Positions 1-64,000 of a stretch of DNA of 64,000 nt are shown piece by piece (positions within the stretch are counted from its first letter, which is position 1; each line of letters opens with the position of its first letter). The position numbers and the translations under genes are program-made. Location: positions 15,398,027 to 15,462,026 of the forward strand of contig NC_088712.1 of the NCBI RefSeq assembly GCF_963576615.1, in the 5' to 3' direction. The DNA comes from Watersipora subatra. Taxonomy: Eukaryota > Bryozoa > Gymnolaemata > Cheilostomatida > Watersiporidae. Under the pieces are notes generated by a model. The model had not been told where the DNA came from and did no database searches. It saw nothing but the letters and a program-made list of their open reading frames with translations.

Positions 1-1660
1 ACAAAAAACCTGATGCATGCCATGGGAAACCATCTCAGTATCTCGCGCAACAACCAACGGTGGTTTTAGGAAGGCATCCAGCCAAAATTGTTCTTGCGCA
101 ATGTCAATCCAAAGCATTTAAATCTGCCTAAAAAAGATCCAAGTGGCTTTCTCTAAGCGGTATCAAACTATAATCAATCCTTTTTTGTTGTTTAGGTTTT
201 CTTTCAAAGCTTGACACCTGCTTATTTCTAGTCTGGTTGGATTAGTCAACCTCAACAACAAATTCTCTAAGGATTTCAGTTTGGCTGGCTCTTTAGCTGG
301 CCACCTATACATAATATCAGAATTCTAACACAAATACAGATACACACAGTTACCAATTCTAATTGTTCCTCCATGTTGGAATTGTGCTAAGTGGGAGCAA
401 ATAGTCTTATAAACTGAATATTATTTGCTTTGTTCCAGAGAACAAACAGCAAAAAATGCAGTAATTACACTCTGTATTAAAAAAACTAGTCGTTTATAAA
501 GATGGCATAAATGTAAAACCCTGATTTATATGCAAAAGAATAGAGTAATAACTCATAAAATGAGGTTTTTTATTTGCTTTGAAGACGTCAACAAGAGTGT
601 TGGCCTAGCAATGCTTGGGTTCAGCAGGTGTGTGACAGAAATACGTAGATAGCTATATTAGCTATAGAATCAAATAACTTACTACGTGCTCTACTATTTT
701 CACGGTATATTTTTATCAAATTCTCTAATTACAAAACATAAATGTTTCAAGAAATTTTGTATTTGGGTTTGTAAAGGTACTTCAGCTGTCGAGGAAAACG
801 TTTGCTCAAAGTCTTCATCATAAAAAAATTTGTATGTCGTGCTGATCATGAGTTAAGGTTTACCCAAATTGGTTGTTTGTTACACAGTATGCTTTAAAAA
901 TGTCAAAAGGATTGTATCGATCGTAAGGTGAAGGTGCTTTGATTATAGAGTGCGAAGGCTTCACAGGCATCACCGAGCTCACCGCTAGTCAGTACACAAG
1001 TACAGACAACTCTCATTTGTTTGGACAAATACATAATGGGCCATGTCGGGACATAGAAACAGTCTGGGCATAAAAAATGGAGTACGGTGCAATTAGCAGC
1101 CTGTATTGTCTCGCTCGCACATATATTCCTAGGCTAATATATGGTACAATATGCATATACAGTATACATGAGAAAGTAAAATATGATTGTACCTGTAATA
1201 GGATGCAGTATAATACTAGTAACAGTAATAATTACAAATGAAAATCACAGTACAGCGATGTGGCGGAAAACTCATGCGCACACATGGCTTGCATCATCTT
1301 TCCCAAAAGCCCCTATCGGTCAAATTTGCACTTTTTCGCACAGGCTCGGCTTCATCGGCTGGGAGAGTGAAATTCAAATAAGCTGGGTTCGATTTCAGTT
1401 TCATAAACCTACTTGCTAGTTATGTATTGCCAAGAGTTTAAGGACTGCTACGCTAGCTAAGCAGTTTCTGTATGAAGACAGGTTTCAGGGACATATTTTG
1501 GTATAATACCTTTTAATGTGAATCATCGTGTTTGCTATGTGTAACTCTATGTGTTTTGCTTAAAAGGCTGTGCTACGCTCCCATGATTTATGGCTTGCTA
1601 GTGATATGTTTTTGATTAATAGGTTATTGCAACATGCCCTTTAGAAATGATACATCATTC
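1..1660. other. Intergenic, no gene seen
   Basis: AT-rich sequence with no convincing exon, RNA gene or repeat array. Short open frames here (for example around 1183-1419) have no recognisable domain and low-complexity composition. The promoter of the receptor gene that starts at 1836 must lie in or near this stretch, but I see no clear TATA element. Confidence 0.4.
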
Positions 1661-1755
1661 GACCAATAATATTAGAGATACAATGATATTGACCAATGAT
1701 ATTAGAGACACAATGATATTGACCAATAATATTAATTAGAGATACAGGATTAGTG
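1661..1755. repeat. 30-bp tandem repeat, three copies
   Basis: Three adjacent copies of a 30-bp unit beginning GACCAATAATATTAGAGA. The third copy carries a small insertion. The array ends about 80 bp before the receptor start codon. It contains CCAAT-like cores (GACCAAT), so a promoter role is possible but unproven. Confidence 0.75.
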
Positions 1756-1835
1756 CAGTTCTTCTTGATGGAAATGTTGTCAGATTATGAACAGAGCTTC
1801 GGTAGTCACCAACTGAGCTAGCTGATAGGAAAGCC

Positions 1836-4800
1836 ATGGAGTTGCCAGTTAGCAACCATACAACCACAAGCCATTACTCAGCTACAGGACTAGGGAAGGC
1901 TTTCATTGGAGCATATTTCATCTTTGCTGCTGTATCCGGAGTCGTGCTTAACTTGATCTCAGTGGCTGCTATAAGGTATGGAAGAAGTATCAAGAATGAG
2001 TTGAAATTCCAGCTCATCCATTCATCGACAGCAGATCTTGTTTTCTCCATTTTCTATTCAACTCTGAACTATTTGATCTTCATGAAAATCTCCGTTCTAC
2101 CAAATCTGTTCTTGTGCGGAACATTCCGGTTTATCGCCATTTCCGTACTGCATGCTACCATGTGGTGTATCGCTGCCATAAGTCTTCAAGTGTTTGTCAT
2201 GTGTTATTGTCCTTATCGTTCTCCTCGTTTTACAACACGATACAAAGTTCTGACAGTCACTTTAATATGGTTGCTGGCTGCTGGCCCAGAAATACTTAAT
2301 TCAGTTGGATTGAGGTTTGTCTACATGGATGGAATGAGATTTTGTGAAGGGGTCTTGTTCAGCAATACTAACAATCTTTATGGGTGGCTGCAGACAGCAA
2401 AGAACCTAATTCCGTCAGCTATTGTCATTGTCGTCTATGCATCTGTACTCATCAAGTTTTACAAAGCCAAGCAAATATCAAACACCAAGGATGATCGTCG
2501 TATTAAGAAGGTTAGTTTGTGCATACTTTTATCTAGTAATAAAACAGAACGTATTCAACATGCCACATTAATGATACACTGATGTTAAAGATTATACTGT
2601 GTTTAAATGCAGGTGGCAGATTCAGATCTTCATCAAAGCTCTGTTAAAGTTTAAAATTTCGTAGCATTAAACTCATTTTCAATTAGATAGTCAGCAGCTG
2701 AGGGTTTAATAGACTAGTTCTCCGGACCAGATACAGCTTTAAAACCAAATAGTTTTGGTGACGTGGCAAAAGGCACAACGTATTTGCGTGAGAAGTTTGG
2801 AAAAAATCGGGCAAAAAATGTAGAAGTTAGTAGGGTTCTCACAAACGAGCCCACGCAAAGTGAAAAAGGGAGATTTACTAGTCTAAATATCAAGTTTTCA
2901 TTAGATGTGTGCCTTAAAGTTTATTCAGAAAGTTCCAGAAACAATAACAGATATTGATTAAACAGTTATTATATTACCAGTATAGATACAAGATATCTAT
3001 ACAAGAAGGATGTCAAGGTGGCCTGTTTGATTGTCAACCATGGGGTTGGTGGTTTGAGTCCCACTTAATGCCAATCTGACAAAAAGCTCTCATGAAGCTT
3101 TCATCCTAGGTATTTGGGATCTAGACCATAACTTGGAGGCCCTGTGTACCACACTGACATGGTGGGCATGTTAAATATCCACCTCTGTCCCTCACACATA
3201 GGGCATCTCTATCAGACTGGGGGTGTTGCAAAATGCATTCCTTCAGGTACTGAGAACAGGCCAACCTGTACTCTACCATACTGTTTGACACATGCATTGC
3301 TAAGATACAAGTAATTGTCGATTTCGTTACATACAATACATATAGACTGCATGTAGAAAATAAGATTTTATAAAGCTATAAAGTGATTCATGCAAAGTGA
3401 CTTAAAGCAAATAGTTTTAGCCAAAAACAATAACAACACAATTTTTCATACCTTTGCACCCTATAAATTAAAATTAACGTTTCTTTACTGTCAGCTGCAA
3501 AAATTCATTACAAAATAATTCTAGTTGTAATAAAACGTTGTCATTATAAAATACTATTATTTATACTAAAATATAGTCACTTATAATAAAAAAATGTTAA
3601 TAATTATAAAATATTATTATTTAATATAAATTATTACTATTTATTATACAATGTTGTTTTATTAGAAAATATTTGTTATTTGTTATAAATTATTGCTATT
3701 TATTATGAATTATTGTTATTTATTATAAATTATTATTATTTATTATAAATTATTGTTATTTATTATAAATTATTGTTATTTATTATAAATTATTGCTATT
3801 TATAATAAAATATTGTTGTTTATTATGAAGTATTGGTAGAAAAATAATATTCTAAGGGAATCAGATCAAAGTTCAGCTTTTAAGTAAATAAACTTTGTCC
3901 TTTGTTGAAAGTTGTCAACTTTTTAAACTTTAGAAATGAAAAAAGGCAGTCATCATTTATCTCATCACTACGTATCAATTAGTTGTCCATGTTAGTCGGT
4001 GAGAGTTATCTTCTCCATGTCTCATTCTAAATTGAAAACAAACAGCAAGTTTGATATAAAATCAAAACGGTGTAATTCAGGTACATCAACATGGTTTGTC
4101 AATATTTTAACTTACAAAATCTGGTTATAACTGACAAATGTGGATTTACGCCATACCAATTAGCGTTCAAATACAAAAAGTCATTATATGGCCAAAACAG
4201 CTGCTCAACTGGAAACTATTACATTCAGAGACATACTCACCACACAGTACTAGCAACACGTAAAAGCATAACAAGGGAGATAAATTCAAATTTATGTTAC
4301 CGGTTCCATTGTTGCCACATGCCATCTAACTTAGGTTCGGTTAAACTCAATTTACCACGTAATAAATGCATAAATAACACCAATCTACTCAGACATTGAA
4401 ATAACAGCTACGACATTCATAGTCAAAATGCTATCCATTTGTATAAAAAACACAAATCTGAACAATTTTTCATGCTGAAAAAATGAAAAACTAAACTAAA
4501 AGAGGAACTGAAAGAGTTTTTATAAGGTTGAGTCATAGAATTACAGTTCTCATTGATGGTTATTATTAATTAGGAATTTAGTTTTTTATATGTTTTACAA
4601 ACTTCAGAAATCGTGTTGTATTAGATTTGTTAGCTGTTTAAAATAGCTCCACCCAAATATCAGTATTTGCTCAAAACTTGCATCACCATAATAAAATAGC
4701 AAACATCTTGTCAATTTTAGAATTTTCTTCAAACTAAATAGAATATTTCAAACTCACAAAACACTTTACGAAATATTTCTATATTCTGTTAGAGTATTTA

Positions 4801-7800
4801 AATACCTGAAATTGATTGAATATTTTAATTTCGCTGAGGGCATGATTAATGTGTCTTTGCAAATAGTTTTTGAACTTTTTTATTGCGTGTTGCATGGTCT
4901 CTACAAAGTTCAGATGTGGAAAGTTTTTAGAGCTTTTATAAAGCTTTTGCACAGTTTTCAAAAAGTAACAAAATCATCAATGTCCCGAACCAATAAATTA
5001 AATTTGCGTTTGTCTCCCTTATCACGCTATTTTTGATGCTGATGTAGATGTTGCTGACACCAGTGTCTTAACTAGTGTTTTTATGCATAAAATGATTAGA
5101 GATTATTTTTATTGTTTTATTAGTCAAAGACTTGAAGTTTTATTTATATGTCATTTAAAATGTTGTATTTTATTATAATTAAGAGTGGTATAAAAAAGAT
5201 TAGCAATAGACATTTTGAAATTTTTGCATAGACAGCATGACTCATCACAATACTGGCAGCTTTAACAGCTATATGAGTTGTATGGGGTTAAGGAAGATCA
5301 AATCAGGAACACAGCCCCGCCGATAACATTGTGATTTTTTATTTATTATTTATTTTATGGATGTTCATATTGAGCTAATATCTAGTAATGAAGCTATAAT
5401 AGCCAAAGTTCTATATAAAATCATATGCAGCATATATTGATGCAGACTTAATGTGTTTAGGCCAAACTTTAGCCCTATGTCCCGTGTGTTAATGTTTGTT
5501 TAAACTTGAGTTTTTTAAGCTATTCCTACAATCAATGAGTAATTTTTTGGGCTTAAAAAATAACTGTAAACAATCTGCACTTCATTGCAATAAGTTATCA
5601 TTTTTTTATTCAGATAATATATTATATAATATATTATCTGATATTATATAATATTCAGAAATAAATATATATCATTAAAACTAGTCGCACCTCATAATCC
5701 ACTTGGCTGTTGTATATAGGGGCTATTGCATTGACAAGTTCTCCTTGCTAAACAACAGTGCACTAAAACGCTATCCTGTCTTGAAAAACTGTTGTTTTTG
5801 CAGAAATTTCCCCCGTTGAGCGGGGCGGGCAGAACAAAATGTTGTTTTGCTCGCCGCGCTTGCCGGGGGACAACTTCGCAAAAACAACAGTTTGTCAAGA
5901 CAGGCTACTAAAACGCGTGTGTGTTTTTATTTCACATTTTAGAAAATTAAAAAAACAATCTGTCATCATGAACAATATCTCCAATAATTTTTTTTCACAG
6001 ACCATTTACATAAGATAATATTTTCTATTATAAGAGTTATTTCTTACTATCATACTATATTATTATTATTATTATTGTTATATATGTTATACTATTATAT
6101 TATTATATATAGGAATATTATGTTAAATTATGATATAACTATATTACTAGTTACTTATATTATTACTACTATTATTATATTTACTATTATACTCGTTTTT
6201 CCATTCATTAGTTTGTCACAGTTGAAAGTCACAGTTGAAAATTGGAAAAAAAAGATTGCATCATTTTGGATTCGAACTCTCGACTTTGAGCACTGTAAAC
6301 TCGCACTCTCACATTTGACGGATTCCTTTCATCATTCTGAGAATATTCTAAAAACATCTAAGAATCTCTCATGACATGTACTAGTATTGATAAACATAGC
6401 TTGGAGTTCATAGATTAAACATTATTGAAAATATTTTTTATAAAATTCTGTAAAAAACGTTTACAGACACAGCCTGTATACCAAGTTGAGAATTAACAAG
6501 CATTCCTTACTGAGCATCTTTGCATTTTATCATAACTTGAAAACAAACTTTTTTTCATTAAGACGATGATTATTTTCTTGCGATATTTTGCAGCTCGATC
6601 ATCTAGTAATTTACATTTGTTCTAGCAACATGGTATTAAAAATTGAATGCAAATACGTATATTCCTTCGATGATTATAAAAGCTACATTTCCAATAATTG
6701 AAAACTTTCTAATATCAACTAGCCTGCATTCATTTTTTAAGCAATTTTCAAATGTTGGGTAAACTATTTTAAAAGTTTAATTTTTCTGATTTTCTCAGAT
6801 ATATGTCGGCAACACTAAATATTATTGTAAATGCTCATTTGTTTAAGAAATGTTTAAAACTCGTAAAATTGGCCATATTTAGTGTTCCTTTCACTTTGAA
6901 CTGAATTGTTTAGGCTAGAGAATTTAAGCTGTTTTCTTGAATATGTATTGATTTGATAACCATATAATCATTCTGTTTATATGATTAATGACTGTTTAAA
7001 TGCTAAGAGCAAATGCTAATCGCCTTTTGATTGAAATAGGAACTTGTTTCCAGTTCAACTACCTGCTTGTGGGAGTAGAAAAGTATTCATTAGAGCTGAG
7101 ACTATAAAGAATTTGTAACCTAAACACTGATTGGTGGAATGTAACAACCATACAACACTTACCTTATTATAAACAGAATAACCCCTGAATGCTATAGAGT
7201 TTACCAGGATGAAAACAGACAGTAAAATGTTTGAAGGTATTTTAGATAGCTAAATAGTTATTTTTGTGTTTTGACTTCATGTTTGTCGTGTCACTCGTTT
7301 TGTTTCTATAGCTACTTCTTAGTCTGATAGCATGTTTTAACTGTGCAATGATACGCAAAACTATTTTGCAATTTATGAAGCAGCAGAACTCCGTGAGTTC
7401 AAATCCTGCATGATTCAATTTTTTTTCACAACTTGAAACCGTGGCTCTACACAGATGGATAGAAAGACATCATGCAGTCTTGTTTAAGTAAAGATTGTTA
7501 TGCTGGCCGTCCCAATCATCATGAAAGATAATTATCATGTGTAGAACTGATATGCCAACTGTACAATTATTCTAAATTGTGTGGAGGTGTTTCAGTGGGG
7601 CATATGGTAGCGTGCTTGCCTTGGAACCAAATACCTGGGTTCAATTGCTGTGCAATGCAATCTTTTTTCGCAAGCTCAAACCATGGCTTTGGCAGACGAA
7701 TGAACAAAATTGGCTGGTATTACAGTGAAGATTTCTGGTGAGATTAAAGGCAAGCGATGAGGTCTAAACGCTTGTGGTGACATCTCCACCCGACCATTAA

Positions 7801-10800
7801 ACTGAGTCGGCTTAGCTGTGACAATAACATACAGAACTAGTTTTATTATGTCCTGGTTTCATCAATTATGCTTGATCGCATAATCTGACAGTTGAAATGG
7901 TAGATTAACTTATAAAAAAATGATTCTTCCCCTAATGTATGTGCCTATATTAGCAACGAGTACTTAGCCTGGCAGTTCTTGGGACTTCTTTAAGTTTAAA
8001 TCAGATAACCTGTGTCTGGGTGCTTAAATGGCTGGTTCTAAAAAACTACATAGTTTTAAAACCAAGTTTTTAGGATACCTGGCAGAAAGCACAGGGTATG
8101 TACGCGTAAAGTTTAGATGATATTGGCCAAAAGTTGTGGAAACACGCAGTGTTTGTGCAGACTAACAGACAGAAATACACAATGACTAAGTAGGATGTAT
8201 TAAAATAGATGTATTAACATAGATGTATTAAAATAGATGTATTAACATAGATGTATTAAAATAGATGTATTAACATAGATGTATTAAAATAGATTTATTA
8301 ACATAGATGTATTAACATATAGATCTATTAATATAAATGTATTAACATAAATGTATTAACATAGATGTATTAAGATAGATGTATTAGCATAGATTTATTA
8401 ACATAGATGTATTAACATAGATCTATTAATATAGATGTATTAACATAAATGTATTAATATAGATGTATTAACATAAATGTATTAACATAGATGTATTAGC
8501 ATAGATGTATTAACATAGATGTATTAACATATATGTACATATTAACATAGATTTATTGCGATATTGACACTTCTCCAGAGATGAAACTTGTAATAAATGT
8601 ATTAACATAGATGTATTAACATAGATGTATTAACATAGATGTATTAACATAGATGTACATATTAACATAGATTTATTAACATAGATGTATTAATATAAAT
8701 GTACATATTAACATAGATGTACATATTAACATAGATGTACATATTAACATAGATGTACATGTTAACATAGATGTACATATTAACATAGATTTATTAACAT
8801 AGATGTATTAATATAAATGTACATATTAACATAGATGTACATATTAACATAGATGTACATATTAACATAGATGTACATGTTAACATAGATGTACATATTA
8901 ACATAGATGTACATATTAACATAGATGTACATATTAACATAGATGTACATGTTAACATAGATGTACATATTAACATAGATGTATTGCAATATTGACACTT
9001 TTCCAAAGATGAGACTTTACCGTATAGCGATGTACATATGTCCTTTCGAAGGTTGAAAGGATTTATGCTATGATTTGGTATAGAAGTATCTCTAGGGATG
9101 ATTGCAGTTATGTGACCACCTATCAATTATTTTTGTCTTCTGCATCACGTAATACATAAACGCACTATCTATATCATCTCAGACCATATATACTGTACAT
9201 ATCTTCACAGACCTTCTGTCTGCCACCAAAACCATTTTTAAGAATGTAAGTAATATATTTATTGGGCAGCCATTTTTTCTTAATTTTAATGAACTACTTT
9301 ATTTGCGGAGGAACACTTACACGAATAAATTAATCTGTGAGTCCATCTTGCAATAGAGTGCTAAACCTTTGCATGCTTATAGCATGTGTTTAATTTTATG
9401 GATGACTTTTTGATTCCATATGTAATTGTATCTGCAAATCAAATCATATACATGCTATATAGTCTAAATCAAAACCATCACTGTCAATTTCATCAACTTC
9501 AGTATTAAAGGTTTTTGGAGGTGATTTCACAATGAAAAACTGCAACAGCAACTTTTGATGACGACATGCTAAAATCTCAAAAAATTATGCCAAACTTTAA
9601 TAAGTTTGTGAAGAATATGCTTGTATATAGACTTGTTAATACCTCCCGTTTATATAGCTGCAAACTAATAACCGAAGGCAATATATATCTCAATTTGAAA
9701 AAATGAAGACCATGCTGCCTTATTATTTTTCACAATTTTAATTTAACAAAAATAGGATGAAATGCATGATTTTTTGCAGTTAGCACCGACAAACCTAAAT
9801 TTCTGCTACATAATTTTTGAACTTGTTTTATTTACAGTATTACTGTTAGATTAAAATGTGAAAAGTATAGTAAAGTGCAATTAAAACAGAATTTAGCTGA
9901 CTAACTCAAACAGTCTGTGAGGCATCTTCATCATCATACTAATTATTGAAGGTTAAAACTTCGAAGCCATAGCTAAGGTCATAAGGTCATAGATAAAGCA
10001 GGAAAATGTTTTTCTACCTGATTCAGAGGTCAATTAAACTCAGCTTCAAAGTTGTGCTGTTTTTTGCACTTTCTTTTTATGCAAAATGAAATTTTTTTTT
10101 GTTTATATATGTTTTTGATAAAATTTTCCAAGTTTCAAGTTGTTTGGGCTGTTGGTTTTTGAAATATTGCCACAAGGTTGAGGGTACTTTTAATTGACCA
10201 AAAATTACTGGAAAAAAACCAAACATTAAAGGCAGCTGTTCTGGCAGCTGCAAAAATTAATGTTCTGGCAGCTGCTAGAACATTAGTTACTAAAAACATA
10301 CCGATTGCAATTTTCAGTAATTAATATCAAAATAGATAAAATTAAAATGCTTCTTTTTATCAGAAATGAGAGCTTTACACTATTTGTTTTTCCATTTATA
10401 GAAAATATACAAACTCTATCAGGTCTCTACATCAATCATGATTATTCTCAATGTACCTTTTAAACATCAAATCTTTGAAAGAGGTGGGGAAAAAAATCGT
10501 CTAAATTTAATTTTTGTTGCTTTATTTTTATTCCAACAATATTTTATTTTCAGAATAAAAATAAAATAATTTTTGTTTATTCTAAAATTAATATCATTTT
10601 ATTTTTAAATAATTTCAATTTAATTTTAAAGTTTGGAGCTTTAAAATGCTATTCAGTGTAACGGAATTCAGTGCTAAATTCGTTCACAATCAATTGAAAA
10701 TTGCCAACACAGTCTAGGGACAGGGTGGTTATACAAGGTTGGGCTTCCAATCTTTAAGCTACTACATGTATATCTTGCATTCCAATTCTAACCTGTTTTC

Positions 10801-11934
10801 AGTTGTCACTCATGCTGGGCATTGATGCTGTGATGACAGCTCTTGTTGTTGGGGCTAACTCCTATCACTACATGGTGCCGCAACTCTACAGCTTCACCCT
10901 AACAGAAGAATTCAAAATTGATGTCATATTTGGGGCAATAGCTAATAGCAAAGCTTTCCTCACCCCAATCGTCTATATGATCTCTAACAAAAGCTTCAGG
11001 GTGAGTATAGCTGCATTCGCTATGCAATGAGTTAAAAGTTATAGTTTTTTGTACTTTTAGAAAAAAATTGCTACTAACAAAACTCGTGCGACGTGGAAAT
11101 CCTCACGTATAATCGCTAACTACTATCTATCACACTATGCACACAGCTTTTCTTAGGTGTGGAGTAGTGGGTGAGTGGTGCATATGGCAGCGTGCTTGGT
11201 TGCAAAATGAGACCAAGTTTAATCCTTACGTGAGGCAATTTTTTTCCTTACACTCTTAGTGCGGTTTCAGGCCGACCAGCCCTTCCTCTTATTAAAGTAA
11301 AGATTGCAGCAAAAATTAACTCTGCTAAAATTACTTTTAATTTTTAATTATTTAATAATTAAATAAATTAATTATTAAATAGGCAACTAAATTAATTTAA
11401 TTCAATTCAATTAAAATTAAATTTAAGTCTGATAAATTTAATTTTGATTAAACCTATTGTAATGTAACATCCATTCACCACATCAACCAAATTTGTACTA
11501 TCAATATAATTTGTCTATTGTCTTCTAAAAAAATTTTATTTTTTCGATTACAGACTTTAAAAATCTATTCGATGTCTTAAATAAAAGTAATCACCATTTT
11601 GTCAAGGAATGTTTACAGTAAGTGAAAACAATGGTTTAAAAACTAAATTAATATTTATGAAGTAAGTCACTGAAGCTTTTAAGCCACATGCTAAGTTAAC
11701 CACTTTCCTTGTTCGTAAGATAACACAACCTAAAAAACATCATCTCTAATTCCTGCGTAATTCTAGTTCTTACTACCAGTTACTAATCATTTCAAATTTT
11801 AGGATGATGTAAAAATGGTGTTGGAAAGAGGATTGTGCTGCTCTGGTATCACACAAATGACAGAAGAAGATGAATCTGATGAAGAGCCATTTATCAAGGA
11901 ACCAGACCATAGCACTGAGCTTGGAACCATTTAG
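1836..11934 (+). CDS. Rhodopsin-like G-protein-coupled receptor, three exons, 334 aa
   Basis: Seven-helix plasma-membrane receptor. Exons 1836-2510, 10803-11000 and 11803-11934 are joined by GT-AG introns, all phase 0. The start is a good Kozak match (GCCATGG). Seen: N-glycosylation sequon NHT at residues 7-9; TM1 about 23-47 with N39; TM2 with D67 in a TADL motif; C94 at the top of TM3 and a matching Cys in ECL2 (RFCEG); a Trp in TM4; TM5 before a basic third loop. Exon 2 holds TM6 and TM7. Exon 3 is a short acidic tail with a possible palmitoylation pair (LCC). Odd points: the D/E-R-Y box is replaced by Q118-V119-F120 although the following proline is kept; TM6 lacks CWxP; TM7 has TPIVY for NPxxY. 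The ligand is unknown. It is class A by layout, probably a lineage-specific orphan. Confidence 0.82.
2716..2960 (+). repeat. Dispersed repeat, copy 1 (relative at 8030-8170)
   Basis: A block around GTGGCAAAAGGCACAACGTA recurs in diverged form at 8030-8170 (TGGCAGAAAGCACAGGGTA). Both are followed by a similar GCGTGAGAAGTTTGG-like stretch. An old interspersed element of unknown class. Confidence 0.45.
3005..3120 (+). mobile_element. tRNA-like SINE fragment
   Basis: B-box-like GGTTTGAGTCCC at 3051-3062 lies downstream of a weak A-box region. The copy lacks the conserved tail of the family and is probably old and truncated. Confidence 0.4.
3525..3835. repeat. 20-bp AT-rich minisatellite
   Basis: Head-to-tail copies of a 20-bp unit of the form ATTATTGTTATTTATTATAA. 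It is best preserved at 3700-3800, where the period is exact, and decays outward. Confidence 0.75.
4091..4399 (+). pseudogene. Possible retrotransposon integrase remnant
   Basis: A short frame reads DKCGFTPYQLAF near residues 15-26, then an HTVLATRKSITR stretch. This resembles the region after the catalytic core in Gypsy-type integrases (a GFTPYQLAFG-like motif, then an RK-rich helix). No catalytic residues or flanking pol are visible, and later residues look frame-shifted. It could be chance similarity. Confidence 0.35.
5772..5906. mobile_element. GC-rich foldback element with 10-bp direct repeats
   Basis: Two arms of about 55-60 bp pair with each other: CCTGTCTTG from 5775 and CAAGACAGG ending at 5904, with the poly-T/poly-A and GGGGG/CCCCC stretches matching inside. 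The identical decamer ACTAAAACGC flanks both sides (5762-5771 and 5907-5916), consistent with a target-site duplication. The GC content is far above the surroundings. A non-autonomous DNA element is the simplest reading. Confidence 0.65.
6235..6330 (-). mobile_element. tRNA-like SINE, minus strand
   Basis: Read on the minus strand, GAGAGTTCGAATCC gives a B box, followed by the family's TGATGCAATCTTTTTTT junction. The upstream part resembles a tRNA anticodon arm. Confidence 0.5.
7365..7500 (+). mobile_element. tRNA-like SINE
   Basis: B box GAGTTCAAATCC at 7395-7406, then a poly-T stretch, then the family tail (ACAGATGGATAGAAAGAC ... GTAAAGATT). The A-box side is eroded. Confidence 0.55.
7560..7765 (+). 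mobile_element. tRNA-like SINE
   Basis: A-box-like ATGGTAGCGTGCTTG, then B-box-like GGTTCAATTGC at 7638-7648, then GCAATCTTTTTTCGC and a CAGACGAATGAAC tail. This is one of the better preserved heads of the family. Confidence 0.55.
8030..8170 (+). repeat. Dispersed repeat, copy 2 (relative at 2716-2960)
   Basis: Diverged relative of the block at 2716-2960, here immediately upstream of the 16-20 bp minisatellite. Confidence 0.4.
8196..9020. repeat. Two-part TAGATGTATTAACA minisatellite
   Basis: Arrays of a 14-16 bp unit (ATAGATGTATTAACAT) shift into an 18-20 bp variant containing GATGTACATATTAACA. Each array ends with the same non-repetitive tag (ATTGCGATATTGACACTT near 8555; ATTGCAATATTGACACTT near 8982), so array plus tag was itself duplicated. 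Open frames across it are artefacts of the repeat. Confidence 0.85.
11160..11310 (+). mobile_element. tRNA-like SINE in receptor intron 2
   Basis: GGTGCATATGGCAGCGTGCTTGG matches the head at 7590 in its first and last parts. A decayed B box, a GAGGCAATTTTTTT junction and the tail ATTAAAGTAAAGATTGCA follow. The rest of the intron (11001-11802) is AT-rich with no other feature. Confidence 0.5.
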
Positions 11935-12484
11935 CTTTGAACCACTTTTTTTCCAATGACATAACTTTCCTGATAAATTCCGACAGACTCCGAGAAAGCT
12001 GAGAGCTTTTGATTAAAGACTCATTAAGTGTAGCTTGAGACAAACTTGCTATGACAAAACATTTGTTGTCAAGTAGTCTTGAACCCTGACTCCAAAGTTT
12101 GGAGTTCCATTTGTAGAAGGTGTCATTTTAAATATAACTACAAACATAAACTTGAAGTCAATATGCAATGTCGCAACTAGGTAAATCTGTCATTAACTTT
12201 ACATGTATTGATATTACAATAATAGCAGGTGGATTAAGCAGTAAATTCATACAATCAATAATTTGAATTCCAATTGACCTGTACTCATCGTTTCTTTGTT
12301 AGCTACAAACAGTTTTAAAAATTGAAATGTTCCTGTTAAAAGTCTTGCAGTTTAAAACATTCTCAGACAGTATTGAGAACCCCTAAATGAAGGTAGATAC
12401 TTAGGAATGACAAAAACAGACAGTATCCTTCTCAGTAAGGTGTTCTACAACGAATATATAATGTTTCTAACTCGTATACATTCA
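11935..12484 (+). other. Receptor 3' flank
   Basis: No second gene is seen. An ATTAAA variant polyadenylation signal lies at 12012-12017, about 80 bp after the stop, and is the only candidate signal close by. Confidence 0.35.
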
Positions 12485-13582
12485 AGTTCGGTCGGTTGCT
12501 TTGACTGACAACTTTTTTAATCTCATGCCTGTCCATTCTGATCGGTTTGACTTCCAGCTCCACGCGCGGCCAGTAAGCCTCATCAGAGTGTAGTACAGGA
12601 TTTTATTAAAAAGTTGAGAAAAACCATTCTCTGATCTTCCAAAATACCAAAATGTGCGGTATGTGCAATTATGTGCTCTTCACTGTGACATCACTTGATT
12701 GCCTGAAACCTGTTACAACTGACAGGGCCACGCAAAGATGGTGAAATGCTGTAAAATGTGCTGTCAAAATCTCCTTATGCTGATCACAACACCGCACAAC
12801 CTGCACTTGCTAGGTTTGCCCTGCACGACCTTATTCATCTTGGTTCATATGGCGTCACTGACAAATTGTTCCTTCTTGACGAAGTTCTTCCTGGCCGGTT
12901 GGTTGGACATCCTGTCCACCTTTACTACAGGTGTTTTAATCCTAGCAGAGGTGCAAGTCAAAATCAGCTATCTAGTTGGCTTGACCTTGTTCAAACAAAA
13001 GAACAGAGCTGTTTCACGAAGTTCAGCCTTCTTGACCTCCTCTAGTAGAGGTTGAGGTTTTTGTGGATCTTGAGAGCAAAAGACTCACTTTCACTCAGAT
13101 GGCTAGTGGCGTTGGCAAGTTTTTTGTAAGGCACAATGTTGGCTGCTGTCAGTCGGTTTGTAAAAGTCTTAGCACCATCCATGTGTGACTCAGCTTAAAA
13201 TTCCCTGTTGCTAGAAACATGGTTGCATAGGAGACAGGCTGGTCAAGACGCTCTCCTTCTTTGCTGTTAAGGATCTCGCTGCCCCGCGCTAGTCTGTCGA
13301 GTCTGTGCTCTGACACACAACCACAGGCTCCTCGTCTGGGTTTAAGATGTTTTCAGCATTCCTTTTTTCCTGTTTTTAATGGCTCTAGCTGACTCAACTT
13401 ATCTTTAAAAAATCAATAGTCTTACTTTGTTGAGCCATGGTGATAGCTCCCTTAAACAGGCATAGTATGATTTTAGCATTAGACGATCTGTGCCAAAGAC
13501 AATCCTCTCTTCAAAGTGAGGCAGCAACTCTTATTCTGAATAAAGAATTGTCTCTGGCAGTTTTATCAGACAAATATAGTAA
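12485..13582 (-). mobile_element. 1.1-kb retroelement segment, copy 1
   Basis: Colinear with 26062-27190 over its whole length, with small indels. At 26-29 kb this block sits just after integrase-like coding on the minus strand, so it is probably the 3' part of the same Ty3/Gypsy-type element. On the minus strand it gives broken frames with no domain I recognise. The match stops at ATATAGT near 13580, where a microsatellite begins. Stops and frameshifts show it is dead. Confidence 0.6.
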
Positions 13583-13867
13583 AGCACATATATACTGCTT
13601 ACTTAACTCATATATTTGGCTTTATATGCAGAGCACACATGTAGCTTGAATATAACATGTACATAGCACGTATATAACTCATATACAACAAGTATAGGGC
13701 ATATATTTATCATGTATATAGTAAGTCTTTAGCCTGTATAAAACACATATATAACACATATACAACAGGTACATAGCACATACATATCATGTAGGCCTAT
13801 ATAGCATCTATAAAAGGTGTATAAATTTGGTAGATGCTGCATATATAACGTATGGACTGTATATATA

Positions 13868-13905
<38 letters not shown>
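13583..13905. repeat. Degenerate ACATATATAAC minisatellite and (TA)n
   Basis: Loose repeats around ACATATATAACACATATAC run into an uninterrupted TA stretch at about 13860-13900, which abuts the Penelope-like element. Confidence 0.6.
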
Positions 13906-15171
13906 AGCCATAACGATGCCACCTGGATTAAAAAGAACTCTACTAACATGTTCGATGTGACAATGGGTAGTTTTGACGGAGCCGAGACTTGTGAACTCGT
14001 GGGAACTTACATATTATCTCTACTACCAGATAAACTAAAAAGTAATACTGAACTCTACCGTGATGATGGACTGGCAATATGCAACGACACACCTAAATAT
14101 GTTGAAAACATGAAAAAGACGATTTGCAATATATTTAAAGCAAACAATTTGAAAATAACAATCGAAGCTAACATGACAACCGTCAACCTTTTAGACGTGA
14201 CCCTTGACTTAACCAAAGGCTCATACGGCCCATACACCAAACCCAACAACACCATTTTATATGTATATAGATTGAGCAACCACCCCCATTGCATAATTAA
14301 AAACTTACCACTTAACATTAATAAAAGACTGAACAGACTTTCCTCTAGCAAACATATTTTTAATAAGGCCGTACAACCATACCAGACAGCTCTGACAAAC
14401 AGTGGATACAACCATATACATACTTATGAAAATACAAATTTCACTAACAAAAGAAAAAGACAAACTAGACAACGAACCATAACCTGGTATTACCCACCAT
14501 TTAATTCAAGTGTAAAAACTAACATAGGAAAAAGATTCCTGACTTTGATCAACAGGTGCTTCCGGAAGACAAACCCTCTACATAAAATATTTAACAAAAA
14601 TACCCTGAAATTGAGCTACTCAATTATGCCTAACATCAAAAACAAAAAAGAACACCATAACAACAGGCTCCTTTCAAAACCGCCAACTACCGAAACCAAA
14701 AAATGCAACTGTAGAACAAAATCAGACTGTCCGCTTAACCAAAACTGCCTTCAGAAGAGCATAGTCTACCAAGCACAAGTGAAAAAACTAGACAGCCACA
14801 CTGTTCAGACCTACGTCGGACTTTGTGAAATGGACTTTAAGACTAGGTACCGCAACCATAAAAGCAGTATAAATAATAGCGCAAAAAGAAATGCTACAGA
14901 AATGAGCAAACACATATGGGCACTAAAAGACCGAGATATTAATTTCAAACTTGAGTGGAATATACTAAAACACGCCAAATACTACAGCAACTTAAGGAAA
15001 AGGTGCAGTTTATGTATTTCTGAAAGATATTACATTATTAAAAAACCTGACATGTCAACACTTAATAAAAGAACAGAAATTGCCTCATCCTGCCCTCATT
15101 CTAAGAGTTATCTTCTCTGCAATTTTAGTAATAAGTTAATCAGAACGCGACAAAACCCACCAATCACGTAA
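13852..15171 (+). CDS. Penelope-like element polyprotein, 5'-truncated, RT end plus GIY-YIG
   Basis: Open for 439 codons. The true element starts after the TA repeat (about codon 19), so the first residues are microsatellite translation. Seen in order: the RT motif FDVTMGSFDGAE (codons 33-44); the catalytic box YRDDGLAI (about 69-76); the thumb/linker motif VNLLDVTLDL; SNHPHCIIK; the cysteine cluster CNCRTKSDCPLNQNC; IVYQAQV; and a GIY-YIG endonuclease core TYVGLCEMDFKTRYRNH. In this family RT copies the element RNA and the GIY-YIG domain nicks the target. The N-terminal half of RT is missing, so it cannot move by itself, but the open frame suggests a fairly recent insertion. Confidence 0.85.
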
Positions 15172-15262
15172 AAGAAAGGGATGTTCGAAAAGTCACCATT
15201 TTGCCCAAGTTGAAGCTTACAGCCTGAAGAATGCGCCAGCAGGAAACTGACAGTAGCTGAAA
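13906..15262 (+). mobile_element. Penelope-like retroelement (5'-truncated)
   Basis: Coding as above plus about 90 bp of 3' tail containing AGCCTGAAGAATGCGCCAG and ACAGTAGCTGAAAGATTT, which resembles Penelope-like 3' ends. A TATATA microsatellite follows (15263-15305). Truncation at the 5' end inside a TA repeat fits target-primed insertion. Confidence 0.8.
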
Positions 15263-15309
15263 GATTTTATATATATACATATATTTATATGTATATATAT
15301 ATAAAATTG

Positions 15310-16050
15310 TTTCCTCACCCCGGTTAACCCGTATGGGTGGTAGTTTCTAATCTAATTCGGGTCTCCTACCAGAGACCTGGGAGTTTGAGCACTCGCCTCA
15401 AGATCTTAGCTGTTCCCAATAGCGCACTTTTCTGCAACTCACCTGAGTTGATTGTTGTTGGTATTTGGGCAAGCCACATTTTATGCGCCGGTGTTATTGC
15501 GCCCAGTGCCCCAATGACTACTGGGATTACAGTTGTTCTTACATTCCAGCATTTTTCAATCTCTTCTCCGAGGGAGATATTTCTTTACCTTTTCTTTTTC
15601 TTTGCTGGCTATATTGTAGTCATTGGGTACTGCTATATCTATTATAGTAGCCCTCTTGTTCTCCTTGTCTACCACCACTATATCTGGTTGGTTTGCTAGG
15701 ACATGCTTGTCAGTTTGGATGTAGAAGTCCCAGAGGATCTTAGCGCGGTCATTTTCATTGACCTTACCAGGAGCTTCCCACCAGTGTTGTGGTTTATTAA
15801 GGCCATACTCATCACATAGACTTCTATACACAAAACCTGTGACATGATTATGCCGCTCAGTGTATGCGTTTCCTGCTAGCTGCTTGCATCCACTGATAAT
15901 GTGTTGGATGGTCGCAGGTGCATCTTTGCACAGTCTGCATCTAGGATCGCCTCTAGTGTGATAGATTTTCGTTTGGAGTTGCCTTGTTGCGAGCACTTGC
16001 TCCAGGGCTGCCAGGAGCAAGTGCTCCTGGCAGCCCTGGAGTATATAGGC
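15310..16050 (-). mobile_element. LINE 3' end with REL-type endonuclease
   Basis: Minus strand. The frame at 16020-15556 reads a CCHC zinc motif (CRLCKDAPATIQHIISGC), then WWEAPGKVNEND, KILWDFYIQTD, QPDIVVVDK and ATIIDIAVPNDYNI ... KEKEKVKKY. This is the zinc finger plus PD-(D/E)xK-like endonuclease of early-branching LINEs (R4/Dong or NeSL-like). One frameshift near 15580 moves the remainder (VIPVVIGALGAITPAHK ... LLGTAKILRRVL) to another frame. The RT is absent. The 3' end lies near 15310 beside a TA microsatellite. Confidence 0.72.
15991..16041. repeat. Two interleaved perfect palindromes
   Basis: GAGCACTTGCTCC (15991-16003) pairs with 16014-16026, and an 18-bp arm (16000-16017) pairs with 16024-16041 around a 6-base loop. 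The two hairpins share bases and exclude each other. They lie at the truncated 5' edge of the LINE. Confidence 0.8.
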
Positions 16051-16090
16051 TCTTTATACATGTTTTCATGGTTTTTTCCATGTTTTTTCC

Positions 16091-16149
16091 ATCCATTGTT
16101 TCCAGATGTTTCCATGTAAAAAACATGGAAACATCTGGAAACAATGGAT
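16091..16149. repeat. Perfect 27-bp hairpin, AAAAA loop
   Basis: The arm 16091-16117 (starting ATCCATTGTTTCC) is the exact reverse complement of 16123-16149. Only five A residues separate them. There is no mismatch, so it formed recently or is maintained. Confidence 0.88.
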
Positions 16150-16599
16150 TGGGCGATACTTTGAACAGTACACTGTTATAACTAGTGTAATAGTATTAAA
16201 CGTAAAATTGATTTTTAAAGTATAAAATATAATTACAAACTGATGTGAAATAAAGTGAAACTTTGAGTACCCTACTTAATTATCAGTATGAGCTAATGAA
16301 CTAATAAATTGATTAATTAATTGATTAATTTTTGCAGGGTTAATGAACTCCACGCTAATTATTAAACATTCTTATTCTCCTAATCATTGCTATGACAAAG
16401 GTCTGTCAAAGCCAAAACAAAGCCAGCACCCTTTTTGTCTGTCTATCAAACATGTATAACTGGGTCATTGTAAAGGGGAAGGGGGTGGGTGATGGATTGT
16501 ATTGTTGTAATGTGGTTGTTTTAAAGCCATTTGCAAAGAAATGCCATGCCTTCAGTCTCTATCCAATAGTTATTGTAGGTCTTAAATTGTAGATCAAAA
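16150..16599. other. No gene seen
   Basis: AT-rich spacer between the hairpins and the MITE-family fragment. A short TTGATTAATTAATTGATTAA palindromic stretch lies near 16308-16328. Confidence 0.35.
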
Positions 16600-16920
16600 T
16601 ACACTGAGTAGCTTTATGCTTTACTATAATAGGAGCTGTGTTCAACTACTTATCCAATAGGGCCATCATGACTTTTATAGTTGCAAAAGGACTGGCAGAG
16701 CCGCAAAATGATGCGACAACAATAATAACTAGTGACGCCATTTTGCAAGTATTTTTTGTGAGAGCCTAAACTGCGATGAAGTTTTGTCAATAATAATCTT
16801 GAAACATTCTGGCAGTCGGATCAAATTATATCAAAATTATATTATCAAAAAAATTCCGATACTTTCTGATAAAACTTACTTACATTTTGTGAAAGTTCAT
16901 TTTTAAACACACCAAACCTA
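16600..16920 (+). mobile_element. Foldback-MITE family, single-arm copy
   Basis: Carries family landmarks in order: GTGACGCCATTTTGCA, ATCTTGAAACATTCTGGCAG, CCGATACTTTCTGATAAAA and TTTTGTGAAAGTTCATTTTT. The last landmark merges into the duplicated gene block. Confidence 0.6.
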
Positions 16921-17572
16921 CCAAGCTGGGAACATCATAATGAACTACATAGAACTTGTTAAAAACTTAATAGTGGCTTTACCACATAATATTTTAGTTC
17001 TTTGACAGAGATCTGTCAGTTAACATTCTTTCTAGTATTATATGCAAACCAAATACTAGTTGTCCATAAACACAGAACTTATTTAAAGCTAACAAAAATT
17101 ATTCCGCAAATGCCACAAATTAATTAAAAGCATTTGCAGTTATTTACACAAGCTTTGTAGCCAATATTTAGATATTCAGAGAGTAAATTCTGCGGTAGGT
17201 CAAAAGGTCAAGCTTGTCAGCCTCGGTCAAATGTATATTTGAATGATCACAGCCAACTATGATGTCTCTTTCTTACAGAGAAATGCAAAACTATCACTAA
17301 CAATAATTCCTCACTAAATGCTGAATTGTTTGTAGCTTGGTCAGGCAAAGTTTGAGACTGAATGTCTATTTTTACATTTTGCAGTGTAGAACCATTAACC
17401 TAGAGTATGACAGCCTAAAGCGATAAGCACTACATAACAGTTGTTTTTTAAACAGGGCAGCTGTAAAACAAACCTTTTACAAATACATCAATGTGTTGGT
17501 GGCTTATGCATACAAATATAAAAAACTAGGCCATGAACGTTTGAAAGCTTATAAAAACATAAAATAAAACAT

Positions 17573-17580
17573 TATATAAA
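17573..17580 (+). promoter_or_regulatory. Candidate TATA box of 663-aa gene, copy 1
   Basis: TATATAAA about 345 bp before the start codon, in the block conserved between the two copies (counterpart at 32017-32024). An upstream acceptor-like TTTTGCAG near 17386, conserved as CTTGCAG in copy 2, could instead point to a spliced 5' leader. Confidence 0.3.
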
Positions 17581-17925
17581 ACCAAACTTTATTTAAAGTT
17601 TAAGTTAATATAATCACTTTCTTTGTAGACACAAAACCATTTTGTTAACAAATGTCATTTTCTGCTTGTTCCCTGTCATTACTATATTGTAAAGTAACAC
17701 GAAGCCACGTTTTTTGCTGTGCTTTTGCTTGGGTATATATTATATATAATATATGGTATATTTATAGGCTATACTATTTACAGTATTTGCCATGTTTAGG
17801 CAGCCATGAAATATTTAAAAAATATTTTTCATTCTAAACATTCTTTAATATTTTTTAACTTAAAAAATCGTCTTACTGGTTAAGACAAAATACGCAAGAA
17901 ATATTGTAATTTTTAAAATTTAAAA

Positions 17926-19917
17926 ATGCCAATAGTTCGTAGACCAGAACGCCACCTGCAATTTCTCACGAATACGAACAGAGTAAAAATATTTCTGAAA
18001 GAATATGAAAATGCAAACATTAAAGAAAATCCTACACTCCTATTGGTTGGACCAGGTTGGATGTGCCAATGTAAGCACGTGAATGGATCGTATGACTTAT
18101 TAATAGAAAGTGATAACAATATTCCTCGATACTGCTTGATTGGAGCGAAAACTGAAAACCATTTAATAGAAGCATATGTGACGGACAGCATTAGACTTGG
18201 CTTTATCGGAGAAACATTCATGGAACTAAAATCTGAAACTGTAATGACAAATTTAACAAAACTACAAGACAATGATCAGGCGATACGATACACCCTGCTA
18301 GACGACTGCAACATAGAAATAAAAGATGGCTACCTAGGCATTGCTTTTAGCGAGGGTCAAACGGAGCAAGTGAAAGCTTTAGTTATTGGTCTGAGCATAC
18401 AACTTGTTTTGACCAAACATCTTTCTCGTTTAGAACCTACGAATGTGAGAAACAGAGAGCTGCGAGAACTACGTGAGGAGTCAGCAGACGTAAATGTTCA
18501 GCTGCTCAACTCGGAATGCAAAATCACTAATAACCGGCTTATAAACCCTTTTGACAATATCTCGAAATTGGGTATTCGTTGGGTTGGAAAGGCCTATGAC
18601 GAGAGCAGGCTATCAACCATATTTGACATCGACACATTGGATGTTAAATTTCTTGTGAGACTTCCAAAACCAGACGATAAGATGCATCCAAGATTTCAAT
18701 TGCTTGATAGTGCACAAAATTTACTTTTAGAGTGTTTGGTAATAAAAGAGAAAAGTATGGTATATGAAAACGGACAAAAAGTAGCTGAAGCTGATTACGA
18801 AAGGAGAACACAGAATCCATGGCAGGCCCATGATTTTGAGCCAGTAGTTCGAGAAAACAAATGGAGGGGGCTGGTAAATGGTGCAATGCAAGAAATGTTC
18901 TACAGCTACGGCTTTCGAGATTATTATCAGATTCATTTTGATAGACTGACAAATGCTGAGCTTCAAAGGATGTATCCTCAACCGCATGAGCGTGATTTTC
19001 GAAGTTTGAGTCCACCAAAAACTGACATTGTCGCAAAGTATCATGTCAATGCTAAACATATGGGAATACTTGAAATAATGAAAACCAACCTCACAGCTGA
19101 CCAGAAAAAAATTATTATGGCTCAGCTTATCAAAACCCTGTTCATATTTACTCAGTCTTTATTAGACACGCCCTACATAGCCGATTTTCAACCCCCAGAA
19201 TGTTCCTGCTGCCATCACTATATCAAGTATGACCAAGATCAGCAACACGGAGCCTTTGATCTAGCTGACTTGAACCAACATAGACTGCTGTCTTTTTGGG
19301 AAAGTGGTTACGACAGCAACACTGACACTTTCTATCTTCATATCATTGATAGATCTAACACCAAAGTTTTGCTTACTTCTGAAATAACTCCAAATGCAAA
19401 AACCGATGGCCTTCAGGGTCTGAAACATGCAACGGTAAGGGATGCTGCTGGAAATTACCTTTTCAGCATAGACAAGTTGAAAGAACCTTTGTCTATTGTA
19501 GAAAAAAGGGGCTTTTGCATGACGTGTGTAGATGTTCATGGGAAACTAATTGGTAAAGTAAGTAACTTTGAAATAGAAGACTCGGAAGGAGAAAAGCGGT
19601 ATGAGCATGTTATGATACCTGTTAAAAAAATTGACTACACAACTCATCAAACCAGAATATTAACCGGGCACTTGGTTGGTTCTACAAATTTCAGAGAGTA
19701 CAAAGTATGTGTTCGGCTATCTACAACGCACTGTGAGACTGTTATGCTACCCGAACATGCTAATGAAGCTCGTGCCCTCTACCCACTAATCCTGACTTTT
19801 ATGATAGTTCAGCGAGTAAGATTGTTCTCCATGACAAAAAACTATCCTCTTCATATAGCTAAACTCTCACATTGCTACAGTAGATGCGATAAAGTTGGAG
19901 CCCACAATCATTTGTAA
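17926..19917 (+). CDS. Unrecognised 663-aa three-module protein, copy 1
   Basis: Intronless, intact, start ATGCCAATAG shared with copy 2. I cannot name it. Predicted features: no signal peptide. Three beta-rich stretches each end in a hydrophobic helix: helices at about 148-166 (ALVIGLSIQLVLTKHL), 393-414 (IIMAQLIKTLFIFTQSLL) and 613-634 (ALYPLILTFMIVQRV). A strand-rich barrel closed by a greasy C-terminal helix is the plan of the tubby/scramblase/LOR superfamily, and pieces such as YLFSIDKL and DVHGKLIGKV read like that fold; this is weak inference. Charged linker at about 167-190 (RELRELREESADV). Cysteine cluster CSCC at 426-429 followed by HH. Alternative: a lineage-specific family with membrane-facing helices. 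An AATAAA lies 66 bp after the stop. Confidence 0.88.
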   Translation: MPIVRRPERHLQFLTNTNRVKIFLKEYENANIKENPTLLLVGPGWMCQCKHVNGSYDLLIESDNNIPRYCLIGAKTENHLIEAYVTDSIRLGFIGETFMELKSETVMTNLTKLQDNDQAIRYTLLDDCNIEIKDGYLGIAFSEGQTEQVKALVIGLSIQLVLTKHLSRLEPTNVRNRELRELREESADVNVQLLNSECKITNNRLINPFDNISKLGIRWVGKAYDESRLSTIFDIDTLDVKFLVRLPKPDDKMHPRFQLLDSAQNLLLECLVIKEKSMVYENGQKVAEADYERRTQNPWQAHDFEPVVRENKWRGLVNGAMQEMFYSYGFRDYYQIHFDRLTNAELQRMYPQPHERDFRSLSPPKTDIVAKYHVNAKHMGILEIMKTNLTADQKKIIMAQLIKTLFIFTQSLLDTPYIADFQPPECSCCHHYIKYDQDQQHGAFDLADLNQHRLLSFWESGYDSNTDTFYLHIIDRSNTKVLLTSEITPNAKTDGLQGLKHATVRDAAGNYLFSIDKLKEPLSIVEKRGFCMTCVDVHGKLIGKVSNFEIEDSEGEKRYEHVMIPVKKIDYTTHQTRILTGHLVGSTNFREYKVCVRLSTTHCETVMLPEHANEARALYPLILTFMIVQRVRLFSMTKNYPLHIAKLSHCYSRCDKVGAHNHL

Positions 19918-19982
19918 GAATTTAATTTCTAATTAAAACAATTGATTTAATTACAATTTCATAAGTTTTCAAATTTATACCA

Positions 19983-19988
19983 AATAAA
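19983..19988 (+). terminator. Poly(A) signal of 663-aa gene, copy 1
   Basis: AATAAA 66 bp after the stop codon; copy 2 has one 70 bp after its stop. Confidence 0.55.
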
Positions 19989-20104
19989 AAATGCGGGCAC
20001 TACTTATAACTTAATCTGTTCTACCATGTCTTTTGTTTGGAGCTTTTTTGGAAGTAAGTTTTGTCAGCATAAAAGCAGCACCCTTAAATATTTTTGCAAC
20101 ACTT

Positions 20105-20151
20105 TTTTGTTATCATGCTTTTGTAAAATCTGCAAAAGCATGATAACAAAA
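20105..20151. repeat. Perfect 19-bp hairpin at duplication/BEL junction
   Basis: TTTTGTTATCATGCTTTTG (20105-20123) is the exact reverse complement of 20133-20151, with a 9-base loop. The left arm belongs to the gene's 3' flank (present in copy 2); the right arm starts the BEL/Pao side. The breakpoint sits in the loop. Confidence 0.82.
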
Positions 20152-20883
20152 TCGGCCAAATCAGCAAAAGCTGATTCAGCTAACAAAACTTATCCAGACT
20201 TCAAAGAATTTGCAGAATTTATTAATGAAGAAGCCCAAATCATGACACTTCCAATATCACAAACAATGATATCACTGAGTCATAAACCAAGCAAACATAA
20301 TCACAGTGATAAACCTAGCACAAAAAAGGAGCCATTAAAAATTTTGCAACTTTTATTGAGCAAAAGAAGAAATGTATTTGTTGCAAATCAACTAACCACA
20401 ACACTGCAGACTGTTACCGTCTCCAAAAAAAGGTCCAAACTAGAAAAGGAAGAACTTCTTCGAACAAATGAGCTGTGTTTCAAATGTTTAGGGTATGGCC
20501 ACATATTGAAGGATTATGATAAGAAGATAATATGTATGAAGTGTAAAGAAGGACATGCCACGGCTAATCACGACTCCAACTACCAGTATGGCAAGGCAAC
20601 TTCAAACACTGGTGGATCTAATCAGACTGATGTTGAAACAAAGCCACAAAAAACAATGAAAGCTCACAGTACCACTAAGGCACTGAAATGTCAAATAACA
20701 GAAGCGAACACTTTAACAAGCATGGTTGTACCTGTTTATATCTCAGCAGGTACAGGTTGTGAAATGCTAGTTTACGCTCTTCTTGACAACATGTCGGACG
20801 CATGTTATGTATCAAAAGATGTAGTAGCAACATTCAAAACAAGAACTAGTGAAACAGAAAAACGTCACTATACACACCATTAA
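20140..20883 (+). pseudogene. BEL/Pao gag end and protease
   Basis: A gag-like PDFKEFAEFINEEAQ stretch, then two knuckles. The first reads CFKCLGYGH ... KDYDKK, with Tyr where the last zinc Cys is expected. The second is CMKCKEGHATANH. The protease site reads ALLDNMSDACYV, where family members have an Asp-Thr/Ser-Gly box, so the peptidase is probably dead. The frame ends at 20883 and pol continues in another frame. Confidence 0.75.
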
Positions 20884-22250
20884 CGAACCAGTAACTGAAG
20901 ACACCGAAAGATTTGATGACATTATGCTGTGTGGTTATTTAACAAATAGCTATGCACATATTAGTGCCTACAAGGGTGAATACATATATTGTGACAGAAA
21001 TCAGTTACCCACTAAAGAAAAGGCTGCTAAACTAGGCCACCTAAAAGACATAGCAACACAATTCCCTTCCTTGATGGACATACCAGTTGGACTTCTAATA
21101 GGAATGAACTCCGCAGAAGTAATTCAGCCTTTAGAAACAAATCCAACAGTTAATGGAAAAATGGGCAAAGCCTATGGAGTAAAAACGCTATTTGGGTGGA
21201 CTATGTGTGGAGTTACACCAGAAACCATCTACAAATCTCGAAAAACAGCTTATAAAGCAGACACGTCCAAAAATGTACGATTGCTAAATATCCTGGAAAG
21301 AGACTTCCAAGACACAAATGAAGATTCATACTTATCTCAAAACGATGTCAAATTTACGAAAATTTTAGAGACATCAACTCAGCAGAATACAGCTGGAAAT
21401 TATGTCATCCCTTTGCCATTCAAATCACCATTGCCTATATTACTCAATAACAAGAGACAAGCTAAACATCGTCTACACATCTAGCTGAGAAAGTTCTCCA
21501 AAGATTCAGAATACAAATGCAAATACACAACATTTATGAACAACCTGATCAAGGCAGGGCATGCTCAAGAGGCAACATCGGCTGCTGGGGAGGTTCAAGT
21601 ATGGTACATAGCTCATTTTGGTGTCAGAAATAAACAGAAACGAAAACTTTGAGTGGCCTTTGATGCTAGTTTCAAGTTCGATAGAGTCTCATTAAATGAC
21701 ATGCTGTTACCTGGACCAGATCACATCAACTCCATACTTGGCATACTAATCAGATTTCGATGAGCGCCTGTAGCAATAACATGCAACATTCAGCAAATGT
21801 ACTACAACTTTCTGGTAGTTTCGGAGCACAGAGACTGCTTACGATTTTTGTAGATGAATGATGGGGGTGAGGTTAAAGAGTTTAAAATGAATTTTCACCT
21901 GTTTGGTGCAACATCATCATCAGGTGTGACAACCTTTGAATTATGAAGGTTAGCCAGTGACTACAAGTCCCTCTCACCACTTGCCTCAAAGTTCCTACAG
22001 AATGAATTATATGTCGACGGTGGTGTAACAAGCGTTGCTACTGCTGAAGATGCTAAAGGCCTAATCACAGCCTCAAGAGAAATGTGCGCAAAAGGGAACA
22101 TAAGACTACACAAATTTCTCTTTAATAACAAGGAACTACTAGCCACAGTACCTATTTTTGAGCGTGGTGAATTGACGAAAGCTATAGACTTAGTCACAGG
22201 AACGCTTCCTAGGGAATGAACGCTTGGAGTGAAATGGTGCTTGGCGACTG
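20849..22250 (+). pseudogene. BEL/Pao reverse transcriptase region
   Basis: The first part (to 21484) has MDIPVGLLIGMNSAEVI and TLFGWTMCG, typical of the segment between protease and RT. Past the stop at 21484 several frames carry RT pieces: FHLFGATSSSG near 21893 and ELYVDGGVTS near 22007. The catalytic YxDD is YVDG, so the second Asp is lost. Stops interrupt every frame. Confidence 0.8.
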
Positions 22251-22252
22251 AC

Positions 22253-22648
22253 ACCTTTCACTTTGGCATCCAAGAACTACAAAACAAACCATCAACTGAA
22301 AGCTCAACCATAGCTCAAATTTACGACCCCAGTTGGCTCATTTCACCTTTGATTTTAAAAGGAAAGCAAATTCTCTAGAGAGTAGTTGCCTCAGAACAAC
22401 TATTGGACCAACTCATGTGTCCAGATGACAAGCAAAAATGGGAGGGTTAGACCTTTCACTTTGGCATCCAAGAACTACAAAACAAACCATCAACCGAAAG
22501 CTCAACCATAGCTCAAATTTACGACCCCAGTTGGCTCATTTCACCTTTGATTTTAAAAGGAAAGCAAATTCTCTAGAGAGTAGTTGCCTCAGAACAACTA
22601 TTGGACCAACTCATGTGTCCAGATGACAAGCAAAAATGGGAGGGTTAG
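22253..22648 (+). repeat. 198-bp in-frame tandem duplication inside BEL pol
   Basis: 22253-22450 is repeated at 22451-22648 with about one change. 198 is 66 codons, so the frame is preserved. It covers the RT/RNase H linker (HFGIQELQNKPS ... AQIYDPSWLISPLIL). Such high identity shows that it arose long after the element lost function. Confidence 0.92.
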
Positions 22649-22675
22649 AGAACTGAAATAACCAATCTAACAGCA

Positions 22676-23135
22676 TTGAGCATACCACGATGTTTCAAAA
22701 CAGAAATCAACATAGTGAGCACTGAATTGCATCACTTTAGTGATGCAAGTCTGAATGGCTATAGTGCTTGCTCATATATTAAACAGGTTAATGAGAGCGG
22801 AAAAATTTTGTGCAATCTGATCTTAGCCAAATCCCGAGTAGCCCCACTAAAAAATCCCACTATTCCTAGGCTTGAGTTGCAGGGAGCTGTAACTGCAACT
22901 CGCCTCGCCAATGTGCTAAGGAAGGAGTTGAAGCTTAGTGTAGACAAATAAACTTTCTGGATTAATTCTCAAATAGCGCTGGGATACATATCCTATGATG
23001 TCAGAAAGTTTCATCTGTATGTTGCCAACAGGGTAAGTAAAATTAGGAAGACAACTGAACCCAAACAATGGAATTCCGTTCCGGCAGAGTTTAATCTGGC
23101 AGACATAGCTTCTCGTGGAATAAGTGCTAAAGAAA
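22676..23135 (+). pseudogene. BEL/Pao RNase H
   Basis: HHFSDASLNGYSACSY holds the first catalytic Asp, and RLELQGAVTATRLANVL the Glu. After a stop at 22951, FWINSQIALGYIS has Asn where a catalytic Asp is expected. FNLADIASRGI closes the domain. Confidence 0.75.
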
Positions 23136-23589
23136 TCATTGATAATGAAATGTGGCAGAATGGTTCCCCTTCTTCAAAGACCTTGATGTGCTAGATTTCA
23201 TTAAGAAAAATTGGGTCAACACAACAATCAATGAATCTGACCCAGAAGTGTGAAAAAAGGAACTAGTTACCATGGCTACTTTCCACACACAGAGCATAGC
23301 GAGAAAATTCACTCGATTCAGTAGTTGGAAGAAGCTAGTGCACAGCATAGCATTGCTGAAGAGCTTTGTCAAACAGAAATAGTGGATGTGCAAAGAGTTG
23401 AAGACCAATGATCTGAAAGAGGCAGAAGTACTTATCTTAAAAATGGCACAAGCAGAGAGTTATTCTATGAGGGAGACGGAGAATTCTCTCATCAAGCTCA
23501 ACCCCAAGATTGATGACCAAGGTATAGTTCGTGTTGGTGAGAGAGCCAGTGCTTCAACATTGAGTTATCAGTAAAAATACCCTATCATC

Positions 23590-24310
23590 ATTTTTAAGAA
23601 CTCTCACCTAGCCTATCTTTTGACAGTGCATTACCATAAACCAATATTACATTTAGGAAGGAAAAGCACACTCGCAGCAATTAGAGATGCTGGAATATTC
23701 ATGGTAAATGGAGCTGGTGTGGTAAAGCATGTGCTTAACCAGTGTGTAGGATGTGCTAGACTAAGAAAGGCACCAGAGACACAAATTATGGGAGAACTTC
23801 TCAAAGAAAGGAAGGAGGCTACTCTTCCATTCACGAACAATGGAATCGACACCTTCAGACCTTATTACGTGAAGGACAAATGCACAGAGCTGAAAAGATG
23901 GAGACTTCTGATAACCTGCCTCTACTCTAGAGCAGTTCATATATAGGTCTTAGACAACATGAGCGCAGACACTTTAATACAAGCCCTGAGATGCTTTATG
24001 GCCTTAAGAAGGCCCGTTCAAACAATATATTGTGACAATGGAACTAATTTTGTTGGAGCTAAGAATGAGATTGAAAAACAACTAGAGATAACCAGTAAGG
24101 AAACTAAGCAATACTTGCTAGAGAACCTCATTCATTTCAAATTCAACTCGCCTGAGGCAAGTCATCAAGGAGGAGTCATGGAAAGAATGATTCGTTCGGT
24201 TAGAGCAGAACTCAATGCAATGACCTTCAAGCTGAAAAACAAACTGGACATCAAAACCCTAAGAACTTTTTTTATGAAGCAGGAAATATCATCAACAGTA
24301 GGCCCCTGAC
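23590..24310 (+). pseudogene. BEL/Pao integrase
   Basis: An HHCC zinc region (HYHKPILHLGRK ... NQCVGCARL), then the catalytic core: GIDTFRP, QTIYCDNGTNF and SHQGGVMERMIRSVR supply the D, D and E residues. An in-frame stop at 23944-23946 and another at 24307 break it. Confidence 0.8.
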
Positions 24311-24512
24311 CGCCACCTCAAAAAGCGATCCCAAGGATCATGTGACTACACCTAATCGTATCTTGACCATGAAAAGTCAATCATTACTGTCACCACCACC
24401 TGGAAACTTTACCGAAGATGATTTGTATAGCAGCAAACGGTGGAAGATAGCCCAAGCAGCAGCAGAGGTGTTCTGGAAAACATGGTAAACTGAATATCTG
24501 AACAGCATAACA

Positions 24513-24746
24513 ATTCGTCAGAAATGGTCAAGGATGAGACCCAATGTCAAAAAAAGAGACATTGTCACTGTCAAAGACAACCAGGCAGCTAAAATTGATT
24601 GGAAGCTAGGTAGAGTGACCGAAATTATTGCAGGCTCAGACGGCTTGGTGCCCAACCTAAAAATCAAAATAGAGAACCGATTTCTTGATAAAAAAGGGTT
24701 ACCCATGCACCCACCAACTGTTCTGCAGAGTTGGTACACAGTGTAG
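24513..24746 (+). pseudogene. BEL/Pao polyprotein C-terminus
   Basis: VKDNQAAKIDWKLGRVTEI followed by GSDGLVPNLKIK and the final PPTVLQSW. This beta-rich tail follows integrase in BEL/Pao polyproteins. Confidence 0.75.
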
Positions 24747-24889
24747 TAGTTTTGCTAAGTACTTAGATTAGCAACTATATATCAAGTAGGATTATTCATT
24801 ATCAATAATTTAGTGTGAATTAATCAACAATTAATAGACCAAAAACAAGCAGCAAAAAACTGTGTATTACAATAAATTAAAAAAACTTA

Positions 24890-25360
24890 GTTGGGAGTGC
24901 AGGAAAAGTTTATTAGCTTAGCATTCCTGGAGCTGATGCCAAGTCAAATCGGCCTAATACGTGATGACCAATGATAGTTGCCGGTATTGAGTCATATGCT
25001 AAAGTTTTGCTCAGCTCATAGCGTAACATTTTTCTAACTTCTGTAGAAGGCAGCCAGATTTGAATCATTACTCTTAATTATTAAGTTTTCAATTGCTAAG
25101 GGATTATTTATTAGAGCTTACAGGTTAGTTGCATGTGCTATTTTTATTTTATTATACCATGTTATATTGTTTCTTGTCACATTTCAGTACTTTTACTTGC
25201 TATTATACTGTAACTTTTCATATTCTATTGCATTCATAATTATTGTGCTTTGCAAGTTGGTATAAAAATGTTACTGAAATGTTATTTCAGGTTACAAGGT
25301 GAAATTAAAGACTGTGAACCGCGCACTTAACCAGTGAAGTCATCTCTCTTAAAATCCTGA
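24890..25360 (+). mobile_element. Possible 3' LTR of BEL/Pao element
   Basis: GGGAGTG after a purine-rich run could mark a polypurine tract and the LTR start about 150 bp past the pol stop. The stretch has promoter-like TATAAAAATG near 25260 and ATTAAA near 25303. No partner LTR is in the window, so the limits are a guess. Confidence 0.3.
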
Positions 25361-26061
25361 ATGAATTCAATATTTGGAGTTTCCAACAAACTCTACGCTC
25401 TGCTTTCATTGGCTCATTTAGGCTTCTTATACAGTTTCTATGTTAATACTCACCTCTCAGTCGCCGAGCTAATTTGTTATTTGGTCTTTGATCATCCAGA
25501 AGCTCTACTGCGAGCTGAGCCATTGGTCAATTTGAGGATCAACTCAAGGTTCAGCTCAGTACTGGCGTTTGTCTCTATATTTCCTGCTTTCTTTCTTCGC
25601 TCAGCCCTGGAACTGGTGATTTGCCACTCTACTTTTTCTCCCTCAGTGGAAACCCTGAAAGCCACCTAATCACATTTGTGGGAGGAGCTCAACTGAGACC
25701 AGAACCAATGTTTCTGAGCTTAATACTTGAGGCGGTGGACCTCCGATTTTGCAAAGGCGCTATCATCCTCCCTCATCTACTTTGGTCTAATCAGGCTAAA
25801 AGTGCCCATAGCCAATTACTGTTAGTGACGGCTATCTTTCAAAAGCTGCCGGATTCATTTTTCTTAACCACGATGGAATGGCTGTTCAATTAGTGGACAT
25901 CTTGATATCTAAGCCAGATGGTCCGAGCGTGACTTTGCCAGTGTCGGGTTAGGTGCCTGTATGGTAGATTTATTAATAAAGCAGTGCACGGGCCAGTCTG
26001 TCCACTCAGTAGACTTGAACTGGCTTGAACAATTGCCAAGACAGATTTGGCTCCGGCGGTT
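25361..26061. repeat. Repeat segment related to 34975-35160
   Basis: 25385-25515 (CTCTGCTTTCATTGGCTCATTTAGG ...) matches 34981-35150 in diverged form. The remainder shows no gene. It may be part of an LTR of the neighbouring Gypsy-type element. Confidence 0.4.
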
Positions 26062-27239
26062 TGATTGGTTGCTTTGGGGGATAATTTTTTTAGTCTCATA
26101 CCTGTCCATAATGATCGGTTCGACTTCTAGCTTCTTGTGGGGCTAGTGGGCCTCCATCATAGTGTAGCACAAAATTTTATTAGAAAGTTGGCAAACCATC
26201 CTCTGATATTAAATAATGCCATTCACTGGTTTTTGTCAACTAAGTATCCAGTACTTCCTCCCTTGCCACCATTATATGCCCCTTGCTGTGACATCACTTG
26301 ATTGCGTGAAACCTGTTGCAAACCCCCAGGGACATACAAAGATGGTGAAATGCTGTTAAATGTGCTGTCAAATCTCCTTATGCTGTTGGCAACACTACAC
26401 AAATTAAACTTGCTAGGTTTGCCCTGCATGACCTTGTTAATTTTGGTCCACATAGCATTGTTGAAAAATTGTTCCTTCATGACGAAGTTCTTCTTGGCCG
26501 GTTGGTCGGACATCCTGTCCACCTCTACTACTGGTGTTTTAATACTAGCAGATGTGCAAGTCAAAATCAACTATCTAGTTGGCTTGACCTTGTTCAAACA
26601 AGAAAACAGTGCCGTTTCAACAAGTTCAGCCTTCTTGACCTCTTCTAGCCAGTTAAGATTTTTGTGAATCTTGAGAGCAAAAGACTTACTCTCACTCACA
26701 TGGTTAGTGGCGTTGGCAGGTTCTTTGTAAGCCACAATATTGACTGCTGCCAGACAGTTTGTAAAAGTCTTTGCACCATCCAAGTGTGACTCAACTTGAG
26801 TTTCCTTGTCACTAAAAACATGATTGCACACGGAGACAGGCTAGTCAAGACGCTCTCCTTTTTTGCTGTTAAGGATCTCACTGTCTCACGCTAGTCTGCC
26901 GAGTCTGTGCTCTGACACACAACCACTGTGACATGCTCCACGTCTAAGTTTAGGAAGATCTCAGCATTCCTTTTTTCCGGTTTTTAATGGCTCTAGCTGA
27001 CTCAACTTATCTTTAACAAATCAATAGTCTTACTTTGATGAGCCATGGTAATAGCTCCCTTAAACAGGCATAGTATGATTTTAGCATTAGATGATCTATG
27101 CCAAGGACAATACTCTACTTAAAGTGAGTCAGCAAACTTTTATTCTGAATAGTAAATTGTCTTTGGCAATGTTATCAGACACATATAGTTAGGATAAGCC
27201 TTTATGATTTGGTACGCTGCAACAAATTCTAACTGTATT

Positions 27240-27940
27240 TGGAGGTTGTCTCCTCTCTGTCAATGCTTATTTACCAGCCATACTTAATGCCCAGGATCTT
27301 AGAGAAGATGTTCTTTCTGGTCCTCTTGTTTGATGGCTACCTACTTTTTTGAGGATGGCACAAATTTGCTCCACCTGCTTGAGCATCTCCTCTATATACT
27401 CATAGGTTGGTTGAGTTTCTAAGGGTGGGAGATAATATTTCAGTTAGCCAGGTAAGAGCAACTCCTCGCTGGCCATAGCTGTTTTCATTGTTGCCGAGTA
27501 AGGCATGCTTCTGTATGCCCTCATCAGTTGAGAGAAAATTGTGTCTTACACTTCCTGGCTTCGAGTCAGCAAAGTGCTTGGAGTAAGTCCCCAGCTGTAA
27601 ATCTTTACATTCCGCCACTCCATTAGCTTGTTAGCTTGCTGATAATAGAGGTGATGATAATAGATAATAGATGGTGTGTGACTTTTCTACATGCCAGAGC
27701 CGATACAGTTCAATCATCAACTGATTCTCAAACTGCTCTTTGGTCTTTGTAGGTCTGTTCCAACAAGACCATATAACAGAGTACTTTCTCGTTCAAAGCG
27801 CCAGCCACCGCTGGTTCCGTGACTTCTGAGAAGGCCAAATAATTTAACCATGTGGAAAAGTGGTCAATCAGCGCTAGTCTGTACTTGTTGTCTTTGGGTG
27901 TTGTCAGCAGTGGCACCAAAAAGCTTACTCCTGCTTTCTG
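27240..27940 (-). pseudogene. Gypsy integrase core and tail
   Basis: PLLTTPKDNKYRLALIDHFS at 27919-27860 matches the integrase core start with the first Asp; FSEVTEPAVAGALNEKV and KDQ follow. Past stops, a MRAYRSMP-like stretch and YEYIEEMLKQVEQICAI resemble the Gypsy integrase tail. Confidence 0.65.
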
Positions 27941-28849
27941 TTAGGGGTGTTCTGTTTACAGTCTCTGCCAACTGTTCGCTGTGTTTATTTCTCTGTGTTT
28001 AACGTTTGACTTACTTCGCAGCTCTTACCGGTCTCCTTACTGGCGCTGATATCCTACGCGAGTACAATGTAAGGCAGAGACAACTGGTCATCTTTGTCAC
28101 TTTAAACTGGGCAAAAACACCTTTGTTTGCCACACGGTGGTTTTTTTAATAACTGGCGTGCAGATTGCACGCTACCGAAACCAATTGTGAAAAGATATCC
28201 CGGCTTCTAATACTCCAATCAGCCATATTAAAAAAACGGCCAGTTATTGTTTAATTATCAAAGCTTTCGATCCTTAAACTCTAGTCGATTTTTAGTATGC
28301 TCTTCTTAGTATGCCCAAAAATGTGCTTGATACATAGTGGCCACGAGCCTCCAATCTACAGCCTAAATGCAAGTCAGTTCCTTGTCGACGTCCCCTCAAG
28401 TCTTTACCCAGGCCATGTCACAGAGTCTCAGGGTGACTTCAGCCGATCTAAAACCAACTCCTCCATTGCCGTAGTAGCAGCGGGCAGGCCCGTGTGACCG
28501 ATCGTCTCACGCACAGTTCTGACAACTGACACTTTTTTTGGGTTTTCTCGAGCCTACTCAACAAGACCTGACTTTATATGGATAGCTCCTCTTTGGTGAG
28601 TCTGCCATACCTTGATTGGATGAGGTCACAATGAGATGGTCCATGAAAATTTGTTGGTTTAGCCCGGCAGTGTACACAGACCGGTTTGGTGCTCCAAAGT
28701 GTACTTAATTTTGGCCCAAACTTTCAGCCATGTGATTACCCAATTGAACAGAGTTTTTTACATGTGCAACCGGTGGCGAGAGGCATGGTCAGCGCCGAGC
28801 CGAAATTGCTCTCCATAGAGACAAAGCTGGACATATTTCACAGCCTAGA
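27941..28849. other. Gypsy-derived spacer with no clear frame
   Basis: Lies between the RNase H and integrase remnants. A pair of inverted stretches (AATAACTGGC near 28147 and GCCAGTTATT near 28240) may mark a small insertion. No gene is seen. Confidence 0.35.
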
Positions 28850-29170
28850 TCACGGCCAACAGCTCCACCTTAGTGAACAAGTAATTATTCTCTGCAGATC
28901 CAAATGTCTCATTGAAGTAAGCAACCACTCGCTTGGTTCCGCTTTGAACTTGGGATACTACGGCTACCACTCCACAACCACTCGCATCTGTGTCCAATAT
29001 GTAAAGCTGGCTCATAATGGGTTAGCACATAACAGGTGCCAAAATTATGCGTTAGTTCTGAGCCTTCTCACTCAGAATGCATCAACCGTATAGTATCTTA
29101 TTGTGCCCAGAAGGCTTTGCAGTTCCTTGAGCTCTCTGAGAGTTAACCATTCTCATACTGCCTTCTTTTT
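28850..29170 (-). pseudogene. Gypsy RT end and RNase H
   Basis: The minus strand reads EWLTLRELKELQ and IRYY, then YILDTDASGCGVVAV and KRVVAYFNETFGSAE. This is the usual RT-to-RNase H join, with the first RNase H Asp present. Confidence 0.65.
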
Positions 29171-29203
29171 CTCAAGTTCAGAAGTCATTTTTTAGTCATT
29201 ATT

Positions 29204-30030
29204 CAATTGAGACTTCTACATGCTTGAAACACTAATCATAACTCGGCAGTTCTTCGTCTATAGCCTGTGTTTTGACATGGTATATACAAACTGTGCAGCA
29301 GTAATGTGGTTGTGTTGATAAAATTTATTATCAACAAAATCTACTATATAAACTACATATATGGCCTCTCACCTTTCCAATGTAAGGCATTACATCTGGA
29401 GCAGTTTCACACCTGCCTTTCACATTTCATAGTCAATTGGCTAAGAGCCGTGCTGTGCCAACAAAGCTCGGAACCTATGGACGGTAGTATCTTATCATTT
29501 CTAGGAAGCCTTGCAGTTGCTTAAGCTCTCTAGAAGTTGGCCATTCTTGTACTGTCTTTTGTTCCCAAGTCCAGTAACCATTTTTCAGCGCTGATCACAT
29601 GGCTTGAGCTTGAGTCTGACTCCTTTCAATAGCTGAAACACCATCTTCAGTCAATGCAGGTGCGTGTCAGTCTGTTGTGGTGACTATTATTCAATTAAAT
29701 AAAATAATAATCTTATTATAATAATAATGATGTAAATTGGACTCACTAGTTGCTATCCTTGTTATAGTTGATATTAGCTATTGTGTGTAAGTTGCAGCAT
29801 TACACGTCCCTATTCTGTTGGTGTGTTTGCAACTATAAAAATCAAAACAGCTCTCATGCTTGGTCTGAGCATTTTTACCACGATCAAGACTTGAGGATTT
29901 TAATCTAAAACATCCTGACAGTCAGATTATCCCAAGCATTTGAAACAATCGCAAATGATGAAACAAATACCAACACTTTCTGATAAAAGTTGATAAAACT
30001 GTATGCAAGCTCACCTTCAAACAAAAATGT
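29204..30030. repeat. 0.8-kb duplicated block, copy 1
   Basis: Nearly identical to 35578-36390. It includes a Gypsy RT scrap at its left end and a single-arm MITE copy at its right end. Confidence 0.85.
29740..30030 (+). mobile_element. Foldback-MITE family, single-arm copy
   Basis: Family landmarks: ACTCACTAGTTGCTATCC, GCATTACACGTCCC, TTTGCAACTATAAA, CATCCTGACAGTCAGATTA, ACACTTTCTGATAAAA and CAAGCTCACCTTC. Confidence 0.65.
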
Positions 30031-30039
30031 GTTTACTCT

Positions 30040-30480
30040 GTGATATTTTTATATATTTTTATATATTTTTATATATTTTTATATATTTTTATATATGTAT
30101 ATATTTTTATATTATATTTTTATATAATTTTCATATAATTTTTATATATATTTTTATATACCACCCACTTCACCCTACCCCATACCCCGCTGCACGACAT
30201 TGATTTTTATATTTATATTTATATATATATAAAATATATATATTTATATTTTTATATATTTTTATATATTTTTATATATTTTTATATATTTTTATATATT
30301 TTTATATATTTTTATATATTTTTATATATTTTTATATATTTTTATATATTTTTATATATTTTTATATATGTATATATTTTTATATTATATTTTTATATAA
30401 TTTTTATATAATTTTTATATATATTTTTATATACCACCCCACTTCACCCTACCCCATACCCCGCTGCACGACATTGATTC
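30040..30480. repeat. TTTTTATATA 10-bp minisatellite, duplicated with a unique tag
   Basis: Exact 10-bp repeats at 30045-30100 and 30240-30370. Each array is followed by the same tag (CACTTCACCCTACCCCATAC then GCTGCACGACATTGATT), so array plus tag was duplicated, as in the 8.2-9.0 kb array. Confidence 0.85.
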
Positions 30481-31039
30481 GTTTCTTTGTTGGCATCGTA
30501 AGGCGAAAATGTCGTATAGGAAGTATAAAAGCTCATAATAATTATGCAATGCAAACCCACCTTGGTAAAAAACATCATAATTTTATATACGTACTGTAAT
30601 TATTAAAACTATTATCAAAATATGATATTAACTTTAGTAACTATAATTAAGTTTCTGTTAACTTAGTAACTCTAGCTTTGTTGCAATAGTTATTTTTTTA
30701 CTTCTTCTTTTAACATCATTGTCAAACTTACGACCGGCGGCTAACGATATAAAGTTATATATGTAGTTATATAGTTATATATGTTTGATGAATTAAAGCT
30801 CATAGTAAATCTTATATTAGATGCTCAAATGTGCAATAAACTTTCATTTTCCTTTTATTAATTTTACTAATCTTCTTTTTGATTATGCAATAAAAATATT
30901 CGCAAAACACGAAGAATGCTCAACTCAATTAGAGAGAAAAAAAAGCACAATATCTCTTTCATACATTGTGGAAAAGATTTCAGCGAATAAAAAATCAACA
31001 TCTTTGATATTCTGACGTATTCAGCACACCGACTGTCAA
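30481..31039. other. No gene seen
   Basis: AT-rich spacer. A short frame at 30821-31015 has no recognisable domain. Confidence 0.35.
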
Positions 31040-31360
31040 ATTTGATGTTCGAGAAAGCCTTTTGGCAAAAAAGTCGTATGGCAGGGCAAGAAAATTGTGT
31101 TCTACACTGTAAAGCAAGAACTACTTATAACAGAGACATCGTAATGCGGGGTTGCATTGTAATGAATAGCGACGCCATTTTGAAAGTAATTTTCTTGGGA
31201 GTGCTTAAAGTGCGATCAAATTTTGTCGATTTTATTCTTGAAACATTCTGACAGTCAGATCCCCTAAAATACTCAAACAAATCCAATATTATAGAAAGAT
31301 TTTGATACTTTCCAATAAAATTTACTTAGATTTTGTGAAAGTTCATTTTTAAACACACCA
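31040..31360 (+). mobile_element. Foldback-MITE family, single-arm copy
   Basis: GCGACGCCATTTTGAAAG, TCTTGAAACATTCTGACAG, GATACTTTCCAATAAAA and TTTTGTGAAAGTTC. It occupies the same position relative to gene copy 2 as 16600-16920 does to copy 1, but is more diverged than the DNA that follows. Confidence 0.6.
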
Positions 31361-32016
31361 AACCTATCAAGCTGGGAACATCATAATGAACTACATAGAA
31401 CTTGTTAAAAACTTAATAGTGGCTTTACCACATATTTTATTTCTTTGACAAAGATCTGTCAGTTAACATTCTTTCTAGTATTATATGCAAACCAAATACT
31501 AGTTGTCCATAAACACAGAACTTATTTAAAGCTAACAAAAATTATTCCGCAAATGCCACAAATTAATTAAAAGCATTTGCAGTTATTTACACAAGCTTTG
31601 TAGCCAATATTTAGATATTCAGAGAGTAAATTCTGCGGTAGGTCAAAAGGTCAAGCTTGTCAGCCTCGGCCAAATGTATATTTGAATGATTACAGCCAAC
31701 TATGATGTCTCTTTCTTGAGAAATGCAAAACTATCACTAACAATAATTCCTCACTAAATGCTGAATTGTTTGTAGCTTGGTCAGGCAAAGTTTGAGACTG
31801 AATGTCTATTTTTACATCTTGCAGTGTAGAAGCACTAATCCAGAGTATGACAGCCTGGTACTGTATGACTAGATAACAGGCGCATTTTAAACTGGCGAGG
31901 GTAGCTATAAAACAAACTTTTTACAATTACATCAATGTTTTGGTAGCTTATGCATACAAATATAAAAAACTAGGCCATGAACGTTTGAAAGCTTATAAAA
32001 ACATAAAATAAAACAT

Positions 32017-32024
32017 TATATAAA
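32017..32024 (+). promoter_or_regulatory. Candidate TATA box of 663-aa gene, copy 2
   Basis: TATATAAA about 325 bp before the start codon, in the near-identical upstream block. Confidence 0.3.
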
Positions 32025-32346
32025 ACCAAACTTTATTTAAAGTTTAAGTTAATATAATCACTTTCTTTGTAGACACAAAACCATTTTGTTAACAAATGTC
32101 ATTTTCTGCGTGTTCCCTGTCATTACTATATTGTAAAGTAACACGAAGCCACGTTTTTTGCTGTGCTTTTGCTTGGGTACATATATTTAGATAATATTTA
32201 CAATATTTGCCTTGTTTAAGCAGAAATGAAATATTTAAAAAATAATTTTCATTCTAAACATTCTTTAATATTTTTAAACTTACAAAAATCGTTTTACTGG
32301 TTAAGACAAAATACGCAAGAAATATTGTAACTTTTAAAATTGAACG

Positions 32347-34338
32347 ATGCCAATAGCCCGCAGACCAGAACGCCACCTGCAGTTTCTCACGAATACAAAC
32401 AGAGTCAAAATATTTTTGAAAGAATATGAAGATCCAAACATTAAAGAAATTCCTACACTCCTTTTGGTTGGGGCAGGTTGGATGTGCCAATGTAGGAATG
32501 TGAAAGGATCGTATGACTTATTAATAGAAAGTGATAACAATATTCCTCGATACTGCTTGATTGGAGCGAAAACTGAGGACCATTTAATAGAAGCATATGT
32601 AACGGACAGCATTAGACTTGGCTTTATCGGAGAAACATTCATGGAACTAAAATATGAAACTGTTTCGACAAATTTAACTAAACTACAAGATGATGATCAG
32701 GCAATACAGTATACTCTGCTAGACGGTTGCAATATAGAAATAGCAGATGGCTACCTAGGCATCGCTTTTAGCAAAGGTCAAACGGAGCAAGTGAAAGCTT
32801 TAGTTATTGGTCTGAGCATACAACTTGTTTTGACCAAACATTTTTCTGCTTTAGAACCTACGAATGTGAGAAACAGCGAGCTGCGAGAACTACGTGAGGA
32901 GTCAGCAGACGTAAATGTTCAGCTGCTCAACTCGGAATGCAAAATCACTAATAACCGGCTTATAAACCCTTTTGACAATATCTCGAAGTTGGGTATTCGT
33001 TGGGTTGGAAAGGCCTACGACGAGTGCAGGCTATCAACCATATTTGACATCGACACATTGGATGTTAAGTTTCTTGTGAGACTTCCAAAACCGGATGATA
33101 AGATGCATCCGACATTTCAATTGCTTGATAGTGCACAAAATCTAATTTTAGAGTGTTCGGTAACAAAGGATAAAAGTATGGTATATGAAAATGGACAAAC
33201 AGTAGGCGAAGCTGACTACGAAAAGAGAGCACAGTATTCTTGGCAAGCCCATCATCCTGGCATGTTAATTAGAGAAAACAAATGGAGGGGACTGGTAAAT
33301 GGTTATATGCAAGAAATGTTCTACAGCTATGGCTTTCAACATTATTATCAGATTCATCTTGATAGACTGACAAGTGCTGAGCTTCAAATGATGCATCCTC
33401 TACCGAATCAGCGTGAGTTTCGAAATTTGAGTCCTCCAAAAACTGACATTGTTGCAAAGTATCACACCAATGCTAAACATCTTGGAATACTTGAAATAAC
33501 GAAAACCAACCTCACAACTGACCAGAAAAAAATTATTGTGGTTCAGCTTGTCAAAACCATGATCTTATTTACTAAGAATTTATTAGACACGCCGTACATA
33601 GCTGATTTTCAGTGTCCAGAATGTTCTTGCTGCCATCACTATATCAAGTATGACCAAGGTCAGCAACACGGAGCCTTTGATCTATCTGAATTGAACAAAC
33701 ACAGACTGCTGTCTTTTTGGGAAAGTGGTTACGACAACAGCACTGATACTTTATATCTTCATATCATTGACAAATCTAACTGGAGAGTTTTGCTTACATC
33801 TGAAATAACTCCAACTGCAACATCCGATGGCTTTCGAGGTCTGAACCAGGCAACGGTAAGGGATGCTGCTGGAAATTACCTTTTCAGCATAGACAACTTG
33901 AAAGAACCTTCAATCGTTGCAAAAAATCGAGGCTTCCCCATGAAGTGTGTAGATGTCCATGGGGAACTAGTTGGTAAAATAGGTCGCTTTGAGATACACA
34001 ACTCAGAAGGAGAAAGGCTGTATAATCACATTACGGTACCGGATAAAGAAGTTGAGTACACAGCGCATGAATCTAGAATTTTAACTGGGTACTTAGTTAA
34101 TTCTACACATTTGAAAGAGTACAAATTATTTGTTTGGCCAAATGTAATGCATTGTGAGACTGTTATGCCACCTGCGAGTGCAAATGAAGCTCGCGCCCTC
34201 TACCCACTAATCCTGGCTTTTATGATAGATCAGCGAGTAGGGTTGTTTTCCGGGGAAGAACACTATCCTCTTCATTTAGGTAAACTTTCGCTTTGTTACA
34301 GTAGATGCAATAAAGTTAGAGCCCACAATCATAAGTAA
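32347..34338 (+). CDS. Unrecognised 663-aa three-module protein, copy 2
   Basis: Same length as copy 1 with no net indel, intact and intronless. The same three predicted helices occur (ALVIGLSIQLVLTKH; IIVVQLVKTMILFTKNLL; ALYPLILAFMIDQRV), and the CSCC-HH cluster and charged linker are kept. Difference from copy 1 is uneven by hand count: 16 of 143 residues at the N-terminus, 5 of 123 at 144-266, and 50 of 135 at 529-663. Conserved islands in the C-terminal part are DVHG, SEG, RILTG, HCETVM, ANEARALYPLIL and CYSRC. Two intact copies with concentrated replacements suggest both are expressed and under different selection, or that conversion homogenises the front. Function is unknown; the tubby/scramblase-like fold is a weak guess. 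Confidence 0.88.
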   Translation: MPIARRPERHLQFLTNTNRVKIFLKEYEDPNIKEIPTLLLVGAGWMCQCRNVKGSYDLLIESDNNIPRYCLIGAKTEDHLIEAYVTDSIRLGFIGETFMELKYETVSTNLTKLQDDDQAIQYTLLDGCNIEIADGYLGIAFSKGQTEQVKALVIGLSIQLVLTKHFSALEPTNVRNSELRELREESADVNVQLLNSECKITNNRLINPFDNISKLGIRWVGKAYDECRLSTIFDIDTLDVKFLVRLPKPDDKMHPTFQLLDSAQNLILECSVTKDKSMVYENGQTVGEADYEKRAQYSWQAHHPGMLIRENKWRGLVNGYMQEMFYSYGFQHYYQIHLDRLTSAELQMMHPLPNQREFRNLSPPKTDIVAKYHTNAKHLGILEITKTNLTTDQKKIIVVQLVKTMILFTKNLLDTPYIADFQCPECSCCHHYIKYDQGQQHGAFDLSELNKHRLLSFWESGYDNSTDTLYLHIIDKSNWRVLLTSEITPTATSDGFRGLNQATVRDAAGNYLFSIDNLKEPSIVAKNRGFPMKCVDVHGELVGKIGRFEIHNSEGERLYNHITVPDKEVEYTAHESRILTGYLVNSTHLKEYKLFVWPNVMHCETVMPPASANEARALYPLILAFMIDQRVGLFSGEEHYPLHLGKLSLCYSRCNKVRAHNHK

Positions 34339-34407
34339 GAATTTAAAGAATTTTTAAAATGTTCAATTTATTTAATTATGATTTTTTAAATTTTCAAAAT
34401 TACGATA

Positions 34408-34413
34408 AATAAA
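34408..34413 (+). terminator. Poly(A) signal of 663-aa gene, copy 2
   Basis: AATAAA 70 bp after the stop codon. Confidence 0.55.
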
Positions 34414-34553
34414 AAAATGCATGCACTACTTATAACCCAACCTGGTCTAGCATGTCTTTTATTTAATGCTTTCTTGAAATTAAGTTTTATCAGCATAAAA
34501 ACAGCACCTTTAGTTATTCTTGCCACTCTTTGTTGTTATCATGCTTTTGTAAA

Positions 34554-35577
34554 CATCTTTCAGAATTTGGGCAACCTGCTATGAAAATTTTAAAATATTT
34601 TTTTAGTTTACAAAATCAACCAACATTAGTTTAAAAAGTTATCAACACAGTTTGCAAATGTTCAGCAGCTAATAAACTCATATGCTGTTAGTTTCAAAAC
34701 CAACTATTACCATGACGGTCAATTGCGCCACAAGAGATTGTTACCTGTGTCAATAAAGGCTAGGGAACAACCAATTATAACAACCATACACATAATTATT
34801 CTACATTTGAAGGCGAGCGTTTAATTTAACTCATTCTAGTCCGCAGCTGCTGCTTCCCAAAGATCAAAATACTTGAGTACAAGGCAATGAGTATATCTAC
34901 ATGTATTTCATGCATATATATGGGTAAAGCTTAAGATGCAATACACATGAAATAAACTGCACAATACAAGACTTCAAGATGCTCTGCTTTCTTTGGTTCA
35001 TTTAGGATCCTGATATAGTTTCTGCGCTATGTTAAGCTCATCCAAATTACCAGATATTTGGATAAAATTATAGCACCAAATTAGCTCAGTGCTATAATGT
35101 CACTAGCTAATTTGGTAGCTAGTCTTTAATCAACCAGAGGCTCTATTGCACACCTGCCTTTCACGTTTCATAGCCAACTAGCTGCATTACCCGTGTTCGG
35201 AAACAGATTTATGTAAAGCAAGTTTTATTGATAGTTGTCTTTCATACTGTAAAACAACTCCAAATATGCAATCTACTGAAATTTTTGTGCTGACCTGACT
35301 GCATACACATATGCAGTCGTACATGTCAATAATGTTAAAGAGACCAATGAAAATATGCAATGTGTTTTACAGCTAGTCTACAATGCATCAGTCTCGAACC
35401 AGTCAAATTGGAATTGTCCTAATTTTGTACACAGAACTGATAATGAAGTTGACATTGCTAGGCAAACTGAAGTTCTTCAAACTGGCAGTATTGAAAAGTT
35501 TTACATATTTTAACTTTAAATATTTTAAGAAATTCTAGAAAGTATTTTGCTATTGCACTGTTAAGCTATCGCAAGCA
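34554..35577. other. Spacer with repeat relics, no gene
   Basis: 34981-35150 matches 25385-25515. A CACACCTGCCTTTCACGTTTC fragment near 35151 also occurs in the 35578 block, so this is retroelement debris. AGCACCAAATTAGCT and AGCTAATTTGGTAGCT near 35072-35128 form a small imperfect hairpin. Confidence 0.45.
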
Positions 35578-36390
35578 TTTATTCAATTGAGACTTCTACA
35601 TGCTTGAAACACTAATCATGACTCGGCAGTTCTTCGTCTATAGCCTGTGTTTTGACATGGTATATACAAACTGTGCAGCAGTAATGAGGTTGCTGATAAA
35701 ATTTATTATCAATAAAATCTACTATATAAACTACATATATGGCCTCTCACCTTTCCAATGTAAGGCATTACATCTGGAGCAGTTTCACACCTGCCTTTCA
35801 CGTTTCATAGCCAATTGGCTAAAGGCCGTGCTGTGCCAACAAAGCTCGGAACCTACGGACGGTAGTATCTTATCATTTCTAGGAAGCCTTGCAGTTGCTT
35901 AAGCTCTCTAGAGGTTGGCCATTCTTGTACTGTCTTTTGTTTCCAAGTCCAGTAACCATTTTTCAGCGCTGATCACATGGCTTGAGCTTGAGTCTGACTC
36001 CTTTCAGTAGCTGAAACACCATCTTCAGTCAATGCAGGTGCCTGTCAGTCTGTTGTGGTGACTATTATATTCAATTAAATAGAATAATTATCTTATTATA
36101 ATAACAATGGTTTGAACTGGACTCACTAGTTGCTATCCTTGTTATAGCTGATATTAGCTATTGTGTGTAAGTCGCAGCATTACACGTCTCTATTCTGTTA
36201 CTCTCTTTGCAACTATGAAAAACAAAATCGCCCTTATGCTTGATCTGAGCAGGTTTGTTGATTTTAATCTTGAAACATCCTGGCAGTCAGATCACCTCAA
36301 AGCATCAAAAACAATGGCAAACGATAGAAAAATACCGATACTTTCTGATAAAATCTTCTAAAACTTGGCGCAAGTTTATCTTTAATCAAT
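35578..36390. repeat. 0.8-kb duplicated block, copy 2
   Basis: Matches 29204-30030, including the Gypsy RT scrap and the MITE copy at 36110-36385. Confidence 0.85.
36110..36385 (+). mobile_element. Foldback-MITE family, single-arm copy
   Basis: Same landmarks as 29740-30030, which it duplicates (GTTGCTATCCTTGTTATAG ... CATCCTGGCAGTCAGATCAC ... CCGATACTTTCTGATAAAA). Confidence 0.65.
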
Positions 36391-36462
36391 ACCAGGTTAA
36401 TAATAATCAATAACAAGGTTAATAATAATCAATAATAGGTTTCGGGTCAATAACAAGGCCCA
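36386..36462. repeat. AATAATAATCAATAACA short tandem repeat
   Basis: About three imperfect copies of a 22-25 bp unit with the core GGTTAATAATAATCAATAA. Confidence 0.6.
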
Positions 36463-36524
36463 AGTTAGGGTTCTGTCCCTGTATAATGTTGAAATCTGTA
36501 TAAAGCTAGGGTTATAGGTTGGAA

Positions 36525-36605
36525 TAGAAAAAAATCTTTTACGTGGTCTTGAACTCCTGACATTCAGATTGCTAGACCAACACCGTAAAAAAGCCTGCAG
36601 TAATG
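36525..36605 (-). mobile_element. tRNA-like SINE fragment, minus strand
   Basis: The minus strand gives a B-box-like AGGAGTTCAAGACC followed by ACGTAAAAGATTTTTTTC, the usual head-to-body junction of the family. Confidence 0.45.
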
Positions 36606-37008
36606 GATCACCTTTCAGTTTGCATGAACAATTGTGCAGATAGATGTTTTCGGGGTTTTATCGGCAAACCTGACGATCTCTCGCAGCATATTAGAGGACC
36701 AGCATACTAATAATTTTATCATTTGAAAAAGTCATCAGAAAAAATTATTAAATTAGTTTAATAATTAAAAAATATTCCTAGAAGGTTGTACTTTGATAAT
36801 AAAATCTATTTCAATAATCTGCAAAATTTTTGTCGATGGATATTTTCAATAATTACTTTTTTTACCATCATGTTCACTTGAAAAATAATTTATAGTTTGC
36901 AAATATAATTTATAGTTATGTTATACAAATTAATTGCATCATGCTTTACAATCACTATATTGTACTTGCATTGATTACCTCCTTAGATCAAGCATAGAGA
37001 ACAAATGC

Positions 37009-37646
37009 TTAACTCTTTCACGACCGCAAGCCGGTGTATCGGCTGGGTTAGTTTCTCATTGTGGCTGGAAGCCGATACATCGGCTTTTAGACAGTGCCTC
37101 ATTTTATTTATAATTACTCAGTCTTCGTTTCAAATACACCAACAAGATTTGATCTCCATGAAATCAAGTTGTTGCTAACAATACAGACTAATTAGCATGC
37201 CTTTCACTAGGCTCATTAATTATCAAGCAAAATGTTCACCGCGGAAAAAACATGGACAAAAACAATATGGCAATCATTTATAGCTGTAGAAGTTTTTTAA
37301 CATTCTTAGCTATTGGGACTCTAGTAACTCTCTAGTGTTTGTGTTTCATGTGAAAAACTGTAACAGTAACTGAGCATTACGGTGACAGTGAAAATATGAC
37401 TCGATTTTGCTAGCAAAATATTGTTGGTAAATTTTGTAAAATTCTTGTTGTTTTTCAATATATTGATTCAAGATTTTTATTTATTTCTTAATAAAGTATC
37501 TTTTCTCAACAACCTGTTTTTTAAATTAAGTAGATATCTTCATTCTTTCTCAAGTTATCACAAATTCAGTGACGTGATGTCAACATTTGTGTGAATAGAA
37601 AAAAAATTTGGGCAGAGCTAAAAATAAATTTGGGGGTGAAGGAGTT
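37009..37646. mobile_element. Candidate inverted-repeat element
   Basis: The left end TTAACTCTTTCAC and the right end GTGAAGGAGTTAC are inverted with two mismatches. Inside the left end two nearly palindromic CCGGTGTATCGGCT / GCCGATACATCGGCT motifs face each other. A TTAA target would suggest piggyBac-like behaviour, but the right flank is TTAC. Confidence 0.35.
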
Positions 37647-37819
37647 ACACAAAATTTTGTAGATTTTATCAGAAATTATCTTTTTAGAAATTTTTTAAAA
37701 TTATCCGAAATTATTTTTCTATTATTTGATATTGTTTATTTGTCAAGCAAACAAGAGTTTGACAAAATGAAACCGCTGTAACAGAATGCACTAAAAAGCA
37801 ACTATAACCATACATTTTA

Positions 37820-38720
37820 ATACACAACAAAAACAGCCAAAAAAACAGAGACAATGCAAAACAATTTGTTACAGCTTCCCATATAACGCAAGCGTCATAG
37901 CCAACATAAGAAAGACATAAAAATAAATTGCTATCAAAAGCTTAAAAAAACATTCTTTGCACAAAATCTTTAACAAGTACACCATTAACCCTTAACCTTT
38001 ACCCTTAACCTCAGGTATGCCAGGGCCTGAAAGCATGATCGGCTGAATGGTAGCATGGTAGCTGAATGCACAGAACTATGAATACTCCCAAAAAAACAGA
38101 ATAAACCAAACAGAAAATTTTATTTACGTAATGCGTTACAGAGAAAAAGACAAATGTCCACTAGACAACAAAAAAATCACCAAGACCATAATATATCAAG
38201 CTGAAGTAACAAATAAAATTGACTTAAAACACAATTATATTTTGCATTATGTGCAACAGGTTACAAATCCAGATACAATAACCACAAAAAATCGTAAAAT
38301 CAGAAAAATGAACAAATTTAGCCAGATCTTAGCCAACACATGGAATTTGAAAGGCAATAACAAAAACATTGAAATTGCTTGGGAAACAAAGAGCAACGGT
38401 TCACTACAACAAAACAAAACACTGCAACTTGTTCCTATTGAAGATATTACACAATATTTGAACCGAAACTAACAACAATAAACAAAAGGAATAAATTGAC
38501 ATCAGCATGCAGGCGTGCGGAGAGTTATTTTCTAGGGAAGCTAAGCTTATAAGCACCGCCCTTACACAAGCACCGCCCCTGCAAAAGCATCACCCCTACA
38601 TAAGCACCACCCCTACATAAGCACCGCCACGACACCGTACCATTACTCTTAAGCTATAAGCTACGGCCTGATGAACCCTGAGTGTGAAACATTGTTGTAA
38701 CAGCAGCAAAAAAGTTTTAG
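37820..38720 (+). mobile_element. Penelope-like element remnant
   Basis: A decayed relative of the element at 13.9 kb. FPYNASVIANIRKT is readable near 37870. After frameshifts, 38131-38472 reads KDKCPLDNK, TIIYQAEVTN and LANTWNLKGNNKNIEIAW. The GIY-YIG core is destroyed. The tail GGCCTGATGAACCCTGAGTG near 38666 resembles a Penelope-like 3' end. Confidence 0.65.
38549..38633. repeat. 17-bp tandem repeat, five copies
   Basis: Five consecutive 17-mers of the form ATAAGCACCGCCCCTAC, with one to four differences each. They are embedded in the Penelope-like 3' region and are locally GC-rich. Confidence 0.9.
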
Positions 38721-39385
38721 TCAAAAGTCGTCTAATTTTAAATTCAACCAACAGAGTTTACAGTTATTTTTTATTCAATATAATTTTTTCAAAATGATAC
38801 ATAAATTATATATGTGTTTATAGGCTTATATACAAGTATGCATTTATATACACAAATCTATTTCATGCAACTGCACTCTTCAGTTGACAAGGGGACAAAA
38901 ATATGTTTTGCAGCTTGTCACTAAAAGGGTTAGTTTTGGCTGTCACCTCTTCGCTTTGGATGTACATATATACATTCCAACTAAACATTTGCTTACGTAC
39001 TTTTAGAACAAAAGTTACCCTTTTATTGGATGAATGAAAAAAGTTGTTTGTGTATTTGAGCTGTAACTATAAATCAGCTCGCTCTAGTTGACTCACTAAA
39101 ATTGATTGGCATTAAATCTGCTCGTAATACAGCTGCAAAATTAAATCTTTTATACTATAGGAAATTTAGACAAAAGCTTTTCAAATGACATAATGCGCTG
39201 AGCAAACAACTTGTATAGCCTATTACACCTTTTATGCAAGGCTGTTGGCTTAGACCAGCGTGAAATGGTTTGTTTACGCATTGCCTAGCGATAGCTCAGC
39301 AGTTAGTGGAGATACGAGCTTATCAGCAGTACTAGCTGTTAAAAACTAACTAATGTGATTCTTAGAAACAGATAGGCGCTGAAGG
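38721..39385 (+). other. Upstream region of CUB/LDLa receptor gene
   Basis: No separate gene. It presumably contains the promoter; TTTTATACTATA near 39149 is the best TATA-like element. A 50-bp stretch near 39317 recurs in diverged form near 39884. Confidence 0.35.
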
Positions 39386-40211
39386 ATGACAGTTTTGAAT
39401 GGTTTTAGCGTTAGATGTATTCTACACGTCTTGTTCCTGCTCCTTAAGCTAAGCAAAGGAGCAATTGATGTATGTAAGTACAGTATAAATTATATTTATG
39501 TGTTGTTTTAATTCTTAAAAAATTTTGTACGAAAATTATGAAATCACTTTTGAAAATACTGTTCTTCTTCAATATTTTGTATATTTTTGAATACGATGAC
39601 AGTAGCAGACTGCAGGCCTTTTCGGATTCTTTACATATTGAGAGTATGTGAATACTATATATGTATTTCTTTGAAGCCATTCGAAAAAGGGAAAAAAAGA
39701 CATTTATTGAGGTAGGGAAAGCGCACTGATACAAGATAACTCATATGTAGAATCTTTGTTGGCATATGATTCTTGATTGGAAACATTAGCCTAAGATCGT
39801 AGTAAATTAATAGTTATTTAGGCTACAATTGCTAAACATTTTCAATACAACGTGTGTTCATATATATACATCGGCAGACACTCTCTTGTCAGCATTAGTA
39901 GCAATTAAAGACTAACTCATGTAATTTTTGGAGAGAGAGAAGGAGAGAGAGAGGGAGAGAGAGGAAGTGAGGTAGAAAAAGGGAGAGGGAGAGAGAGATA
40001 AAGAGAGGAAGAGGGAGAGAGAGAGAGGAAAAGAGGAAGAGAGAGAAAGGGAGAGAGGGCGAGAGAAGGAAAAAAGCGCGGAAGAGAGGGAGAGAGAGAA
40101 GGAGAAAGAAAATGAGAGAGAGGAGAGAGAGGAGAGAGAAAATGAGAGAGAGGAGAGAGAAGGAGAGCGAAAATGAGAGAGAGAGAAGAGAGAGAGAAGG
40201 AGAGAGAAAAT

Positions 40212-40242
<31 letters not shown>

Positions 40243-43200
40243 AGGAGAGAAAGAAGGAGAGAGAATGAGAGAGAGAAGGAGAGAAAGGCGAGAGAGGAGA
40301 GAGAAAATGAGAGAGAGAATGAGAGAGAGAAGGAGAGAAAGGCGAGAGAGAAGGAGAGAAAAAATGAGAGAGAGAGGAGAGAGAGAGAAGGAGAGAGAAA
40401 ATGAGAGAGAGAGAGAGAGGAGAGAGAGGAGAGAGAAAATGAGAGAGAGAGGGGAAGAGAGGGGAGAGAGGAGGAGAGAGGGGGAAAGAGGGGGAGAGAA
40501 GGGGGGAGAGAGGGGGAGAGAGGGGGGAGAGGGGAGAGAGGGGGAGAGAGAGAGGGGGAGAGAGGGGGAGAGTGTGGGAGAGAGAGGGAAAAAGAGGGAG
40601 AGAGAGGGAGAGATAGGGGGAGAGAGAGGGAGGGAGAGGGAGATTGAGAGGGGGAGAGAGAGGGAGGGAGAGGGAGATTGAGAGGGAGAGAAGAAAAGGG
40701 AGAGGGAAAAGGAGAGGGAGAGGGAAAAGAAGAAGGAGAGGGAGAGAGAGACTGTGTATACTTGCTATTAATAAAAACAAATAATGTTAGTTCAAAGCTT
40801 TTGCTGCTAAGAAGTTCTCTAGCTTTGTCTGCTATTAATTTTTCTTTACATTAAATTTAATTAAACTCAAATTTCTATCCCTATGACATCAGAAAATAAT
40901 GTTCTGTTGGTAGCCATTTTTCTTTTTGTCGTTGAATGGAAGTGCCCTAAGTATTTTGGCAATATCTCAAGAATTGAGTTTCATTGGCTAAAAACTTGGA
41001 AGTTATGCTGAATACATTTTGCGCATAAAGTCACCAGAGTCTTGCAATTCTATGTAAACTGAAAATATGGACAACCAGAGTGAAACCTTGCAACAAATTT
41101 AACTCAGGCATAGAATCAGGCAGCACACAAATACCTGAATCATCTCAGGCAAAGTTTTCTTTTGGTACAAGTTTAAACAGATATACTGAGCTTTGTAACT
41201 ATATTTTTAAAATACGCAGTTTGTTCTTCAAGGTTTTTCACCTTTCTGCATGCAATAAAGGTGCACACGCTTATTCATTTATTCTGCATGCAGACATTTA
41301 TTCTTGTATGAGAAGTTTTGGATTCCTTACATTTTAAGGGTTGGTCAATGAGATATGTGCGTTGTTTCTAAATTCCTTGAACAATGTAAAATAACTATGA
41401 CTCTTTTTGTGACAATCCGAAAACACATCGATGTCGGATAACTTACATGTATATGTGGAATCCCTCTTAGCATGTGTCATGTGATACGTCATTGAAAACT
41501 TTAGCTTAAGATTTTTGTAAGTCGCTAGTTATTCAGGCTACAACTACTAATCATTCTCTGTATAATGGAAGTTTGATGACCCACCTTTTTTGGACTGTCT
41601 AGAAGGCATCTTATTTTTGATAGACAGATTGAATATTGCTGGCAGCAGAACGTGAAAGACAACTCCAAATACATTGATATGCATATGCCTCAACGGTTTC
41701 TCCTTGCATATCCACTCAAAGATAAATATCTTTCGTGCCAAACAGCACCATAAATTATACAATTTTAATTTTACTTGATGGAGTCTGGCATTTGACAAAA
41801 ATGTTTTTGTACATTTTATATACCTTACATTTATATATATCTTAGTGTTTTCTTGTAATTTGTCGGTCTGTCAGCCGTACGCCCAGTTACAGCGAGGAAG
41901 TTTCAGTAATAAAAAACTGCTTTGCACAGAATTGAATCAAAATACACCAATTTTACAAACAGGCATGCGGTTCACTATGCTACAAGTTCTACTTGCCATG
42001 CTAAAGAACAAGTGTGCACATACTTATTACAGCTGCTAATCTGTAATGATGATTGGTTAAAATACACATACTTCACTTTTCACTAGCATGTTTGAACTAC
42101 TAAAAGAAAATATGCATCCAGATTTCCCCAAAGATCTGTGAATATATGCATATATAGCATAAATCTAATTCAATCTATAGCATACATTTAAATAAACAAA
42201 GACTTTCAGTTAAAAGTTAAAATGGTAAGCGTTGCATATGTTTATTAAATATAATTTTTTTGTGCAAAAGCCTTTTTTGTTACCCGTACAATGCCAAGCA
42301 TTCACTAGTAAAAGATAAAAGCTCTTACCTGTTAGTCAACCACTACATAGTTATACATAATATGTATAACTATACAACTATAATTATATAATCATATATT
42401 ATATGATTTGTACATTCACACTTTCTATTATCCCAAACTATCACTCTGGTAGTCTAGTGTTCTGTGAGCAATCATCATTGACTATAAGTATCTATACACA
42501 TCTAGTGTATTTCCCCATGCAGCAAAGTGCTTGTGTGGTATTTGATTTTTGATTTGAGTTTATTTTCATCATAAAAACAGATGCACACAGAGACAAGGTA
42601 AATAAACATACATATATGAATGAGCAATCACAATACAACAGGGAGTGATGAAGGCCCATGTGCACAGTAGCAGGACTAATCAAGGTGCAGGGCCCTTGAT
42701 AAGTTGACATTTTTCTTAATATAATAATATTCACATACTAGGACCTAAAGCCATCCCAATGAGTCAATAGATGCCTCATTAAAGCAATCCTAAAACTATT
42801 TGAAGTTTAAATGTACCTGATCGAGATTGGTAAATCATTCCAGACACTGGACAACTGGTAAGTTACCTGTCGATGTCCAGCTGTAGATGTAGACTTATGG
42901 TAAGGCAAGGCATAAGAAGAATAAGGAGTAGCATAAGAGTGTTGTTGAACATGAGTGTCAGAGTAGAATTATGAATGGTATAGATAGCGCGTCTGAACAG
43001 CAAGCTGAACATATAAGTTTACATTTTATGCCATGCTGTCCTTTTTGCAAACTTAACGTGTCCTAATTAAATTAAAGTGGCTTTACTATACTAAAACGAT
43101 TGTTAATATAGTAAAGCCTGGTGCACTAGCAACTCAGTATGCAATAATAATATAATAATAATAATGAAATATTGCCAAGCGTAATAACTATGTGCACAGT

Positions 43201-46200
43201 TATTCTTAAGGTTTGATAGGTGGTTGAGTGATGTGAATGGTAGCATACATGGTGTGACATCTGCATATATGGTTTCGATTCCCGTGTGGTGAAATCTTTT
43301 TTTTTCAATGTTATTAGCATCATTTTGTAAAGACGGACACAGCTCTTATTATAGTAAAACATGATGTGATGAGGTCTGTTCATTGTGTGTCACAATCTTC
43401 AGTCATGGTAGCAGTTTGAGATGAAAGATTGTCTTGTGTAGGATTTGAAATCACTGCTTTCAGTGTAATAGGCTGATGCTCTACCACCAGATGTATTTGC
43501 TGACAATCACTGACTATCATGTGTTATTGTAGACTACATGGATGAAATATGTGGGTCCACAACTGATCTCTCAGGAATACATAGTGGCTCTGTAGAAACT
43601 TCAAAGTCTCTCACTTATCCCAACAACATGGACTGCACAATCAGCTTTACAGCTCCTCAAGGAAATAGATTATTTTTTCAAATTCAGTAAGTGATAAAAC
43701 TAAAAATTAATTTAGGTACTTCATGACTGAAAATTTGAAAATATTAGTAATTTTTGAGGAAGAAACAGTAATAAAATAGTCAAAGTCATAGAAAAAGTAT
43801 TTAAAGTAAAAAAATCTATAATACTTTCTTGGCGAACCTCTTTGAGTTGATCACTAGCAATATAAATAGCTATAGGCCTACACTAAATGTATGTTATGTC
43901 TTAACTACAACACAGGAAATTTCAAGGTTTATTAAAATAATGACAAAGTATAGATCTTGTACAAGCTAACCAATTCTAGCTACAAAAATACTTCTGTAAA
44001 GTTGAGCAACTGAACAGAGCTCACTGAAACGCACCAGTTAGACAATGATAAAAAGCTTTCATAAAATGCTTTGCTTAGATATATACTTAAAAACCAACGG
44101 TATTATTTGACAAAATCGTTATCTTTCACTGCTATTTCTTATTTAAACGATTTTATCTACTTTTATTTGGTAAATCAAAACAAGTTGAAAAAGTAATATT
44201 TCTGTTCTTGCCTGTGGGAAGAGTATGAGTGCCCTTTGTATTGAAGCATCACGCAATACGACTAGTTAATGAAATATTTTATTAATTTATGCCCATTGAA
44301 GTGAATGGAAATATCCCCCCTATTGGCTACTACTTTAGCGAGGTCATGCTGTGTCCCTTGCAGCTCATCTAAAATATGTTTAAATGAATGCTTTCTCCCC
44401 ATTCCCCCATGCCTAAGCTACTAGAAGAAAAAAAAAACGAACCCAGACTTCCTTAAAATAAAATATATGTATATAGCATAAATTTGATTAAATTTATAGC
44501 TCACACAGAAATGAATACTTTCATTTAAAAGCTAGCATGGTATTGTTGCATATGTTTATTAAAAATAAAGATTCATTGCGAAAACCATTTTTAATACCCA
44601 TGCAATGTCAGGCATTTAGAAAAAAGCACTTCATTGCTAGTTGAATGTCTGGGTTTTCATTCTCTGAGTCTTACTCTTTGCGAAATCACGTGCCAAAACT
44701 TTCTAGTGTGTTTGTATCTATAGCTAGTTGATACCAGAAGGGCTCGTCTGGCATTTTGATAAATAGCTGACACTTTAAAACTTTTGAACAATTGGATGGG
44801 TAAACAACTCCTCATTGCTTGCTAAGGCATATTGCAATCTGTGAATCCAAGTTTACTATATTTTTGGCTCTTTTGATATTAGAGTTACTGAAGTTTTTTG
44901 ATAAGTTATGGGGAGCACACACTTTCGATGTCAAATCAATTCAGATTTTTCCCCTTCTGCTACACAGCCAGATATATGTTGCAAAAATGATACCAAAATT
45001 TTTAATGTTATGTGAAATGTATTTGAAAGAAGGTTTATGTTGTAAGAGCCTCTACTGTATGTAACTCGCTTTATAGTAAACTAGCAAAAGAGTAGTCGTA
45101 GGTGTTAGCTTAAACACAATAAAATTGCACAAAATTTTAGTATATTCTATCAGAAAGTATAAGTATTTTTTCTAACATTTGCAATTGTTTTTGATGTTTG
45201 AGGTGATCTGACTGCCAAGATGTTTTGGGATTAAAATTGATAAAATTTGATCATAGTTAAAATACTCACAAGAAAAATAAGTGCAAAATGAAGTCACTAG
45301 TTCCTATCGCTGCTATTGATATCGACAATTGCGTTCAAGTTGCAGAGTTACGCGTCTCTATTCTGTCTGTCTTTTTGCAACTACAGATGATATAATCACA
45401 TTTTCTTCTGATCCGAGCATTTTATTTGCAAAAGTTTTGTCAGTTTTAACCTTGAACCTTCCTGCGGTCAGACCACTTACAAAAACGAAAACCCAAACAT
45501 ACAAAAAAAACACAAAAGAAAAAAATTACCGATACTTTCTTATAAAGTCCACTAAAGCTTTGTAAAAGTTATTTTTAACAGCCTAAAATTTTAATTTTTG
45601 TAAAAAAATCTTTTGGCTGTCGAATTTCAATTAATTTTCGCTTACTTTTTCTCCAGCTCTTACACCAAAATAAATTACAACAATAAATTGAAAATGATGT
45701 GACTGCATTTTGCTGGTGCAAAGGTAAATATATGCAAACACTATGGCTCAGTGTAATTGCATGTTTCTTTACAGACGATTCGTAACAGAGAAGTCCGGAG
45801 ACCAATGCTACGACTACCTAAGCATATACAATGGTTTGTCAAGCACCAGCCCGGTTGTAGAAAGCAAACTCTGTGGAGAGATCAATGGTGAACCAGAATA
45901 CAACACAACTGGGGATTCAGTCACATTTGAGTTCAAGTCTGATGGAAGTGCGAAGGACAGAGGCTTTGCTATTTTCCTTCTCGCCTTCACTCAAGGTTTG
46001 TTGATAGAATATTGAACTGGCTTCCACTTATTGGTGCTAGCTGCTAAATTTGCAGCTAAAATATTGAAAATGATTTTAAACTGACCTTTTACTTATAAAC
46101 ATGAAGAAAGCACCAGCGCTGGTCAGTATTAATAATATACTTGTTCTCCAATAAATTATACAGCAGTCAGTAGTCTATCAAGAAATAACACCGGTGTTTT

Positions 46201-49200
46201 TTTTGGTCGCTTCACTCCTTTTTGACTAAAACTGCAGCTGGTCTTTATACCGCCTGCAGAGTTTGGCTCTTCCAACTACTCTGGGTCAGGGCATCCCTGT
46301 CATGCTTGGTTAGTCACCTTCCAGTTGACTATCACTATCAGGATACAGCTGACTTCCTCTGCACTTAGAAACTATGTAACTTAGAAAAAGTTAGGTTGCG
46401 AAAATCGCAAAGAAATAAAAAGTTTTGTACCTATTTTGTAGCTTTAAAAAGCAAATTCTAAAAGTTTTAAAAAATGTTTTACAGTTAGTTATTGTATTTT
46501 TGTAAAACAGCAGATGGTTCATGATTTCCAATTATAAATGAAATTACACAAAATTCTATTTGACTTTATCCACAATTATCAATAATATTCCATTATTTGC
46601 CACTGTTTTTGATTTTTAAGTCGATCTGGCTTTCATGATGTTTCAAGATTAAAAGTGACAAAACATGATTGCATTTAAAATGCTCAGCACAACAATATGG
46701 ACCAAAATGACATCGGTGGTTTTGTGGCAGCCCCTCTCTCTCTTTATCGATATTGACTATTGCATTCAAATTGCAATATTGAACATCTCTATTCGGCCAT
46801 TCTCTTTGCAACTGTAAACGTCCCAATCATACTTTCACTTGAATATGAAAATTTTAACTGCGGCAAAGTCTTGCCAATTTTAATTTTGAAACGTTCTAGC
46901 AGTCAGATCACCTTAAACATCAAAAACAATTGCAACTAATAAAAAAATACGAATAATTTCTGATAAAATCAATTAAAAATTTGTGAAAGTTCATCTTTAA
47001 AAGTAAACACTTTTTATTATTTACATTGATGTTTAATTACCAGTGTTGTCACTCTGAAGTGATCGGATGCAACTTTTTCTAATTTATTAGCAAATTTTAG
47101 AAGGAAGTTTTAGAAAGAAATTTTACTAGCAATTAGAAAACTGAAATCCAGTAATATCAAATGTTGATGAAGTTTTGCCATTATATTATATATTATATTA
47201 GGTAAAAAAGCAAATTTTTCAAAACTAAAATTTGATACATACTTGGGTAAATTTTTTAAATTCCTGTAAATTAGTTCGGCAATTTGTGTAATTTTCGTAC
47301 ATGTGAAAAAGTTCTAAATCTCTAAATCGTTTTTAAAATGCTAGCAAAACTTCATTTATGGGTAAACACCGTATATTTTTCTTCAGGTCCGTCTTGTGCT
47401 GACGATCAGCTTCTGTGTGACACGAGGAACATTTGCATCGATAGTCACACCACAGAATGTGATGACTTTGATCACTGCGGAGATGGCAGTGATGAGTCAT
47501 CCTGTTCAAGTAAGGAGAAGGAAACAGAGTTTGTTTATAAAAGGGGTTTCCAACCTTTTTTATTCCGTTCCCCCTTTTGTCTTTTCATAAGTTTGATTCC
47601 CCACGCACTTTTAACTCACATGACTTAACAAAATCGATACAAATTATAATCCTATTTTATTTTACATATCTAAACATATAACAACATATTAATAATTTTC
47701 ATACTGCACGCATACAACACAACAATACATGACATTTTTCATAGAAGTGAATTGCTTGATGACTAGATTAACTTACTATCTAATCAAAATATGGATGGAT
47801 GTGATCACAAATATCTGGGTTCTGACTAGTAGCTCATTATTAGCCACTAGTGTGAAGATAAAACCAAAATGTTAAAAAATGAAAACCAAAGTCACACGGC
47901 ACTGCAGGATATAAAGTAAAAATCTAACAAATCTGACACCTCTCTGTTCCCTCCATTGTATATTCAAAATCCCCACCCTTTTAGGGGGGAACCCCTCCCC
48001 GGTTGGGGACCCCTAGTTTAAAGGGCCTAAAACATCCTTTGTAACTTACACACCTTGTGACAGTTGTGACACTTGTGACACTTGTGACACTTGTGACACT
48101 GTTATTTGATGCTTTATTGATTGGTACAGTTTCACTCACATGTAGTCATGTACCATCTGCACCAGGTAAGAGCATCCAGCTCAGCATCTAAACAATCAAA
48201 CACCTACATGTAACAGAACTAAACGTATTTTAAACTAGTACCCTGGCAGTCTAATGTGCTGTGAGAGATGGTCAAGTGTGCAGATAAAGTACAGAGAATA
48301 AGTATGCATGCAAATATTTGGCAAATGAAATAAAAAAATAAAATATTTGGCATTGAAATAATAGGCAGATATGGCACATATTAGAGCGAAAAATTAATAA
48401 GTTAAAAATTTTCCTGCTGGCCATTTTTGTTAATGGGCAGCTCAATTTGAAAATATCGCATTTGAGCTGCTCTGCTGTTGGCTAGTGCTAAAAAAATTTC
48501 TTCGGTTTTTTGGCCAACACATAAGATATACATGCTTACTGGTCGTAATTTTTCGTCATTATTTCACTGTTTGGTTTTCCATGTGTACTTTGTTATTTGA
48601 TCTGCAATGATCTAATTTTAACAAATGTTTTTAATAGTAACATTATTTATAACATATTAAAACATTACGGCTGAATTCTGCTGAGACGTGGAACAAATTA
48701 GGGCGTTGATAAAAGAAAATCTGTTCCTAATTATGAATTTTTTTTGCTTACGAACTTGCATCCGAAATTAATTAATTTTGTAGGTATATTTTCTACTGCA
48801 TATGCAATAAAGAAAAGTTTAGAATGACATGCAATTTTATTTCATTTTAATTACTTATTTTACATCAGTAATCAATTAATGAGTCACCAAATGGTTTTAC
48901 AAGTTTTAGGAGATAAATGGTACTGACTTGTATTATCCACTAATAGACTGGTTGTCTAGTGCGCTGTGAAAGCTATCCATGTGTTAGAATCTTTTGTCCA
49001 ATTATTTCGATATGGTGGAAGGTTGCTAATCAATGCAAATGTTTACACAATGGTCTATTCTGTCAAAAGTGGTGAGCTAAAGTTTCTTGTGATGAGATTT
49101 TTTTCTCAATTTTTACCCATAGTTTTTGCGGATCCGACTTTTATTATTGTTAAGATTTTAGAATATTACTGTTAAATAATAATATTTTATTTTTATTTAT

Positions 49201-52200
49201 TTTTTACTTAATTTTTATTATATTTTTTATAATATATAAAAATAACAATAATAATAGTCGTTTTCAAATAAAGTTAAAGTAAAATATAATATTAAGCAAA
49301 CAACTGAAGCTGTATATACAAATTCTGCTTACAGAAGAAGAAGAAAGCGCAGGAAATGATTTTGGAAGCATTATTAGTTTGATACTCACAATCGCTGTCC
49401 CTTCTATCGCGGGTCTCATAATACTGGTTGTACTTATTCGACTTGCTTACAAAAAGTACAAATGGAAGCAGTATATGAACAGTCTTTACAGCAAAAAGAA
49501 GGTAAGATAGTTATCATCTAGACTTAGGTACCTGGAAATGCTATAACAACTTTATAAATAGAGTTTGATGGGGGCCACTTGTGACCCTGTGACCTTTTTG
49601 ACACACTTGTGGAATGCTAAGAGTAAAAGCAGAATAAAAGATGGGCTCATTACAAGAGTTGGAAATTTTAAATTTTCAATCTTTGAATCTGCTAACGCCT
49701 GAGACTTTGGACCTCAACAACAGCCAATGCTGCAGTTTGTTGTATATACTGAAAAGTGATTTGTGCAAACCCTATACCACTTAAACTACTGTATTACCAG
49801 TTTCGGCATGAGAACCCAAAACCATTAAGTACTCGATGCTGTAAGAGAGTGTTTTTGAATCAGAGGAATTTAATATCATGTTGCTTGTGAATACCTAGTG
49901 AGTTTTTAAGTTGAACTTTGCAAAGTATTTAGTAATAGTTATATTTGTATTTTCTCATACTTACTATTTAAAAATATTATATTTTTTCATACTATTTTAA
50001 TTTTTAGCTTTATAATTTTTATAAAGTTAAAAATTAAAATAGATCGTAAAGGAGCAAAAATTGTATTTATATTTTTTTCATACTTGCAAAAAGCTAAAAA
50101 TTAAAATAGATTGGCATTAAAAATATGTAAGCTCAAAAGCTTTCAAATTACCGCCACCCTGTTCTGACAAAATTTTTATTGTCAAAGGTATGCATTGAAA
50201 TTTAATTATATTTCTAACTAAATCAATTATTTGAACAACATTAAAAAGTGCCTTAGGGCAAACTTAGTGGATTTAATGTTTAAATTGGGTAAAATACCTT
50301 TATTTTTTAACACTTGATTGTAAAGTTTATTTTTACTTATACATTTTAAGGACGTAATATATTTTATAAATGATTTGCTTGACAGCCTTTAAAAATACAA
50401 GAATTACCTGGCTATCGATTACCAATTTGTTGCTATTAATGTTTAAGACTTCATGTGTTGAACAGGAATATAACTTGCCACCAGCAAGAAAGAGTAAAGC
50501 ATCTATAGTGGTAACCCATGAGGTAATACAATGTGAATTGAAAGCCTCTTTGGAGTTGTCAACACATACCATGTCATGTTGTTGTCCTTATAAAAGTTGA
50601 ACCCCTTCCTTTCTCATAATGCTTGAAGTAGAACTTCATATCAGAAATTACAAAAAATTATTCATTAACATAATAAATATTCTAAACAATTTTCAAATGA
50701 AACTGAGTTTTTAATTGTTTGTATTGAAATGAAATTAATTGAACCACAGTTACATAACCTTGAAAAGATCTTTAGGATTTTTGTATATTATCAACACCAA
50801 GGATCTACCTCAAGCATTATAATCTGGTTCTTGCAACCTAACTATCCACAGCACTGTATTTGAAGTTGCTCCATATTTAGTCCTACCACAGATAATATAA
50901 GTATGTTGTGACTTATTCAGATATCGATTTCATATAATTACAGTAATTCCTTGCTACTTCCCGGTTCAGCTTCCATGACTTCAGCACTTTGCAAGGTAAA
51001 AGATTCTTATGGAAATTAAAAAAAAGATAAATGAATAATAAGCAACTAAACTACATAATATAAATCTTTCAGACCTGGCCCAGTGAGGTCCTTCTGCAAG
51101 CATTAATGTGATAACGGTTGCCACGATTATCTGTTTTTCCTGTTACAGTTTGAAATGTAAACATGCTAAGCTCTTGTTGACCAGCTTTATCATGCTTCTT
51201 AAATTCTTTGACCAGATTGTTTTTCGAATTAAAAAAAAAAGTAAAATGCTTTGTGAATATTATATTAAAATAATATATATATTGTATATACATTATAATA
51301 TAATATATAATGTATTATATTATATATATTATATTAATATATATAATATATAATATTATAATATAATATATATAATATATTATATTATATATATTATATT
51401 AATATATTTAATATTATAATATAATATATATAATATATTATATATATTATATTAATATATATAATATTAGGCCTATAATATAATATATATATTATATTAT
51501 AATATTAAAATTTTAATAGATTCGAGTTTATTAGTTTCTACTTTGCGAGTATTCAGTTTAACTGAAAATTTAAACTGAAAGTTAAATTGTCAGTTAAACT
51601 CGCAGTTAAACTGCTGAGACAGTTTAACTGTGAAACATGAGGGATTGCTGTGCACTGTAACATGTTGAGAGTGCTACTCTATAGAGTTATTACAAATTGT
51701 AAAAATTATTGCAAATTAACTAGCACTATCAGGATAACTAGCACTATCAGGATACCACTGACTTCCTCCACATTTAGAAACTATGTGATTTAGTAACTTA
51801 GAACAAGTGGAGTTTCGAAAATAGTGAATAATTAAAAAGTTTTGTAAAAATAATTACAATTTTTTTTGATGATCCTCTGATGATTGAATGATTGCCGTAA
51901 TATCATGAAGATAGTTTAATTGATGCATGCATTTTCCTACCAACAAAATTTATGTGTTTTGCAAAAACACGACCTCAAGCATTATTTAAATATTACTCGA
52001 CTATGAATAAATTTAAATGTCATTGTCAGACTTTATTTTCAGATAATTTTTGTGCTAATTAAACAATTATTATACAACATGTATTTTTATTTATGTGCTC
52101 AAAAGTTCAGCATCGTTGGTGTGATAGCCTGAGCACCCAAGTTTGATCTGATATTATTCTAAAAAAGATCTTATTATCTCTCTAAGTACCATGTTCTGTG

Positions 52201-54359
52201 AAGACATAGGCAATCACGGTTTATCTGCCCTTCCTATAACAATGACCATTTTTGGCAGGTTTCAATAGTGGTGTACCATAGCATTCTACTGAGTGTTTTG
52301 TTGAGACACTATCTCTAACTAGCTGGCCGTTACCTCAGATGAGCTTCTCCGCCCTTTGTCAGGTTTTGTTTTAAGGTTTGCAAGGTTGTTAACCTACCCC
52401 CTCATTTACGCCGAAATGCAGATCGGGAGCTGGTTTAATCGCCAATGACCAAATTTTTATGAAATAATTTTATGACGACTATTTATGTCAGTCAAGTTTA
52501 AATACTGCTAAAAGATCTAGCTGAGTGCATCTTCATGTCTTCTGTAGCTGATAATGACCAAGAAAGTGCAGGCTGCTTACCCACTCACCCATCACTACCA
52601 GGATGAGGAGTACATAAACGTAACAAAGGCAGAAAGAGATGCCGCGATGGTTCACATGGATGATAACCCTACTGCTGATGACCCTGCTGCCAGCAGCAAT
52701 ATTCCATTTGGAAGCAGTGCAAGTTTAGCTTCTACTGTGCCATCAGTAAGTTTATAATAATTGTATGTGCGTGTGTATATGTACATGTATACGCATGTGT
52801 ATACTAAAGTATATACATGTACATGTATACTAATAAATTATTTAAAAGTATTGCTTTTAAATAATTTATTAGTATATAGCTGCTCCAATATATTGTTGAG
52901 CGCTCTAATTTTAGTAATACTAGTTCATAATTCTTAGGAATTTATAGTTTACATTTACATGTATGTGTACACATATGTGTACAAATACATGTACATATAC
53001 TTGTACACGTATGGGTGTGTGCGTGCGTGTGTGTGTGTGTATAATATGTATATGCATATGTTAACCCATCTTGCATATTTTTATGCATGTGTATAAAGAT
53101 ATATACATGCATGTAAGAGTAGATGTATGTACATCTATGCATGTATATCTAAAAGTAAATATAATTATACATGCACACGTAAGAATATGTACAGTATATA
53201 TGTCTTTGTATTTATATACAGTCAAACATGCTTATTAAATACACACTTGAATAAAGTTTTAACCTTTCACTAAATTTAGTTTGTTTTTCGCTTTTTGCCT
53301 CGCTTTCCCATTCACTTTTAGTCAGACTTTTTGAAATATTTTTGATCCGATGGAAAAAAACGAGCGATTTTGTTTTTAAAAGCTGCCTTTCACTTACTCG
53401 ACCACTAACAGCCGCATTGATAATTGTCTTATACACTAATTTATCAAAGTTCTCTAACATCTCAAAGCAAAAATTTGTTCGAGAGTTTCCTATCATGTAA
53501 ATTTTTTCATATATTGGAAAGCTCATTATATTTTGTCAAGGTTTGACTGTATTCGGATTGATTTAAAAAAAAAATTACGGAAATTTATCAAAATCTTTAC
53601 TATAATAAGAGCCGTGTCTGTCCACGTGAACATGGTTTAAGGTTGGAAAAAAGATGACATCAAAAGGCATTTGAACTCGTGTACATAAAAACAAAATTAT
53701 GAAAGCTTTAATACTAAGTGTTGGACATATTTTAGGCTACAAAAGTCTACATGTAATTTTAATTCAAGAGTTAGTATTTAACAACCTTCACAGGTAATAT
53801 AAAGTGCAATTCTTTTCAACATTGCACTTTACTGTGACTATAAACTTTCCCAAAAAAAAAAAAGTAATTATATATACTAGTTTCCTGGCAGTCTGGTGTG
53901 CTGTGAGAGATTATCAGGTGGGCCAATAAAATGCAAACATCATTATCTTCAAAACTATCCAAATTCCTGGTAGGTTGTTAATTGATGCAGATGCCGACAG
54001 TCCTGAGTTCGAGTCCCATTTGATGCAATATCTTTTCCATTATTGAACTGTGGCTTGTCGCAGATGGACAGACAGAGCTTTTATAATAGTAAAGATTTTT
54101 GGACAGCGTATATTACAATTTATCCCTCTAATAGACAGAGAGAAACATGTATGTAATCATATATGCAATATCCCTTTAGATAACACCCAAAGCAGAAGTG
54201 AAACCAACAGATAAGCCTGCTGTCCCACCATTGCCTTTAGCTGATGCTGATGAAGCAGCTACAGAAACTAGAAGTTCAGCTGATGTAGGAGAAACTGGTG
54301 AAACTGGACCTAGGCCATCTGAGCCAGCATTGGACGAGGAACCAACTTCTGAACAATAA
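39386..54359 (+). CDS. CUB-LDLa single-pass receptor, MIG-13/LRP12-like, eight exons, 395 aa
   Basis: Exons 39386-39473, 43533-43686, 45775-45995, 47387-47509, 49335-49501, 50466-50522, 52548-52745 and 54180-54359. All junctions are GT-AG with matching phases (1,2,1,1,0,0,0), summing to 396 codons with the stop. Layout: signal peptide 1-26 (CILHVLFLLLKLSKG); one CUB domain about 36-152 with Cys 36, 64, 92 and 114, CYDYLSIYNG and LCG; one LDLa repeat with Cys 158, 165, 171, 179, 185 and 194 and calcium site HCGDGSDE; TM about 208-230; basic stop-transfer; cytoplasmic tail rich in Pro, Glu, Ala. One CUB plus one LDLa plus TM is the layout of nematode MIG-13 and related to LRP12/Neto proteins, which act in migration or receptor clustering. 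The ligand is unknown. The 57-bp exon and the signal exon are the least certain. Confidence 0.82.
39930..40751 (+). repeat. 822-bp polypurine (GA) tract in intron 1
   Basis: Almost pure A/G on this strand, mainly GAGA and GGAGA with occasional T (AATGAG) and C. Open frames on either strand (Arg/Glu or Leu/Ser/Pro) are artefacts. It lies in the first intron of the CUB/LDLa gene. Confidence 0.95.
40780..42084. other. Intron 1 interior, no gene
   Basis: AT-rich. 41430-41560 is a diverged relative of 39730-39850 (AGCTTAAGATTTTTGTAAGT / AGCCTAAGATCGTAGTAAAT). No exon supported by splice phase was found. Confidence 0.35.
42085..42325. repeat. Dispersed repeat (relative at 44390-44640)
   Basis: Shared landmarks: ATATAGCATAAATCT, GTTGCATATGTTTATTAAA and CAATGCCAAGCATTCA. 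Confidence 0.5.
43205..43365 (+). mobile_element. tRNA-like SINE
   Basis: A-box-like AATGGTAGCATACATGG, B box GGTTTCGATTCCC at 43271-43283, poly-T junction, and the tail GACGGACACAGCTCTTATTA then TAGTAAAA. Confidence 0.65.
43430..43500 (-). mobile_element. tRNA-like head, minus strand
   Basis: The minus strand reads TGGTGGTAGAGCATCAGCC (A-box region) and GTGATTTCAAATCC (B box). Stem pairing is poor, so it is probably a SINE head, not a working tRNA gene. Confidence 0.45.
44390..44640. repeat. Dispersed repeat (relative at 42085-42325)
   Basis: Shares ATATAGCATAAATTTGATT, GTTGCATATGTTTATTAAA and CAATGTCAGGCATT with the earlier copy. Confidence 0.5.
45125..45590. mobile_element. Foldback MITE, full palindromic copy
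   Basis: Left arm (about 45125-45290) is the reverse complement of the right arm (about 45420-45590): ATCAGAAAGTATAAG and AATTGTTTTTGATGTTTGAG on the left mirror CGATACTTTCTTATAAAG on the right. The centre carries GCAGAGTTACGCGTCTCTA and TTTTTGCAACTAC. It lies just upstream of CUB exon 3. Confidence 0.75.
46546..47007. mobile_element. Foldback MITE, full palindromic copy
   Basis: ATTTGCCACTGTTTTTGAT and GATGTTTCAAGATTAAAA on the left mirror CATCAAAAACAATTGCAA and AATTTTGAAACGTTCTAGC on the right. Same centre motif (TCTCTTTGCAACTG). Confidence 0.78.
47540..48016. mobile_element. hAT-type MITE
   Basis: The left end AAAGGGGTTTCCAACC is inverted against the right end GGTTGGGGACCCCTAG, the classic CAGGGGTC-CCAACC style of hAT ends. 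A clean 8-bp target duplication is not visible, probably through decay. No transposase. Confidence 0.6.
48054..48100. repeat. 9-bp tandem repeat ACTTGTGAC
   Basis: Four exact copies plus degenerate ends. Confidence 0.75.
48236..48345 (+). mobile_element. SINE head fragment
   Basis: CCTGGCAGTCTAATGTGCTG and TGAGAGATGGTCAAG match the left end of the SINE at 53878. The rest is lost. Confidence 0.5.
48946..49090 (+). mobile_element. SINE copy, decayed
   Basis: GTTGTCTAGTGCGCTGTGAA then GTGGAAGGTTGCTAATCAAT and GCAAATGTTT correspond to the 53878 copy. The B box is lost. Confidence 0.5.
51267..51512. repeat. AT-only palindromic tract
   Basis: About 245 bp of nearly pure A/T built from ATATATTATATTA units, strongly self-complementary. 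Confidence 0.85.
52757..53215. repeat. TG/ATGTACATGT-rich microsatellite region
   Basis: Mixed TGTGTG, TACATGTA and ATATGT repeats in the last intron of the CUB/LDLa gene. A 21-bp inverted pair (ATAAATTATTTAAAAG near 52830 and CTTTTAAATAATTTAT near 52855) lies inside. Confidence 0.7.
53219..53549. mobile_element. 331-bp TA-flanked MITE (Tc1/mariner-like ends)
   Basis: The ends CAGTCAAAC ... GTTTGACTG are inverted and bounded by TA on both sides (53217-53218 and 53550-53551). No transposase frame. Confidence 0.68.
53585..53695 (-). mobile_element. tRNA-like SINE, minus strand
   Basis: The minus strand reads ACGAGTTCAAATGCC, ATCTTTTTTCCAACC and the tail GACAGACACGGCTCTTATTA then TAGTAAAGATT. 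Confidence 0.6.
53878..54100 (+). mobile_element. tRNA-like SINE, most complete copy
   Basis: Left end CCTGGCAGTCTGGTGTGCTG, then A-box-like TGGTAGGTTGTTAA, B box GAGTTCGAGTCCC at 54005-54017, TGATGCAATATCTTTTCC, and tail GATGGACAGACAGAGCTTTT then TAGTAAAGATT. It ends about 80 bp before the last exon of the receptor gene. Confidence 0.68.
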
Positions 54360-54379
54360 GATTACCTTCAACTGTTATT

Positions 54380-54385
54380 AATAAA
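54380..54385 (+). terminator. Poly(A) signal of CUB/LDLa gene
   Basis: AATAAA 20 bp after the stop codon. This implies a very short 3' UTR unless a later signal is used. Confidence 0.5.
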
Positions 54386-56570
54386 TTCACGTTTGAGTTT
54401 ATTTATAAATTTTGACATTATTTTTATTTAATAATTTTTTAGTTTTTGACATTTTCGGCTACTTCAAAAACAAAAAAACTGAAGCTGTCAACCCCATAAT
54501 ATTTTGTATATTGTCTGAAATGTTTACAATTTAATAACTTGCTAAATAATAGTCCACTTGTTTCACTTGATTACTGAGCTCAAATTTTTTTTTAAATTTT
54601 TCATTTGGTCCACAGAATGCCTCAACCTGTACAACAACCTTTAAAACATGTAAGTTTTAGCCTAAAGGTGTAAATTAGCATATGACCAAAAACAAACCTT
54701 AAACTCAAAATAACTCAAGAAATAGAGATTTTAGAAAATGTTTTGTATAACTAAATGTAACAGAAATATTTTACTCATTTGGTCTTGCTCTTAAATCGAT
54801 GTACTTTATTTTCAACATATTGCCTTGCAAAAACCTGTCCAGTTTGTTTGATTAATAAATGTTAGTTTTGGTAACCCATTCATACCCCATCAGGTCAACT
54901 TAATCACTTTTGTGCTGACCGCACCCAAAAAGGCGTTCTCAGTTGAAATTTATTTGAAATTTCCACACGAAAACTTTGAAAAAGCTCAACTGAACTGAGT
55001 TCTGCAACTACTGAAAACATGAAAAATGCTTTGGCAGGTTCCTGTAGAGTTGGTTTCTTATTGAGCACAGAAGTGGATGGTGATATGCATCCTTGAGTTT
55101 ATGGTTTCGATTTGTTGATTGAACCTGAGTTTGCTTACTTCCTTGCAGTGAGAAAGCGTAGATAGGCTTGATCAAGTTGCGTACCCACTCTTGCAATGTG
55201 CAATGAATCGACAGTAAAATTACTTTCAAAGTTAGATCATGGAAATAGTGTTGACATTGTTTTTGTTCATAATAAGGCACAGATATATATTCTTTAAATT
55301 TACCTCCGTAGAAAGCTAATTTGTGAGAGCTTCTTCAAAACTTTTTTATAGTCTCACAGAAAAAACTTGTCTTCTCTTAACAACCAAAACAATGTTCTAT
55401 TGTTTTTGGCTAAACAAAGGATAATTCTGAGGTGTCAACAAACAGCAAATCCATGCCAAAATGTAGCAAATTTTGAAGGAGAAAACTTACCTGATAACTT
55501 TACAACTGAACTATTTGATGCAATTAAAATTCTTTAAAATGGGTGTTTTTAACCTGGGTTCAATCGAACTCCAAGGGTTTGGTGAGGCGGTTGCAGCGAT
55601 TCAGTAGAGGTCTCTCTGAGGCAACAGCAGGTTACACTGATAGACAAGGTTATGTCTTTATGGTAAGCTATGTAAATTGTTGTGAGCCCATGCCTCGCAT
55701 TGATATACTTGAATATACATTGAATATTAATATATACTAATATATATTATATTAATATTATATTATTATAATATATTAAAATATTATATTAATATATATT
55801 AATATTATTTAATATATTAATATATATTTATATTAATATATGGCAGATGATATAAATAGAGCCAGAGAGTTCTTTCCAACATTACAGATTGCTCAGGGTG
55901 TGAACAGAGTTGAAAATATAACTTGCTTGTAATCTGTTTTTGTTAATTATTCAAAAGTTTTCTTTGTAAATAAAAATGTTGCTTAAATAATTTTATTTAC
56001 TTTTTATAATTTCCCATTTACAACATTTTGAACTATTTGAAGTTTGCCCACTCTTTAACCTGTCATTTAGCGTGAGCAAGCAACTCCTTTGTTTAAACTT
56101 GTTTGCCTCCGTTGACCTTTCCTTTGACAAAAATATCTTTAAATATTGCGTATATTCCATGGACAGGTTTTAATATAGAGATAGCATTGATAGATAGGGG
56201 TGTTTAGATATTGATCTATCAAAACATCTATCTATAAATCATTTAAGCTCAAATACAAATTCTATTTACGACATTTATTTTCCAATAAAAAAAGTCTCTA
56301 ATAGTCATATGGAGTTTAGTCTGAACTAGCAGTAAACCGGGTGATTTCTGAGGTTTATTTCATTGTCAATTAGAAAGCCTGTGGTAGATGTTTAAAAGAC
56401 TTGTTCTTAGAAACCATACAAAGTTTTGAAACCCTATATTTTTAACATTTTTTTAGCAATAAAAAGTTTGATTTAGCTACTTTGTGTACAGAGGCAAGTA
56501 TTTTGACTGCTTTAAATTATTATCTGAGATGTACATTGTAAGTGGCATCAAATCAAAGCGGCAGCTAGTA
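54386..56570. other. Intergenic, no gene seen
   Basis: Mostly AT-rich. 55535-55720 (TGGGTGTTTTTAACCTGGGT ... GGTGAGGCGGTTGCAGCG) resembles one end of a hAT element. 55731-55852 is an AT-only palindromic tract. Confidence 0.4.
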
Positions 56571-57485
56571 CAGTAGATGCTTCTATAACGTATACCTCCT
56601 ATAACGTAAATTCCAAATATCCTAAAAGATTTATAAGAAGTTTTTGCTTTCTACAACGTAAAAAGTTCCATACAACATAAAGTGTCAAATTGGGTGAGTT
56701 TTCAAGTTTGATTTTAATATCATTTTTTATTGTTGCATTTGCAGAAGAATAACCGTTGTGCGTATAGCGTTATGTATAACTTTTGTGACATTCTAGTTTG
56801 TTGTAATAGGACGTCAAGTGTGTCAACAAAAAGGGCAATAGGATATCTGCGCAATTGTTCGGACATACAAAGATGATTGATGGGTGCAGGTGATACAGTG
56901 TCAATCTACCAACCTGAATGTCATGAGTTGGAGTAATGCCAAAAGTTATCTTATATCCTAATCTTGACTCTCTATACACAGATAGACAATGGCCAGGTAA
57001 AACCGCTTTTTATAATATAAATATTTTTCCGTTTTGAATTATTGTATGTGTGCAAAATATTTGTTATTATTCTTAATTTGCTGAATACAATATTTTGTTT
57101 AGAAAAGTAAGAAACTCGTTGTAAATAAATGTTGGAAATGTTCAGTCCCCATCAACTGGTTGTAAAGTTATTGCAATCATGGTCTATAAAAATAGTGACA
57201 CTGATCTTAAAAAGGAGAAAGGTTGTTGATGCAAACCAATAATTTGTCTGTTACGATTCAGCCCAAAAGTAAAAAAGTTAAATCAAGTTTCTTTTGCATG
57301 GTCAAAGGCAAGAGTTTAGAAAGATTTTGAAATAGATTAGGCAATTTACATGTATTTTATTGTTCTTATAACATACATTCCCTATAACGTAAATGGTCCT
57401 GGAATGGATTATTTACATTGTAGGGGCGTCAACTGTCTTTTGACACAGATACCAGAGTTCTATGGGTTTTATGGGGCGTCTACTG
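56571..57485. mobile_element. 915-bp TA-flanked MITE (pogo/Tc1-like ends)
   Basis: The left end CAGTAGATGCTTCTATAAC and the right end, read inverted, CAGTAGACGCCCCATAAA; TA on both sides (56569-56570 and 57486-57487). CTATAACGTAAA subterminal motifs recur near both ends (56610, 57380). No transposase. Confidence 0.7.
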
Positions 57486-57616
57486 TATTCTTTTTTCTGT
57501 ACTTTCTACACCCATTTTCTGGCACTTTATTGGTTCAATGGAACAAGTAAAAGAAATGAATTATGAACATATTAAGTCAGTTTAAGGATCATTGAAACTT
57601 AACTAACCATGTAATT

Positions 57617-57622
57617 TATAAA
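57617..57622 (+). promoter_or_regulatory. TATA box of CS-alpha-beta gene
   Basis: TATAAA 107 bp before the start codon; transcription would begin about 30 bp downstream. Confidence 0.5.
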
Positions 57623-57728
57623 CTCATGGGTCATTTTTGTCTCTCGAGATAATCAACTTACACAGTAGACCATCTGCAAGACTGTTAGCATATTGAAAAG
57701 GAGGAAAAATCAGCGCCAGAAAATCAAG

Positions 57729-58888
57729 ATGGCTTCTCTCATAATTCTGGTATTAATATGTAAGTACTTACTCATGTACTTTTTGATGTTTTAGATTAAA
57801 TCCTGAAAACATTGTAAGTAAAATATTTACTTAGTACAATGTTGTTCTCAGAGTGTCATGAAACTGCTCCTTAAAGGATTTGTTAGGGTTCTTTATTTTA
57901 ATGTCAAAGTGAGTGAACTAAAATCTTCCACAACTTTCATTATTCAGAGCTATTTGTAATCATTGTAAGCCTTTTACAAATACATGTAGTTTATATTCGC
58001 GGATTCAAAAGTTGTCTTGGCTTTAACTAGTATGGTTCTATTAAGTGTCATTAAATTTACCATAATTTAAAATTAGCTTAAACAAGATATATGGTTTAAA
58101 CAAAATGCTACTTTTGATTAAAACAATTGAACATGAAAGGGATGAGATGGAAACCAAAAAAATTGATTAGATAGATTAGAAAATTGGATTGTAGAAAAAT
58201 ATGTAAAATATGTATAAAATATAATTGTATATTTATAAAATTTTATTTTACATATAATAAAAATGTACTTTTTATAACATAAAATACAAAATAAAATATA
58301 AAGACTATGAAATAGTTTATAAAACAATAAGTTACACAACAGTAAAAAAAAAAGATATAATAAAACCATTAAATAAATATGCCAAAAAAGCAAATTAAAA
58401 CCAAACATAAATTAAGCATTTCAAGATTATTTACATATATTCTGATTGTAATGGCCGTGTTGGTGATAGTTTGCTAAAAAGATCATGTTGCTTTCCACAG
58501 AGTGATTAATACTAAGGTATACTAACTACCCTTGATTCTTACAGCTCTGAATCTTGCGATGGCTTGGTATGAACCGAATTGCCAACATCACAAATGCAAA
58601 TCAGATTGTCTCACCCGATACAGCTGCAATAATGGAAAATGTTCTGAACCGATATCTTGCGACTGCTCAGAATGTCCTTCTTGCAACAGTGATTCCAGAT
58701 GTGCTGCCGACTGCATAAGGAGAGGTTTTATGAATGGACAATGCCCAAAGGGAAGCTTAAGCAATGACTGCGTCTGCATGAGAGACTGTAACGAAGATGA
58801 CAGCTACTGCTCTTTCATGTGCAGAAGATTAGTAAAATGTTGGGAAGGTCACTGTAGCAAAGACAAATGTAAATGTTATGGGTGCTAG
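57729..58888 (+). CDS. Secreted triple CS-alpha-beta (defensin-like) protein, two exons, 124 aa
   Basis: Exons 57729-57759 and 58545-58888, GT-AG, phase 1, intron 785 bp. Signal peptide MASLIILVLISLNLAMA (1-17), so the mature chain is 18-124. It has 22 cysteines in three modules, each with C-x3-C, then G-x-C, then C-x-C, the signature of the cysteine-stabilised alpha/beta fold. Module 1: Cys 23, 28, 32, 38, 43, 49, 51, 54. Module 2: Cys 57, 63, 67, 77, 86, 88. Module 3: Cys 92, 99, 103, 109, 114, 119, 121, 124. Modules 1 and 3 have the eight-cysteine spacing of mollusc and nematode defensins; the middle one has six. Likely an extracellular antimicrobial or related host-defence protein; an ion-channel-active or structural role cannot be excluded. 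Net charge is near neutral with acidic residues in module 3. Confidence 0.85.
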
Positions 58889-59034
58889 CTCAGCAAGTAA
58901 CACGAATACTTGCATGGTTTTTTAAAGAAGGGCTAAAAAAATACTTGGACTTGTTTAGTTTTTGTTTCCTACATGTATTATTACCAAGGTATAAGATGCT
59001 GGGAGAATTTCAAACTTATAAATACAAACTGTGA

Positions 59035-59040
59035 AATAAA
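59035..59040 (+). terminator. Poly(A) signal of CS-alpha-beta gene
   Basis: AATAAA 146 bp after the stop codon. Confidence 0.6.
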
Positions 59041-59059
59041 TCTTTGTTTAAGATTATTA

Positions 59060-60170
59060 CAATTTTTGGATCAAAAACTTTTGTACTTTTGTAATGTACT
59101 GATTTATACTGATGAATTTACTTTCTTCAAGAAGAAGTGATATAAGCTCTCTTTTGGCAGTTGATTTACATATACAAACTGAGGGCATGTATTAAATAGG
59201 CAGGGTAAGTGCTTGCAGGTGTGAAATTTACAACAAAAAAATTCCCGAATGAACTGTCTATGTGTTTGTGCATACAAACTGTGTTTTATGAAAAGATTGA
59301 AAAAATGGCTTTTGCGCTTATCCGACTATAGACGCTAAACTAAATAGACTTATCGACTATAGAATTAAGACTTTAGGCTAAAGACTATGAGCTATGAACT
59401 ATAGGCAACGAACCATATACCATAGACTTGAGACAATAGACTCTAGACTATAAACTACGGTCTATAAACGATAGAGGTTATAGAATATAAGCTATGAATT
59501 ATAGACTTTAGAATACAAATATGAAACAGTAGAAAATGAACTTTAGACAATAAGCAATATATTGTGTACGATAGACTATTAACTATATTTATTACTGCTA
59601 TCAATAACTTTTGTAGTATTGTAATGCACTGGTATGCACTGCCGAATACCCTTTCATCAAGGAGGAGGATGTAAGCATTTTTGTGGAAATAAATTTGCCT
59701 ATACAATATGAGGACATGTATTAACCAGGCGGGATAAGTGCTTGCAGGTGTGAAACCTGCAAGCAAAAATTTCTCAATTGAACTGTTTATGTGTTTGTAC
59801 ATGTAAACTGTATTTTATGAACAGATTAAAAATGCTTTGATGCTTGTCAGGCAATGATAGACTAGGAAAACTATAGACTATAAACTATAGACTAATGACT
59901 ATAGAATATGCAGTAAATTTTATAAACTATATAACACAGAATTTAGACTGAAGGCTATGAGCAATGAACTATGAGTTATAGACTACAAACCATATACCAT
60001 AGACTTAAGACAATGGACTACAGACCATAAACTAAAGTCTATAAACAATAGAAGCTACAGATTGCAAGCTATGAACTATAGACTCTAGACTACAAATACA
60101 AAACAGGAGAAAATAGACTTAAGACAATGAACAGTATGCTGTGTACAATAAACTATTGACTAAATTTCCA
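59060..60170. repeat. Tandem duplication (about 550 bp x 2) rich in TATAGACTA motifs
   Basis: 59065-59600 and 59601-60165 align end to end. Shared landmarks are ACTTTTGTA, AAGTGCTTGCAGGTGTGAAA and AACCATATACCATAGACTT. The second half of each unit is built from irregular 10-12 bp words such as ACTATAGACTA and GAACTATGAGCTATG. It starts directly after the defensin-like gene's poly(A) site. Confidence 0.82.
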
Positions 60171-61794
60171 GAAAAGGCCGCTGATGGTGACAAAGAACCA
60201 TTTAATCTTAAATGACTTTTGACAGATAGTAAAATGGCAGGTAGTAAAAGCTGTGGCTGTTAACTAAGACAGTTGTGTGGTATAGACATTACAGAACTAT
60301 AAGCAGTTGAGAAAAAAAAACATCTTTTCATGACTGACCCGCAACTTCAAATTGGGGAGAAAATCACAACTTGATGCCATTTTGTGAAAACGTAATACTC
60401 AAAAGCAATATACAAACAAGATAGAATTTTGATTAGTAATTAAGAACCGTAGCTTGGGAAATAGAAATAACAAGTTAAAGATAAACTCACACCCTTAGAG
60501 CAATGCAAATAAAAATAATAATAATATAAAGCCAAAACATCAAGCTTCAATTTGACGTAATGTTTGTTTCTGTAATCCTGATCTAATGTTCTGTAATGTT
60601 TGATCTATGCAGTCCTGAGATATAATAGCTTGAATGATATCCTTTTTTGAATATCTCACCTGGAGCGCTCAGATTTCAAGCAGAAGTGCAATTATGATGT
60701 CTATTAATATTGCTGTCAATTACTAGTATTGTCTATTATTTAATTGTATTGCTCTAAGCAAGCAAAACGTCCTATCTGACAATTTTTTCAAAATTTCCTT
60801 TTTTGTGTTTATATGTAAGTTAGGTTGAGATCTAACACGTCTCAAAATTTTATATTTCTTTCTTCTTTTTTCTTTTTTTTCATACATATTTCTGAGACCA
60901 CCAGAAATAGCACGTTTCACCATGTGCACAACATCCAATCCACCTTTACCACGCATAAAGTGGCAATCAAAAAGCCCTATCTGCATGAGCAGCATTAGGT
61001 AATCACATAGTATATAACAATGGAAAGCAAATCTGAAGCAGATATGTTTTGTTGTTTCTGAGGCAGCTTTTACACACTAGCACACTTCTAAGAGTTCAAT
61101 CCTATTGCTATATTTTTTGTCATAATATATTTATTATGACCAGATGATCTCTAAGTGACATAAGTCTAGATTCCAACTTCTGACTCTGAGATTTGATGAG
61201 AAGTTTGTTTTAATTACATGTACATAGAAAGGTTTCGCTTTCTTGAAATACTGAAGTTATTTCACTCAATTTTTTGTTTTAAATTATTTCAATAAAAATG
61301 TTTGATCATATTAAAACCATTTATCTTACTTATTCTTTTCATTTCATAACATCAGAATTAAGTGAGATTTAGATTTTTGATCATCTCCTAACTTTTGAGC
61401 TGAAGGATGGTTATTAAAAGGCTTTAATCCTTGTGTTGGCTGGATTAGTAATAAGAAGTCCAACCTTTATCCTTTTGCTGACTGGATTAATAATCAGGAT
61501 TGAAACTTGTAATCCCTTAATAATCCAGTCATACACCCTATCTGTGTGATAGGGCGTTTTGATTGCCTAGCTTCCAGCATAGTAAAGTGTCATTTTAGGC
61601 AATGCAAAACGGCCTAAGCAAAATAACCTTTTTGATTTTGAATGTTTACAAACAAATTCCTCTGGTAAAGATTGTTGGATATCTAACCATTATAAATCAG
61701 AAATAATCAAAATACTGCTAATACTGTTGCCGAGCTCAACTAAATCGGGTTTGTGCTTGTACTGAAGCAATTTACAACAATCAAGATTAGGCGT
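60171..61794. other. Intergenic, one uncertain minus-strand frame
   Basis: A 90-codon frame on the minus strand (60995-60723) has a lysine/arginine-rich middle (EKKEKRRKKYKILRRVRSQ) and no domain I know; it could be an exon or chance. Small hairpins near 61480-61560 (GACTGGATTAATAA / TTAATAATCCAGTC; CCCTATCTGTGTGATAGGG). No supported gene. Confidence 0.3.
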
Positions 61795-62110
61795 TTTGCA
61801 TCCTCAGATAAAGTTTTGCAACTATAGTAGTTTCAAAAAGACCGGCAGAATAGAGATGTGTAACACTGCAACTTGAACACAATTTAGCTGAGAGAGCCAG
61901 TATAATGACAGAGACAGACAGCTGCGCAACTAGCGATGCCGTTCCGTCATATATTCTTTTGAGAGTTTTAACAACGATAAAGTTTTGCTGATATTAATGT
62001 AAAACACCCTAGCAGTCAGATTAACTGAAGCATCAAAAAAATTCCAAATAATAGAGAAAATACTTATACTTTTTAATAGAATTCTGTGCAAGCTAGTTTT
62101 GAATGAGTTC
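61795..62110 (+). mobile_element. Foldback-MITE family, single-arm copy
   Basis: TTTGCAACTATAGTAG, TAACACTGCAACTTGAACAC, GATGCCGTTCC, ACACCCTAGCAGTCAGATTA and ATTCTGTGCAAGCTAG follow the family order with the centre rearranged. Confidence 0.5.
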
Positions 62111-63157
62111 AGCTCTCTTCTCTGTTATCCTAGATAAATACTTACTTGACCTTGACCTCTGGGATAAAGTGGTGTAGTTACTGCTCAAAAGTGAGCAACA
62201 ACCTACATATACAATTGAGGAATATCTTCTTCTCTGTTATTATAGTTTTTTTGGCATCATCACGAAGTTGTTGCCTTTCGGTGTCTCATAAGATGGCATA
62301 CTTACTGAGCATATCGAACAGGCATTCTACATTATTTGTGTGTTGACATGTGCTTTCAGCAATGCAGTTGCTGTTCCTGATTAAACTAAAAATAGTTTTT
62401 GTTAGTAATTTGATATACTGTTTTTTTGTATTTTTTTAAAGAATATTTTTATGTCTGGGTTACATGTACTCTTAGAGATATTTAGAGTTTTAGATAGCCA
62501 AAGTGTAGTAAACAGTCACCTTGGGTTAGATGTCAGATATTTTTGGACTGTTGCCATTTATTAATTTTCAAAACTAATGCTTTTTCTCAGTTTTTGACCT
62601 GGTAAAATTTTTTGCTTCACTAAATCTTTCCTCTGCTACAGCTATGATTGGATACTTAGATATTTCAAGTAATTCCAAGTTAATGGATGGTAGTCATAAA
62701 TGCTGTATAGCAATTTTGTTGAAGACCTACATGTACATGCCTGAAGTAAGCTATCTGATTGAAAGTAAATGCAATGCTTTGCAACGCTGAGTTAATGGCT
62801 ACTAGTAGATATACTACAATAACTTTGAATTTTTGCCATCTATTGGTCATTGAACCAGATGGAATTGAAATTCCGCAGATCCCAAAGGCAAATCATCAAC
62901 TCATTAAATGTACATTGCGTTGCTAATAGAAAGCATTAATTTATAGAACCCTCGTGCCATGAGTCATTGAGTACTGCGGCCATCTGTTTTCTTAAGCTTT
63001 TTTTTGAACAGTCGCTTGATATCTGTTTCAAGATTCAGTGAGTTTGAAGGTTTTTTAGAAAGAGAAGGGCATTGCTTGACAAATATTATTTGCTTCCCCA
63101 TTCATTTGCAGGTAAAATTTATTTTGCTACATTTTGCTATAACATATGCTTTAATTA
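62111..63157. other. Intergenic, no gene seen
   Basis: AT-rich; short frames at 62146-62346 and 63004-63216 have no domain and no splice support. Confidence 0.35.
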
Positions 63158-63617
63158 ACGATAAACTTCCGCAAAATTTTAATAAATTTTATCAGACTGT
63201 AAGAATATTTTTTTGATCATTTGCGATTGTTTTAGATATTTGTGATGATATGGTTGCCAGGGTGTTCTAAGAATAAAATCGACAAAAGTTGATCACCGCT
63301 AAAATGCTCAAACCAAAAAAGTGTGATTATGACGTTTATAGTTTCAAACATGAGGACAGTAAGGAGACGCATACCGCTAAAACTTAAATGCATTAGCTGA
63401 TATCAACTATAGCAAGGTTAGTGACTCGTGACGCCATTTTGCTCTTAGTTTTCTACCGAGCATTTTAATCCCGATCAAATTTGTCAATTCTAATCTTGAA
63501 ACATCCTGGTAGGCAGATCACCTCAAACATCCAAAACAATTGCGAATAATAAAAAAATTCTCACAATTTTTGATAAAATCTACTAAAACGTTGTATAGGT
63601 TTATCTTTGATTTATTT
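63158..63617. mobile_element. Foldback MITE, full palindromic copy
   Basis: GATAAACTTCCGCAAAATTT at the left is mirrored by TTGTATAGGTTTATC at the right; TTTGCGATTGTTTTAGAT mirrors ATCCAAAACAATTGCGAA. The centre holds GTGACGCCATTTTGCTC. Confidence 0.78.
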
Positions 63618-63804
63618 TTATGTGTTACCTTGTAATATTTTACTACGCAAACTCAAAGGCTATCAATTTTAAGACATTGATATAGCAAAAATGTTTTGAT
63701 TTGCTTTGAAAATGAATTTTTTTACTCGATTTACCTATTAAGGTTGTGTATTCTTGTCAGTTAGGCACGCTGTTTTTACTTATGTTTCACTCCATTAAAG
63801 AGTG

Positions 63805-63811
63805 TATATAA
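63805..63811 (+). promoter_or_regulatory. TATA box of 3'-edge gene
   Basis: TATATAA 77 bp before the start codon at 63882, similar to the spacing at the 57729 gene. Confidence 0.5.
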
Positions 63812-63881
63812 TTGTAGCTTTTTAGCCTCTGTAGATATTTATGTTGCAGATATTGATACGCAGTGACAGGACACGACTGAA

Positions 63882-63933
63882 ATGAAGGCTGGCTCATTTC
63901 TAGCTACGTTTTTGCTGGCCTTATTTTTAATGA
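63882..63933 (+). CDS. Signal-peptide exon of a secreted protein (partial gene)
   Basis: ATG followed by KAGSFLATFLLALFLM, a clear hydrophobic signal core, then a consensus donor A|GTAAGT in phase 1. Exon length (52 bp), phase and TATA spacing resemble exon 1 of the CS-alpha-beta gene 6 kb upstream, so this may be a second cysteine-rich secreted gene. Its remaining exons lie outside the window; the product is unknown. Confidence 0.6.
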
Positions 63934-64000
63934 GTAAGTAAAAAATATGACCCAAAATTTTGGGTCATATTTGAAAAAATTGTAAAAGATAATTTTTTCA

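Follow-up and report, generated by a model that had tools for sequence, protein, structure and literature searches.

Comparison with described duplicate genes

Partial concerted evolution of duplicated genes is a known kind of process. In theory and in the opsin case, both set out in PMC3924837, a coding part under selection is highly diverged whereas the introns next to it show low divergence. The gene pair described here lies in a 64,000-nucleotide stretch of Watersipora subatra DNA that was analysed as a whole and is called the window below. It shares with the primate red and green opsins, and with the theoretical work of Innan and of Teshima and Innan (PMC3924837, PMC2588116), the combination of low noncoding divergence and high divergence of a coding part within a duplicate pair. 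It differs from the opsins in being known from two sequences alone and in that selection against conversion is at most putative. In the copepod Tigriopus californicus, a mosaic of high and low divergence between GOT1p1 and GOT1p2 was attributed in PMC3728101 to ongoing conversion between the paralogs. The Watersipora pair exhibits the same kind of mosaic, whereas for GOT1p1/GOT1p2 population data are available and an enzyme function has been putatively assigned. Given relatives, so clear a mosaic, in which identical upstream patches stand against diverging protein ends, might make it easier to tell conversion and selection apart. Judging from the two copies, patchy and partly recent interlocus gene conversion is probably the explanation that fits this mosaic best.

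The duplicated block and its reading frames

The features of the locus are collected in Table 1.

Table 1. Features of the two gene copies (positions are those of the window; differences are between copy 1 and copy 2)
Feature	Position	Strand	Remarks
Duplicated block, copy 1	16723..20131	+	partner 31160-34558; blastn 88.3% over 3435 columns
Duplicated block, copy 2	31160..34558	+	partner of the copy 1 block, same blastn alignment
SINE-like dispersed repeat, left edge of copy 1	16723..16909	.	partner 31160-31355; repeat matches within the window
Upstream island A, copy 1	17009..17377	.	2/366 aligned bases differ; partner about 31452-31817 (from offsets)
Diverged spacer between islands A and B	17378..17501	.	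23/123 aligned bases differ
Upstream island B, copy 1	17502..17735	.	1/234 aligned bases differ; partner about 31946-32179 (from offsets)
Copy 1 ORF, 663 codons, single exon	17926..19917	+	ATG to stop
Coding island, codons 144-265, copy 1	18355..18720	+	12/366 differ; partner about 32776-33141
Fast-diverging codons 267-663, copy 1	18724..19914	+	186/1191 bases differ; dN/dS 0.84
3' flank of copy 1	19918..20131	.	41/214 differ; partner 34339-34558; local yardstick of neutral divergence
Copy 2 ORF, 663 codons, single exon	32347..34338	+	ATG to stop
Codons 267-663, copy 2	33145..34335	+	counterpart of copy 1 18724..19914

The two block copies are in direct orientation, 14.4 kb apart. Their identity was 92.6% in the 5' flank (16723-17925), 88.0% in the coding sequence and 80.8% in the 3' flank. 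The initial annotation had described the genes as more alike outside than inside their coding sequences, which is correct on the 5' side but not for the 3' flank.

The left edge of each block copy sits at a SINE-like repeat, "SINE" being our own label, given from matches within the window and not from a repeat library; further matches include 36251-36388, 45118-45302, 46856-47001 and 63155-63294. The duplication may have originated by unequal exchange between such repeats, although the two edge repeats are only 78% alike, which is about the divergence of neutral DNA. A reading of the block as a transposon gene was rejected. When the block ends were compared in inverted orientation, copy 1 gave one 16-base match (94%, E = 0.004) and copy 2 only matches of 10 and 9 bases, and a terminal repeat is therefore not common to the copies. 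Between 20050-21000 and 24000-25450, the stretches around what we take to be a Pao-like fragment, no LTR pair was found.

In both ORFs the ATG is preceded, a few codons upstream, by an in-frame stop. The ungapped alignment of the two proteins contains 136 differences in 663 residues, distributed as 16/143 (residues 1-143), 5/123 (144-266), 34/134 (267-400), 31/128 (401-528) and 50/135 (529-663); the earlier counts for the first, second and last of these segments were exact. Both frames are intact and equal in length, as had been noticed, but the copies are probably not strictly free of indels, codons 522-528 showing an apparent one-codon shift and a compensating one (LSIVEK-R vs -SIVAKNR). Because these codons look shifted, the count for residues 401-528 is somewhat inflated; that for residues 529-663 is unaffected. 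Both reading frames are kept by selection: codons 267-663 contain no stop against 8.5 expected by neutral simulation (none of 2000 runs was stop-free) and no alignment gap against 18 expected, the latter number being derived from the flanks, where 9 gaps accompany 93 substitutions.

A mosaic of divergence along the block

Identity along the block is not flat. Consecutive noncoding segments differ by 0.5%, 18.7%, 0.4% and 11.4%, and the 3' flank by 19.2%, a spacer of 124 bp at 18.7% separating two noncoding islands of about 0.5%. Codons 144-265 are 3.3% diverged, and the remaining coding parts and the 3' flank 9-19%. These percentages are descriptive, since the segment edges were picked after the identical runs were known; the shuffle tests are independent of the edges. 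Between 16858 and 20131, the longest runs of identity measure 218, 164, 110 and 100 columns, none of which was matched at its rank in 2000 shuffles. Events there have a dispersion of 5.20, while shuffling never gave more than 1.97. When the test was confined to upstream noncoding DNA, the top three runs (218, 164 and 100) were reached in none of 5000 shuffles. Tracts of near identity within these diverged paralogs exceed chance. The count of 3 substitutions and one 3-bp gap reported upstream of the genes was also exact (17041-17385, 342 aligned bases), the start at 17041 being right and its partner lying at 31484, one base from the 31483 first given.

We infer gene conversion as the cause of this mosaic, partly of recent date. 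A local duplication in direct orientation, old enough for about 20% neutral divergence, would have been followed by interlocus conversion, in which short upstream tracts of roughly 230-370 bp were copied between the two genes. These upstream conversions would be recent; codons 144-265 would also have been converted, more weakly, and the C-terminal 60% of the protein would have escaped recent conversion. The initial annotation had proposed that conversion homogenises the 5' part, and this remains the best fit for the 5' side, but the process would be patchy, in view of the spacer at 18.7% and of a dS of 0.25 in codons 1-143. As the latter codons lie between homogenised patches and yet have a high dS, several separate conversion events are needed.

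A further point against conversion comes from penalised segmentation of the block, which found a single step, at 18720 (codon 265), with 6.0% divergence on one side and 16.3% on the other. Such a step would fit a chimera, one copy having swapped the portion downstream of codon 265 with another, more remote member of the family that would be a third copy. We regard this exchange as distinctly unlikely, given that codons 1-143, on the low side of the step, have a dS as high as that of the C-terminus and that no third copy was found within the window, where the best other match had E = 0.044.

Silent sites and the upstream islands

The dS values were 0.25 for codons 1-143, 0.075 for codons 144-266 and 0.28 for codons 529-663. 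Fourfold sites differ equally often in codons 1-143 (10/45) and in the C-terminus (9/36, P = 0.80), and less often in codons 144-266 (2/48) than elsewhere (26/148, P = 0.019). Low divergence at silent sites in codons 144-266 is what conversion predicts. This silent-site evidence is modest and concerns the coding island only. The other evidence for the island is modest too, with P = 0.016 for the longest identical run within codons 1-266 and P = 0.035 for the longest tract free of synonymous changes.

The main rival to conversion is constraint on regulatory DNA. On this view islands A (369 bp) and B (234 bp) would be cis-regulatory elements under strong constraint, in front of a protein with a fast-evolving end, and conversion would play no part. 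Their position 190-920 bp upstream of the ATG is plausible for a promoter, the spacer between them has diverged at the neutral level, and copy 1 has a TATA-like stretch at about 17733-17755, where copy 2 differs. With two sequences only, phylogeny cannot separate conversion from functional conservation of these islands. We nevertheless hold regulatory constraint to be rather unlikely: near-total constraint would be demanded (3/600 aligned bases differ) ahead of a fast-evolving protein, and the coding island is likewise low at silent sites. A scan of the window with Rfam gave no family at or above its gathering score, which argues against known RNA genes only. Noncoding and synonymous sites may also differ in mutation rate, the CpG observed/expected ratio being 0.90 and 0.83 in codons 1-266 and 0.50 in the window.

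Divergence of the C-terminal region

The dN/dS ratio rises from 0.23 in codons 1-143 to 0.87 in codons 529-663, so the C-terminal third is not well below 1; it is 0.26 for codons 1-266 and 0.84 for codons 267-663 (P = 0.0006). Because silent divergence in codons 1-143 is similar to that of the C-terminus, the C-terminal excess is mainly one of higher dN/dS and not merely of missing conversion. The C-terminal 60% accumulates amino-acid changes at some 0.6-0.9 of the synonymous rate with its frame retained, most likely through relaxed, possibly copy-specific, constraint; selection for differences may contribute.

The initial annotation had put forward strong diversifying selection on the C-terminal module as an alternative. 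In one form of it, the module would be diversified to recognise a variable partner and conversions would be purged there. This form is compatible with conversion elsewhere, so that its probability overlaps with that of the conversion explanation; we consider it unlikely. Likelihood dN/dS is 0.78-0.87 in a clearly maintained ORF, and for codons 267-663 model M2a was preferred to M1a (P = 0.004; P = 0.003 without codons 521-528 and 0.006 when 303-307 were also removed). Amino-acid differences are adjacent 44 times against 33.0 in shuffles (P = 0.006), a count that includes the probably misaligned codons 522-527. However, dN/dS is significantly above 1 in no segment, and both signals are absent from the most divergent part taken alone, codons 529-663 (P = 0.77 for site classes, P = 0.20 for adjacency). 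After removal of codons 521-528 and of every codon carrying an adjacent double change (369/397 kept), dN/dS was 0.69 and the P value rose to 1.0. Codons with at least two changes outnumber the expectation within the first 266 (8 against 3.3, P = 0.007) but not significantly in codons 267-663 (30 against 26, P = 0.17), and changes with a negative BLOSUM62 score are not commoner C-terminally (11/21 in 1-266, 19/50 in 529-663). These results do not support strong diversifying selection. No known recognition domain was found, and an allorecognition role is speculation. That the pair represents an undescribed animal protein family, whose C-terminal recognition surface diversifies between tandem copies while conversion keeps the promoters in step and both variants are co-expressed, seems to us very improbable.

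Searches for related proteins

With Pfam, neither the whole proteins nor four pieces of them gave a match at gathering score. No relative of the protein was detected in PHROGs and NCBIfam, nor among PDB sequences queried with one copy and with the pair. Copy 1 yielded 7071 candidates in a set of 5.8 billion proteins, none at E <= 10; viral contigs gave no pattern match, and none of 5 pattern matches in prokaryote genomes was confirmed. Pfam and the PDB span all life; the silence of the viral and prokaryotic contig sets is weak evidence. The family obtains no name from these searches, which, those contig sets being viral and prokaryotic, says little about true novelty.

Several sub-threshold matches were treated as chance, namely DUF6860 (PF21661), found in both copies at different places (109-158 and 459-500) and without a match in a literature search for the term, and Gasdermin_C (12.7 bits) and Cadherin_3 (13.5 bits), each in a single piece. 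The structure models had mean pLDDT values of 27.8 and 37.4, too low to use, and searches with them gave no structural match to speak of.

LURP-one-related proteins are akin to tubby-like proteins and phospholipid scramblases. Membership of this family is not supported: PF04525 (LURP-one-related) scored 12.3 bits at residues 502-571 of copy 1, and also 12.8, below the cut-off of 24.5, and had no match in copy 2, whole or in pieces. As to a tubby-like fold, the copy 1 model, of very low confidence, shows three long helices (147-165, 391-414 and 609-630), with strands before the first and the second.

Divergence along the duplicated block

The gene block is duplicated in direct orientation (16723-20131 and 31160-34558, 88.3% alike), each block holding one ORF of an uncharacterised gene (copies 1 and 2). 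In a global alignment of the copies, identity was 88.0% within the coding sequence, rising to 92.6% over the 5' flank and falling to 80.8% over the 3' flank. Thus, the statement of the initial annotation that likeness is greater outside the coding sequence than within it holds for the 5' side but not for the 3' side; its counts of amino-acid and upstream differences were recovered exactly on re-alignment.

Coordinates and divergence of the two copies (copy 1 coordinates except for copy 2; dN/dS by likelihood, counting method in brackets)
Feature	Position	Aligned bases differing	dS	dN/dS	Fourfold sites differing
Copy 1 ORF, 663 codons, single-exon	17926-19917				
Copy 2 ORF, 663 codons, single-exon	32347-34338				
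Upstream	16858-17008	7/148			
Upstream island	17009-17377	2/366			
Upstream	17378-17501	23/123			
Upstream island	17502-17735	1/234			
Upstream	17736-17925	19/166			
Codons 1-143	17926-18354	40/429	0.25	0.23 (0.19)	10/45
Coding island	18355-18720	12/366			
Remaining coding sequence	18721-19917	187/1197			
3' flank, copy 1 side		41/214			
Codons 144-266			0.08	0.31 (0.24)	2/48
Codons 267-400			0.17	0.85 (0.63)	3/30
Codons 401-528			0.18	0.78 (0.63)	4/37
Codons 529-663			0.28	0.87 (0.77)	9/36

Segment edges were set after identical runs had been seen, so that the per-segment counts describe the pattern and do not test it. The four longest identical runs of the whole block were matched at their rank by 0 of 2000 shuffles, and the three longest of the upstream DNA alone by 0 of 5000. 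Within the coding sequence, the longest run was 110 in codons 1-266 (P = 0.016) and 47 in codons 267-663 (P = 0.057). Penalised segmentation found a single step, at 18720, where divergence passes from 6.0% to 16.3%; support for the finer islands therefore comes from the run tests.

Our best reading of the two sequences is that an old local duplication would have been followed by several short interlocus conversions between the copies. The upstream conversions would be recent, because divergence there is about 0.5% versus about 20% around. Alternatively, the upstream islands could be regulatory DNA under constraint, or a chimera involving a third gene copy could have formed; with two sequences and no relatives, conversion and its rivals are not fully separable. 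Opsins and theory indicate that under conversion coding parts can diverge more than adjacent noncoding DNA (PMC3924837). Copepod GOT1 genes form a mosaic of high and low divergence (PMC3728101). By analogy with these precedents, the mosaic is a pattern already known.

Silent and replacement changes

dN/dS was estimated pairwise by maximum likelihood on codons (own script, F3x4, single kappa of 2.92), and a counting method went in the same direction across the five segments. Differences at fourfold sites were heterogeneous (P = 0.033) and a single dN/dS common to all segments was rejected (P = 0.011), the ratio being 0.26 in codons 1-266 versus 0.84 in the C-terminus, codons 267-663 (P = 0.0006). 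Over the whole gene it was 0.63, below 1 at P = 0.003. The low silent change in codons 144-266 is what conversion would leave. Conversion of the 5' part, as initially proposed, is favoured for the upstream patches and, more weakly, for codons 144-266, but not for codons 1-143, whose silent sites look as old as those of codons 529-663 while replacement rates are strongly unlike. Since these two segments look alike at silent sites, C-terminal divergence reflects constraint or selection and not only escape from conversion. Diversification of the C-terminus, with selection acting against conversion there, is a rival compatible with conversion elsewhere.

CpG observed/expected ratios were 0.90 and 0.83 in codons 1-266 of copies 1 and 2 (17926-18723 and 32347-33144), 0.49-0.63 further 3' and 0.50 in the window overall; this CpG-rich part is possibly unmethylated.

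Tests of selection on the C-terminus

The strong diversifying selection also proposed initially is not shown by the tests. The dN/dS of 0.84 in codons 267-663 is not significantly unlike 1 (P = 0.34). A site-class test on the two sequences found a class above 1 in codons 267-663 (P = 0.004), which persisted without codons 521-528, apparently one codon out of register in the alignment (P = 0.003), and without these and codons 303-307 (P = 0.006). When codons 521-528 were removed together with all codons carrying adjacent double changes (22 within 267-663), a harsh correction, the signal vanished (P = 1.0, dN/dS 0.69, 369 of 397 codons kept); runs with codons removed gave optimiser overflow warnings. 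Adjacent double changes within a codon can arise by a single multinucleotide mutation, so the site-class signal is insecure. Codons 529-663 alone gave P = 0.77. Codons with at least two changes were in excess in codons 1-266 (8 versus 3.3 expected, P = 0.007), and not significantly so in codons 267-663 (30 versus 26.0, P = 0.17).

The C-terminal reading frame is kept, with 0 stop codons versus 8.5 expected when as many changes as observed were simulated neutrally, and 0 indels in the alignment versus 18 expected from the flanks' ratio, subject to a probable compensating indel pair at codons 522-528. This maintained frame evolves fast (mean dN/dS near 0.85), which is compatible with relaxed constraint plus a minority of adaptive changes.

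Encoded protein and surroundings

Sequence and profile searches of protein and genome databases gave no convincing match to the encoded protein. A sub-threshold LURP-one-related match of copy 1 and poor structure models, with strands first and then a long helix, hint at a tubby-like fold, a lead rather than a finding.

In the window, profile searches matched a CUB domain once above its cut-off; an LDL-receptor class A repeat, a rhodopsin-type receptor and a retroelement integrase were matched below threshold. No tRNA was found in the window and its gene density is not prokaryote-like. Together with the many copies of a SINE-like repeat, these features suggest that the window is most likely of animal origin. 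A cysteine-rich ORF of 118 residues (58532-58888), defensin-like in look, matched gamma-thionin below threshold (22.0 bits against a cut-off of 25.1).

An inverted repeat of about 47 bp (20105-20151, self-complementary at 89%) sits where copy 1 homology stops and a gag fragment, which we take to be Pao-like, starts; it looks like the scar of a fold-back rearrangement. Inside the Pao-like element, a 198-bp unit forms two tandem copies at 99.5% (22253-22649). Copy 1 is flanked on both sides by a 1.1 kb direct repeat (12486-13580 and 26059-27189, 82% alike), and copy 2 by one of about 0.8 kb (29199-30024 and 35579-36389, 89% alike). The latter repeat has diverged to a similar degree as the gene copies; it may therefore be part of the duplicated unit, or else a dispersed repeat ending in SINE-like sequence. 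A SINE-like repeat is present in many copies across the window, and a GA-rich simple repeat spans about 820 bp at 39931-40751.
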